Positions 1 through 64,000 of a stretch of 64,000 bases of DNA are shown in pieces. Made by a program: the position numbers and the translations under genes. Numbering within the stretch: the first letter of the stretch is position 1; each line of letters opens with the position of its first letter. The stretch comes from Chionoecetes opilio (lineage: Eukaryota > Arthropoda > Malacostraca > Decapoda > Majidae), in contig JACEEZ010019119.1 of assembly GCA_016584305.1 (NCBI GenBank), forward strand, positions 182,133 through 246,132, given 5' to 3'. The notes under the pieces were generated by a model. It was given only the letters and a program-made list of their open reading frames with translations, did no database searches and was not told where the DNA came from.

Positions 1-3000
1 ACACACCTTTCGTTTTTATTAATAAGATTTTTTATCAAAAAATAAAAAAGTTACTTATATTCCAAAAGGCATTTATATATACACTGCATCCTCTTTAAAA
101 ACAGGGTTTTAGGGGCGACACAGCACCCCGGTTTTTACGAAAGGTGTTGTGGGGAAATCATAAAACCCCCAGGGTATAATCCCATTATGGGGGACCCCCG
201 AAATGTTGTATTTTTTCCCCATATTAACCACTGAAATCCCATACATTCCCTTTTACAAAATCAATAATAGTAAAACATACACTCATTTTAGCCCCTTTAC
301 CTTAATTATTTTGGGCAGGAGAAAGTTTGGAAAAAATTTTAAGAAAAAAATAAAAAAAAAATAAACAGATTTTCCCCCGGTAGTAAAACAGTAGAAAAAT
401 CTACCAATTTTTCGGGGGGTGGCCTTTTTGGGTTTTTTGGGTTCTTTTTCGGGTTGCTTATTTTTTTTTCCAAAGGGGTTTTCCCTTTTGGGTGCGTTAT
501 AAATTTTAATGAAAATCAAATAGGGTAGGGGAATTTTTTGGTGTTCGCCCAATGGGGGGTTTTGGATGAAAAAAAGGGTAAAAGGGGGGCATGGTGAAAA
601 GGGAAGAACCCACAACACCATACAAAGAATTCCTTTTGGGCGGAAAGGGTCCAAAAAGGAAGAACCCAAAATCTTAGGGGGAAGAAAAAATTTCAATCAA
701 AGGGAAGAGAAAAAAGAACCAAGAGAAGAGGAAAGAGAAGAAACCAAAAGGTTTTGGGAAAAAGAAGGAAGGGGAGAGAGAGAGAGAGAAAAGGGGAGAG
801 AAAAAGAGAGAGAGAGGCCCGGAGAGAGAGAGAGAGAGAGAAAAGGGGGTTTCCGGGGCAGACATTCAGAGAAAAGTAAAGGGCACGGTGTAGTTAACAA
901 AAATTTCCCTCTTTTTGTTGCCCAAAAACAGCACACTGCTGCTCTTATAATGCCCGAAAAAAAATACAAGGAGGGTCCCACCCAGAACGTCATGTTATGT
1001 TATTTTTAAGCTGAAAAAGTTCATGTGGCACAGGGATAGCAAATAGGCTGTCTCAAGTGTCCATATTAAGGAAGACAGGCGTCGGCAATTTTTGGTAAGT
1101 CTTATATATGTCTTCCGTGGCTTTAATACTTTTATCTTTATTTTCGCTTTTTTTTTATTTTGGATCCTTTCCCTACAAGAAGGAATAGAGCATTTGGGTG
1201 ACGACTGGTTTACAGATTTTTTACTCAAGATGGGGGAAAATTCACAACGATTTGAAATTTTTTGTGAAGTTATTTATTAAAGGTAGAAGTTTTTAGTAAA
1301 TTTTTGTGTAAAATAGAAAGGGTAATTTCGGCCCCGATATTCATTTCCCCATGGGGAAAAGCAAGAACAGCTGTCGAGGCGGTTTTATCGGTGAGTTTTG
1401 AGTGAGAAGGAAAGCTTTATAGCCCCGGGATGATGTTGTTTTGTGTTTCGTAGAGTGGGTCGAAAAAAGTCCCTCCTTTTAAAGTGTCGGAAACTTCACT
1501 TTCCCTGTAGAAAATTTTTCATACAAGATGCTTTGTGTGCCAAAAAAAGAGAAGCAATTTTAAAAGATTTAATATTTTTTTTATTTGGGGACATTGATTA
1601 ACAAAATTGAATGGATAGAACATGACGCCCACACTATCCGGGGTTTTTGGGTTGGGGGGAAAAAGATTTTGTTAAACACAGCTTTTAGCTGACAGGTGGG
1701 AAGTGAGTCCCGGGGCCCAAAACGCCTCTTTCTCGGGGTCTGCCATTTCCCCCGGAACAACACGCTCGGCGATGTTTCCCCCCCTCACCCCCAGGGGCCC
1801 AAAACCCGAAATTGATTTTTCCCCCCAAAGCCGGGGAAAAGGGAAAAAAAGCCCCCGCGCCCTCAAAGCCCACCGTCCCCCGCCCCCGCCGGGGCACACG
1901 ACACTCACGCCCCCACCTTCACCCCCTCCGTCTGTCCCCGGGACCCCCAGTTTGCCCTGGGGGAGGAATTTTCCCGGGAGACTTTTGAATACTTTCGGGC
2001 GGCATTTCCCGCGTTTCCATCCCAAGTGTAGTGCAAACACTCTCAACTACTCGCCCTAAAACTTCACCCCCTTTGACGGGCCCACCCTGCTGGCGGGGGG
2101 GTTTTTACAAGTCGAGCTTCCAAATTTATGACGTCTTTGGGGACTTTATGTGAAAATCTATTATATACGATGATCTAAAAAGGAAGGGTTTTTTCTCTAA
2201 GTAAATTTAAAAACCCTTTTCTGTTTAAGGTTTTATATTAATTAGGAGGTAATATTATTTTTATAAAAAAATTAAAACAAATTTAGCTTTCCTCTTTTTT
2301 CATAGTTCCCCTAAGGGCTCTTTAAGGAAATTATGGATTTTTTAAAAAATTTTATAACGTAAATTTTCCCAAAATTTTTCCCGGGGCCCCAAATTTAAAT
2401 TAGTTCCCTTTCCTTTAAATTAGGGAATTTTGGGAAAATTAATGAATTGAGCCCTGAAATTTTTCATGAAAAAATTTTTCCAAAAACATGAAGAAAAGGA
2501 AGGCACAGTGCCCTAGGTTTTTTGGGTTTTTTTCCCTAGGGAGTTTTTAAACCCGTATTAAAATAGGGATTTTTTCACCACTGTGGGGATTTTAGAAAAA
2601 AAACCCCTTTTTATTTCACCCCTTTTTAAACTAGTGTTGTAGGGGCGGGAATGAAAAAAAAAATAAGGACGGAAAATGGTATGCATAGACATTTTTTTAT
2701 GCAGTCGTGGATTATATTCAAATTAAAAAAAGTCTATAAATTGAGGGGGGGACCAAAAAAAATCACCATTATATGTCATTTAATATAACAAAAGTGTTGT
2801 ACTTTTTGAGAATAACATAAATAGGAAAACTATAGGCTAAAACAGCCAAATGTTGACCACAGTTCTAGCTACGGACTCACAACAGCCGAGCGCCCCCCCC
2901 CCCCCCGAGAGCGTCATATGAATAAAACGAACGACAAAACAGTCATTACATTATTGGAAGAATTAACATAAATATACAGAAGGGGAGAAAAGGCCAAAAG

Positions 3001-3082
3001 GAGACTATATAGGTTTCATGCCATTTCCAAAGGAATAGAATCCTCCTTCGAAATTCCTTAATTAGCGTTTGCGAAGATCCTA
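1..3082. other. Noisy unassigned sequence
   Basis: No gene can be supported here. Much of the stretch (about 280-1,000 and 1,320-2,640) is dominated by inflated runs of G, C, A or T, as in an under-polished long-read consensus. GC-rich sequence at 1,690-2,050 looks coding on the minus strand in short patches but changes frame repeatedly and could not be matched to a family. A run of C lies at about 2,890-2,906. Confidence 0.5.
700..845. repeat. GA-rich simple repeat
   Basis: Purine-rich low-complexity tract that becomes almost pure (GA)n from about 771. The open frames across it, in both strands, are low-complexity artefacts of the repeat. Confidence 0.85.
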
Positions 3083-3158
3083 ATGGTGTTTAGAAAGTTC
3101 ATCTTTATAACGCTAAGAAAATTGAGTAGGGATAGATTGTTTCAGATCTGGTACTTAC

Positions 3159-3292
3159 TTTCAGTGGAGTGCCTGCCCAATCCTCCTCCAAATGAAGGAA
3201 CAAAGTCCACCTGTTCACGAGGTTCCAGAGGTATCAGAACCGGACGCAGGAAGCTGTCACGGAACATCAGCATGTCTGCTGGCGCTGCTATC
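3159..3292 (-). CDS. Unidentified internal coding exon
   Basis: Read on the minus strand, this stretch is open in one frame and is flanked by a CAG acceptor (ending at 3,293) and a strong GTAAGT donor (from 3,158). The frame begins after one base and reads IAAPADMLMFRDSFLRPVL, continuing to a glycine-rich end VPSFGGGLGRHSTE. Codon use and the mixed composition look like real protein rather than repeat. I do not recognise the family. It does not match the parts of PANK4 I can recall, although it lies on the same strand as that gene. The plus strand is also open but would need a GC donor, so the minus reading is preferred. Confidence 0.45.
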
Positions 3293-3409
3293 CTGGCAAG
3301 TATGTATATCTTTCAAGTATGGTGCATCGTTTTGTACAATTTATGGCATAAGTGTGAATTTACCCCAAAAAAAAGAGAATTTAAATTTCTGGGTAAACAT
3401 TTCGATTGA

Positions 3410-3527
3410 TATATGAATGGGTGATGGGGTTAGGGGTGATGGGGTGGGTGGAGGGAATAGGTGGGAGGTATGGTAAGGGAGGTGAGTGAATGGGTGTGTG
3501 GTGAGGGGTTAATGGGTGAGGAAATAA
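3410..3527. repeat. GGGTGATGGGT-type minisatellite
   Basis: Degenerate tandem copies of a motif like GAATGGGTGATGGGT. The same motif forms the long tandem blocks inside the foldback element at 57,051-58,992, so this and the hairpin repeat at 3,868 are probably pieces of a related element. Confidence 0.6.
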
Positions 3528-3650
3528 GATATATGATATATATATTATATATATATATATATATATAGATAGCATATGTATATATAGAATATATATATAT
3601 CTCTATATATTATATTAATACATATGTATATATATATAATGTACGTAGCT
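3528..3650. repeat. (AT)n microsatellite
   Basis: AT dinucleotide tract with few interruptions. Confidence 0.85.
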
Positions 3651-3867
3651 ATATAACCTGTAATCATAATGGTAAACCAGCGATAGAATGTGTAATAGAG
3701 ATTATCTAAGTATACCATTAACCGACGACAGTTTATGTTTGAATCAGTCTGGATTTTATCTCGATTTTGCTATATATGATACTTTGTCACCACGAACTAG
3801 GGGCGACGTTTGTAAAATGGTTTTATTTTTTTTTTTATGATTTTCATTATATGAATATTTATGAAGG

Positions 3868-3984
3868 ACTAGCCGCAAAGCCGCCCTCCGGGCGGGAACT
3901 TTTTGGCTGAAATCTGCGGAGGGGAGGGGTGGGCCTTCGGCCCACCAATAGCCCTCCGCTATAGCGCGCTTCGGTCCACCAATA
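3868..3984. repeat. GGCC hairpin repeat, related to the 57-kb foldback
   Basis: Begins CTAGCCGCAAAGCCGCCCTC and contains GTGGGCCTTCGGCCCAC, a perfect stem closed by a TTCG loop. The same order of motifs occurs in both arms of the foldback element at 57,051-58,992, at about 57,188-57,300 and inverted at 58,650-58,825. This copy is diverged and solitary. Confidence 0.7.
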
Positions 3985-4523
3985 CCATTACAAACTGGAC
4001 AATACAAAATATAAAAGCGCAAATCAGTATAAAGAAGATTGAAGCACGGACAGGGGACATATTAGACTTATCCAAAATTGCGCTGACATGTCTTCCTATA
4101 AATATGGACACTGAGACAGACTATTTGATATCCTGTGCCACATGAACTTATGCAGCTGAAAATAAACATAACAGACGTTCTCGTGGGATGCTCTTGTATT
4201 GTTGGACTGCAAAGTAAGAGCAGGATTGTGTGCTGTGTTGGCGAGTCGTTTGTCGTGATGAGGAGGGTTTTTATTTTTTCACAAAACTTTATTTTGACTC
4301 ATATTCATATCATAGGGAGGCCACACCCACATCATTTGCTCCAACGAAGGAAACGATCTACTCTATTACATGCAAAGTACTAATAGCTTCACGCATTAGA
4401 AGTTAATGCAGTTTAATACCATCATTCGCCCCCGACCTATCAATATTACTAGCAGAAGTACCGGAATAGGTATGAGCACTCAAAAAGGACATCGAAGGGC
4501 CTTTGTCACGTAACACCGTTATG

Positions 4524-4708
4524 ATCCTCTCTCTTTCTCTCTCTCTCCTCTCTCCCCTCTCTCTCTCTCTATTCTCTCTCTCTCTCATCTCTCTCTGCTC
4601 TCTCTCTCTCTCTCTCTCGCTCTCTCGCTCTCTTTTTTTATCACTCTACTCTCTTCTCTCTCTCTCTCTCTCTCCTCTCTCCTCTCTCTCTCTCGCTCTC
4701 TCTCTCTC

Positions 4709-4739
<31 letters not shown>

Positions 4740-4811
4740 CTCTCTCTCTTCTCTCTCGCTCCCTTCTCTCCTCTCTCTCTCTTTTCTTTTCTATCTCTCT
4801 CTCTCCTTCAG
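4524..4811. repeat. (CT)n microsatellite
   Basis: About 290 bp of CT repeats with occasional single-base interruptions. Open frames over it (Leu-Ser repeats) are artefacts. Confidence 0.9.
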
Positions 4812-5523
4812 AGAGAGATTGAGAAAAATTGACTCGGTGCCAGGTAAGTATGCCTCAGGGCTCTGCAAAAAAAAAGAACTTACTTCTCAAAACTAATGAA
4901 GGATTGTAATAAACCCGGTGAAATAGTTTAAAACCATCCCAGGGATGACCTAACCTTTCCTCAAAGTTGGTGGAAGTTGGACAGAAAATGGCGGGAACCC
5001 GTAGACTACACAGGACGACTTCAGGAATTATAAAATAATAATAAAAATAACGTCCGCAGAAGGCTTTGTCATGTTTCACTACATCCGTAAAAACCTTTAT
5101 GCAATATTATCAGATTATATAGCGATGGATTAGGAATATTGATTATTATCGATAGCTTAGGAAAACTAAAAGACCAAAGTGTCATCTATTTTGTTAAAGG
5201 TGGGATAAACCATGTAACATTATACAATGTAAATCCTCAGATAATGATTCCACAGCAGAAAAATAATCAAATATAAATCTTCATTGCATTACTAGTATTT
5301 CTAGTTGGGACTGCTTAAAGAAAGGAATGCAGACGTCTTAAGAAAAATAAAGTTCAATGTCGTCGAAGGGACACGAGACTTGGCGAGGACAAGCAATGCC
5401 CGGCGGAGGGACGGCAAGTTGGCGGAGATGAGACCATTCATGGCCCGAATTGGTCCACTTGCAAGGTCCTCTCTACTCTACCTCGCAGGGGGCGTCTCCT
5501 TACCTCGCCATCTTTCATCGCAG

Positions 5524-5713
5524 TAAAAGTTCATCACACTATTCAGAGCCGGCAACCCAGAATTCGAGACGAGAAAGTTTCTTCAAACTTGGACAGAAAA
5601 GCAGTGCTGATGGAGCCGCCAGTGACATTATGAATGGAAATTACGAACAAGTGCAAGTTAATAAGTACAAGAATTCATCTTCAATATTTTCCCAAAGAGG
5701 ACCAAGGACCTAG
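5524..5713 (+). CDS. Candidate terminal coding exon, unidentified
   Basis: A pyrimidine-rich tract ending in CATCGCAG lies directly before 5,524. The frame then stays open to a TAG at 5,711-5,713. The predicted piece is about 63 residues, polar and rich in Ser, Asn and Gln (KSSSHYSEPATQNSRRE, later NGNYEQVQVNKYKNSSS), which would suit the cytoplasmic tail of a membrane protein. That role is inference. No family was recognised and no upstream exon was found. It may also be chance; the support is the acceptor, the non-repetitive composition and a clean stop. Confidence 0.33.
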
Positions 5714-7720
5714 GTCACATACACTATTGTACTGCGGCTATCTATGCCAGCATTTTTTCTCTTTTTTTTTAACGATAATTTGAACATTATTAAAACCCCC
5801 TCGCTTTTCGAAATTTATATTTATGAATTCTTCCCAGGGGCAGCCCGTGGGAGAGGTCCTCAGAAGGGCTTTTTTACGCGTAAAAGGTTTATATTCCAGT
5901 GTAATTTTCCCCTAACCAAATACTTTAGCAGAATAAATTTTATACTATTATTTTGTAGATGTTTGTCTATATGAAAAATCGCAATGAACAACTGTAAAAC
6001 GCCCCAAAAACAAATGCCATTTTGGGGGACTGATTTAAATGTGCATAAAGTAAATTGATTTCAACTCTTCACTAGTAAAACATTTTCTGAAAAAAACTTT
6101 TATCATGTTACATACCAAAATACGCGGAATTATACCAGTCTTCTATAGAAAATTAGTTTTCTGATAAATGAGTATGCCCCGTGGTAAAAGTACCCATAAA
6201 TTTAAACATTTCCCTCGCGAAACACTCAATTCTTTTACATTTTTTTGGGATTTTTTCAGCAATTTTAATGATACAGCTTTGAGTTTTGTTTCACTGTGTA
6301 GAACCTCCTGAAAAACAAAATATGAATTTAAGCTTTTAGTACTATGTCAAAAACTTTTTTCTTGGCGAATTTTTCCCTTGAGTATTCTATCAAAACACCC
6401 GATAATTACGGACAGTATACAATGTTCCCACCTTCTTTCTCGAAACTTTTCTCACAAAAAGTAATTTGTCTATGTATACATTATAAAGACTATTTTCATC
6501 AGCGTTCTGGGATGTCTTCAGAAAAATTCGTATCTGCAATATTCCTGAGATATATCCGCGTAAACTTGATCAATATACTAGCAGTAAAATATTATTTACA
6601 ACCTATATATTTTGGTTAGTTGGTTTGGAAAATATGCACGGAAGTTGTAAGATGATATGTCCACACTGTAAAGCAGAAGCCACTAAGCTATAGTTTCAAA
6701 GCCTCAATATTTGGAGATGAAGAATTTTGAGCTGAAGCCAAACCCATCCTTCCTCCGCCTTCCGTCTACGTTTCCAATATTTGGTGGATAAAATGTAGTA
6801 CATGAAAAAAAAAAATTCATGCATACACCCACATAACGCCACAATACGCCCAGTCAAGCTCACAACAAAAGATGCGCTTGTTCAGTAAAAAAAATTCAAA
6901 CACCTCAAAAAACCCAATGTACACATAAAACCATATAGTGTAGGTGCAAACACGAAGTCATAGAAATCTGAAGGTGTGCATGTGTAATTATAATACAAAA
7001 TTACCCGGTGTATAATTCATATTTAAAAAAGTTACTCGCACTGCAGTTACTTTCTATATCATCACCTCGCTAACACACACGTCAGCCATTTAGGCTAATA
7101 GGCATTATAGGGTATAGATCGCTAAAAAACTTCGTCATTTAGCTTGAAAATGTCCGTTATCAAACGTTACACGATTATGTATAGCCTATTTCCATGTACA
7201 AAGTAACGTAATTATAATATAAAATGTACTAAACAGGTCATTCACATAGATTATTATGCAACAAATACACGCTAAAGCACTGAACGCAGACTCTTGAGTC
7301 CCCGCTTTGGGCCCTTTAAAATCACCGCCACCACAAGCCCTAACAGGTGACTGGGGTGGCAAAAAAAAGTATTTCATTTGCGACTACCAAAATAATGCTT
7401 TTTGAGGGGGCCAAGAGAATCATTTTCAAATAGATCGGGCCCCTTTCTGACCACTTCTCAAAAAATGACGCAGATAGCGTTATTTTTCCCCCCCCCAAAT
7501 TTTTTGGCGAATAATTTTCCACTGGCGGAGGGGCTGAATGAACGTTTCGCGTATAGGGGTTCCCGAATCATTCTCGAATGACCGAAACCGCGTCAAGAAT
7601 GCGAGGGGGTTTAAAGCCCCTCATGACTCCCCCAAACCTTTTCCCGAGTCCATTCCAATTATTTATACCCTATTTGTGAACCAGATTTTCCCTATTCGTC
7701 AAAGAATGAGGGGGGGTAAG
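5714..7720. other. No gene recognised
   Basis: AT-rich sequence with short open frames only. The stretch 7,290-7,530 has inflated homopolymers like other low-quality regions. I see no family or structure that can be named. Confidence 0.5.
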
Positions 7721-7850
7721 CTATAAGAAAAAAAGGAAGCTACAAGAGGGCCGGGGGACCCACACGTTTTAGTTCCTGTTTCTAACACTATACATCCACC
7801 TTTCATCTCCATCCCGAAATGCTAGCCTCCATTAAAATCCCTATTGACTA
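7721..7850 (-). mobile_element. LINE 3' tail fragment
   Basis: Matches, with indels, the minus-strand form of the LINE tail also seen at 46,442, 52,862, 53,552 and 53,929: GAAGCTACAAGAGG, then a stretch like TTCCTGTTTCTAAC and CATCCACCTTTCATC. It runs straight into the 17-bp satellite that follows. Confidence 0.65.
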
Positions 7851-8825
7851 TTTAAAACTCCCCATGACCTTTAAAAACCCCTATTTAATAAAAATCCCTA
7901 TTTACTAAAAACCCTATTTACTAAAAACTCCCTATTGACTAAAAACTCCCCTTTTAAAATAAAAAAATTTCCCATGAATAAAAACCAAAAGAATAAAAAA
8001 TCCCTATGACTAAAAAAAAATCGCTATGATAAAAATCCCTTTTTGGGTAAAAACCCCTTTGACTTAAACTCCCTTTTGACTAAAAACTCTCTATTGACAA
8101 AAAATTCCCTTTTTACAAAAAAAACCCCAATTTACAAAAAATTCCCTATGACTAAAAACTCCCTTTTTACTAACAAAACTCCCTATTGACTAAAAAAAAA
8201 CCCTATTGACTAAAAACTCCCTATTGACGAAAAACTCCCCATTCACTAAAACTCCCTATTCACTAAAAAATCCCTATCACTACAATTATCCTATTGACTA
8301 ACAACGCCCATCACTAAAAAAATCCCTATTGACTAAAAAAATCCCTATTCACTAAAACTCCTAGTCCACTAATAAAAAATCCCTATTTCACTACAATCTC
8401 CTATTGACTAAAAAACTCCCTATTGATAAAAAACTCCCTATTGACAAAAACCCCTATTAACTAAAAGACTCCCTATTGACTAAAAAACTCACTATTAACT
8501 AAAAACTCCCTATGACTAAAAATCCCTATAACTAAAAAACTCCTATGACTTAAAAAAACTCCCTATTAAACTAAAAAAAACTCCCTATGACTAAGGCGAT
8601 TAAGATTGGGATAAGACTAAATAAGGTATCATGACATTGCAAGCCTCATATACGTAATTGTCTAGCCTCCTATTAAAAACTCCCTATTGACTATTGACCT
8701 ATTGACTTGACACTCCTTTGGCCTCTATCCACCTTCATCCCAATTTATGATTTTCTAGCCCCCTTTTAAAACTCCCTATTGACTTACGGACTTACCTATT
8801 GCCTTGACCCTCCCTATTGACATGA
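7851..8825. repeat. 17-bp satellite grown from a LINE tail
   Basis: Dozens of degenerate copies of a unit like ACTCCCTATTGACTAAA, 16-19 bp each. The unit resembles the inner part of the LINE tail (ACTCC-TTTAAA-GACCCCTATTGACT) that abuts it on the left. Further partial LINE-tail copies with CTAGCC and TATCCACCTTCATCCC lie at 8,655-8,800, so the array seems to have expanded inside a LINE remnant. Confidence 0.8.
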
Positions 8826-8835
8826 CCCTCACTTA

Positions 8836-8915
8836 TTGAGTAGGTTGCAGGAGCTGCACAGGGGCTCTTGAAAAAGCCGCATGTGGTCCGGAAGCCGCAG
8901 TGTTGCCGACCACTG
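8836..8915. mobile_element. hAT element terminus (fragment)
   Basis: The right-hand end reads GTTGCCGACCACTG, whose reverse complement CAGTGGTCGGCAAC is a typical hAT terminal inverted repeat, followed inward by the GCGGCT-rich subterminal region common in hAT MITEs. Only one end is present. Confidence 0.55.
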
Positions 8916-8939
8916 CGTGACTAGGCATCGGGGGCTACA

Positions 8940-11900
8940 GATAACATTCAAGGCACAGATGTGAGAAGAAGCTGTAATAGAGGAAGAAGATAACATTTCA
9001 AGGCACAGATGGAGAAAGAATGAAGGTAATAAAGGAAGAAGGAACACTTCAAGGCACAGATGGAGAAGGAAGGTAATAAAGGAGAAGATAACATTCAAGG
9101 CACAGAATGGAGAAGGAAGGTAATAGAGGAAGAAGATAAACACTTCAAGGCAACAGATGGAGAATGAAGGTATAAAGGAAGAAGGTAACACTCAAGGCAC
9201 GAGAGAAGGCTCAGGTAATAAAGAAGAAGATAACACTTCAAAGGAACAGATGGAGAGAAGGAAGGTAATAAAGGAAAAGAAGATAACACTTCAAGGAACA
9301 GATGGAGAAGGAAGGTAATAAGAAGAAGATAAACTTCAAGGCACAGAGGAGAAGGAAGGGTAATAAAGAAGAAAAACACTTCAAGGCAACGATGGAGAAG
9401 GAAGGTAATAAAGGAAGAAAGATAACACTTCAAGGCACAGAGGAGAAGAAGGTAATAAAGAAGAAGATAAACACTCAAGGCACAGGATGGAGAAGGAAGG
9501 TAATAAGGAAGAAGATAACACTTGCACGGCAACAGATGGAGAGGAAGGTAATAAAGGAAGAAGATAACACTTCAAGCCACAAATGGAGAAGGAAGGTAAT
9601 AAAGGAAGAAGATAACACTTCAAGGCACAGATTGGAGAAGGAAGCGTAATATAAGGAAGAAGGTAAACACTTCAAGGCACAGATGGAGAACGGAAGGTAA
9701 AAGGAAGAAATAACACTCAAGGACAGATGGAGAAGGAAGGTAATAAAGGAAGAAAGATAAAACTTCAAGGAACAGATGGAGAAGGAAGGAAATAAAGTGA
9801 AGAAGATAACACTTCAAGGCACAGATGGAGAATGTAATAAAGGAAGAAGATAACACTCAAGGGCACGATGGAGAAGGGAAGGAATAAAAGGAAGAAGATA
9901 ACACTTCAAGGACACAGATGGAGAAGGAAGGTTAATAAGGAAGAAGGTAACACTTTCAAGGCACAGATGGGAGAAAGGAAGGTAATAAAGGAAGAAGGTA
10001 ACACTTCAAGGCACAGATGGAGAAGAAGGTAATAAAGGAAGAGAGAACACGTCAAGGCACAGATGGGAAGGAAGGTAATAAAGGAAGAAGAGATAACAAC
10101 TTCAAGGCACAGATGGAGAAGGAAGGTAATAAAGGAAGAAGATTAAACCACTTCAAGGCACAGACGTGAGAAGGAAAAGGTAATAAGGAAGAAGATAACA
10201 CTTCAAGGCAAGATGGAGAAGGAACGGTCATAAAGGAAAGAAGAAAACACTTTCAAGGCACCAGAGGAGAAGGAAGTTAATAAAGGAAGAAGGGTAAACA
10301 CTCAAGGCCACAGATGGAGAGGAAGGTAATAAAGGAAGAAGATAACACCTTAAGGGAACAGATGGAGAAGGAAGGTAATAAAGTAAGAAGATAACACTCA
10401 AGGCACAGATGGAGAAGAAGGTAATAAAAGGAAGAAGCTAACACTTCAAGGACGATGGAGAAGAAGGTAATAAAGGAAGAAGAGAAGAAAACACTTCAAG
10501 GCACAATGGAGAAAAGGAAGGAATAAAGAAGAAGATAACACTTCAACGGCACAGATGGAGAAGGAAGTAATAAAGGAAGGAAGATAAAACTTCAAGGGCA
10601 CAGATGGAGAAGGAAGGTAATAAAGGAAGAAGATAACACTTCAAGGCACGACGGAGAAGGAAGTAATAAAGGAAGAAGATAACACTCAAGGCACAGATGG
10701 AGAAAGGAAGGATAAAGAAGAGATAAAACTTCAAGATTGAAACCCAACAGATGTGAGAAGGGAAGGTAATAAAGGAAGGAAGATAACACTTCCCCACAAA
10801 AAAGGCACAGATGCGAGAAGGAAGGTAATAAAGAAGAAGGTAAAACTTCAAGGCCACAGCATGAGAAGGACAGGTAATAAAGGAAGAAGATAACACTTCA
10901 AGGCACAGATGGAGAGGAAGTAATAAAGGAGAAGATAACACTTCAAGGCCACCAGATGGGAAGAAGGAGGGTAAATAAAGAGGAAGTAAGATAAACAATT
11001 CAAGGCACAGATGGAGAAGGAAAGTAATAAAGGAAGAAGATAACACTTCAAGGCACAGATGGAAGAAGGAAGGTAATAAAGCAGAAGATAACACTTCAAA
11101 GCACAGATGGAGAAGAAGGTAATAAATGAAGAAGATAAACACTTCAATGCAACAGATGGAGAAGGAAGGAATAAAGGAAAAGAAGATAACACTTCAAGGC
11201 ACAGATGGAGAAGGAAGGTAATAAAAGGAAGAAGTATAAACACTTCAAGGCACAGGATGGAGAATGGAAGGTATAAAAGGAGAAGATAACACTTCAGGGC
11301 ACAGATGGAGATTAGGAAGTAATAAAGGAGAAGGTAACATTCAGGCACAGATGGAGAAGGAAGGTAATAAAGGAGAAAGATAACAACTTAATGCACAGAT
11401 GGAGAAGGAAGGTAATAAAGGAAAGAGATAACACTTCAAAGGGCCACAGATGGAGAAGGAAGGTAATAAAGGAAGAAGATAACACTTCAAGGCACAGATG
11501 GAGAAGGAAGGTAATAAAGGAAGAAGATAACACTTCAAGGCACAGATGGAGAAGGAAGGTAATAAAGGAAGAAGATAACACTTCAAGGCACAGATGGAGA
11601 AGGAAGGTAATAAAGGAAGAAGGTAACACTTCAAGGCACAGATGGAGAAGGAAGGTAATAAAGGAAGAAGGTAACACTTCAAGGCACAGATGGAGAAGGA
11701 AGGTAATAAAGGAAGAAGATAACACTTCAAGGCACAGATGGAGAAGGAGGGAATAAAGGAAGAAGATAAACACTTCAGGCACAGATGAGAGAAGGGAAGG
11801 TAATAAAAGGAAGAAGATAACATTCAAGGCCCAGATGGAGAAGGAAGGTAATAAAGGAAGAAGATAACACTTCAAGGCACAGATGGAGAAGGAAGGTAAT

Positions 11901-11962
11901 AAAGGAAGAAGATAACACTTCAAGGCACAGATGGAGAAGGAAGGTAATAAAGGAAGAAGGTA
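8940..11962. repeat. 48-bp minisatellite, about 62 copies
   Basis: The unit runs from CACAGATGGAGAAGGAAGG through TAATAAAGGAAGAAGATAAC to ACTTCAAGG, 48 bp in all. Copies at about 11,450-11,760 and 11,830-11,950 are nearly identical, whereas copies elsewhere differ mainly by one-base insertions and deletions. Because 48 is a multiple of three, long frames appear on both strands; nothing suggests they are translated. Confidence 0.95.
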
Positions 11963-12107
11963 AATAATTAAGAAGGTAATTAAGAAGGATAATTAAGAAG
12001 ATAAAGAAGGAAGATAATTAACATTGCTAGAGAAAAATAATGGCGAACTAGTAATGACTTCACAATTCATGGAGAAGAGAGGAACTTTGAAAAGGTGTAG
12101 AAAACCT

Positions 12108-13545
12108 TGTCTTGTATTGTATGCATGTATTGTACACCTAGTGTTTAATGCATGGAAAGTCTTGTATTGTATGCATGTATTGTACACCTAGTGTTTAATG
12201 CAGGGAAAGTCTTGTATTGTATGCATGTATTGTACACCTAGTGTTTAATGCAGGGAAAGTCTTGTATTGTATGCATGTATTGTACACCTAGTGTTTAATG
12301 CAGGGAAAGTCTTGATGTTATGGCCTGTATTGTAAACCTGGTGTTTTAATGCAGGAAAGTTTGTATTGTATGCATGTTTGTATGCATTGTATGTACAACC
12401 TAGTGTTACTGCAGGGAAACTCTGTATTGTATGCATGTATTGTACACTGCGTGTTTAGAAGGGAAAGTCTTGTATGGTATTGCATGTATTGTACACCTAG
12501 TGTTTAATGCAGGAAAGTTTGTATGTATGCATGTAGTTGACACTAGGTTTAATGCAGGGAAAGCTTGTATTGTATGCATGATATGTTACACCGGTGTTTA
12601 ATGCAGGGAAGTCTTGATTGTATGCATGTATTGTACACCTAGTGTTAATGCAGGGAAAGTCTTGGATTGTATTGCATGTATTGTTTACACCTAGTGTTTA
12701 ATGCAGGGAAGTCTTGTATTGTATGCATGATTGTACACTGGTGCTGTAATGCAGGGAAAGTCTTGTAATGGTATGCATGTATGTAAACCTGGTGTTTAAT
12801 GCAGGGAAAAGTCTTGATGTATGATGTATTGTACACCTGGTGTTTAATGCAGGGAAAGTCTGTATGTCTGCATGTATTGTTCACCTGGGTTTAATGCAGG
12901 GAAAGTCTTGTATTGTAGCATGTATTGTACACTTAGTGTTTAATGAAGGAAAGTCTTGTATTGTATGCATGTATTGTACCACCTAGTGTTTAATGCAGGG
13001 AAAGGTCTTGTATTGTAGGCAGGTATTGTAAACCTAGGTTTATGCAGGAAAGTCTTGTATGGTAGCATGTATGGTACACCTAGGGTTTAATGCAGGGAAA
13101 GTCTTGTCTTGTATGGCATGTATGTACACCTAGTGTTAATGCAGGGAAAGTCTTGTTATTGTATGCATTGTATTGTAACCTAGTGTTTAATGCAGGGGAA
13201 AGTCTTGTATTTGTAGGCATGTATGTACACCTGGTGTTTTAGCAGGGAAAGTCTTGTATTGATATGCATGTTGTACAACCTTGTGTTTAAGCCGGAAAGT
13301 ATTGTATTTTTATGCAGTATGGTTACACCTAGTTGTTTAATGCAGGGGAAAGTCTTGTATTGTATGTGTATTGTACACCTAGTGTTTAATGCAGGGAAAG
13401 TATTGTATTGTATGATGTATGTAACCTAGTGTTTAAGCAGGGAAAGTCTTGTATTGAATGCATGTATTGTACACCAGTGTTTAATGAAGGTAAGTCTTGT
13501 ATTGGTATGCCAGTATTGTAACTGGTGTTTAATGAAGGGAAGTCT
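12108..13545. repeat. 50-bp minisatellite, array A
   Basis: About 29 copies of a 50-bp unit that contains GTATTGTATGCATGTATTG and GTGTTTAATGCAGGGAAAG. The first four copies are identical; later copies carry many single-base indels. The same unit reappears at 14,697-15,385, so the PANK4 exon at 13,798 sits between two arrays of one satellite. Confidence 0.95.
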
Positions 13546-13797
13546 TAGACAAGGAAAATTAAACCCTTCACTCCCAGATATGTCCGTGGCATAAAAAGTT
13601 GTATGTTGTCAGCCATTAAAATACGAAAAGTAACTTAATATATCAAATTAGTTAGTCGACAAGGATACTAGCAGGTCATATCGATAAAATATTGCTTATA
13701 TTAACTTAAAAACGTCTAATGGTAGTCAAATTACCATGGAAATTACGTTCTGAGTCTCAAGGGGTTATATTCAGCTTTATAAGTTCCTAATACTTAC

Positions 13798-13949
13798 AAC
13801 GGATGGTTCTTTAAGTGGCGTAGTCTTTGATGATCTTGTCTCGAAAATTGTCTGCTCTCTCTCTACTGTCTGAAATATGGGCTGTGAATAGAGATGGCCG
13901 CACTCCACAAACTTCCAGAGAGCCCTCAACACAGGACAGACAGTAGTCT
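13798..13949 (-). CDS. Pantothenate kinase 4 exon (linker to phosphatase domain)
   Basis: Minus-strand exon between a CACTAG acceptor and a GTAAGTA donor. It reads DYCLSCVEGSLEVCG, then ERADNFRDKI and, after one missing T in a TTT run, TLKNHPF. These blocks align without gaps to the PANK4 segment that links the kinase fold to the C-terminal DUF89 phosphatase (family motifs L-C-E-L, ERA-FR-K, TL-PF). In animals PANK4 is a cytosolic protein whose DUF89 domain removes phosphate from 4'-phosphopantetheine and related CoA precursors. The exon follows the other PANK4 exons in order on this strand. The missing T is either a consensus error or a true frameshift. Confidence 0.72.
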
Positions 13950-14696
13950 CTAGTGAGGTCAAATGAACAATATGTAATACAAAATAAGCAGTTCACTTCA
14001 CCAAAAGAAAAACGAATAAGTGAATAATGATGTCATAAAGAGATGACATCTGATGAGTGGCCCAAAACAGGATTTGATTCAAGAAAACACACACAGAATC
14101 ACACAAGATTAATCGTCAAAAAATAAATATCATATGACACACACATTACTTCATTAAATAATTCATAAATGACACAAAGTCTACGCACTGATACTATACG
14201 CAGAAACACCTTTATATATATAGCTATTATCAATGATTTGCTTTAGTACTTAAGTTCATTCCTCGTCCATATATTTATGTTTGTTGTTTTTTCTTGTATG
14301 CCTTCAGGTGTGAAGAAAATTATTATTATTATTATTATGATTATTACTATTATTATTGAGCGGGCTGCCTTATCCTGTGAGATCCCCAGTATCTGGGACA
14401 CCCTCCTCATGGGCAGGCTAAGTAGGGGGAAACAACGTTAATTGCTGTCACAAAACCATCCATCCCAGCTGGTCACGAGTCCCACCGGGCCACCCCGGGA
14501 GGATGCGGGGGAGGGGGGCTGCAGACCGGAGGAGCAGCACAGTTCTCAACCCAAGAATGACTTGTCAGAGTCTGGAAGAAACTATACCAGTGGTTTTGTA
14601 TGTGAGTTATGAAAGGATTACTAAGGTCATCCAAATAGAGCAGACCTTCTATTTTACTCTTGTTGTTTCTGTTTATTCTTTATTAGTGTAAAAGGG
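13950..14696. other. Intron of PANK4, no exon recognised
   Basis: Contains a short (ATT)n tract at about 14,324-14,358 and GC-richer sequence at 14,380-14,570. I could not find the PANK4 exons expected between those at 16,075 and 13,949 here. Confidence 0.4.
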
Positions 14697-15385
14697 GGAA
14701 AAGTCTTGTATTGTATCGGGTTTTGTACACCTAGTGTTTAATGCGGGGAAAGTCTTTTTTTTTAGCAGTATTGTACACCGGGTGTTTAAAGCGGGAAAAT
14801 CTTGTATTGTATGCATGTTTGTACACCAAATTTTTTTTAATCGGGAAAAGTTTGTATTGTATGCATGTTTGTACCCTGGTTTTTAATGCAGGGAAAGCCC
14901 TTGATGTATGCATGTATTTACACCTTGTTTAATGCAGGAAAGTTTGATTTTTCAGGTTGAAACCCCTTTTTAAGCAGGGAAATCTTGTATGTATGCATGT
15001 ATTGTACACCTAGTGTTTAATGCAGGGAAAGTCTTGTTTGTTCATGTATTGTACACCTGGTTTTTAAATCGGAAAAAGTCTTGTTTTGTATGCATGTATT
15101 GTACACTAGTGTTTAATGCGGGGAAACTTGTATTGTATGCTTTTTGTACACCTGTGTTTAATGCGGGGAAAGTTTGTTTTGTATGCATGTATTGAAACCT
15201 GTTTTTTATGGGGGAAAGTTTGTATTGTATCATTATTGTACCCCTGGGTTTTTAATGCAGGGAAAAGTCTTGTATTGTATGTTATTGTACACCTGGTTTA
15301 ATGCGGGAAAGTTTTGTATTGTATGCAGTATTGTACACCTGTTTTTAATGCGGGGAAAGTTTGATTTATGCATTTTTTTTAAATG
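14697..15385. repeat. 50-bp minisatellite, array B
   Basis: About 14 noisy copies of the unit described for array A at 12,108. The copies have many homopolymer changes, consistent with poor consensus quality. Confidence 0.9.
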
Positions 15386-15427
15386 GTGTTTTTGGGGGTT
15401 TGGGAAAAATTTTTGGATTTTTTGGTT

Positions 15428-15682
15428 TGGTGGGTGGGGGTGGGGGGGGGTGGGTGGGTGGGTGGGGTGGGTGGGGGGTGGGGTGGGTGGGTGGTGGGTG
15501 GGGGGGGGGGGGTGGGGGGTGGGTGGGGGGGTGGGTGTGTGGTGGGGGGGTGGGTGGTGGGTGGGTGGGTGGGTGGTGGGTGGGTGGGTGGGGGGTGGGT
15601 GGGTGGGGTGGGGTGGGTTGGGTGGGGGTGGGGTGGGTGTGGTGTTTGTGTGTGTGTGGGGGGTGTGTGTGTGTGTGTTTTG
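15428..15682. repeat. (GGGT)n / (GT)n microsatellite
   Basis: Strongly G-rich tract of GGGT and GGT repeats passing into GT repeats. The long frames on both strands (Gly-Val-Trp or Pro-His-Thr) are repeat artefacts. Confidence 0.95.
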
Positions 15683-16074
15683 TCGGGGGGGAGGGATCAC
15701 TCTTGGTTACGGGGTGGTAGTAATTACTTGCTTTTAAATGTTTTGAATAATCGGAAAGTGCACTTGTCTCTGGCATGCAAAAAACTACTTGCTTAGTTAT
15801 TAAACTTACACAGAGGAGCGCATTTTTTGGGGGGATTTTTATTTTGGGGTGGGCGATTTTTTTGTATTTTTTTTGTTTTTTTTTTTGGATTTTTTTATTT
15901 TTTTTTTGGATTTTTTTGATTTTGGTGTGAAAGTTCTTAGGAAGGAAAATTATGTAGCTACAGAAAAAAAAATTTTTAAAATAAAAATTTGCATTTTTTG
16001 GAAAAAAGGCTTAAATATTTTGGGGGGAAAAATATATAACATCTTCATGTGCCTACTATAATAATTTTTCCTAC

Positions 16075-16230
16075 CACACTCTTCAGCTCCCATAAAAAAG
16101 CCCCGATGGCTCCCAAAAGCCTTTATGGGCAGAAAAAGTGCCCCGAACACCCTCGGGTCCCGTAATTTTGGGGCCAACTGATGGTTGGATGCTCCCGGAT
16201 GGCTGCGCAGAAATACCCTCCAAAAAAAAC
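16075..16230 (-). CDS. Pantothenate kinase 4 exon (kinase fold, C-terminal part)
   Basis: Minus strand, between a poly-T tract ending in TAG and a GTAGGA donor. The start reads VFFGGYF, and shortly after IREHPTISW; the second half reads ALFL-HKGFLGAIGAF-MGAEE once three single-base homopolymer gaps (in G, C and T runs) are allowed for. Both halves match the PANK4 block that follows the helix encoded by the upstream exon (family pattern VYFGG-F-IR-HP ... ALFLRHEG-LGAIGAF). The phase fits: the exon at 16,602 ends after a complete codon and this one begins with GTT. Three extra residues lie between YF and IR compared with the family. The surrounding sequence is visibly noisy, so I take the gaps as probable assembly errors, but true decay is not excluded. 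Confidence 0.8.
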
Positions 16231-16467
16231 CTAAAAAAATATACAAAATAGTTCTCTCCCTTTGGTGTTGTTCTTGCTTGGCACAAGTTATCCTCCCCCT
16301 GAAGAATGTTCACCCCGCATCAAAAGGGCTCTCAGAAGCTTTATTGGTGATAGAAATTTTCGGTGATTAAATTTAAAAGTTAATACAAAGAAGTGTTAAA
16401 AAAAGGAGAAAAAACATGATAAAAAATTTAACCCATGTTTCATTATGGCTGGAAATTGGATGATCGG

Positions 16468-16515
<48 letters not shown>

Positions 16516-16601
16516 AACCATTTCTTTTAAAAGGTTGAAAATAATTCACCTTTTTTTTTATCCCTGAACTTTCATCAACAATCTGTCCCTGAAAATTCTA
16601 C
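16231..16601. other. PANK4 intron with poly-A run
   Basis: Short intron between two PANK4 exons, including an uninterrupted A run at about 16,470-16,512. Homopolymers are inflated throughout. Confidence 0.6.
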
Positions 16602-17879
16602 CTTGTCCATAAACTTGCATAAGGGGGGGCAAACTGTCCATAAGCATTGCATCAGGAGGCATCTGTCCATGAAGCATTGCATACAGGGGGGCAATCTGTC
16701 CATGAAGCATTGCATACAGGGAGGCAATCTGTCCATGAAGCATTGCATACAGGGAGGCAATCTGTCCATGAAGCATTGCATACAGGGAGGCAATCTGTCC
16801 ATGAAGCATTGCATACAGGGAGGCAATCTGTCCATGAAGCATTGCATACAGGGAGGCAATCTGTCCATGAAGCATTGCATACAGGGAGGCAATCTGTCCA
16901 TGAAGCATTGCATACAGGGAGGCAATCTGTCCATGAAGCATTGCATACAGGGAGGCAATCTGTCCATGAAGCATTGCATACAGGGAGGCAATCTGTCCAT
17001 GAAGCATTGCATACAGGGAGGCAATCTGTCCATGAAGCATTGCATACAGGGAGGCAATCTGTCCATGAAGCATTGCATACAGGGAGGCAATCAGTCCATG
17101 AAGCATTGCATACAGGGAGGCAATCAGTCCATGAAGCATTGCATACAGGGAGGCAATCTGTCCATGAAGCATTGCATACAGGGAGGCAATCTGTCCATGA
17201 AGCATTGCATACAGGGAGGCAATCAGTCCATGAAGCATTGCATACAGGGAGGCAATCTGTCCATGAAGCATTGCATACAGGGAGGCAATCTGTCCATGAA
17301 GCATTGCATACAGGGAGGCAATCTGTCCATGAAGCATTGCATACAGGGAGGCAATCTGTCCATGAAGCATTGCATACAGGGAGGCAATCTGTCCATGAAG
17401 CATTGCATACAGGGAGGCAATCAGTCCATGAAGCATTGCATACAGGGAGGCAATCAGTCCATGAAGCATTGCATACAGGGAGGCAATCAGTCCATGAAGC
17501 ATTGCATACAGGGAGGCAATCTGTCCATGAAGCATTGCATACAGGGAGGCAATCTGTCCATGAAGCATTGCATACAGGGAGGCAATCTGTCCATGAAGCA
17601 TTGCATACAGGGAGGCAATCTGTCCATGAAGCATTGCATACAGGGAGGCAATCTGTCCATGAAGCATTGCATACAGGGAGGCAATCAGTCCATGAAGCAT
17701 TGCATACAGGGAGGCAATCTGTCCATGAAGCATTGCATACAGGGAGGCAATCAGTCCATGAAGCATTGCATACAGGGAGGCAATCAGTCCATGAAGCATT
17801 GCATACAGGGAGGCAATCTGTACAATAGCATTACTGACAGTAAACAACAAGCTTCGTGCAAGGTCTGCTTCGGAAAACC
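16602..17879 (-). CDS. Pantothenate kinase 4 exon with in-frame 33-bp repeat expansion
   Basis: Minus-strand exon. After an ACTTGCAG acceptor it reads FSEADLARSLLFTVSNAIVQ, then IASLYAMLHG. This aligns residue for residue with PANK4 (family FSKEDMAKSLL, SN-IGQLA-LHA-LH-LDR). In the family the segment occurs once and is followed by LDR-VYFGG. Here the 11-residue unit (IASLYAMLHG plus Q or L) is repeated in frame about 35 times, then two worn copies end in MDK at a GTAGAA donor. The next exon resumes with VFFGG, so the array lies inside the exon, which grows from roughly 110 bp to 1,278 bp. Only the last two copies break frame (29 and 32 bp). If translated, the kinase fold would carry an insertion of about 390 residues. 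The kinase half of mammalian PANK4 is reported to be catalytically inactive, so such an insertion might be tolerated; that is inference. Confidence 0.85.
16663..17817. repeat. 33-bp minisatellite, exactly 35 full copies
   Basis: From 16,663 to 17,817 the period is 33 bp without a single indel. Copies are identical except at one base: the triplet at the unit border is CTG or CAG on the plus strand. One end copy has an extra difference (CAGGGGGGC for CAGGGAGGC). It encodes the 11-residue repeat of the PANK4 exon on the minus strand. The plus strand is also open over the array but has no gene context. Confidence 0.97.
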
Positions 17880-18534
17880 CTGCAAGTATTTTGGAACAAT
17901 GTAATATTTACATGCAGCAAAATAACAATAAAATTTGCTGTAATTGCATTATAGTGCTCAAGATGATCTGACCAATTACTTATTTAGAAATTTTTTGATA
18001 ATATACTAAGCTTCATTTAATTACTCATATTTTGAATAAGATGATCATTCTTCTCAGTATTTGTAAGACACTGTAGTGAACATATTGTCAAGCAATACAT
18101 AATATATTAGTGTTCCATAGAACCCATCACTTTCTTGATGTATTGAAACATTTCTAATCCCGTGCTCACATGATGCTCCTCACCATGGAATAACGATCAC
18201 AAGGGCTCACAAAGAAGTGTCATTCTCTACATGTTATAAATCCTACTGTCTGGAAATAAATGAGCCTATGCTTTTATTTAATGACTACACTTTACAAGCT
18301 TTCAAACTTAATTATTTAGATAGCACCAGCATGGCTATTGCAGGCACAGCACTACCTTGACAACCTACACTACAAACCAAACCTACCAAGCATGAATCAG
18401 AGATGCACACGATTACATCAATCAAATAGCACGGCTTTACTCCTCTATTACCCATCAACACTATCCCCCAATACATCACTCAGATACATATTGGTTCCTT
18501 GATTCATCATTTTTGCAATGCCGTTGTGCCACGT
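17880..18534. other. PANK4 intron, nothing recognised
   Basis: AT-rich single-copy-looking sequence without clear repeats or exons. Confidence 0.5.
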
Positions 18535-18632
18535 GTTTATCACGCTGACCTCATTGACCACTGTCAAACGCTGACCTCATTGACCACTGTCAAACGCTGA
18601 CCTCATTGACCACTGTCAAACGCTGACCTCCT
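18535..18632. repeat. 26-bp tandem repeat, about 3.7 copies
   Basis: Unit CGCTGACCTCATTGACCACT followed by GTCAAA, in perfect tandem copies. Confidence 0.9.
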
Positions 18633-18700
18633 CAAACCCCTAATTAACATCAGCATGTCTTCCCTGGAATCTGTGTCTCAGCTTCACAGAGTAGTAGATT

Positions 18701-19867
18701 TAAGGGGAGAGTCCGCCGTGAAAATATTAAAATAATTTTTTTAAATACGAATTTGAGTTATATGGTCTATGGCAACACCCATCCTTTAGGGAATTTTTTT
18801 CAGTCGGACATAAATTTTAATGCCCATAGCGAGGGGCATTTAACCTTTAAAAACTTGTAAAAACCAAAAAAAAAAAATTTATTTTGTTGGAAAATTTTCC
18901 CATATATCAAAACTAAGCCTTTAAACAACAACAACAGCAATCTTCAGGGTGAAGTTTGTTACCCAGGTAACAATTCTAGAACACAATTTTGGATATGAAA
19001 AGTGCAACCTGTTCACAATTTTTTTTGGAACAAATGTATACATCCAAAAAGGACTAGAAAAGAGAGAAAAGAGAAGAATTACACCGAAGAAGACAATAAA
19101 CAAGAAGAGGAAGACAGACAAAGAATTCCAACCAAAAGCTATGCACCTGGTGAATTTTGATGGAACCTTGCAACAATGAGGGGCGTGGCGCGCCCTGACA
19201 CCCTCGCCTTTGAGCGATTAATTAATACCTTTATAAGGGGGGACAAGGTGCCAGATCCTTTTATGCATGCATTGATATGTGATTACTGATCCCATAAAAT
19301 TCATATGAAAGTAGCATTGACAGTATAGTACCTTCACTGGAGCGCAGAAACTTTAGCAAAACTTCAAACGCGTTTTTCTCAAAACTAGTATAAAATGAAC
19401 ATAAAATGATTTTCCTGCTTTTTATTTTGGCACGATTTTTCACGAAACTTTAGGACACACAATCAATATCGTAGAAAAACTGTTTCTGTTTTGTTTTGTT
19501 TTTTAAGGCTTAGTTTTTTTGTGATATATTGGAAAATTTATCCAATTTTTTTTTTTTTTGGTTTTTTTTTTGTTTTACAAATTAACGAAAACAGTTTAAA
19601 AAAAACACAAGAAACAAATGTTAGAATACAATGAATTATCATGCGCATGTCACAAGGAATCGGTCAAAAAATGACTGAGAAAAATGAATTCCTAAATTTC
19701 ATCACAATACCGCAACAAATATAATTTTCTAATTTTCAAAATTTTGCATTTTATCTGTCAGCTTGGGGAAATGTTTCATGTGATAACAAGGGTACTACTA
19801 TACATTCAAACATATAAATATTCATGACCGTAGATGCAATTTTTAATTCCCGTCGACTCTCCCCTTA
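18701..19867. mobile_element. Foldback-type TIR element
   Basis: Left end TAAGGGGAGAGTC and right end GACTCTCCCCTTA are exact inverted repeats. A second inverted pair lies inside: a segment with TTTTCCCATATATCA and AACTAAGCCTTTAAA at about 18,880-18,935 recurs inverted at about 19,495-19,570. No transposase frame is present, so this is non-autonomous. The family cannot be named from the ends alone. Confidence 0.7.
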
Positions 19868-20005
19868 CTTATGCAAGGACCCTGTATCACACTGCCAGTG
19901 TATACTAATAATGTCTTCTACTTGTCCACATAACGGAGCAATCGGCTTAAACATAACCGACTTCTCCCCCCTTTTAGTTCCGTTAAATGAGGGTCCCTGT
20001 AATAT
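19868..20005. mobile_element. Tigger/pogo-like MITE end (fragment)
   Basis: Carries CGGCTTAAAC, CCCCTTTTAGTTCCGTTAAA and GAGGGTCCCTGTA, matching the right end of the element at 41,333-42,423. The left part is missing. Confidence 0.55.
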
Positions 20006-20930
20006 ATATTTTAGCCATCAAAAAAGAAATTCCGGCATCTTAGGAACTGTGTGGTTGCCGGATAGCTGAAGCTTTTTGCCTTCACACAGACCTTTACAGG
20101 TTGAATAAACAGTGAATGAATATTGTAAATAAAAATAAGATGGGAAAATATTAAAATGAAAGAAATTCAATTTTCATGTTGAACAAATGGAATTGTTGAA
20201 TAAATGTAACCAGTAAGTAATTCTGTGGACTTTCTTAAGAATTTCCATAACAGCTGCCTGTGGTCGTAATTGCAATCTAAACCACACTCGCCCTTTGTCC
20301 TGCCCTGGGGAGGTGACCCGTCGGTCACTACACCAATCACTCGTCCCTGTGATTCCCATCGCTACACAATATGCCTTGCGTTCACCTAACTTCCTTTGTC
20401 TTGTATATTTATCTTCATATTTTGTAAATATACATAATTTATATACATCTACCACTGTGTATGCAATCGACCCCACACACATTCTTGCAGGGACCCCTAG
20501 CTGCTACCAAGACAAGCCAAAGCGGTTCATCAACCCACATTGCTTCCTACCTCTAGCCTTTCTGCTCGGGGCCCCCCACACCACCTAGGGTTTCCTATAC
20601 CCAACACACTATGTCTTACAAAAGTGAGAAGCTGGAAGAATTTACTATAAAAAAAATTTCTGGCAGTAAGTAGGGCTGTAAGGATCATTATCTTCACAGT
20701 AACTGGCACACAGCTTCAGTAACTGCCGAACCACACTACCTAGAAGCGCATCAAATATTGCACCCGTAGCAGCGAATCCCAAAGACAGTCGTGCTAAAAG
20801 CTGCATTTTGAAATTTGTGCTCACAATTTTGTTCGCTGTGAAACTCGTGAAGGTCCCAGATACCTGATTACTGTGGGATTTTTCGATGGTCAACCTAACA
20901 TAATCATATTATATATCTATATATTTATTA
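20006..20930. other. No gene recognised
   Basis: Mixed sequence. A minus-strand frame at about 20,645-20,890 is open and not repetitive (FKMQLLARLSLGFAATGAIF) but has no recognisable homology and no convincing splice context, so it is not called. Confidence 0.4.
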
Positions 20931-21914
20931 CAGTAGGTCCCGAAAGAATACGAGCAGTTTAGGTTTCCACCTGCATACTCGTTAAAAGCGAACATCTCGT
21001 ATAACAGAAACCATAACTGAATGGTAGAAATATATGTTTTGTTCGAGACCCCCAAATCAAATTAAAAAACAAAAAACAACAGACAACAACATGTTGTTTT
21101 CCCAAGCTGAAAAATAAACTATAGCAACACAAACAAACAGAACAGAGTCTATTACCCACACTGTACTACCTCTATTCTATAGAAGAAAAAGTATTCTGAA
21201 AGAGTAAAATAGCACACAAAAATCACCTAACTGCACATTAATTAACATAAAACATAAACATGCATAACACCTCACAAGTGGGAATGTTGTGTGGGGAGAC
21301 AGGAAGCCTTGCACTTAGCCAAGTTGAGAGTCCCTGTTTTCTCTCTCCGAGGTTCGAGAGCAAACAGCTTGGTACTGCGTTTGCAGGGATGACTGGGTGT
21401 AGAGTTCTTCTCCTCCCCTGATCACTGAGGGAAGAGAAAGATGCCTCGTGCTAAAAAGACGTTGTATGTAGGCTACTGTTGGGGACGTCGCGTGTACCCT
21501 AGACTCCAGAGGGTAGGGTACGGTAAGGGACAGGGAAGAAGTGCGCAAACCTCTTCCACTGCCACACTCGTCTCTGCGCATCCTGATCATTGTACATCGT
21601 CCAGGTATGTGAATTTTTTGGTAGGGCCACATTGTCGTACCGAGCCACCAGAATTATCATATTTTCCGATTGATTAATTATCGGTACAACCTTAGGTAAA
21701 ACTCATATAGTTCAGTAATTACTTTATAATTTTATTACATAACTTGTAATTTACTTTAGTAAATAATTTTTGTGCCTTTTACTCACACCCAGTTTGAATG
21801 TCGTAGCAATTGGATTTTTCGATCTCGTATATTGAAAATAGACTCTAATTTACACATCTCGAATTCCATCGGAATTCTCGTATCATCGAATAGCTCGTTA
21901 TACGGGACTCCCTG
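20931..21914. mobile_element. Pogo/Tigger-like MITE
   Basis: Left end CAGTAGGTCCCG, right end CGGGACTCCCTG, both flanked by TA, the target duplication of Tc1/mariner and pogo elements. Inner sequence near both ends repeats TACGAGC/GCTCGTA motifs. No transposase is encoded. Confidence 0.65.
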
Positions 21915-21922
21915 TATATACC

Positions 21923-22050
21923 TAAATATATATATATATATATATATACATATTATTACATGAATATATTATATAGATATATATATATATATATATATAA
22001 TATATAATAGATATATATACTATATATATATTTATATATATATATTATAT
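21923..22050. repeat. (AT)n microsatellite
   Basis: AT repeats between two pogo-like elements. Confidence 0.9.
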
Positions 22051-22127
22051 AGGTACAGTAACACCCTTATAACTCGGCACTGTTAAACTCGGAATTTGAT
22101 ATAACTCGGTATGGCAAAGACTGACTG

Positions 22128-22161
<34 letters not shown>

Positions 22162-22235
22162 CACAGCACCAACCCACACACACACACCACCCACCCACCC
22201 ACCCACCCACCCACAACCCACACACAACACACACC
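22128..22235. repeat. poly-T and (CA)n tract
   Basis: A run of about 25 T followed by CACA and CCACCCAC repeats. Confidence 0.9.
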
Positions 22236-22474
22236 TATGCCCATAGCACTATGTAGGCAGTGAGCTCCAGTGGGTGATGATAGGCCCTGGAGGCTCACTC
22301 GGAGGGCTTGATGGTTGGCCCTCGCCCGTGGTGGCGCAGGATGATGTTATAGTGACGCCTGTGATGAGAGGCTCCATGCGCCGCCGTGGTCCTCTCATGC
22401 ACTCACAGTCGAAGGTAGAGTTAATGGACAGCGCATGTGGGTGTTCTAGGCCACTCGACGGTGCAAAAAGATTT

Positions 22475-22575
22475 CAAGTGGATTTTGGTCCTCACTCGGG
22501 ATCGACTCCGGTTCTTCGAGAACGCCACTCGTGACGGGGGCCCCTAACCACTCTGCTACTGCCTCACCTAAAACT
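22475..22575 (-). mobile_element. tRNA-like SINE head
   Basis: On the minus strand TAGCAGAGTGG fits the RNA polymerase III box A pattern, and GGAGTCGATCCC about 40 bases downstream resembles box B (GGTTCGANTCC) with a change. Sequence before box A reads GGTGAGGCAG. No cloverleaf was established, and the full SINE length is not clear. Confidence 0.35.
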
Positions 22576-23594
22576 GCATCTCATGGTTTCAACTCGGCAT
22601 ATCATAGCCCTCACAACCTCTTCTGTGAAAATGTAAACAGAAAGTTGGCAAAAATATGTATCTCGGCCTACTGATGTTATAACTGCATCTCTCGCTTACA
22701 CTCTGGCATATCGTCAGTCGCATAAAGTCGTATTTTGGTTCCTTTTGATCTTTTCCTGCAAGCTCAGGCTCTTCAATTTCATCCCTTCCTGCTGGAGACA
22801 CCCTTGGCGTGATGGTCTGACATCTTGAAATACATACGTATGATGTAATCCCAAAACACGTACAATAGGTGCAAAGTTAAAGCAAGGTCGGAACCAGCGT
22901 GTAGGCTGTCAGCTGCTGAGCCGTGTTTTGTCGTCAAAGCACGCGTCTTGGATACGAATTCCGTTTTTTGTCGAATTGAAAGGATTGGTGTCTGCTTCGA
23001 TAAAACACAACCAAGCCTTGGTATGGAAACTAGAGCCGAAATAATAATCAATGCAAAACATTGGCAAACACTATCACAGAGTAGTATAACACACATTTCA
23101 GCAAGTGTTATTGGATTGGGTATCGTAATCCAGACGGTGCTTGGACGAACAAAAACACGGCTCGGCCTACGCACTGTTTCCGATCTTTGCTTATTTGCCA
23201 CCTATTTTTACGTGTTTTTGGGATTACATCATACAGTACTGTATATCAAGAAATGTCAGCTCCATCACGCAGGGTGTCTCCACAGAAGGGAATGAAATTG
23301 AAGGCCTGAGCCTGCAGGAAAAGGGTGAAAGTGCTGGCACGGATGATGCGGTGCGTCCATGTGTGCTATTTGTGCTGAGTTTTGATGATCAAATCCACTC
23401 AGCACATTCTAAACCCGTTCATCTGGTAGTGTAGTTTTTATATGCTTTACATACACTGTATTTCCTTTTTTTTTTTTTTTTGTTTTTTATAACCCCTATC
23501 AGAGGAGGACATTGATACCTCGGCCATTGAATAACTCGGCCAAGGGCCAGAGCCCCTATCCGTGCCGGGGGGGTTATAAGGTTTTACTGTATTA

Positions 23595-23651
23595 TTATAT
23601 ATAATATATATTATATATAATATATATATATATAAAAAATAAAAGAAAAAA

Positions 23652-23694
<43 letters not shown>

Positions 23695-23700
23695 TATAAG
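23595..23700. repeat. (AT)n microsatellite
   Basis: AT repeats with an A-rich interruption. Confidence 0.85.
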
Positions 23701-23990
23701 CTTTCATGGAATATGTAATTTAATTCTTGTTAATATTACCATTGTACATATGGCACAAGGAAGACTATGGGAATAATCACAACTAAGGTCTACGTAGTGT
23801 TGGAATACTCTGTTTATAGCAGAGATAAGCGAATAAAGGATAAAAGTGTTAGGGGCATAGGACCACTGGAATACCTGGACTGCATCACTCGACAATGTTT
23901 TGAATTGCGGGGCTGCATTAGGGCCATGCGGGGCGCCCGAAACAAAGAGATACAGTTGGTTCTATGGACTATCTATCAAGACTGGTTTAT

Positions 23991-24782
23991 CAGTATATAT
24001 GATTACTGTAATCTTCATAAATGTTTGTTCTATAATATTTTATGCAATAAAAAACAGTAAAACACGCTAAGAAATGCCATTACGAGACTATTGAGAAAAT
24101 GCATGACCTTAATATTCACGTTAACTCTTCGCCATTTAAAACTTTGCGTGTCAAACTTTTATCAGGAAGGGTATCATAGAAGTGCAATTTTAGTAGCTTT
24201 CCATTGCTATTTTCGTTATCTTGATAAATTAGTAGAACCATGCATAAATTATCGGTTAAATAAATAAATACAGTATCATCATCGGGTAATTTTCCCGATT
24301 GATGAGGTTATTTTATTTACTTATATATTTCGTTTTCTCGATAAATGATGATAACCATGTATAAATTAGCGTTGACTAAATAATAACCTCATCAATCATG
24401 AAAATGTACCCATTGATGATTTTATTTATTTATATTTTAACGCTAATTTTATGCATGGTTTCTAATTAATATCAGATAACAAATACTCATGGAAAGCTAT
24501 AAAATGCGCTTCTATTGATACCCTTCCTTCTTGACTCGCTTTTCATCGCTGTGTTTGTCCGGTCCACAAAGTTCTTTATATAATATCATCTTTGCGAAGA
24601 GTTATGAATAGTAGCACATAGACATATATATACGTGCAGTTTCCGATTCTGTTCATACCTCTAGGTGGTCTTTGTCTCCTTCGCTTGGGGTGTTGTGGCT
24701 GGAGTTCGTGTGTCTTTTCAGATAAAGGATGATAATATTATAGAACAAACATGTACGAGGATTACAGTATATCATATTACTG
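23991..24782. mobile_element. Foldback element, family FB-1, copy 1
   Basis: The left end (CAGTATATATGATTACTGTA, later TGTTTGTTCTATAATATT) recurs inverted at the right end (to 24,782). Inner arms pair as well: CTTTCCATTGCTATTTTCG and ACCATGCATAAATTA at 24,190-24,255 have inverted partners at about 24,450-24,510. The right arm carries about 150 bp not present on the left. No coding capacity. Two more copies of this family lie at 26,574-27,705. Confidence 0.7.
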
Positions 24783-24799
24783 AGACCGTCGATATGAGC

Positions 24800-25050
24800 C
24801 GTTATATATAGATATTCTATATATATATATATTATATATATATATATATATAGATTTATATATTATATATATATAAATTTTATATGAATATTATATATTA
24901 TATATATATATATTATATATATAATATATATATGATTACATATATACTATATATATATATTATATACCTGTATAGACTACTATATTATATATATAAGGGG
25001 TATATAAGATATATATATAATATATATATATATAATATTATATTTAGGAT
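24800..25050. repeat. (AT)n microsatellite
   Basis: About 250 bp of AT repeats with short GC-containing interruptions. Tyr-Ile frames over it are artefacts. Confidence 0.9.
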
Positions 25051-26573
25051 ATATGACTCCGAGTCGGCCTCGACTTTCAGGCCCTTGTGCGACACGGCCG
25101 ATATTCCCGTGTGCAGATCACATGTATACAGTGGTCTTCTGGGTAGGGATATAATATTCACTGACAGCAGAGATGGGCTTGGCGTGTGACGGATAGCGAG
25201 CTCGCTGCATTGCTGGCCACCAGGACGCAGCTTGACAGCCCGTCTGATTGTAAACAGAGGCAGCCTTGACACATAGTATGCACACATTTTTTCTGTATAA
25301 TAAGGGATAGGATTGATACTTTAGGGGTCTGATAACGCTAAATGCCTCTAAATAATAATTATCCAAAGTGATAAGGGAGGAATTAATAAGTCATAATTAT
25401 AATTCTTAATAGAAAAAATCCACTCAGCTAATTAGATTAACCTGTATGTGATAAAATAATTTTGTCAAATAAACGGTGCTATTAATATATCATTTCAAGA
25501 CGAGCTAGGGAGTGCAGAAATCAGTATGTTGAGATTTGAATGCTTATCGATGGGATGCCTGAACTTATGAAGAACTGAGAGGCAGCCTTTGAAAGCAGGG
25601 TGCTTTATCCGTGATTGGGATGAGCAAGTGGCAAATGTTGCTTTGGCTCGTGGACAATTGGATAATGGATAAGAAAGATAAGATGATGAAGGTGACTTAA
25701 TAAAACAACTACAAATTTTACAGGTTAAGAGACAATTAGTGGATGCCTTTTTTTGGTGATAAACGGTAATATAAGATGCAAGGAAAGAGAAGTATGGTTG
25801 TTATAGTAAGTTGTTTTTAGTGAGGGAGTTGAGGTTAGGTGTGAGACCCATCTGCAGTGTCAGGGTGTTGCTGACTGTAGGAAAGGTGATATCAAGGTCT
25901 CGGGGAAGGAGAGTTGTTGTGTGTGAGGACAGATTTGATGGAAGCTATACAGGCAAAACATAATATCTTATTAAGTGCATGCATAATCCTTATAACTAAA
26001 TTTTAAGGACCAGCACGTCCATTCGAGACTGATAGGACACATAGATGAAGGGACAGACACGATAATTCACGTATGGTTCGGTCGCCAAAAAAAGCGGGCT
26101 GATTTTTAAGTTGATTAGTTTGGTATGGCCATGATGTCACGATACAAATGGCCCTCGGTAGTAAAATTGTTCCCCCCCCTTGCTATAAGGGACGAAGTAG
26201 GAAGGTTGTGTCCTTCTGTGTCTGATAAGTGTGGAATTGTGTGGACTAGTAGGTTAGAAGGGCAAAGATATCGTTAGGTGAAATGTCAATTGGATTAGTC
26301 AAATAGTGTTGTGTGTGTGTGTGTGTGTGTGCTCCCGTGAACATGAAAACCGTGAAAGGGAAGGATGAAATGATGAAATTTTGTAATGACTTGAATGAAT
26401 GTGTCACCCTAATTTCGAGATGATACTTTTAATACTGAATAGTTTTGGTGTGATTTGATTAATCTGACTAAACACATCAAAACTCACATCAGGAACGAAG
26501 TGTTGACTCCAAAAAGAGTAAACGTTATGTGATAAGAAGAGCCACAACAATTTTTTGTTTTGAGTTGTGGCTT
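25051..26573. other. No gene recognised
   Basis: No exon or named repeat apart from a (GT)n tract at about 26,306-26,332. Several short frames exist without family or splice support. Confidence 0.4.
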
Positions 26574-27705
26574 CTGCCGTGCCACCGAGATACAAGGCCT
26601 GATGCTCGCCCGTGTGACGTTCACACCATCTAGTGCCCACCCGCTTCCGCTCCCCGTACAAGTTTACATACTAATATAATGTTTTATCAGTATAAAAAGA
26701 TATACTGTTTCTTCGGAAATGTTTGTTTGTCTATAATATTATCAAATAAAAAATTTTGTGTGTTTTAACAAAAAAAAACACACCCCCCAAAAGAAATGCC
26801 ATTATAGACTATTCAGAAATATCATTAACTTAAACTCTTCGCCATTTAATATTTTGGCTTGAAAACGTTTACATGGAGAATATATAGAAGCGGAATTTAA
26901 TTACTTTTCCATTGATTGATTTCGTTAGTCATTAATGAAATTAGCCGTATGCATAAATTAGCGTTAACTAATATTACAATCATGAATCGGGTAATTTCCC
27001 TACCTAATATAATGTTTTATCAGTATAAAAACAGATATACGGTTATCTCTGAAAGTGTTTGTTTGTATATATATCCATAAAAAACCGTAAAACACACAAA
27101 GACAAAAGCTATTATGCTACTTTCAGAAATATGCAATTAACTTAAACTCTTAGCGCATTTAATATTTTGAAAACAAAAACTTTTTACATGGATTATTTCA
27201 ATAGAAGCGGAATTTAATTACTTTCCATTGATATATTTCCTTTTGCCTAATACATGAATTTAGCAGCATGCTAAATTTAAGCGTTAATAAATAATACATC
27301 ATTAAATCTGGTAATTTTTCCGAGATTGAGGGTTAATCTTTATTTTAGTTAACGCTAATTTGTGTATGGTTCTAATTCATTAACTCAGAAAAGGAAATAT
27401 ATCAATGGAAAGCTAATGTATTCCACTTCTATTTATGTTCTCCATGTAAACAATTTCACACAATAATTTAAATGGCGAAGATTTAAGTTTCATGCATATT
27501 TTCTTGAAAGTCTCAATAATGGGCTTTCTTTTGTGCGTTTTTCTCGGTTTTTATTTGATATATTATAGAAACAAACATTTCGCGAAGATAACCGTAATCT
27601 TTTATACTGATTAACATTATATTAGTAGGTAGACTTGTACGTGGAGCAGGAGCGGTGGCACTCTGATGGTGTGCGTCACGGGCTATGCATCAGCTTGTCA
27701 TCTCG
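26574..27705. mobile_element. Composite foldback element, family FB-1
   Basis: The outermost arms pair: GTACAAG-TTACATACTAATAT and upstream GACGTTCACACCATC on the left are found inverted at about 27,600-27,705. Inside, 27,003-27,630 is a complete palindrome with ends CTAATATAATGTTTTATCAG and its inverse. The left half is present twice (26,667-27,000 and 27,003-27,320). The arms share TTTCCATTGAT and ATGCATAAATTAGCGTTAA with copy 1 at 23,991. Confidence 0.7.
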
Positions 27706-27807
27706 TGCCACGGCTCTACTCCCGTCCCTCCTGCCCTCCCCACAACTCCGCTCCACGTCGCACTGCCTAGTGTTTAGTATATTTTTTCTTGGTATTGTTG
27801 TCAAATA

Positions 27808-28837
27808 CCGTAAATTTGCGGCGTACAAGTCGACCTCATGATTATTAGCTCAAGATTTACGGGTCCAAGGCCCTATACGTTCTTGCCGTATAAGTCGGCC
27901 ACCAAAAATACGGTAGGCTACTGGTAGGCCAAAGCTAAATGTTGGTTATAGCTACGCTACGGTTAAACGGTAACCTGTCGCAAAAACCCACAACACCACC
28001 CCTTATATGAAGATATGAATCTTTACTATAGGTCCGCCTCCTTGTTTTTCACTTTGAAAAACACCCTAGTCGCCCTGATAGTCCGCTACATTACTGTATA
28101 TTCTTAGTAATAACAACCCTAGTCCCCTGATAGTACGCTACATACTGGTATATTAAGTAAAACACCCTAGTCCACCTGATAGTAACCCTACATACTGGTA
28201 ATATTATATAAAACACCAGTCCCCTGATAGTACCCGATACATACTGTATATTATAGTAAAACCCCCTAGTCCCTGATAGTACCCTACATACTGTAATATT
28301 TATGAGTCAACACCCTAGTCCCCTGATATAACCGGCTACATAACTGTATATTAGAGTAAAACACTTGTATGACTGGACTTGCACTTGACCGCGCCCTCCC
28401 ATTTCATATGTGAAAAACCACCAGTTGCCTTGTATACTGTTGGCTGCTGGCCGCTTGGGTTCGAGTGGCGTTTCGGTCATGTTTTATAATCTGTGTAGTA
28501 GCTGTTGGAAAGCAGCTGTCTTCATACCCCCGACATCCATCCACTAACGTTACATCGGGCCACACACCAGCAAGACAAACAATGTGGTGGAAACTGCCGC
28601 AAAACTCTTCCTCCAGTTTGTCGCTGTGCTGCAGGAAATATTTTATCCCCATGGAAATATTTGTGGTCAACCTGCTGGAGTTTACGTAAGTGTGTACAGC
28701 GAATTGTTAGTAGTGCTACATCCACTTGTTTGCACTCGGTGGTAAGGTTCGCATTTTATCCTAGCACTATAATCGAAACCTAGTTTAGAGAATTTTTTTA
28801 GGCCAAAGAGATCGACTTGTACGCCGCCCATTTACGG
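27808..28837. mobile_element. Pogo-like TIR element with GCGGCGTACAAGTCGA ends
   Basis: Left end TACCGTAAATTTGCGGCGTA, right end the inverse of TACCGTAAATGGGCGGCGTA, with TA at the borders. A 47-bp tandem repeat lies inside. A second copy in the opposite orientation is at 36,159-37,559; the two share the inner segment around GGTGGTAAGGTTCGCATTTT (seen inverted there). No transposase frame. Confidence 0.7.
28062..28370. repeat. About 47-bp tandem repeat, 6-7 copies
   Basis: Degenerate unit with CACCCTAGTCCCCTGATAGT and ACATACTGTATATTA, inside the pogo-like element. Confidence 0.85.
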
Positions 28838-30184
28838 TAATTAATCCCGAACCTGATAAACTACATAACCTAAATGATTCAGGGCAGAAAATCACTAGTT
28901 TTTAGACAGGGATTGGCTCCCCGTCCTTCAAGACCCTCCAAGCCCCGTCAAGGGGCCATTAGGATAATGATGTGCCTGGTTCTCACAAGTCAAATAGTTT
29001 GTTTTACATTGCAGACGAAAACCAGCACAGCACGCAGATTTTGACATAGAAATAATATGCACTCATTTTCTCTAATCATGGTGAATATATACAAAAGTAT
29101 TTGCATCGAGATTTCATTTTTCTTATTTTTGGGTTGCAGATTCATTGCACCTCAAAAAAGTTCTAAATAAGCGCATTTGAAAAGAGATGTTTTTACTTTT
29201 TCCTTGGGCAACAGTGGGGGTCGTCCTCGCTTCGAGACAGTGAATCTCGAGCATCGTACTGCTCCCGTCACGTTGGAGATGCTCTCAAATGCCTTGGTGT
29301 CAATATTTCTTAGGAGGTTTCTCTCAAACTGGGGATGTGACATAGCACTACATACTGGGAGGAATATTAGTCATTTTTTCCCAACACCAATATTTTACTG
29401 TGGGCCCCAGGTCTGCCGTGAACGGGAGGTCCCACACGCCACAGTAGCCCACTGTGTAGTTGTCTGTAGCTCCGTCGTCGCTTTTTACCTGACTGAACTT
29501 TATTATTATTACAGGTGTACTCCATTAATTTTAAATCATTTCTTGCAGCTTTTTTTTGTCCATTTATACTATTCTAATGCAGATAGGATATGTCTTCAGT
29601 TATGATCTAAAATCAAAATTGCACTGAATCCGGGTATGTTGTTAGAGTGGGGGATCAGCACATTTTCAGCCAATTTCAAACATTTCCGCGACCCTCTCTG
29701 TTATGTTAACTCCATGATCGACTATTTGTCAAGGCTCGGCAGTTTTACTTCAATGCTTACATCTTCTAAGTCGCAGATGCAAGCTTATGACTCCTCTTTC
29801 CACTTTCACTTATGCATGCTGACCGCTCTCTTAGCCATGATTTGCTGCCGGACACATTTGAATAAAGACATAACTAAAAACATAGTCCTACTTCTTCCAT
29901 TTTTTGATAGGGCATCATGTCCTTTACCATACTACAAATCAATCAATTTAGTATATACTTTCCTCTCCTTTCCTTGATGTAATCTCAATTTATTGTCCAT
30001 AGATTAAAAAAAAGGCAAATAAAAAAAATGTATTCAGCAGAACAAGAACATTTCATGGACTCGTATTATTTGATTTGGACAACATCATGCCAACTTACCT
30101 AAACAGCCCATAGTAGCTTTTATCAAAGCACAGATATGATCAACAAAAATTCTTTTAAGTAAGATATATGTATTAAAAAATAGC
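28838..30184. other. No gene recognised
   Basis: The 142-codon plus-strand frame at 29,177-29,605 is open but shows no recognisable domain, contains a (TAT)n stretch, and lacks a convincing acceptor, so it is not called as a gene. Confidence 0.4.
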
Positions 30185-30657
30185 AATGCCCTTAACGACA
30201 CTGTGACGTGCTATATAGGTAATGTATTATCGAGCATCAAGTAGCTAGAATATCACTGACCTTAGAAGCCTGTGACTGCTATATAGTACATTGTTTATCA
30301 GTATCAAGTAGCATAAATTAATGCACCTAGAAGGACTCTGGTGCTGCTATATGTACATGTAGTAATCAGCATCAAGTATCACTAAATATTCAATCACCCT
30401 AGAAGACCTGTGGACTGTGTGCTATATCGTACTTTGTAGTTATCAGCATCAAGTAGCTCATAATATCATGCACCTAGAAGACTTTGACTGCTAATGTAAC
30501 AGTAGTTATCAGCATCAAGTAGCATAAATATGCATGCACCTAGGAAGACCTGGGAACTGGCTTAATATAGTACATTAGTTTACAGCATCAGTAGGCATAA
30601 CTATCATACACCTAGAAGACCTGGTTGACTGCTATAATAGTACATGTAGTAATCAAG
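30185..30657. repeat. 68-bp satellite, left part
   Basis: About seven noisy copies of a unit containing CATCAAGTAGCATAAATATC, TGCACCTAGAAGACCTG and GACTGCTATATAGTACATG. The array is interrupted by the hAT element at 30,658 and resumes at 33,493. Confidence 0.9.
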
Positions 30658-30973
30658 CAGGGGTTGCCGCGTGCGATAAAATGAGCGCATAAACTATAAA
30701 CGATAATTATCGCTGAGGTCAAACCTTTTATCGTTTATCGTTTATCGCAAAGTTTTCTAAAATTATCGCTCATTCACTTACCGCTAGTCCCAAAAAATGA
30801 GGAACGATAAACGATAAATTCAAAGACGACTTTTGTAAAAATTAGAAAATGTGCACGGCGGCAATAGTCACAACAGCCCGCCTGACGTTTTCAGACCTGA
30901 AAAACCTCATATGAGAGCTGCCAAGTGTGTGTGTGTGTGTGTAGCTGGCCAATCACAGCTGCAGTGCGCCAGT

Positions 30974-31341
30974 CAGGGTTGCCAATCTTGGTACTAAAGT
31001 GCCAGATTTGGTACTATTGGTAGTATCAAGTACGACTTTACCATTTTCTGGTACTAATCTGTGAGGTGCATATCTAGAAGAAATTGAAGAACTTAATAAA
31101 TTAGATAGATTAAATGAAGAGGTGGCAACAACATTTGTACAGTTAACCACTGGTCAACATTTTTCAACTCGTGTTGCCCAAGAAGTTGACCGCCAGAACG
31201 CGTTAGACCAACATTTGTATGATTTGTTGAATTGGTGACGTAGCCGTGACGTTTAAATATTTTTTGTTACGTTTTCTGTAGCTCTGGTACTATTTGGTAG
31301 TTTGATTTTGGTACACTCACAAAATCTTGATTGGCAACCGT
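30974..31341. mobile_element. Nested hAT MITE, 368 bp
   Basis: Ends CAGGGTTGCCAATC and, inverted, CACGGTTGCCAATC. Both sides are bordered by the identical 8-bp duplication GCGCCAGT (30,966-30,973 and 31,342-31,349). GGTACTA motifs repeat inside both ends. The insertion lies 5' of the transposase start codon within the larger hAT. Confidence 0.92.
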
Positions 31342-31430
31342 GGCGCCAGTCTCGCTGGAGTTCTCGAGTTAGGAGGGTGTGTGCCGCTCTATCCCATGCA
31401 CCGTCTTCTCACTGCCAAGAGTCTGGCAAT

Positions 31431-33193
31431 ATGTTTTTGTCGCGATCAAGCTCAGAAATGTCAGTGGGGAGTGAGAGCAGCGACACCCTCATGTCTCCAC
31501 GAACCTTCCGCCCCTCCAGCAGCCAGGGCATGAGGGAGGACAACAGCGACAAGCACCTGGGCAAGGGCTGCAAGCAGGAGGACTTTGATGAGGTAATGTA
31601 AATACTAAATAATAAATACAAATACAAATAGTAAATCAAAGAACGTACGAAGAAGAAGAACGTAGTTACACAGACACACAGACAGACAGACAGACAGTAC
31701 GAAAATTTATATATAATTTTATTGCATTTTTTGTGAAAAAACTTAGAAAAATTCTTGGACGTTGGTACCCTCAGGGGTGACTAAAGATAGCTAAAGCTTG
31801 GTGAGTGGTGCTTTAATCGTTCCCATTCCGGTTTTAAATGAAAGAAGAGAGCATAAGACATATTTTCATCTGACATATTTCTTTTCTTGTAGTTTTTGAG
31901 AAAAGAACAAAAAATGAAAGCTTCACTTTCTCTATTAGGTTACTTCAAACCCTTAAAGCTAAGCATACTTTAACTATGCCATGATTTGTTACAGGCGCGC
32001 TTCGGCCAAGGGCTGTTGTCCCCGCACGCGGGGTATTTTTGACAATACTTTTTGTGTTTTTACAGGTTAACATTTCCCTCAAGCCATTTGAGAAGTTGTT
32101 CAAGCTGCACAAAATTGAAGATCCAAGGTCCAAGCTTGGTCATTCTGACAGGATGGTTTTCAATTGCCTGGCCATCTGCAAGCTGTGTGAAGGTTATGGA
32201 ATGAAGAAGACCTACATCAAGTTCCAGTCAGACAGCAAGGGGAACCTCAGAACCCATCTAAAGGGCAAGATGCACCGTGGTCATAAGACTGCCCAGCTGC
32301 TGGATGAGTTTGACGACATCAAAAAGGCGACCAGCAAGAAGGGCCACAGGCTCAACGTGCGGGAGAAGGACACCAGCCGCCAGCTCTCCTTCAGGCAAGC
32401 CCAGGAGATGTCCAGACACTTCACCCAGGACAAGGGTCGGCAGGCCTGGGTCAAGTGGTTCACCACCCTCTGCATTGCACCAAGCATCTCTGCCCATCCA
32501 GCGACTCGCGAAATATTTAATGGGTATATAAATAAAAAAATCAGTTGTATCTTATATTTGAAAACTAAAATTTCAAATTTGCGTCTTTTTTGCGACAGAT
32601 TCATGCACCTCTTTGCTGATGAGGACCTCCTGATGGCCACCTTGACCCACCCCAACCATGGCCCCTTCCTGTTGAAGCATGTGGCCCCTGCCCTTGAAGA
32701 AGACATCAAGGAGAGGCTCATCAGGGAGATCGTCACCTCCATCACACCTGACCCTCTCCCCTCCAGCCAGAGCCAGGACATGGTGACAGAAAAGCCTAAG
32801 GAAGCCAGCGACGACCCATTTGCCTTCCTGGAGAGCCCCACTGTCATGGAGGAGGATGGGTCCAACATTGGGGAGCTCATCAAGAAGGAGGTGGACACCT
32901 GGGGCAGGAGCAAGGTGGCAGAGGTGAAGCCTGGGCAATTCCCCAGCATGCACAGGGAGAAGTGGATCTCGCTGTTCATCAAGTACAACACGGCCTTGCC
33001 CAGCTCTGCTGCCGTGGAGCGCATGTTCAGCACTGCTGGTGACGTCCTCAGGCCCAAGCGTGCAAGCATGACCAGCGACAGGTTTGAGAAGCTGGTCTTC
33101 ACCAAGGGAAACATGCAGCTCCTGGATGCTGCCTTGAGGAGGGAGAGGAGGGAGGGAGAGTGTGACTCAGAGAGAGAGACTGATGTGGAATAG
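31431..33193 (+). CDS. hAT-like transposase gene, catalytic core missing
   Basis: Exon 1 (ATG at 31,431 or 31,458, ending at 31,592 before GTAATG) joins in phase to exon 2 (from 32,066, after TTTTTACAG). The N-terminal part has a BED-like zinc finger: C-x2-C in AICKLC and a later H-x4-H in HLKGKMHRGH. The C-terminal part is a clear hAT dimerisation domain (hATC): YNTALPSSAAVERMFSTAG, then LRPKRASMTSDRFEKLVF. The middle RNase H-like catalytic region with its conserved D and C-x2-H motifs is absent; only about 420 codons remain against the usual 600 or more. An in-frame 75-bp segment at 32,524-32,598 has GT...AG ends and may be an intron. The frame is otherwise intact, GC-rich and stop-free, unlike other mobile-element genes here. 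It could be a deletion derivative or a repressor-like product. Confidence 0.85.
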
Positions 33194-33492
33194 AACTTGT
33201 AGGCCATAGACTGGTTCTAGTGACAGTTTTTGTTTAGTTTAATTAATTTTCACTGTGGAAAAATAGTTTGTATGCTTTTTTTAATATTTCAACTAAATAA
33301 AGGCACTTATCATTTATCGCTTTTGTTATCGCAAGTTAAATTTTTTTTATCGCTATCGTTTTATCGTTTATACGCTTACCGCAGGTTGGGTTTTGAAATT
33401 TTTTATCGTTTATTGTTTATCGCATGTTGGGGAAAAAATTATCGTTTTATCGTTATCGCAAGTTGAAAAAAAAGTTATCGCGGCAACCATTG

Positions 33493-33662
33493 GTAATCAG
33501 TATCAAGTAGCATAAATATCATGCACCTAGAAGACCTGTGACTGCTATATAGTACATGTAGTTATCAGCATCAAGTAGCATAAATATCATGCACCTAGAA
33601 GACCTGCTGTGACTGCTATATAGTACATGTATGATCAGCATCAAGTAAGCATAAATTGACTC
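33493..33662. repeat. 68-bp satellite, right part
   Basis: Two to three copies of the unit seen at 30,185-30,657, resuming after the hAT insertion with the target duplication. Confidence 0.9.
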
Positions 33663-33959
33663 ATGAAATACAAACATAGAAGTACATTGAAAGCATGCAA
33701 TTGCCTTCTTAAACCAAACCCTTGAGACCCAGAAGTGCAATTTCCATTGTAATTTGGCCACATTAGATGACTTCTAGTTATGCGGTTACCACTAACGCGA
33801 TTTGAGGTAATATTCATGTACTTTTCGTTATTTTAGGCTCGACAACATACAAGTTTCTATGCAAAGGAAAAGATCTGGTGTGAAGGGAAGTTAATCACAT
33901 CTCAGAAAACTATATGTGGATCACGGCACAAAGAAAAAAAAAAATAAACATTACATGAC

Positions 33960-34890
33960 CTGAACGCCCACATAGCATTCCTACATCACCACAACATGTG
34001 ACCTGCCCCAACATAAACAGTCACCACTACCTCAACATTACTGACCCCAAACATAGACAGATCAACCATACAAACATCAACATGAACCTGACCCCAACAG
34101 AGACGGTCAACCTACACCTCAACAAACCTGACCCCACATATACAGTCACATAACAAGAAACATCCAACATACCTGACCCCAAACATATACATTCAAACAT
34201 ACAACATCAACAATGATCCTGACCCCAACATAAACAGTCACATACAACTCCACATGACCTGACCCCCAACATAGACATTCAACAATACCACATTCAACAT
34301 GACCTAAAAGGAACCCCAACATATTCAACATACACATCACGATGACCTGACCCCGAACATATACGTCCACATACAACCATCAACATGAACCTGACCCCAA
34401 CATAATACAGTCAACATACAAACTCACATGACCTGACCCCAACGAAACATCACTACAACATCAACATGACCTGAACCCCAACATAAACAAGTCAACATGC
34501 AAATCAAAACATGACCTGACCCCAAAATAGACAGTCAGCAATAAGCAACCTCAACATGACCTGACCCCACATAGACAGTCACATAGGTCAACATCAACAT
34601 GAACCTTACCCCAAACAGTAGTCAACATAACAACTCAACACTGAAACCAATGACGCGCCAACAATAACAGTCAACCTACACTTCAACATGAACTGGACCC
34701 CAACATAACAGTCAGACATACAACTCAACATGACCTGACCCCCAACAATAAACAGTCAACATGCAACATCAACGTATGACCTGACCCCCCAACATAAACA
34801 GTCACTACACATCAAGACATGACCTGACTCCCAACATGACGTACAACATACACATCAACATGACCTGACCCCAACATAGACAGTCAACAT
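33960..34890. repeat. 42-bp minisatellite, about 22 copies
   Basis: Unit with ACCTGACCCCAACATAGACA and GTCAACATACAACATCAACA. Copies differ mostly by single-base indels. Confidence 0.93.
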
Positions 34891-35185
34891 CCTGGAAACT
34901 CCCCCACCTTTACTACTGTCCGTGATGCATAGCCTTATCCAAAGCTGGAGGCAATGGTCGAACCCATCAGTTAATCCGCAAGGCACTATACATCAACTTA
35001 CTGTGCCAGGAATGGGACATTAAACCAATCATACCTGTTATTAGTAGAATGAAAAGAGACACAGATATCTACAGTCTCTTACTTGTACTGAGGAGGTAGG
35101 TCATGTGGTTTAAGTCCGTTCAATGGTATCAAGTCACTTTAGTCGCTTTAATTTCTACTCATTAGCAACATTAATAAAATAAATA

Positions 35186-35345
35186 TTACATTCACTACTC
35201 TCCCCCTATTGTGATGTTCGAACAATACTTCCCTCATAAGGGGGTGGGGGGGAATAACACTACCACTGCTACTAATAATCAAGAGGGTGGTTGGTGTATA
35301 ATTTCTCCCCCAAGTTGACTTAATAAAATGAAAGACTATAGACAG
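35186..35345. repeat. Dispersed repeat, copy 1
   Basis: Shares CTACTCTCCCCCTAT, ACCTCCCTCATAAGGGGG (here ACTTCCCTCATAAGGGGG), GGTGGTTGGTG and GACTTAATAAAAT with 42,427-42,565. The family is not known to me. Confidence 0.75.
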
Positions 35346-35554
35346 GATCTGTTTTCTCTGCATTAGTACAAGAGGAACAGCCTGTAGAATGAGCCTGGCC
35401 CTGAGCTTCACTGGATTCCCTCACTGTAATCGCCTAGAACAGCTTGCATTTCATCCTGATTTCAAGTTGTTTTCATACCAAGGTGTCTAGAGATATTATC
35501 ACCTTACGGGAGGATACAGGCAAGGGTCACAAAGACCAAACAAGAGCCCCAGCA

Positions 35555-35700
35555 TTGCCAGTCCCCCTAGAACCAAATTACTGTAGTTTCATAGCAATAA
35601 GAGTTTGGAACAGTTTTTGACAGGGCCTGGAATCCTTTAATGCTCCGAATCTCTTAAAAGAATCAAAGTCAAAGGAAGATAGAAAAATGGATGCGGAAAG
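35555..35700 (+). pseudogene. Possible LINE reverse-transcriptase tail fragment
   Basis: One frame reads NYCSFIAIRVWNSF, then a stop, then GLESFNA, resembling the NYYSFRVV-VWNSLP-VV tail common to many LINE reverse transcriptases. Short and interrupted, so weak. Confidence 0.3.
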
Positions 35701-36158
35701 AATCCCTGATGGTTTAACACCCGGTGCAAAGGTGCAAGTGTTAAGAGGAGTCCTTGCATCAATAAGATGGAAAGAATAAGGGATGAGAGTGAGTGAGAAG
35801 CAACTGTAGCACGGTTTGAGGTAGACTGCGGACAGACCAAAGCTTTACACTGTGAACCCTGTTAGAAGGTGCTGGAGATATGAATTAATATATTCCACAT
35901 TATACATGATAAGGAATACTCCAACAATAGCAAATAATGTGCCTGTATTGTGTAGCATACGTGGGAGGAAGAATAAATTGACCAGCAACGCAAGACACCT
36001 ACTTCATGAAAGCATGATTTGCGGGAACAAGCGGGTGGGAATGGAAAGATAATCTTAACATTTTAGAGGCCATTTGCCTGACGTGCCACACAAGCGACCT
36101 GGAATCTGGGTTTTTAATTGGTACAATACGGATGGGATTTTGGATACGCACTAACGCT

Positions 36159-37559
36159 GCCGTAATGGCGGCGTACAAGTCGACTCTTTGAGAGCTGAAA
36201 AAATCTCTCCAAAATAAGGGTGACGACTTATACGCAAGGATAAAATCCGAACTTTACCACCGTGAGTTGTACAAAACAAGTGGATCAGCAACAGACTAAC
36301 ATCGATGTACACCACACTTAACCGTGATAACTCCGGCAGTTTACCATACCGAACAAATATAAATATTCCACTAAAACTTGTGTTCACATGTGACTTAAAT
36401 ATTTACAGATTAAACAATATATAAATAATAAAATAATAATAAAAATTCGGGATTATCTTATCAACACAAAACCATAGCTGTTTCCGAATAGCTAATACAC
36501 AAGATTGTAAACGGCTGACGAAAAATGCCACGGACAATCGAGCGGCCAGGGTCGACAACTACAAAAATATCGCCACTTCCAGTGGCGAGTCACAGAGGAT
36601 CGCATCTACCGACTGCCTGGCATGCTCGCCGATGCCAGCGCTAAAGGTGGGCACCAAACCGTGGATAATCAGTTAAGTCGTTAATTAACACCACAGTTAA
36701 CATTTTCGTTACGATTTAGAGACTTTTCACTTTACTTTTGGAAAGGTCATTTCGACTAATTAATTTCGGTAACATTTAACTTCCGTTAAACCTCAGTCCG
36801 CTAGGGGCCCCACATTTCATAAAAACCGGTAACGGTTAAAAAAAAAAGAAATATTTTCAGATTTTTCATACGATGTAGAGTCTTAGCATATTTACTATTT
36901 GTAAACGGGTCATTCTAATAAAATCACTCCTTTTTTTAGGTTTTTTTAAAATTAAACTAATAAACTCTTGCCTTTTTTAACTCTAAAGCAAAAAATACTA
37001 TAGTTTTTATTGTGGGTTCTGAAAGCCTTGGAAAGTCCTAGAGGCCTGATTTGTAGTGGAGGTGTGAGTTTGGTAGCATTTCGAAGCGGGTGTTTTTAGG
37101 TGGTTTTTTAGGAGTCAAAAAAGTTGTTTTTTTTTTTTCTAGAAGTAAATGGGTAACGAAGTGTGTTAAGGGCGGGGGTTTATTGATACTTCAGTCTACT
37201 TTGTTTTAAAATAATTAACCTGATTAACGGTTTATCGAAGTAATTTTTTGGATTAACGGATTAACGTTTAAGAACTGAATGTTAACTTTTTTGATTAACG
37301 CAGCCCAGCCACTGGCCATCGGCTGTCTGGCGCCCTCATCGTGGGGACCTCACCCATTCACCGATACAACCGGTGACTCTGCTCTACAATAAGCTCTGTG
37401 ACCCTACCCTAGGGGCGTAGTAAAGACTTTTAAGCTTTGGCCTACCAGATGAAGCCTACCGTTTTTTGGGGCAGAACATACGGGTCGAAGTGTAGACCTA
37501 ACCCGTAATCTTGAGCTAATAATCTGATGTCGCCTATATGTAAGTCGCAATTTACGGTA
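36159..37559. mobile_element. Pogo-like TIR element, second copy
   Basis: Left end CCGTAATGGCGGCGTACAAG and right end CGCAATTTACGGTA match the ends of the 27,808 element, with inner sequence in opposite orientation (GATAAAATCCGAACTTTACC). It is interrupted by the MITE at 36,642-37,314. Confidence 0.65.
36642..37314. mobile_element. Nested hAT-like MITE rich in TTAAC motifs
   Basis: Right end inverse CAGTGGCTGGGCTGCG, left end TAAAGGTGGGC (worn). Subterminal GTTAATTAAC and ATTAACGG motifs recur at both ends. Flanks GCCAGCGC and GCCATCGG agree at six of eight positions, as expected of an old 8-bp duplication. Confidence 0.55.
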
Positions 37560-38607
37560 GACGGCAGCTAATCAGGGGATCACGTCGGATAAGGGATTAC
37601 TGTATATCGTGGGGTGTGAATAAAATAGTTTGGGTGAATCTCAGGCTATGAAAGAGATACACAAATTAGCGAGAGATGCAGTAAGAGAATTAATGTGAAA
37701 TGAAATAAGTGGGTATGTGTGACGAATAGAGAAGACGAAACGTGGAAATGCGAAGATGCGAGGAGACATTAGGACGAACGAAAGGGACAAAAACTTCTTA
37801 GCTGGAATTGAAGCAACGAGGCATTCACAGATAACTATCGATGGTGAAGATTGATATCCAAATGACAACTGAGAGGAATGTCTGCTGAGAGTACTAGTAG
37901 TCTTCCAGATGCTCAGTCACTTTAGTACGCTTAATTCCTACCCATATACCATTACAGGAGGGTGGGTACGCCTTGGCTTACGAGTTTCATTAGTTCATTG
38001 ATTGCAGCTCGTAACTCAATTTGCTGGTATATCAAATCAATTTCCCCATTAGAAATTAATTGGAAATAGCCCTTGACTCGCGATCCAGCCCTGGAACCCC
38101 AAAAACGACCCAGTTTTTTTACTGTACCTATATGACTGGACGCACTCAAACCCTCCGCCTTTTCATTCGCCAGGTTTACACTCTGTGTATCAGCTGTTGG
38201 AAACAGCTGGTGGGGTGAACTACCTCTAAAACGTACTGCACTCAACCCCCTCCGCCATTTGCATTCCGCCAGTGTTTATACTCTGTGTATCAGCCTGTTT
38301 GGAACACTGTGGGTGGACTGCCGCTAACGTACTGCCACGTCCCCCCTGCCGCCATTGCATTCGCCGGCAATAGTGTTGAGCTGGACATGGTATAGTAATG
38401 CCTCCGGAGGGGGGGGTTAAGCTATGAGTATTGACCACATCCTCGTTAGTAATGCGTTGGTATCCTCCAAGAACTTCAAGAGGTTTACCGGAGTGCTGAG
38501 TTTCTTTGGAACATACTCACAGACTTGTTGTTGCTACAACTTAAGCATTCATGTCAAGAGATCCTAAGAATCTCAAGAGGAAATAACCATCTGTGTTTCA
38601 TCTTGAG
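37560..38607. other. No gene; tandem duplication at 38,120-38,345
   Basis: A unit of about 100 bp (GCACTCAAACCCTCCGCC to CTGTGTATCAGCTGTTGG) occurs about two times at 38,130-38,345. Part of it (CTGTTGGAAA-CAGCTG) also occurs within the 27,808 pogo-like element. Nothing else recognised. Confidence 0.5.
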
Positions 38608-40957
38608 GGCAACTGAAGGACGTTGACATGTGGTCCCTCATGAGTATGGCGGTGGCAGTCATCAAATCGTGTTGATGTGCTCGTGCTACAGCTCGGGGCT
38701 CCCTGTGAAACTGGTGGGATCACCTTCAAACGTGAAACTCTAGCAGGGCTGCCAAGGAGTGTATTGGGGAGTCGCCCGAGGTCAAGGCGTGTTTGTGTCT
38801 CGACGGGACGCTGGAAGAAAATTCGAGGAAAGAGTCGCGCAATGCCAGCTGGCCTGTGAACCGGGACATTACCAGGCCTGTCACGCCGAAGAAAAAAGGA
38901 CTAGACCCTCCTGGAGGATAGAACAAGGCATAGGTAATGGTCATGGAGTTTGTTCGCTGAGTGGATGTCGAGGGTCATTTGAAAACGCTAAAGGTGACCG
39001 GCCAACCGCTTCGGCGAGCCCTGAAAGAGCTCCGTTCCAGGAGTCTCGCTTCTCGGGGAGTGCTGATTCGAACAGGCAGATGGCGCCTCGTGTTCGGATC
39101 ATGGATGGGCAGAAGATGTCTCCGTTGGGCTGAGTACTTTGAGGCAGTATGTTCACGGTGGAACCCTCGCGAACTGATCAGCTTCACACCACTGGGGGTT
39201 ACAGGCATGGATGCCGATCCCTCCCTTGACGAACCGCAGGCCCTCGGGGGTCTGAACGAAGTCGGAGAAGAGGCTGTAGCAAGTTGAAGGGTGGAAATGC
39301 AGCTGGGTGTTTTTAATAGGTCAGTTTGTCAAGGAGTCCATCAAAGCTGGGGGTGAAGGCCATGATCCGCGGTTGCATGCTTTCCGGACTGCGTGTGAGC
39401 AATCAGGTAAACCATTCCTGGGGAAGCCTGACTGGAAAGGGGTTGGTCGTCCCTTCTATGGAAAGGGTAAGGGACCGTCAGGACTGCACAATACCATGCG
39501 ATAGTGATGGTACAACTGCTCAGCGGGGGGTGCCGGAGGAAAGGTGCTTGCCCATCTGATTAATTAGCTGACACGAATTCGCAGTCATCTGGTGAAGCAG
39601 GGGATCAGAGACCCGGGACGCAGTCTGGTTTCACGGCCTATAGTAAGAAAAAAAAGAAATCAACAACGGACCGTATCCTATCGCTTCGTGTCCTGGTGGA
39701 AGGACGCGGACTGAGTTTTGCGCCAGGGGTTGCTTGCAGCTATGTTGATCTCAAGAAAAGGCGTTGTTGACTCAGTGACAGGGAATCGTGAGTCACTCTG
39801 GGATCTTCTGCAATTTCGAGGATTCCTGCAAGGAACTATTGGTTTTTTTTTGTTTTGGGGAAATCAACTTAGAATCTGTATCTGGGACTGAGAGTGCTCT
39901 GTGAAGTGTGGGGCGGTGTATCCAGCTTCTTTCCTGTGTAGTACAGGAGTGAGGCAGGGGGTGCTCCTGCCCACATCACTTATATCAACGCTTTATGAGG
40001 ACTGGTATTTTAGGACAAGGTGTGTAGATCAAGTGATTGTGGAGCCTCCCTCGGCAACACCAAGATCACTGACTCTGTTTTGCCGATGATGCAGTAATCG
40101 TTTGCTGAGTCGCTGGAGGTCCTGGTGATGGCTCTCGAGGCGCCTGCACGAGTGCAGGCAAAGCCTTGGGGACACATTGAGGTTCTCGGAGTGCTCAAGA
40201 CCAAGGTCCAGGTATTTGGAGACTTACTAGATGAGCAGTATCAGTCTGTTCGGGAGGGGCGTGTGGCGAGAGGACCTTTGGATCTTGGAAATTTTACATA
40301 CCGTTGTTAGGGGGCGCAGTCCATAATGACGGGCGGTCAAGGCGTCATGAAGTCTTACGAGACGGAGATTTGCTAGCCCACGTGTAATATAGGGACTCGC
40401 TCCAGCATGAGTAGATTTGGACACAAGTTGTCCGGTACCTGTGCAGGAGGACAAGATCCTGATCTTCAAGTCGCTTGTTAGTCCCCTGTCTACTCTTGGT
40501 TGTAGATTAATGGCCACTAATAGTGACTTTGAGAGCGCATCAAATGCCTTTTAGGTAATAAGTGAATCTTCGCAGAATCATGGGGTATCGCTGGGATGAT
40601 TCGTGTCAAATGCAGCGATATGACCGTAAAGAGACTGAAAATCGTAGGGCCTATTACCTGCATGTTCGGTCAGCTGCCAACTCGCCTATGATGGTGCATG
40701 TAGGCACGCTAACCTGAACCTGATCCTGACGTTTCCATCGGGTTGTATCTGTAAAGAGCCAATCCCGCGTGGAGGATAAGCGAAGGGGGCGCCCACAAAG
40801 GCTCGTGGCTGGTGGCAGGGTTGATGTTCTTTCGGAGCTGCTTGGTATGGGGGGAAAGGAGCCTGCTGGGACCTCGCGCGTGGGTGAACCCCCGGGAGTG
40901 GGCGTCGTAGATGTTGGCGAAGGCGAACGCGCACCCCCGGCGTAGACCCCCAATGAT
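38608..40957 (+). pseudogene. RTE-like LINE, decayed copy
   Basis: Aligns throughout with the copy at 49,939-52,062, from CTGAAGGAC-TTGACATGTG at the 5' end to CCCCCAATGATT at the 3' end. Recognisable pieces include the frame with LKTKVQVFGDLLDEQ at about 40,190-40,240 and the GTGGAGGATAAGCGAAGGGG region near the 3' end. Many indels break the reverse transcriptase in all frames and part of the catalytic region has been lost. A short run of A has been inserted near 39,645. Confidence 0.85.
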
Positions 40958-41332
40958 TAGATAAATGTATGGTGAGCACACACCAAACGAGATCATTCCA
41001 CGGCGAATATTAAGACCACGTGAAGTGAACGAGTGTGAAGACGCGAGATGCAGTGGGTAGGGGAAGGATGATTGTGAGCGTTCGCTGTGCCAACTAGCGG
41101 CGGCGTAATCTTAAGCTCGCTTCGTAACACACACACAAAATAGCGGAATAAAAATAAATAAGATTGCTACAGAAATGAACATCTGGGAGATTTTGGGCTC
41201 GCAACTCAAAGCACAAACATCGACCGAGGCGACTGCAATCGTAGCCTCGGAAGGGGAGCAACTCGTTAAAGTTGGGAGCACTGTGGCTCGTAAGTCAAGG
41301 TACCTAGTGTATAATTATATAATATAACTCTA

Positions 41333-42423
41333 CAGTCGACACCCTCGATTTTAACGGACTTTCGGATTTACGGACAATGTTCCATTTGGGTGACAAATTT
41401 CGGCAAGAATGTCCTAGCCAGACCACTTATTATCGCTGCTTGATTGTCACTCACAATAATTGATTATTTCTAATTTTATTTTGGAATGGCTTTGGTTTTA
41501 ATGAGTTTTGCTGTATTAGATATTAGATATATCGAGGAAGTGTCTTCTGTATTGCTATTGATTTTAGAGTGGTGAAGGCGTGTAATTGTTTAAATAGTGA
41601 GTCTATTAGTGTTTATAGGGGTGGTCGCTGGCACAAGGACTTTCTCGGCCTGTTCCCTCAACACACTTAAAATAGCACCCTTATTTAGAGGCGACACACG
41701 GTGCTACACTTACCTAATAGTTGACCCGTGTATAGGGACAGCTCATCAACAACCATTATATGATCAGGCATAATGCAATGAGAAAAAATAGTAATGATAA
41801 TAAGCGATACCTTTGACAGCCACGGCCTGTGTCGGGCTTCTTGTTGTTGTTCTTCTTGTGACCTCTTCTGCTTAGTTTTGCCTTGTAGGTCTGTCAAACT
41901 CGAGCTCGAGCTTGACACATATCTCCTTCTTTGCCACTCTGTAGCCCTTTACTCATATGTATGAATAATAGCCATTAAAATGCCATTATATGTCTACATT
42001 CTACTAGAATAATGATATTTCATAGCATACCAAGCAGTAATGAGCGAGCCTGGATACTTACTACCTCTCCTAATACCAGTCCCGAACAGTCGTGGGCGAG
42101 TGTGCCAATCCCTGATGTAGCGCCATTCACTGTTTACCTCCCAACATAGCTACACGGTCTGGTTGTGTTTGTAATTATTTCTCATTTATTTCACAGCATG
42201 TAGGAGCGTACCAAATCCAGCATGTAGCGCCAGTCACTGTTTACCTCCCAACATAGCTACACAGTCTGGTTGTGTTTGTGATTATTTCTCATTTATTTCA
42301 TATTTTTTCATGTGTTTTTCCTATATTTTCACTCCCTTAGGAAAATACCCTCGCTCTAACGGACTATCGGCTTTAACGGACCACTTCTCCCGCCTTTTAG
42401 TCCGTTAAATCGAGGGTTGACTG
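41333..42423. mobile_element. Tigger/pogo-like MITE
   Basis: Left end CAGTCGACACCCTCGATTTT, right end inverse CAGTCAACCCTCGATTTAAC, both flanked by TA. TAACGGAC motifs recur inside both ends. A 106-bp duplication lies at 42,117-42,330. No coding capacity. Confidence 0.72.
42117..42330. repeat. 106-bp tandem duplication
   Basis: TGTTTACCTCCCAACATAGC followed by TACAC-GTCTGGTTGTGTTTG occurs twice, 106 bp apart, almost without change. Confidence 0.9.
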
Positions 42424-42426
42424 TAT

Positions 42427-42565
42427 ATTCCTACTCTCCCCCTATGGTGAGCAAACAATACCTCCCTCATAAGGGGGGGGATAAAACTACCACTCTACTA
42501 ATAATTGAGAGTGTGGTTGGTGGATAATTTCTCCAAGTGACTTAATAAAATAGAAAGACTATAGT
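42427..42565. repeat. Dispersed repeat, copy 2
   Basis: Second copy of the repeat at 35,186-35,345, same orientation. Confidence 0.75.
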
Positions 42566-42660
42566 GAGAACACATCACAGAAACTGGGGGGGGGGCACTC
42601 AGTAGAGCGCATACCTCCGCCCGAATATTTAATCAAATATAGGTATATATACGTATATAT

Positions 42661-45600
42661 TAGGGTGGTCCACTTTGAATTTTTTTTTCGGATTCGTTGG
42701 GCCGGGTCGGAATTCTTGTCGATACAATGATACAAGGATGTGTGCAAAATTTTATTCCGATCGGATAACTTTATACCGTCCCGCAGAGCGGCCGAAGTTT
42801 CCACTATTAAACCTCTACGAGTCTACACTGGTGACGATGATCAAAAAAACGAAATCCACCGTGCGCGCCATCCTATACCTATTTCGCGCACGGGTACAAC
42901 GCCCGGTGGCGCTCCACGACCTGCAGAAGGTGCTGTCGCTGTTCCTCGTCGCACGTGATGGCGCCGCAGAACGCGCTGATGAGGGCGACGCCCCTCTCCG
43001 CAAAGTCGTTCACCACCCGTAGGTGACGGGCGCGCCGACGAGCCGTGGTGTAGTCGTCCCTCCCCGACCACTCGGCCGGATCGACGTTGAGGAAATCGTG
43101 ACCGGCCCCGAGGGCGGTGACGAGGCCGACAGAGTTGGTCGTCGCAAACGACGCCAGGGAGCGCTGCTCCACTGCGTCGAGGGCGACGTCGGCGCGGCGA
43201 GGCGGGTTCTTCTCCCCCAGCCGCTGCTGCATGGCGCTGACGATGGCCCGCTTCTCCTCGACCACCGTCGCCTCGTCGAAGAGGGAGAGGCCGACGAGCT
43301 CCTCGGAGACGTACCACATGTGCCGGGCCATCACCTTGCCCGATGCCCGCCCGATCTCCTTGTCGCGATAGGCGGCGAGGGCTTTGAGGAGGGCGAGGGT
43401 CCGTTGCCGGGGCCGAGGTCGAGCAGTGGGCGGACATCCACGGTTCCACGTACGTTGTGACGATAAACGTCGTGAACCGGATCAGCTCCCTCTTCTCGTG
43501 CTTGGTGAGCGCAAACTCCTCGCGGAAGAGGGTGATCTTGAGAGTGTAGATCACCTTTGCCATCCATCGAGCACGGTGGTAGGCACCCGGCTTCCGGATG
43601 TTCGCCTCAACCTCACCGCCCAACACGATGATGGTGAGCTGCACCATCTCGCGGTAGTCGTCGCGCGGCTGCTTCTCCTTCAGCAACGCGTGGCAGGTGG
43701 CGATGATCTTGTCGGCGCCGTCGACGGGGTCGTCGAGCGGTTTGGACGACGCCTGGTTCGCGAGCGGCCACCACTTCACAAACCGCTTGAACAGCTGGAT
43801 CTCGGGGCCGGAAGACGGGCCGAAGCAGACGGTGAATGCTGCGCCCACCACTAGCTCGAGCACGTGGTGCCGGCAAGCGAAGTGGGCAGATTCCGTTTGA
43901 CGTGCTTCATTATGTGGACGCACGCGCCCTCCTTGAGTCCGGTATTGCTGACTGTTGTGTCGAAGCACATGCCGATGATGTTGTCGACGAGGTCCCACTC
44001 CTTCGCAGCGTCGTAGACCGCCTGCCCGGTCAGCACGCCCGTCCCCGCCGCGAGTTTCGGCACCATCAACAGCTTTCTGGATGCCGTCACCGGACACCAG
44101 GATGGGCAATCGCTCCGCGATTCCCTCACCGGCCATCCCCTCGACAAGTTTTCCGTCCCAGTGTATGATGAGCGGCACCGCCGGCACATTCACGGTCATC
44201 TCCGCCTTGATCTCCTTAGCCATCTTCTCCCGCGGGCTCCTCCGGTGGCGCCGCACGGTGCTGCGAGCGGGAGTGGCGTCGGCGCCGTGGACAGCGGTGA
44301 AAAGATGAAATGCGGTGCGGTCCGAGATCCTTGTGCGGTCCAACGCAGCGGCGACAGCCGGCGTCATGATCGGCGTGCGGCGACGCTTGGGGGAACAGGC
44401 CGATTGAGCGGATATTCCTGCGCTCGGAACGAAGTCCGCGTCCCGTCCGTCGTCACCACCGTTCTCTTCTTCGTCGCCTGCACCCAAGCCCGATGAGCTG
44501 CGCGTGGCAGTCGTGGCACGCTCCGGTGAGCTCGACCGCTTTAGCACGCCGCGCTCCAGACGCCGTCGCTCTCTGTCGGCCAAGGATTGGTCGAATCCTT
44601 GCATGATGCCACGGGGTCCATCCGGGCAGCGCTGGCCCAGCAGGAACTGCCGATCCTCGTCCACCGTGATGAGGTCGAAGGCGTCCGCGTGCCCGATGTC
44701 GAAAAGCGTCATCAGCGCCAGTGAGAAACTCCGGCAATTCTCGACGTCACTGAAAGAGATTAGCTCGTCTGTAGGTGATCGTTTAAACAATTATTACCAC
44801 AACCTAAATAAAGTTTTCCTAACCTAACTTAGTTAATTTATTAGAGTACATAAAAACAAAAACAAAATATATTATAATTTGGTGACGATAAAAGTTACGT
44901 ATGTGAAAGGTTTAGACAGTGACTTATTGGAAATAATATTTACATCAATGTTAATATAGAATTTATAGTACATTAATTAAACGCCAATACACACACCATA
45001 TACATTCGGATGACATCTATAAATTTCTGTGCAATGCAAAAAAAAAAAATTAAATAAATTACTAATAACTGGAAGACATACTTATATTACCAACTCCGTC
45101 GTATCTACATAGAAGTTAAAGTTTTAAGTTTACGTATAGGTCGGACGGACGGACTAGCGGTTCCCCCAGTCCATTGTGGATGAGGTAATTAGTAATTGTT
45201 TATGAGGTGAAATTTCAGTTGTTTTTTTGAATGAAGGTAATGACTCGCAGCTTCTGATAATTTCAGGTATACTATTCCAGAGTATCGTTCGGGCAACATC
45301 CAGCTAGCCAGCGCCCAGCATGGCAGACAGGTCACGGTTAAATGTCATGGCAATTAGGGCAAAATAATATATTATATTAGGGTATTCTGCGAACTAATTC
45401 AATTAGTTCAACTGTTGATTTGTCTTACCTTCAGCGCTCCGCTTCTTGGACCGATCCAAGTTCTGCCATGATGCGTACAGCCGGAGGATCCTCTCCACAC
45501 AGCGGCTCTTCTTCTGCGTGGGGATCCGTGCTTTCTCCCACACCACCGCCACCTCCGCGGTGACGAGGGAAGCCGCTTCTTTCACCGACTTCCGCTGCAC

Positions 45601-46184
45601 ACGGACGAAGTGGAAGAAGCGCCGTAGCACTTGCCCGTTCTTGGGAAGCTGTTTCCCCCAGCAGGGGTTCGGTTCGGGCTGCCCAAGAAGCCACACTTCG
45701 GTGGCTGAGCGTGAACGTGCTGCAGTTGCAGCGGCCATCCCGAACGCAGGCACAACAACGACTAACGCGGCGCCACAAGTTGGGAGGCGGAGCGTCACAC
45801 ACCCTCACACCACAAGCGCTGAAGGGTAACTGGGCCACTGGCCAGTTGTGGTGGGCAGTGTCAGTCCAGCTCTGTATGACTAATGCAGTCCTTGCTTAAA
45901 TCACTTTTAATTGCACTGTAAAGATGAAAAAGCATTAACACAAACACAATTATGAGTAGAAGGTACTAAATTTTGATTCCCTAATCCCTATCTCAGTTCA
46001 CCTATTTTCCCCAAAATTTTGTTAAATAGTGAAAACTTTGGCCGCACTGCGGGACGGGACAATATCATCCGATCGGAATGAAATTTTGCACAGAACCTTG
46101 TGCCATAGTATCGACAAGAATTCCGACCCGGCCCGACGAATCTGACAAACTTTTTTTTTTACCCTGTAAATGTGGACCACCCTA
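42661..46184. mobile_element. hAT-like DNA transposon, 3.5 kb
   Basis: Ends TAGGGTGGTCCAC (left) and GTGGACCACCCTA (right) start inverted repeats that extend, with indels, for about 150 bp (both include CCGGGTCGGAATTCTTGTCG or its inverse and ATTCCGATCGGAT). Both sides are bordered by GTATATAT (42,653-42,660; 46,185-46,192), an 8-bp duplication as expected for hAT, though the AT-rich flank weakens this evidence. One split transposase gene lies on the minus strand. Confidence 0.85.
42879..45798 (-). pseudogene. hAT-like transposase, split gene with frameshifts
   Basis: Exon 1 (45,429-45,798) encodes RRFFHFVRVQRKSVKEA and WEKARIPTQKKSRC; a GTAAGA donor at 45,428 joins an intron of 660 bp to exon 2 (from 44,768, after CCTACAG), giving SAEDELIS and then LMTLFDIGHADAFDLI. 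Later blocks are HWDGKLVEGM, a frameshifted CFDTTVSNTG, CRHHVLELVVGAAF, RWMAKVIYTLK and, in a third frame, MARHMWYVSEELVGLSLFDE to the end near 42,880. D-x3-N, C-x2-H and R-W recall the hAT RNase H core. The family is widespread in invertebrates as uncharacterised proteins. At least two frameshifts (about 44,090 and 43,870), plus one near 43,400, make it inactive as read, unless they are assembly errors. Confidence 0.82.
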
Positions 46185-46217
46185 GTATATATATATATAT
46201 GCACTCAGTATGAGCGC

Positions 46218-46441
46218 ATACCTCCGGTCGAATATTTCATCAATTGGTTGCCATGGCAACAATTGTCAATAGATTTCATCCAAAATTAAATCAGTTATTC
46301 CTTATACCAAATAGACTTGGTATACCGAGTTTGGTCCAAATCTATTTGCAACTTTTCGAGAAATCCTGTACACTAACAGACAGACAGACAGACAGATCGG
46401 GGTGAAAACATAACCCCTCCAACTTCGTTGGCGGAGGTAAT
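46218..46441. mobile_element. Small TIR element with TACCTCCGCC ends
   Basis: Left end CATACCTCCG and right end GGCGGAGGTAA are inverted. It includes CCATGGCAACAATTGTCAAT and a (GACA)n tract before the right end. A second 5' piece of the same element (GAGCGCATACCTCCGCCCGA) lies at about 42,605-42,640, on the other side of the hAT transposon. Confidence 0.65.
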
Positions 46442-46590
46442 AAGAACATAAGAACATAAGAAAATATGGAAGGTACAAGAAGCTGTGAGACCTACACGAG
46501 GTAGTTCCTGTTACTTAACTCTACCTATATCCACCTCTCTTCCCCATCCATGAATTTATCCAGACTCCTTTTAAAGACCCCAATAGACTT
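46442..46590 (-). mobile_element. LINE 3' end abutting a PANK4 splice donor
   Basis: Sense to the minus strand, it reads from GGGGTCTTTAAAAGGAGTCT through FMDG coding sequence to the tail ending CTTATGTTCTTA. Homology to the copy at 53,552-53,640 begins with AGTCTAT, that is within six bases of the exon end at 46,593. Confidence 0.78.
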
Positions 46591-46592
46591 AC

Positions 46593-46761
46593 CATATATA
46601 TCCTTCACCAAGAGGTCAACGTTTCGGTGGTCCCCTGCACTGGCCAGCTGAAGGAGCTCATCAAAGCCTTTGGCCTTGGTGAGGAGGGAACCCAAGCCCC
46701 AAAAGGTTCCACCTCCCATACTGGTGCCTCCAATTCTCTCATACTTGTCGTCAGCTTCTAC
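46593..46761 (-). CDS. Pantothenate kinase 4 exon (kinase fold, glycine motif)
   Basis: Minus-strand exon of 169 bp: CTGCAG acceptor at 46,762, GTAAGT donor at 46,592. It encodes [23 protein letters not shown], then [16 protein letters not shown] and [11 protein letters not shown]. The FWGL and FDELL-LAS-G-H-NVD pattern is that of PANK4 rather than PANK1-3 (FLGL, FEEALE-A). The arginine in ERIGG lies where active pantothenate kinases have a catalytic arginine; from memory, mammalian PANK4 has tryptophan there, so this copy keeps the ancestral residue. The frame is intact. The next exon should start with the remaining two bases of a glycine codon; it was not found, and a small exon encoding about 25 residues is missing between here and 17,879. 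Confidence 0.9.
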
Positions 46762-46920
46762 CTGCAGTATAGGCAACAATCATCAATGAAGGGCTCCACA
46801 GGACTGATTCATGTTGTCCTATAGTCTATTATTTTTATTATGGTCATAATGCACTAAGGAAGACACGCCCCCTCCCTCCCGTTCTATTCTACGGGGCAGC
46901 TGATTCCTCGTATCATCACT

Positions 46921-47075
46921 ACCAATCACAATATCCTCACTATTTAACAGCGGCGTGACCACTGGACAGAGCAATCTTCACTACAGAGGTTGACAAAATC
47001 AAAAATCCCTCTGTAGTGAAGATTGCTCTGTCCAGTGGTCACGCGCTGTTAAGTAGTGAAGATATTGTGATTGGT
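46921..47075. mobile_element. Hairpin (foldback) MITE
   Basis: Arms of about 69 bp (ACCAATCACAATATC ... ACTACAGAGG) with a loop at 46,990-47,007. The inner 45 bp, including TGACCACTGGACAGAGCAAT, are perfectly paired. No coding content. Confidence 0.85.
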
Positions 47076-47079
47076 AAAG

Positions 47080-47312
47080 TATTCCGAGATTAGAAGAGAG
47101 CAAATGTAGTCCCAATTCATAAGGGAGAGAACAAGAGCCACTGAAACTATTCTCTCCGTTGGGCTCTTCCGATCACAAGATTATTTCCGTTACCCGTTCT
47201 TTAGCTACGGTGCTGCCTCGGGACCCACCTAAGTGTAGGCCCTTCTGGCATTACACCTCAGCTAAGTGGGAGGACCTAAGGTAATACTACTCTGATTTTC
47301 CAAGGAATGATT
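47080..47312 (+). pseudogene. Two LINE coding fragments joined out of order
   Basis: First KRANVVPIHKGENKS (a reverse-transcriptase block), then after about 15 bp PLGSSDHKIISVTRSLATVL and KCRPFWHYTSAKWEDLR, the end of a LINE endonuclease domain. The endonuclease should precede the reverse transcriptase, so this is a rearranged or composite remnant. It ends where the next TIR element begins. Confidence 0.65.
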
Positions 47313-47313
47313 A

Positions 47314-47769
47314 CACTGGTTAACAACAAATTTATTGTCTAAGTTTTTTTAGCTGATTTAGGACAATTTTGATGTACTGAATCCAAAAATCACATTGATT
47401 TTGTTCAATCAGGTCAACTTTTTGATCTATCGCCACATGATGTTTTTTTACGTTTTTGTTTACATGTACGGGTATTTTCTATATATATGAAATCGTCCTC
47501 CGTATACAACACCGTGCTTGCAGTAGATGATTCCACTAATCCAATAATTCCACCAATTCAGATAGTTCCAAGGGTGTGGTCCTAAACAATGTCACCAACT
47601 AGGAATTCTTCGGAATCACGATCCCTGGATTTTACAGTCCTCTGTTGTTCTTCCTCTTCAACTTTTACTTCTTTACTTGAACACTTTTTATTAAACCCAC
47701 TGCAGTACTGCATCCCCCTTTGGGATACCTTGTGTGGTATTGTGTGATATCTGCTATCGTCTTTCGATA
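47314..47769. repeat. Extra left end of the CACTGG transposon
   Basis: Nearly identical to 47,974-48,440, starting CACTGGTTAACAACAA. It stops at the N at 47,770. It is either a second truncated element or a duplication made during assembly. Confidence 0.85.
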
Positions 47770-47770
47770 N
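47770..47770. other. Single ambiguous base (N)
   Basis: The only N in the window, located exactly at the end of the duplicated transposon arm; a likely scaffold or polishing join. Confidence 0.95.
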
Positions 47771-49938
47771 CTAGCATAGGGCCTGGGGGACATCCAAGAC
47801 GTTTAACACCTATGTTGCTAGCTTAACAACTGTCATCAGCTGTTTTGGGATCCAAGGAGGAGATTGATGACGTCAGAGTGGTTGCCCAGCAAGCACCTGC
47901 TTCTAAGCCTTCTACCACCCTATTTGTGAAGCGACGTATTTCCCGTCGATGCCGAAATGAATGGAAAGATTACACTGGTTAACAACAAATTAATTGTCTA
48001 GTTTTTTTAGCTGATTTAGGACAATTTTGATGTGCTGAATCCAAAAATCACATTGATTTTGCTCAATCAGGTCAACTTTTTGATCTATCGCCACATGATG
48101 TTTTTTTACGTTTTTGTTTACATGTACGGGTATTTTCTATATATATGAAATCGTCCTCCGTATACAACACCGTACTTGCAGTAGATAATTCCACTAATCC
48201 AATAATTCCACCAATTCAGATAGTTCCAAGGGTGTGGTCCTAAACAATGTCACCAACTAGGAATTCTTCGGAATCACGATCTCTGGATTTTACAATCCTC
48301 TGTTGTTCTTCCTCTTCTTCACTTCAACTTTTACTTCTTTACTTGAACACTTTTTATTAAACCCACTGCAGTACTGCATCCCCCTTTGGGATACCTTGTG
48401 TGGTGTTGTGTGACACTGATATCTGTTATCGTCTTTTCGATAGGCAGACTCCCTCTTCTTGATTCATCGTGCCTAGGATACTGCAGTAGCATAGAGGCTG
48501 CTACAGATCCTCGGTATACCCCCTACCCAAGCACTGATTAATTTCTTCCTACTGCTTGAATTATGATGCAAAATTCTTTCTTATTTCTTTAAATAAACGA
48601 ATTCTGAAGTGTTTACATGCGCCAATTCTTGACTACCTGGTATTTTTCTTTTGCAGGTGAATGAAATGGATTCGGCCAGAAGATCTTGCAAAAATAAGCC
48701 CGATGTATGCTGCTACATCTGCGGCGAATACACCGTTGTTCCTAACAGGAATCAAGTCACAAGTTTCATAAAGCGTGCTTACCATACTTATTTTGGTATG
48801 AAACTTGGTGACCAGGATAAAGCTTGGGCGCCACACATGGTATGCAAGACATGCACCGAGTATCTGCGTCGTTGGACCAAGGGCAAGAAGAGTTCTCTGA
48901 AGTTTGGAATTCCCATGGTTTGGAGGGAGCCGACAAACCATGGCACTGACTGCTACTTCTGCGCTTTTGATTTGACTGGGATCAAAAGAAAGAACCGGAG
49001 CAGCCTCAAGTATCCTAATCTTGAATCAGCACGTCGTCCTGTAGCTCATTGTGATGAAATTTCCGTACCTGTCTTTGGAGAACTTCCTGACATTAGTGAC
49101 GAAGATTTCTCCAGTGTTGAAGAAAATGAAGAAGAAGAAGTGGTTCTTGACGATGATGCTCCACATCCTTTTTCACAAAATGAGCTAAATGATCTAGTTC
49201 GCGATCTCAGCTTCTCAAAGTCCTCTGCCGAACTGTTGGCATCCAGATTGAAGGAAATAACCTCCTCTCTGACGGTGTTCGCATCACCTTCTACCGCAAC
49301 AGACATCAAGAGTACCTCCATTTTTTCTCTGAAGAGAAGGACTTGGTGTACTGTACAGATATTGCGCAGCTTCTGCACAAGCTTGGAGTGCCACAGTACC
49401 AACCCGAAGATTGGAGACTGTTCATTGACAGCTGCAAGCGATCGCTGAAATGTGTTCTGCTGCACAATGGCAACCAGTTTGCCTCTGTACCTCTCGCTCA
49501 CTCGACTACACTGCAGGAGAAATATGAAGCGGTGAAGTACGTGCAGGAGAAAACTCGTTATGATCAGCATGAGTGGTTGATTTGAGTTGACCTGAAGATG
49601 GTGAACTTTTTGTTAGGACAACAGTCCGGGTTCACCAAATACCCGTGCTTTCTGTGCATGTGGGATAGTAGGGAACGAGCTCAACATTAAACGAAGAAGG
49701 ACTGGCCTGTACGGGAGGAATTGGTGCCTTGCAGAGCAAGGAACGTCATAAACAACCCTCTGGTGGACAGAGACAGGATACTTTTCCCACCGCTGCACAT
49801 CAAGCTCGGCTTGATCAAACAGTTCACCAAAGCTCTGGACAATGATGGTGGCTCCTTCACTTACTTGTGCTACGCTTTTACAGGATTGACCATCGAGAAG
49901 TTGAAAGCTGGCATCTTTGACGGTCCTCAACTCCGTCA

Positions 49939-52062
49939 CTGAAGGACTTGACATGTGCTCATGAGTATGCGGTGGCAGTCTCAAATCGGTTTGATGTGCT
50001 CGGTGCTCTCGGGGACCCTGTAGAACTGTGGGATACCTTCAAACGTGAAACTCTACAGGCTGCCAAGGAGTGTATTGGGGAGCGCCCGAGGTCAAGGCGT
50101 GGTTTTGTCTCGACGGAGACGCTGGAGAAAATCGAGGAGAGTCGCGCTGCCAGGCTGGCTGGGAACCAGGACCAGCACTGGGGCTCTGTCACGCCTGGAC
50201 TAGAACCCTCCTGGGGAGAGACGAGGAGAGGTATGTCAGGAGTCTCGCTGAGGATGTCGAGGGTCATTTGAACGCTAATGACCTCCGACCCGCCTACCGA
50301 GCCCTGAAGAAGCTCCGTTCCAATTCTCCTTCTCGGGCGAGTGCTATTCGAACAGCAGATGGGCGCCTCGTGTCGGACATGGATGGGCAGATGGCTCGTT
50401 GGGCTGAGTATTTTCGGCAGTTGTTCACGGTGGACCCTCCAACTGAGCAGCTTCACACCACTGGGTTACAGGCAGTGGATGCCGATCCTCCCATTGACGA
50501 AACCGCACTCTCTCTTGACGAAGTCAGAGAGGCTGTAGCAAATTTGAGGGGTGGAAAAGCAGCTGGTGTTTGTAATATCAGTGCGGAGCTCTTCAAAGCT
50601 GGGGGTGAGGCCATGATCCGCGGGTTGCATGCTGTCCTGACTGCCGTGTGGCAATCAGGTACTATTCCTCCTGAGTGGAAAAGGGGGCTGGTCGTCCCTA
50701 TCTGTTAAGGGAAAGTGGACCGTCAGGACTGCAACAATTACCGCGGTATTACACTGCTCAGCGTACCAGGCAAGGTGCTTCCCCATCTATTGCTGACACG
50801 GATTCGCAGTCATATGGTGAAGCATCAGAGACCTCAACAGTCTGGGTTCACGCCTGGTAAGTCAACAACGGACCGTATCTTAGCGCTTCGTGTCCTGGTG
50901 GAACGCCGACGTGAGTTTCGACAGGGGATGCTTGCAGCCTATGTTGATCTCAAGAAGGCGTTTGACTCAGTGCATCGTGAGTCACTCTGGGGTCTTCTGC
51001 GACTTCGAGGGATTCCTGCAAGGACAATTGGTTTGATAACTGGTCTGTATTCTGGGACTGAGAGTGCTGTGAAGTGTGGGGCAGGTGTATCCAGCTTCTT
51101 TCCTGTGAATACAGTAGTGAGGCAAGGGTGCGTCCTTGCCCCATCACTTTTCAACGCTTGTATGGACTGGGTATTGGACAGGGTTGTAGATCAAAGTGAT
51201 TGTGGAGCATCCGTCGGCAACACCAAGATCACTGATCTTGTTTTTGCCGATGATGCAGTAATCTTTGCTGAGTCGCTGGAGGTTCTGGTGATGGCTCTCG
51301 AGGCGCTGCACGAGGAGGCAAAGCCTTTGGGACTTGAGGTCTCCTGGCTCAAGATCAAGGTCCAGGTGTTTGGAGACTTACTAGATGAAGCAGTACAGTC
51401 TGTTCATGCGTGTGGCGAGGACATTGAGATCTTGGAAAGTTTTACATACCTTGGTAGCGCAGTCCATAATGACGGCGGGTTACGTCAAGAAGTCTTACGG
51501 CGGATTGGCATAGCCCACGGTGTTATGGACTCGCTCAGCGGGAGTATTTGGCGCTGTCGGTACCTGTGCAGGAAGACAAAGATCCGGATCTTCAAGTCGC
51601 TTGTGATCCCTGTTTTACTCTATGGTTGTGAGACATGGACACTATATAGTGACTTGAAGAGACGAATCAATCCCTTTGGTAATAAGTGTCCTCGCAGAAT
51701 CTTGGGGTATCGCTGGGATGATTACGTGTCAAATCAGCGATTGCACCGTGAGACTGAATCGAGGCTTATTACCTGCATAGTCCGTCAGCGCCAACTTCGG
51801 CTATATGGGCATGTGGCACGCTACCCTGAAACCGATCCTTCCCATCGGGTTGTATCTGTAAGAGACAATCCGGCGTGGAGGAGGCCAAGGGGGCGCCCAC
51901 AAGGCTCGTGGCTGGGGCAAGTTGATGTTTCTTGTCGAGAGCTGCTTGGTATGGGAAAGGAGCCTGCATGGGAACTCGCGCGTGGTGACCGCCGGGAGTG
52001 GCGTCGTAGGGTGGGCGAGGCGACGCGCCCCCCGGCGTATGCCCCCAATGATTGATTGATTG
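49939..52062 (+). mobile_element. RTE-like LINE insertion
   Basis: Inserted in the transposase gene; the flanking AACTCCGTCA (49,929-49,938) and AACTCAGTCA (52,063-52,072) form a 10-bp target duplication with one mismatch. The 3' end is a short (ATTG)n tail, as in RTE-type LINEs, which lack a poly-A tail. The element starts at CTGAAGGACTTGACATG, the same point as the copy at 38,608. Confidence 0.88.
49948..52055 (+). pseudogene. LINE reverse transcriptase, one frameshift and one stop
   Basis: The first part (NRFDVLGALGDPVELWD, RPRSRRGF) is in one frame to about 50,170; the rest is in another, from LLGRDEERYVRSLAEDV. Reverse-transcriptase motifs are in place: NNYRGITLLSVPGKVL, QSGFTPGKSTTDRIL, AYVDLKKAFDSVHRE, VRQGCVLAPSLFN and the catalytic LVFADDAVIF at about 51,236-51,265. 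The tail has LLYGCETWTL, RRILGYRW-D-VSNQRLHRET and QLRLYGHVARYPETDP. A TAA at 50,706-50,708 replaces the expected Trp-Lys of the PIWKGKGD block. No endonuclease domain is present. The RTE assignment rests on the C-terminal layout and the tetranucleotide tail. Confidence 0.88.
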
Positions 52063-52861
52063 AACTCAGTCAGCTCATTAGAGATCCAGAATTTGAAAAC
52101 TCCATGAACGAAGTGGAACTGGAAGCGTGGAAGGCTTTTGTTCTGGTCGTGAAGAACTTTCTTGGCAACAACAAGGCCAGGAACTACGCAGAACTTGTCA
52201 CCAATATGCTGACTGCTTTCAGAAACCTCGGATGCAACATGAGCATCAAAATGCATTACTTATTCTCACATATGGATCGGTTTCCTGAGAATCTGGGATC
52301 AATGAGCGACGAGCAAGGGGAGAGATTCCATCAGGACATGAAAGTGATGGAGACCAGGTATCAGGGACGCTGGGATGCAGTCATGATGGCTGATTACTGT
52401 TGGACTCTGAAGAGAGACATCCCTGCCGCTGACCATTCTAGGAGTTCGAAGAAACGGAAGTTCAAGCCCTGAATTTTGAACAACGATGACCTAACATCCA
52501 ATTTACATGTACTTACCTTTATCAATGTCTACTATTCAATGTACACTAATATTTTTTTTTAGAATTTAATTAATGAATTGTGTTAGAAAACGATTTTTTT
52601 TCTCTTAAAAACCTATTTCGGATGAGAAATATTTAGAAAAATCAACCGAAAATGTCACAAAAATATAATCGATTTAGTCAAAAGATCGGATTTTTTTTAA
52701 ATCGACTTAGCACAAAAACCAGACCTGATCGAGAGTAACGGATGCCATTTTCGGATTCAGCGGTGGAAAATTGTCCTAAATCAGTTGAAAAAACTTAGAC
52801 GACTTACAAAAAAAATATTTTTTGTAACCCAGTGTTTATGTACGGGAGTCATCACATATGA

Positions 52862-52945
52862 ATATAAGAACATAAGAAAATAAGGAAGCTACAAGAGGCC
52901 GTGAGACCTACACGAGGTAGTTCCTGTTTCTTAACTCTACTAGCT
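52862..52945 (-). mobile_element. LINE 3' tail, inverted
   Basis: Reads AAGAACATAAGAAAATAAGG then AAGCTACAAGAGGCCGTGAG on the plus strand, the reverse complement of the tail at about 53,490-53,551. It makes the segment 52,862-53,551 look as if it had terminal inverted repeats. Confidence 0.75.
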
Positions 52946-53551
52946 AATAGAGTGTTAGCATTAATTACCAGAAGTGTTAAAAGTAGAAGTGCGGAAGTTG
53001 TTCTAAAGCTTTATCTGGCTCTAGTCAGGCCTCACCTAGACTATGCGGATCAGTTTTGGTCTCCATATTACAGGATGGATATAGCCTTGTTAGAATCAGT
53101 GCAGAGAAGGATGACCAAAATGATACAAGGGATGCGTAACTTTAGTTATGAGAAGAGATTGAAGTTATTAAAGTTACACTCACTCGAGAGACGCAGAGTA
53201 AGGGGCGATCTGATAGAAGTTTTTAAGAGGATAAAGGGATTTAATAAAGGAGAGTTAGGAAAAGTTCTTACGGCTATTAACCAGGGTAGAACATGAAGTA
53301 ACGGATTCAAGCTGGAAGGGCGTAGATTTAGAAAGGAAATAAGAGAAAAACTGGTTCACAAATAGGGTGGTGAATGATTGGAATGGACTCAGTAGACAGG
53401 TAGTTAGTGCAGAGTCATTGGGGAGCTTTAAAGAGGGGCTGGATAGGTTCATGGATGGGGATGGAAGGTGGATGTAGGTAGTGTTAGGTGACATGAACTA
53501 CCACGTGTAGGCCTCGCGGCCTCTTGTAGCTTCCTTATTTTCTTATGTTCT
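52946..53551 (+). mobile_element. CR1-like LINE 3' fragment with reverse-transcriptase C-terminus
   Basis: Open to 53,296: LYLALVRPHLDYADQFWSPY, LLESVQRRMTKMIQG, LHSLERRRVRGDLIEVFKRI, a conserved block of CR1-like LINE reverse transcriptases. After the TGA the frame shifts and the tail FMDGDGRWM is readable near 53,450. The 3' end is CTTATGTTCTTATGTTCT. This tail is the source of the fragments at 7,721, 46,442, 52,862, 53,552 and 53,929. Confidence 0.8.
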
Positions 53552-53640
53552 TATGTTCTACCTACATCCACCTCTCTTCCTTATCCATGAATTTATCCAG
53601 ACTCCTTTTAAAGACCCCTATAGACTCCGCATTGACCAAT
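53552..53640 (-). mobile_element. LINE 3' tail fragment
   Basis: Inverted relative to the fragment before it: CATCCACCTCTCTTCC, CATGAATTTATCCAGACTCC, then GACCCCTATAGACTCCGC. Confidence 0.75.
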
Positions 53641-53695
53641 CACGGCCAGGCGTAGAGGCCGCCGGGGGGACAATGCCTACACACGGGTATAGTGC

Positions 53696-53920
53696 GACCA
53701 CTCCTAAATGGCGCTGGGGTGCGGTCATGCTGGGCTCACACCTGTGTACAGTGTGCCACTTTTACCAAACATACGATGCGTAACTTCTGTGATCTATATT
53801 AAAAGCATCACAATACGTTAAGGTTAATAACACCATACCAATACAATTTCAATCAAGGCCACGCTGTACACAGGTGTTGGCCCAGCCTGACCGCACCCTA
53901 GCCGCCATTTAGGAGTGGTC
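53696..53920. mobile_element. Hairpin MITE with GACCACTCCTAAATGGCG arms
   Basis: Arms of about 63 bp (GACCACTCCTAAATGGCG ... CACACCTGTGTACAG) in inverted orientation around about 100 bp of AT-rich sequence. No target duplication is obvious. It lies between two LINE tails. Confidence 0.83.
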
Positions 53921-53928
53921 ATAAGAAC

Positions 53929-54046
53929 ATAATAACATAAGAAAATAAGGAAGCTACAAGAGGCCGTGAGACCTACACGAGGTAGTTCCTGTTACTTAAC
54001 ACTACCTACATCCACCTTTCATCCCCATCCATGAGTTTCTCTAGCC
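53929..54046 (-). mobile_element. LINE 3' tail fragment
   Basis: Starts GAACATAATAACATAAGAAA and continues through GGAAGCTACAAGAGGCCGTG to CATCCCCATCCATGAGTTT. Confidence 0.75.
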
Positions 54047-54067
54047 TCTTATCTATAATATTATCTT

Positions 54068-54285
54068 ATCTATCTAGGTCGAATACTAACGAAAATCGTA
54101 TTGGAATTGCTAGACACCCACGACTCTGTCTAACACCACAGTCTAATGATATTTACAAATACTATGCAAATACCAATGATAAGAAAAGTTAAAGATATTG
54201 CCATTTTATGTTTGGCAAAATATAAATGTTATAAATGCCTCTACTGCAGATTATGAAGCTTCTGAAATATTTTTTAGAAGACCAA
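54068..54285 (+). repeat. Protein-like direct repeat, copy 1 (broken)
   Basis: About 70% or more identical to 56,022-56,216. It opens NENRIGIARHP, SNDIYKYYANTND, then a stop, and resumes in another frame as NASTADYEASEIFFRRP. Function unknown. Confidence 0.55.
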
Positions 54286-54390
54286 CAACAACTCCGTCTA
54301 TATACGGGGAGGCCACGGCAGAAGTCTCCCATTTCCACACATCTATCCACCTCATTCTCACATCCTACTGTCCTCACTCATCTCATGCAT

Positions 54391-54392
54391 GA

Positions 54393-54469
<77 letters not shown>

Positions 54470-54470
54470 T
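54391..54470. repeat. (CT)n microsatellite
   Basis: Uninterrupted CT repeats of about 72 bp followed by a short CA run. Confidence 0.95.
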
Positions 54471-55150
54471 ACTCCAGCACTATCCTTCAATGTAACAGGG
54501 GTCATCCTTTCACACTCCCAACATCTATTGCTTTATGATATTCTCGTCTATCGTATCTCTCGTCCCCGTCGGCGAGAGTTCCAACTTTGCGCGTCACCGA
54601 GTGGAGCTATTATCCACGACTCAATATATATATCTAATAAGCTTTTACCTGTGTTTATGTATACCAAACCTGACCGTAATCTAACGTAACAGTAACCTAA
54701 CCGTTACTGGCAGAAATCACAACCTGGGGGGGATGGTGGGGCGGAAGTAAATAAGGAAATATTACCTTTATTGCCGCTTCTCATTTTTGGTGGGGGAGTC
54801 TCTTCCATTTGATAGTGTTTGATATTTTTCTTTAAATGAACTAAGGGATTTATTAAGGCCTCATTAGTTGTGCAAGTAAATAATAAATATAACATGACCA
54901 TGACAATCTTGACTCCCGATAGTGGGGAGAGCTATGCAGATCAGGGTAAATGTGGGTAAAAAAGTGAATAAATGAAGAAAATAGGTGATATATGGTATGG
55001 TGTGTGTTGTTCTCGGTAGCAGGGCGCGGAGACAAATGCCTCCTCCGCGCTCCGTCCCCCAAGAAAATATCTCCCTGGTTCAGGGCTGTCAACCCAAGCG
55101 CAGTTGTGGATCAACATAAGACCATATTAGCTCTCGATGGTGTTGTCTAA
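54471..55150. other. No gene recognised
   Basis: No exon or named repeat could be supported in this stretch. Confidence 0.4.
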
Positions 55151-55809
55151 GGGCTATATTCAAGAATGCTCGTCAAATCCCGGCCGGTGGAGATTTTCCA
55201 CCGTCGTACCTCCACTGGTCTCATCTACAAGAACTGCCCCGACTGGTGGATATTTGACAGGCGTACCAACACAAGCGAGCCCAAAGCGGCATCAGTATTT
55301 TGACTGTTTTATACATATCTAATACATTTTACTAGTGAAATTTATCATTTCTGACATTAAAATAATAGCTAAGTTAGTGTTCGCCACTTGTCTGAGGCGT
55401 TGGTGCAGAAAAAATTGGCCTGAGTGATGCTTGCGAGTACATTTGAACGGCCCGCCACCACTGCTCCACACAATGGCCACCTCCATTCTCCCGCCGCCGC
55501 CCGGCTTCCACACAAGTTAACACACCTATATAAGGCCTCCTGGACCTGATTTTACCTTAATGATGACACATGTGCATTCACAGTGTATGGCTGTCACTCT
55601 CGGTTGTGTTGAAAACTCTCCTGTAATGGTCTGGGAAGAAATACGATGGAATAAGTGGAGAGTGGGGTGAAGGGGGGATGTGCAAGTTGTCGCCAATCAG
55701 CTGACTCAAACCTCCACCCTGAGCTCGACGCGTTGCGTCGTATTTTGATTCTTGTATACCAAAAACCGATACAACGGGTGGAGAAAAATTCTTGAATATG
55801 GTATGGCCC
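55151..55809. mobile_element. PIF/Harbinger-like MITE
   Basis: Left end GGGCTATATTCAAGAAT; right end inverse GGGCCATACCATATTCAAGA. Such GGGC...ATTCAAGAA ends and the TAA just outside the left end suit Harbinger elements, though the right flank is TAT. No coding capacity. Confidence 0.5.
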
Positions 55810-56021
55810 TATGAATCGCGTTCTTGGCATTGGTACCACTTGCGTCTAAGATGGAAGCTCCACGTTACTCTCTCCCGAGTCCATGTTTAAAAAAGCGGCC
55901 GGTATCGGACGAATCTTTAAACGTGGACTTAGGCTAACCTAGGACAAACCGTGGCTTTAGACAGGCATTTCCGTTCTTTAAACTTTTTCCGGGGGGGATT
56001 AGTCTTAACTTGATATAAAAC

Positions 56022-56216
56022 TAACGAGAATAGTATTGGCAATGTTAGTCACCCAGACCCCTGTCCAACACTTGAGTCTAATGATATTTACGAATACCAT
56101 GCAGATGCCAATGCTAAGACAAATTATCGGTATTGCCAATATTCTGTTTGGCAAAATATGAGTGTTATACATGCCTCTACTGCAGATTATGAAGCATCTG
56201 AAATATTTTTTAGAAG
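56022..56216 (+). repeat. Protein-like direct repeat, copy 2 (open)
   Basis: One frame is open for over 90 codons: SNDIYEYHADANAKTNYRYC, then SVWQNMSVIHAS and TADYEASEIFFRRP, continuing beyond the repeat to a stop near 56,336. The family is not recognised. The open frame and the conserved partner at 54,068 suggest a degraded coding sequence from a mobile element or gene family. Confidence 0.5.
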
Positions 56217-56477
56217 ACCGCGTTTGGCGGCCTTTGAAATATGGTTTGTTTACCTCTCCTCGCTCGCCGAGTCCAGGCTATCAGCAACTAAAGTACATCA
56301 CTTATACGACTATACAGCAGCACTTGCATTTAATTAATGGGAACAGAGGAGACTTTTATTCTTTTTTTGGTCATATAGTCTAGTCTACGCTAACAGCTGT
56401 GTAATGCCAGTATTACGTATAATGTATCCCGAGATGGGTAATGTCTTCAGAACAATTTATTTAATTATTACCTGTAA

Positions 56478-56522
56478 TAAACAACTGTACCTATGCTAAG
56501 TGAGCATAGGTACAGTTGTTTA
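56478..56522. repeat. Perfect 20-bp hairpin, 5-base loop
   Basis: TAAACAACTGTACCTATGCT is followed by AAGTG and then its exact reverse complement. No mobile-element family or transcript context is evident. Confidence 0.85.
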
Positions 56523-57050
56523 GGTGGTGAATTTTATTCCTTATAACAGTTCTTTCATGTTCCTTTCTTTTTTTCTCCCCCCCCTTCTTTCTTTCTCCTT
56601 CCCTCGTTCGTTCCCCCCCAACCCCCCGGTAAAACCAACTCAAACCAGTTATATCTGCGGATATTTAAATTCGCGGAAGGTGTTTTCTCATGGAACACAT
56701 TACTCCGAAGCCCAATAACAACGTTAATCTATTGGTCAACCCCATTCAATTCTTAGGATATTTGAGAGTTCAGAGTACAGATCCTCCGTAAGCAATGGAC
56801 CTCAAGAGTTTTCCGCGATAACGCTAAAATTATGAACGCCCTTTTCTTGCCTTAGAACATTCTCGAACAATCTTACCGTGAGAGAATGACGATCTCATAG
56901 TGATACCTCAGTGTATATGAAACAGTGGTGTGTCCCTCAGTGACTTCCACGTGGAAATCAAAACAATTCTTTGAAACGGTGCTACGCTCTTCCACGACCA
57001 CTCGTCTTGTGAAAGGACATTAAAACCTTTGTAGTGATGTGATACTTAAA
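56523..57050. other. No gene recognised
   Basis: C/T-rich low-complexity sequence at about 56,555-56,640, otherwise unassigned. Confidence 0.4.
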
Positions 57051-58992
57051 AATATTGACTTGATCAACAAAGACATGTCCAGGCGTCCAACGACAACAAA
57101 TCCGTCTGTATTTATCATTAAAGGGTGAGGGGGGGGGGGCACGAAGTGGACAGTTATAGGTATGGTTTTGAGCATATATGATATACTAGCCGCAAAGCCG
57201 CCCTCCGGGCAGACTTTTTGGCTAGCTCCTGCGGAGGGCTATTGGTGGGCCTTCGGCCCACCACCTGCGTTTGGTGGGCCTTCGGCCCACCAAACACAGA
57301 CTCTCCAGATAGCCCCTTCTAACTTTCATGAAATCATGAATGTAGAAATGTATATTAACGCCAACCCATTCACATCACCCCTTACCCATTCACTCACCCA
57401 TTAACCATCACCCCCCACCCATTCACTCACCCATTACCCATCACCACACACGCATTCACTCACCCATTACCCATCACCCCCCACCTATTCCCTCACCCAT
57501 CACCCCCCACCCATTCACTCACCCATCAACCCACACCCATTACCCATCACCCCACCCATTCACTCACCCATTACCCATCACCCTACATCAAGGTTTCCTC
57601 AATTCTCGCAACCCACTTTTTTTCACAATTCTCGCTAATAGGCTGCTAAAAAAAAAAAAAAAAAAAAAAGTGATCGGATCATCTCATAAGTGGGCTTATG
57701 ACCTTCCCCTGGTCAACCTGATTCCAAAAATGTGCCATATGAGGTTTTTTGCGCCACGGGGGGCGGAACCTATACCACACCCACACACAGACAGACAGAC
57801 AGACAACAGACACACTTTCACTTATATTATTATAGATGAGGGATTCAATTTCGTACAGAAATGTCTTAACCACCCGTATATACCCCCATCTCCTGCTCAG
57901 AGGACATTTCTGTACGAAATTGAATGCCTCATCTATAATAATATAAGCGAAAGTGTGTCTGTCGGGTCTCTGTGTGTGTGTGGTATAGGTTCCGGGCCCC
58001 CGTGGCGCAAACACCTCATATGGCACATTTTTGGAATCAGGTTGACCAGGGGGAAGGTCTAAGCCCACGATGAGATGACCCGATCACTTTTTTTTTTCTT
58101 TTTTTTTAGCAGCCTATTAGCGAGAATTGTGAAACAAAATTTGGGTTGCGAGAATTGGGGAAGCCTTGATGTAGGGTGATGGGTAAGGGGTTTGAGTGAA
58201 TGGGTGGGTGATGGGTAATGGGTGTGGGGTGATGGGTGAGTGAATGGGTTGGGGGTGATGGGGGATGGGTGGGGGGAATAGGTGGGGGTGATGGGTAATG
58301 GGTGAGTGAATGGGTGTGTGGTGATGGGTAATGGGTGAGTGAATGGGTGGGAGGTGATGGGTAATGGGTGAGTGAATGGGTGGGGGTGATGGGTAAGGGG
58401 TGAGTGAATTGGGTGTGTGGTGATGGGTAATGGGTGAGTGAATGGGTGTGTGGTGATGGGTAATGGGTGAGTAAAATGGGTTGGGGGGTGATGGGTAATG
58501 GGTGAGTGAATGGGTGGGGGGTGATGGGTAATGGGTGAGTGAATGGGTGGGGGTGATGGGTCATGGGTGAGTGAATGGGTGGGGGAATACATAAATTTCT
58601 ACATCCATGATTTCAGGAAAGTTAGAAGGGCTATCTGGAGAGTCCATGTTTGGTGGGCCGAAGGCCCACCAAACACCAACCAACCCCAACCCCAACCCCA
58701 ACCGAAGGCCCACCAAACACATCTCCGAAGGCCCACCAAACACAGGTGGTGGGCCGAAGGCCCACCAATAGCCCTCCGCAGGAGCTAGCCAAAAAGTCCG
58801 CCCGGAGGGCGGCTTTGCGGCTAGTATATCATATATGCTCAAAACCATACCCATAACTGTCGCAGATAGAAATTCTCGCCGACATCGGCGAGTGTTCCAC
58901 TTCGTAACCCCCCCCCCCCCTTTAATGATAAATAAAGACGGGTTTGTTGTCGTAGGACGCCTGGACATGCCTTTGTTGATCAAGTCAATATT
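57051..58992. mobile_element. Giant foldback element, near-2-kb palindrome
   Basis: Left arm 57,051-57,865, loop 57,866-57,902, right arm 57,903-58,992. Each arm has the same layers from outside in: AATATTGACTTGATCAACAA; a G or C run; GGTATGGTTTTGAGCATATA; GGCC hairpins with TTCG loops; a tandem block of CCCATTCACTCACCCATTAC type; a poly-A or poly-T run; GTGATCGGATCATCTCAT; (GACA)n; and, at the centre, ATTCAATTTCGTACAGAAAT. The right arm is longer because its tandem block is about 410 bp against 225 bp. No transposase is present. Confidence 0.9.
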
Positions 58993-59042
58993 AGTAATTA
59001 CTCCCCTCAACGCCCGTTTTCTTTGCCTTTGTTAGTAAACAG

Positions 59043-59181
59043 ATATTCCCTCATAAACAGACACTTGCCCACACGGCACCGGGCTGCGACTACCTCCTCG
59101 TGACGGCGGCCAACAACAAGGGAACCTTCGCGCCACACGTCATACAGGGCTTCGCGCTCAAGGTCGCCAAGAATAAGATCA
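59043..59181 (+). CDS. Sidestep-like adhesion protein, fibronectin-type exon
   Basis: An AAACAG acceptor precedes 59,043 (a second candidate precedes 59,061, same frame) and GTGAGT follows 59,181. The frame reads LAHTAPGCDYLLVTAANNKG, then APHVIQGFALKVAKNKI. The pattern PG-x-Y-L-V-A-N-x-KG is that of the last strands of a fibronectin type III domain, and the position just before a transmembrane exon resembles the sidestep family of immunoglobulin-superfamily axon-guidance proteins. The exon ends after one base of a codon, in phase with the exon at 60,743. No upstream immunoglobulin exons were found in this window. Confidence 0.65.
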
Positions 59182-59271
59182 GTGAGTCGGGAACGGTGGG
59201 AGGGTAGGAAAGGAGGAGAATACATAGCTATGGTTTTGATGCTAGTAATTTAATACTAGTGGTGGTAATAG

Positions 59272-60062
59272 CAGAGCTGGGCGGAGCGGAAACGAAAGCG
59301 CAAAAGCGCAATTTGCGCTCCATATAAAAGATTTGCGCTCTGCGCAAAACGCCGAAAATTTTCGCTTTTGGAGTTTGCGCTCTCGATATTTTATAAGTCC
59401 GCAAATGCGCAAACTTAGCAGAAAAACTTTGCCGAGAAACTCAAATGACGTAAAATCAAAAAATTAAAAGATACGTCAAATATAGCATTTATATTTAAGT
59501 TTACTTTTTATCTAAAAAACGCTGCAGAAAAGAGCAAGCTCATGCCACGGTCGAGTGTGGCACAGAGAGCTGCAAGCAGTACGAGCCAGTGCCTTCGTAG
59601 CCTCTGTCAGTGGTGGGTGTGTGTGTTGCTCGCTCCACCACTCCTTTTCTATTAGTCTCTAACTAACGGATTCATTCGGTAAGCATGTCAGATCGTCCTA
59701 CGGAATGAACGAGGATATTCAGGATAACAACTGATATTTACCACCAATCGAATAATCAGTAATCAGTTTGTGAATAATATCTCCATAATGTTATAATTTA
59801 TAAATATTTGTAGTTTACATGCAATGTACGTGTGCGACTTTGGCATTTCTGCTGTTGGCTGTTGCGCCATATCGGAATGATTTGCAGACTAAAAAATTGA
59901 GGTTTGCGCTTTAACTTTTTGTTTGCCCCTCTAAAAAGTTTTATTTGCGTCTAGTTTTTTTTGCGCTAGAAATTTACGCTTTTGCGCTTTGCGGACTCGA
60001 TTCGCGAAAATTTCCGCTTTGCGCTTTGCGGACTAAGGAAAAAAATTGCGCGCCCAGCTCTG
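59272..60062. mobile_element. hAT MITE, 791 bp, in the sidestep-like intron
   Basis: Ends CAGAGCTGGGCG and its exact inverse CGCCCAGCTCTG; flanks GGTAATAG on both sides (59,264-59,271 and 60,063-60,070). GCGCAAA and TTTGCGCT motifs crowd both subterminal regions. No transposase frame. Confidence 0.93.
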
Positions 60063-60111
60063 GGTAATAGTAGTAATGATAATGATGGTGGTGGTAATGA
60101 TAGCATACTCC

Positions 60112-60134
60112 TGTGTGTGTGTGCGTGTGTGTGT

Positions 60135-60166
<32 letters not shown>

Positions 60167-60185
60167 TTATGTGTGTGTGTGTGTA

Positions 60186-60229
<44 letters not shown>

Positions 60230-60668
60230 TTGTGTGTGGGTGTGTATGTATGTGTTGTTTTGTGTGTGTGTGTGTGTGTATGTGTGTTTGTGGTGTGTGT
60301 GTGTGTGTGTGGTGTGTGTGTGTGTATGTATGTGGTTGTGTGTGTGTGTATGTGTGTGTGAGTTATGTGTGTGTGTGTTTTTTGTGTGTGTGGTTTTGTA
60401 TGTGTGTGTGTGTGTGCGTTTTATGTGTGTGTGTGTGTGTGTGTGTGTGCTTTATGTGTGGTGTGTGTTTTTGCGTGTGTATGTACGTTTATATGTGTGT
60501 GTTGTGTGCGTGGTGTGCGTTTGTGTGCGTGTATGTGGTGTTTGTGTGTGTGAGTTTATGTGTGTGTGTGCGTTTGGTATGTGTATGTGTGTGTGCGTGT
60601 ATGTCGTTTATATATGTGTGTTGTGTGTGTGTGTGGGGCTGTGTGGTGTGTGTGTGTATGTGTGGGGT
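60112..60668. repeat. (GT)n microsatellite, about 550 bp
   Basis: GT repeats with sparse A, C or T changes. The Cys-Val frames across it are artefacts. Confidence 0.97.
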
Positions 60669-60742
60669 AATAAAGAGTGATTTCGATAATAAAATTTTAA
60701 AATTTGACGAGATGATGTAGGTTATGTTTTTCCCTTGGTCAG

Positions 60743-60942
60743 ACAACTCCAGCGCCGCCCACGCCTCCCCGTTGCTGGCCATGTTCGTGGGCGTGGTCAC
60801 TGGCTTCGTGTTCATCCTCACCGTGCTGGCCGTAGCGACGCGATCTCGGTGCCGACGCCGCCATCACAACCCGAACGCCCTCCCGCTCTCCCACCACAAC
60901 ACACTAGGAGAGGCGGCCGGAGATGCGAGTAAACACTCGTAA
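60743..60942 (+). CDS. Sidestep-like adhesion protein, transmembrane exon
   Basis: Acceptor TTGGTCAG before 60,743; the first two bases complete an Asn codon begun in the exon at 59,181. The product reads NSSAAHASPLLAM, then a hydrophobic helix of about 22 residues (FVGVVTGFVFILTVLAV) and a basic stop-transfer RSRCRRRHH, typical of a single-pass type I membrane protein. It ends at TAA (60,940-60,942) after a 30-odd-residue tail. A GTAAAC at 60,929 could instead be a donor leading to a longer tail, as sidestep-type proteins usually have. GC-rich third positions contrast with the AT-rich surroundings, supporting a host gene. Confidence 0.65.
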
Positions 60943-61145
60943 TGAGGGAATGTTGGGATCAGTGAGGCCAAAGTAACTAAGATGTATAAATATACTAAGA
61001 GTGAGGCAAGGATTCGCGCCGACGTTAATACAGCGAGGATGTGGTGTGCGGGGTTGTTCTCTTTCGTGTGTTTATTAAACTCCGTCTCTTTCTCCAACTC
61101 TCCCCCTTCCTTGACCTTCTAATTTAGCATCTGTTCTACTTCTCT

Positions 61146-61147
61146 TA

Positions 61148-61195
<48 letters not shown>
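61146..61195. repeat. (CA)n microsatellite
   Basis: Uninterrupted CA repeats, about 45 bp. Confidence 0.95.
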
Positions 61196-61196
<1 letters not shown>

Positions 61197-63894
61197 TGGG
61201 CACCAAAATTAAATTTGTAACTACATTATTTGTGATTTTATGGACATTTTGGTAATTTTGAGAAAGTCAAATATTTCGCGATCGACGATGGCCGCCATAC
61301 GAACCCCATGGGACATTAGTTGACAGTGTTAACATTGATTTTTGTTTTCTAGACATATTTCTACATCTAAAAAAGTAGGTCTCATTAAATTGTTCAGGGG
61401 GGTCCACTGGACTACTAGACTATATTGATCATTACTCAGTCATGGCTTCTGCGTCTCTTTCTGCTGTACAGGAAAATATGATCTATGATTATTGCGGGCG
61501 AAAATACTTCTGTCACTTGAGTGATACTGAGAAACAAATGGCTGGAATCTTTAGCAGCCAAGTCAGTATTAAAGTTTGGTCTGCTCCATGAATTTGTGAG
61601 AAATCACAAAACAAATTGTGAGAAGAGCTTCTTGCTCTCCCTACTAACTATGTAGTGTTTGGGAAAAGGCGTCGATCCCATGACAAGTATCAAATTTGAT
61701 GGCGATGCATCATCCTTGAGATGTACACCCAGGCAACTTATAGATGAGTACTCAACAGATGGTAGCCACCATCCTGAGTGAGGGATTTCATGCATCCCAA
61801 GTGTTTCAAAGCGAGGACGACGAGAGGGATTGTCTCGATACTTATTCTCTCAAGGGTAAAGTCGTTGAAAAAATTCAGGCCTTGACTGGCATTGCGGTTT
61901 TCGAGTACCCAAGGCTACCAGAAACTGTGCCCCTGTGAAACAAATAATTCCTGGCCCTTGAAAAAGCCTTCACAATTTTAGCAACATTTTCTTTCACCGG
62001 ATTTACAAGAAACTTTGTTCATAGTGGCTTTTGCTGATGGTGATCACGAATCTGGTCTTCGTTTTCCGATATTAGGTTCTAAAATAAAATTTTGAGCCTT
62101 TGTAAGCTTATTTACCCCAGTAAATATATTTTGTACGCCCTTTCAAAACGAAACTATGCTTCTGTGAGAAAATTATATAGAACATGTATTATTGATCTTC
62201 GGAAAATGTACAATTGGTATTGAGATCATTTTTACGTCTGTATGATAATACAACGACCAATTTTTAGGCTGCTAATAATGGTCAAAATACTACTACCTTT
62301 ATTGCGTTTCCCTATTTGTTACTATGTAATTATTAACCTTAGACCAAATATGCCTTGAATACTTTTTGTTAAGCTCAAAGAGATCTACCCTAAGCAACTA
62401 TCCGTTTGTTTTTTGCTTATAACAATCTCGAGTTATAACAAGTTTTTTTTATTTTGCGCAACTTTGTGATTTTCACTTTTCAGCAGCTTATTGACGCACC
62501 ATACATCTATCTTTTATCCGGCAAACATTTCTTTTATGTCGTGATGGAGAACATTTTTGCAGGAATCGTATGCTACTATTAAAAATGTAAATTTATTATC
62601 AACAAGAGTTTGACGCATGCATGACTCCGTCACCTTGATTCCTGGAATATTTTTTTCGGGAAATATGCCGTAAAAACACTTAATGCGTTCATTTCTCAAT
62701 TGAATTTTAATCTGTTTACACCACAGGAAAGCCTGTTGAAATCGGGATTTTTTCTTTCTATAACGTTTTCTGAAGAAAAAAATCCGGTTTTTGAGATAAT
62801 AGAGAAACATTGCTTTTTCCCATTTCCCGCAGCCTCGTACTGATACATTCCACGGCTTAACCGTTTTTTTTAGGGAACAAAGGCGCTTCAGTCTCTCAGA
62901 TTCCGTGTCAGAGACTAGAACCTAGGCGTGCGAGCTCTCTCTGGTAAGGCTCCCTCCCCACCCTGGATAAATCATACGCTTTCATGCTCTATAAATAGTC
63001 ATCGTAGGGAACACTTGATTTAACACTAATAATTATTAACAACGACACGATATACAATTGTTATTAACCTCATTTTTACGTATGTATATTAATAAATTTC
63101 TATTTATGACTGTTTTTTACAATAGATGGCCACATTTTCTCGAGTTTCAGATACATATCATATGATTGCAAAGACACATTTCATAAAGTACATCTATTTG
63201 CTCTAGAATGTTTCCTTTGTTACAGATTGGTATACGCGCTAGGGTATTTGACTGCCAGCACCAAAGCCATATACACAGGTCTGCCATGGGGCGGAGCAGA
63301 GTTGATTCCGTGACGTCAGCGCGAGTCGCCCCTCCCACTGTCTTCCCTACTCACTGTACTCAGGCTCTTCAGCCCTGTTCTGCTTCCCTAAAAAACCGGA
63401 AAAAGGAAAAAACCGGAAAGCCAGAACCTGTCATGCCCTGCCACCTATAGCTACATGTACTAGGTAGACAAGGAAGGCCAAATTTTAACAGCAAAGCTAC
63501 GCTACCTTTATTTACAACTATAGGATTCGTACAGTAATTGTATCTCATCGAGTGCGCTTATATTAATTCACATTACTGTGTAACGAGACGCAAAAGATAT
63601 ACGTAAAAAGACAGTGAAGGTGAGAAATAATGTATAAATAATGAGAACAAAATGAGGTCGCTACATGGTGAGATATGCCGAGCTGCCTCTTGACTGAGGA
63701 ATGGCAGCTAGGCTGCTTCCTGACGGAGAACAAATCATGTCGCTACATGGTGAGATGCATTACACCGATATTGTGGAGGGACAGGCTGCCACCTGACGAA
63801 GAACAACAGGCAGTTGAGAGAGGCCGCTGCCTCAGCTGTGGTCTCGCTTCCCCGTGATTGAGTAACAAGCAGGTTGCTTGTTACTTCATACTAA
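61196..63894. other. Largely unassigned region
   Basis: A 49-codon frame at 61,441-61,590 (MASASLSAVQENMIYDYCGR) and a nearby frame at 61,680-61,780 look protein-like but are short and unidentified; they may be remains of a mobile-element gene. A partly repeated segment (GTCGCTACATGGTGAGAT, twice, at 63,657 and 63,739) lies near the end. Confidence 0.35.
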
Positions 63895-64000
63895 CGGTTG
63901 CGGAATTGCGCAATTACAGATGCCTGAAAAAATTGCGGAATTGCGACTTGCGGACCGCCAAAATTTTAAAGCGCAATCGCAATAACTTGCGGAATGGGTA
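63895..64000. mobile_element. Start of a possible hAT element, cut by the window edge
   Basis: GGTTGCGGAATTGCGCAATT followed by many TTGCGGA and GCGCAAT motifs, like the subterminal regions of the other hAT elements in this window. The other end is outside. Confidence 0.3.

Follow-up and report, generated by a model that had tools for sequence, protein, structure and literature searches.

Introduction

PANK4 is a 4'-phosphopantetheine phosphatase (Pfam PF03630 and PF01937) with PANK-like and DUF89/ARMT1-like domains. Taylor and Breden in 2000, and Haber and Louis in 1998, reportedly explained minisatellite birth by slippage at short repeats. Two models of minisatellite birth, with slippage at short repeats, are presented in PMC3389668, and a coding VNTR with a unit of 33 bp (11 residues) is described for exon 11 of human CEL/BSDL in PMC5352176.

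Here, we analyzed a stretch of 64,000 nucleotides from Chionoecetes opilio (the window, bases 182133-246132 of contig C14714) and searched the 1.94-Gb assembly of 20,818 contigs. On the minus strand of the window, a 33-bp piece of a PANK4 exon is repeated head to tail. The sequence corresponds to decapod PANK4 (P0005, Eriocheir, Homarus and others) in its exons and their order, in splice sites and in residues, in agreement with a preliminary description that had read the array-bearing sequence as a PANK4 exon on the minus strand. Unlike PANK4, however, the window copy was found without exons 1-188 or exons beyond residue ~491, has changed invariant residues and carries more than 35 copies of one segment. 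It resembles the CEL VNTR in its 33-bp unit of 11 codons and in a copy number that differs (here between contigs of one assembly); but the CEL repeats form a C-terminal mucin-like region of a working gene, whereas here a conserved enzyme core is interrupted in a seemingly decaying copy. As in the slippage-birth models, the units are as long as the distance between short direct repeats in the single-copy gene, at three places in the lineage; unlike in them, the genome also contains a single-copy version, and the seeds are coding exons. Apparent truncation, a nonsense codon, an exon insertion and changes at invariant sites (stop and insertion being on sister contigs) are features of duplicated pseudogenes, from which this lineage differs in that exons were turned into minisatellites, a mode of decay that we take to be unusual. 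No paper came up in a literature search for PANK4 with a tandem repeat in an exon, and among the matches listed in searches on crustacean coding minisatellites and crab genomes, neither this array nor this gene appeared.

Results

A PANK4 exon with 35 copies of a 33-bp unit

Features of the copy in the window are listed below in the direction of transcription, with residue numbers of the decapod PANK4 query P0005 (785 aa).

46855..47313, minus strand: last stretch matching the single-unit gene (C16237:67364-67826), partly a dispersed repeat
46591..46770, minus strand: PANK4 exon 190-249, clean; differs from C16237 by 5 synonymous and 0 nonsynonymous changes
34905..34990, minus strand: PANK4 exon 249-283, noisy
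17821..17879, minus strand: start of the array exon ahead of the repeats (unique sequence, P0005 residues ~282-301), carrying D299A and G301V
16666..17820, minus strand: complete units of the exon-born 33-bp minisatellite (n=35), 11 codons each, [Q/L]IASLYAMLHG
16550..16665, minus strand: garbled terminal copies (~3), raw-read-like, up to the expected exon end
16065..16232, minus strand: following PANK4 exon (residues 315-373), with frameshifts from assembly noise; C3861 is cleaner here
14360..14572, minus strand: PANK4 exon 370-441, noisy; cleaner counterparts in C15827 and C3861
13800..13954, minus strand: PANK4 exon 440-491, noisy; no interruption, unlike in C15827, where a 1.56-kb insertion occupies the same place

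The array is real: the PANK4 exon at 16550-17879 contains one 33-bp piece in many tandem copies. TRF reported a tandem array at 16604-17821 (period 33, 37.1 copies, 97% matches, 0% indels), and the head-to-tail arrangement of the 33-bp unit in 35 clean copies with 97% match makes it a minisatellite. Twenty-five units are of a CAG type (CAGATTGCC...), nine are of a CTG type (CTGATTGCC..., an A-to-T change that replaces Q by L), and the remaining 1 of 35 carries a single further base change; neither synonymous changes nor indels occur among them. This confirms the preliminary count of 35 in-frame units without synonymous changes, and the near-identity of the units supports its proposal that the array is very young or homogenised. 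The reading frame is open from 16558 to 17907 (449 codons) because the 33-bp unit is a multiple of three; a sister array of the same lineage has a period of 34 and is out of frame. The array exon starts with (G)FSEADLARSLLFTVSNAIV at 17879, preceded by an intact acceptor AG at 17881-17880. Comparison with C3861 and C16237 places the expected donor of the window near 16549; the site near 16602 chosen in the preliminary description lies in a garbled copy. The exon that was said to follow with VFFGG is indeed a PANK4 exon (16065-16232), but it is frameshifted by noise in the window; in C3861 it is clean and reads QVYFGGYFLRSHP.

Left of ~16680 the window is raw-read-like, with wrong homopolymers and indels, and the frameshifts in the exons at 16065-16232, 14360-14572 and 13800-13954 are therefore taken as false. 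Similar quality was seen in the window at ~12000-16680 and in parts of 20000-35000, in C16237 at ~53200-55100, in the C3861 array and in C4127 at ~69000-73000; models of genes in such stretches will carry false frameshifts. Exons 1-188 were not detected between window coordinates of about -20000 and 74000 by protein and exon-DNA searches, and among 45 matches (57 of 62 candidates scored) no exon past residue ~491 was assigned to the window copy.

Other tandem arrays also occur around these exons. Two arrays with closely similar 47-50-bp units (TTGTATGCATG...TGTACACCT...TTAATGCAGGGAAAG), at 12109-13546 and 14696-15377, flank PANK4 exons 370-491 on both sides, and a 48-bp array of ~62 copies (8939-11963) lies directly 3' of the gene fragment. 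C16237 contains a 31-bp x 122 array at 39862-43488.

A single-unit PANK4 in the same genome

A PF03630 search of the assembly gave 12 matches. With P0005 as query, at least 45 exon matches were detected on 11 contigs plus C17673, a pantothenate kinase-like locus; 57 of 62 candidates were scored, and these counts are lower bounds. C16237 contains, in order, exons 1-33, 32-60, 62-131, 132-193, 190-249, 249-283, 281-316, 315-373, 453-491, 493-524 and 522 to 785. Its exon 281-316 has one unit, SNDIGQIASLYAMLHGLKK, with clean acceptor and donor, and the preliminary view that the repeated unit is a family segment normally present once holds for C16237 and for the PANK4-like protein matches alike. 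We refer to C16237 as copy A, and to the window copy and its sisters as lineage B. Among all exon matches (57 of 62 candidates scored), exons 1-188 were found solely on copy A, which has also retained those conserved residues that we compared. A search for exon 370-441 on C16237 found no match, and the expected place adjoins the badly unpolished ~53.2-55.1 kb; copy A is therefore not claimed as proven intact. The closest proteins among the matches listed are from decapods (P0005, 90%; Eriocheir sinensis, 89%; Homarus, 88%).

Further partial PANK4 matches, several with internal stops, were seen on C1092, C15436, C6827, C9088, C3839 and C4127. Exons 1-188 were found on none of these six contigs (57 of 62 candidates scored), and C6827 is close to C16237 (94%).

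The window copy is thus probably not the working PANK4 of this genome. We reject a working PANK4 with a giant insert because 5' exons were not found (57 of 62 candidates scored), invariant residues are changed and a single-unit gene exists elsewhere. The earlier idea that the species' PANK4 carries a translated insert is likewise unsupported: C16237 has a single unit, exons 1-188 were detected on that contig alone among the matches, near-invariant residues are changed in the window copy, and a sister contig of its lineage has a stop, an exon insertion and an out-of-frame exon array.

Lineage B and its versions

Window, C3861 and C16237 were compared three ways in six regions. In the region where the window is clean, it had private differences at 2 of 702 sites and C16237 stood apart at 58 of 702; in the region where C3861 is clean, C3861 was private at 2 of 613 sites and C16237 apart at 31 of 613. 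The other four regions were noisier or shorter (in one, of 268 sites, C3861 had 1 private difference). C12900, with private differences at 18 of 695 sites, and C4127 also group with lineage B, with noise. In two regions, the window and C4127 side together against C3861 and C16237 (23 and 12 sites); none of these sites lies in clean surroundings and many are homopolymer-like, but the difference may be real. We considered that window, C3861, C12900 and C4127 might be separate paralogs, but infer that they are one lineage assembled repeatedly. At exon 370-441, C15827 shares sequence with the window and with C3861 (95-97% identity to the latter). Within its exon 440-491 lies a 1.56-kb insertion (C15827:57986-59548) that is absent from the window and from C4127, and C15827 is therefore a different version of B. 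The ends of this insertion are inverted-repeat-like (TTGTGATGCC... / ...GGCATTACA), and it looks like a DNA transposon.

C15827 shows further damage. Its exon 492-524 has become a 34-bp minisatellite of 23 copies (62223-63008, 98% match), which is out of frame and has a stop in one reading; the same array is present in ~10 noisy copies on C15436. Exon 522-590 of C15827 contains a 42-bp in-frame tandem duplication. The codon for E718 is a stop in both C15827 and C1092 and a normal codon in C16237 and C6827; C15436 is too noisy at this position. The stop, the 1.56-kb insertion and the 34-bp array are located on C15827, C1092 and C15436, outside the window, and their link to the window copy is by way of the lineage: the damage on the sister contigs would also apply to the window's molecule.

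Our favored explanation, which we consider likely, is that the window contains a second, 5'-truncated, decaying copy of PANK4 whose exon sequence became minisatellites. The truncation would then be biological rather than an assembly break, and copy B would have lost its function. A less probable, though serious, alternative is that copy B is a highly divergent inactive haplotype of a single PANK4 locus, with the animal heterozygous for the array. In favor of this reading, C15827 is colinear with C16237 for ~5 kb past the last exon, with a further block ~9 kb out (mostly at 84-94% identity), and most exons occur on few contigs only. However, copies A and B diverge by 5-8% in clean introns and by 23 synonymous changes in 378 codons, which we judge to be high for alleles, and at least three versions exist (C16237; window and C4127 without the exon insertion; C15827 with it), whereas a second copy of exons 1-188 was not found (57 of 62 candidates scored). 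Intron divergence, the number of versions and the failure to find a second 5' exon set among the matches together favor a duplicate.

Conserved sites and the open frame

Over seven exon pieces (378 codons), 23 synonymous and 13 nonsynonymous changes separate copies A and B, and the stop is among the latter. Twelve of the 13 were set against 121 homologs, namely five of the six matches from a search with the array frame and, for the rest, matches among the 120 listed of 2974; residue 695 was left out as it lies in a doubtful stretch at an exon edge. B differs from P0005 at nine of the 12 sites. Just before the array, SNDIGQ is changed to SNAIVQ in the window, C3861 and C12900: D299 is present in 119 of the 121 listed homologs and G301 in all 121. 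R351, replaced by P on C3861, is likewise found in 121 of 121. Changes on C15827 include F563C (F in 118 of 121), E718 to stop (E in 116) and A740V (A in 120). N325S, F335L and E678A of B fall in more variable columns. At residues 675, 679 and 702, B agrees with P0005 and C16237 differs; these columns are variable and the side of the change is unsure. Two observations speak against decay of B throughout its history, the window exon 190-249 without amino acid change and the overall excess of synonymous over nonsynonymous changes (23 versus 13); so small a nonsynonymous fraction points to constraint on B over much of its existence, with decay setting in later.

A much less credible reading than the haplotype is that the array is a functional coding VNTR, with B transcribed and the array translated into a long helix that is added to the one preceding the VYFGG strand. 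The 449-codon frame, the intact acceptor and the clean donor in C3861 are compatible with it. In solved pantothenate kinases, the segment matching the unit stands before the VVFVG or IYFGG stretch. The 11-residue periodicity, which had been said to suit a helix, does so in prediction: given the exon start and 15 units (185 residues) as a single sequence, AlphaFold2 modeled an unbroken helix (mean pLDDT 93.5). A repeat helix that scores well in the absence of an alignment is nevertheless a poor guide, and such a model is silent on translation. Against translation stand the changed invariant residues, the 5' exons that were not found and the damage to the DUF89 exons of the lineage. The comparison with PANK4 of relatives, which the preliminary description had proposed, also went against an insert: the largest insertion in region 282-373 among the 121 listed homologs was 5 residues, with 116 having none, and in region 492-524 the largest was 0. 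No uninterrupted SNDIGQ-VYFGG segment remains in the window copy, where more than 35 units stand in between. In the array-frame protein search (7998 candidates scored, from a record in which short-read assemblies would break such arrays), the array was absent from all six matches, five of which were PANK4-like with a single segment. The more specific idea that B is expressed and that a single alpha helix of ~390 to 1,780 residues, with a length that differs between alleles, is translated as a continuation of the helix in front of the VYFGG strand seems more doubtful still.

The best match to the array frame was P0001 (317 aa, ENA; 46% over 24%), a protein in which an 11-residue pattern of the SLYAMLHGG type recurs loosely and which is apparently unrelated to PANK4.

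The array on other contigs

The 33-bp array is present on four contigs (window, C3861, C4127 and C12900), in three of them between both flanks; since three contigs besides the window carry it, it is not a one-contig artifact. In C3861 (67947-73222) it is of raw-read quality; the exon begins there as in the window and ends at a clean donor, ATGGACTGAAAAAG|GTAAG. Units in C3861, C4127 and C12900 were decoded with a two-type repeat model. The lengths, compared across four contigs of one assembly, were 35-37 units in the window, ~96 in C4127 and ~162 in C3861 (both noisy), and at least 16 in C12900 before a run of N; the length originally given for the window is thus correct for that contig, but is one of several. 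In the unit code of C3861, a block of 54 units reappears 62 units downstream, differing at 5 positions (score 34, versus at most 22 in 60 shuffles). From this block and the lengths, we conclude that the array is physically long and has seemingly grown by block duplication.

That the assembler made the array from a single-unit exon is extremely improbable: the window is raw-read-like left of ~16680, copy number differs by contig and the locus was seemingly assembled several times, but C3861 and C4127 span 162 and 96 units, there are two unit types, and C16237 shows that the assembler was able to produce the single-unit form. We reject a pure assembly artifact in view of the four contigs and the repeated block structure.

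Discussion

Origin of the minisatellites

On the reading of copy B as a decaying duplicate, the 33-bp stretch that ends exon 282-316 was probably duplicated by replication slippage or unequal exchange. The seed may have been two short imperfect repeats that lie 33 bp apart in the single-unit gene, TGGACAGA and TGGCCTGA. The CTG unit type would be the expected product of a first duplication joined inside TGGACTGA, a sequence that stands at the array end in C3861. Duplication of whole blocks may then have enlarged the duplicated stretch into a long minisatellite whose length varies, and released constraint on copy B would have let it persist. The same lineage produced a second exon-born array (34 bp, out of frame, exon 492-524) and the 42-bp exon duplication.

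At all three places, unit length equals the spacing of short repeats in copy A: 33 for TGGACAGA/TGGCCTGA, 34 for GAGTCTG/GAGTTTG and 42 for AAGCTT/AAGCTT, two of the three pairs being imperfect. The junctions were located by eye. They scored 4, 5 and 6, and among random junctions (20,000 draws each) such scores occurred in 5.5%, 4.5% and 2.9% of cases, respectively. The pattern is suggestive of slippage between short direct repeats as the seed of the arrays, the evidence per junction being modest.

Reconstructions of how a minisatellite was born usually lack the starting point. In the present case, the single-copy and the expanded exon share one genome, and two separate exons (33-bp and 34-bp units) display both start and product with candidate seeding repeats still visible. 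The locus clearly illustrates how an exon can give rise to a repeat array. It also calls for caution: an open frame through repeats in a conserved enzyme can stem from a duplicate in decay, and any gene model that relied on such a frame would contain a giant insert that is false.
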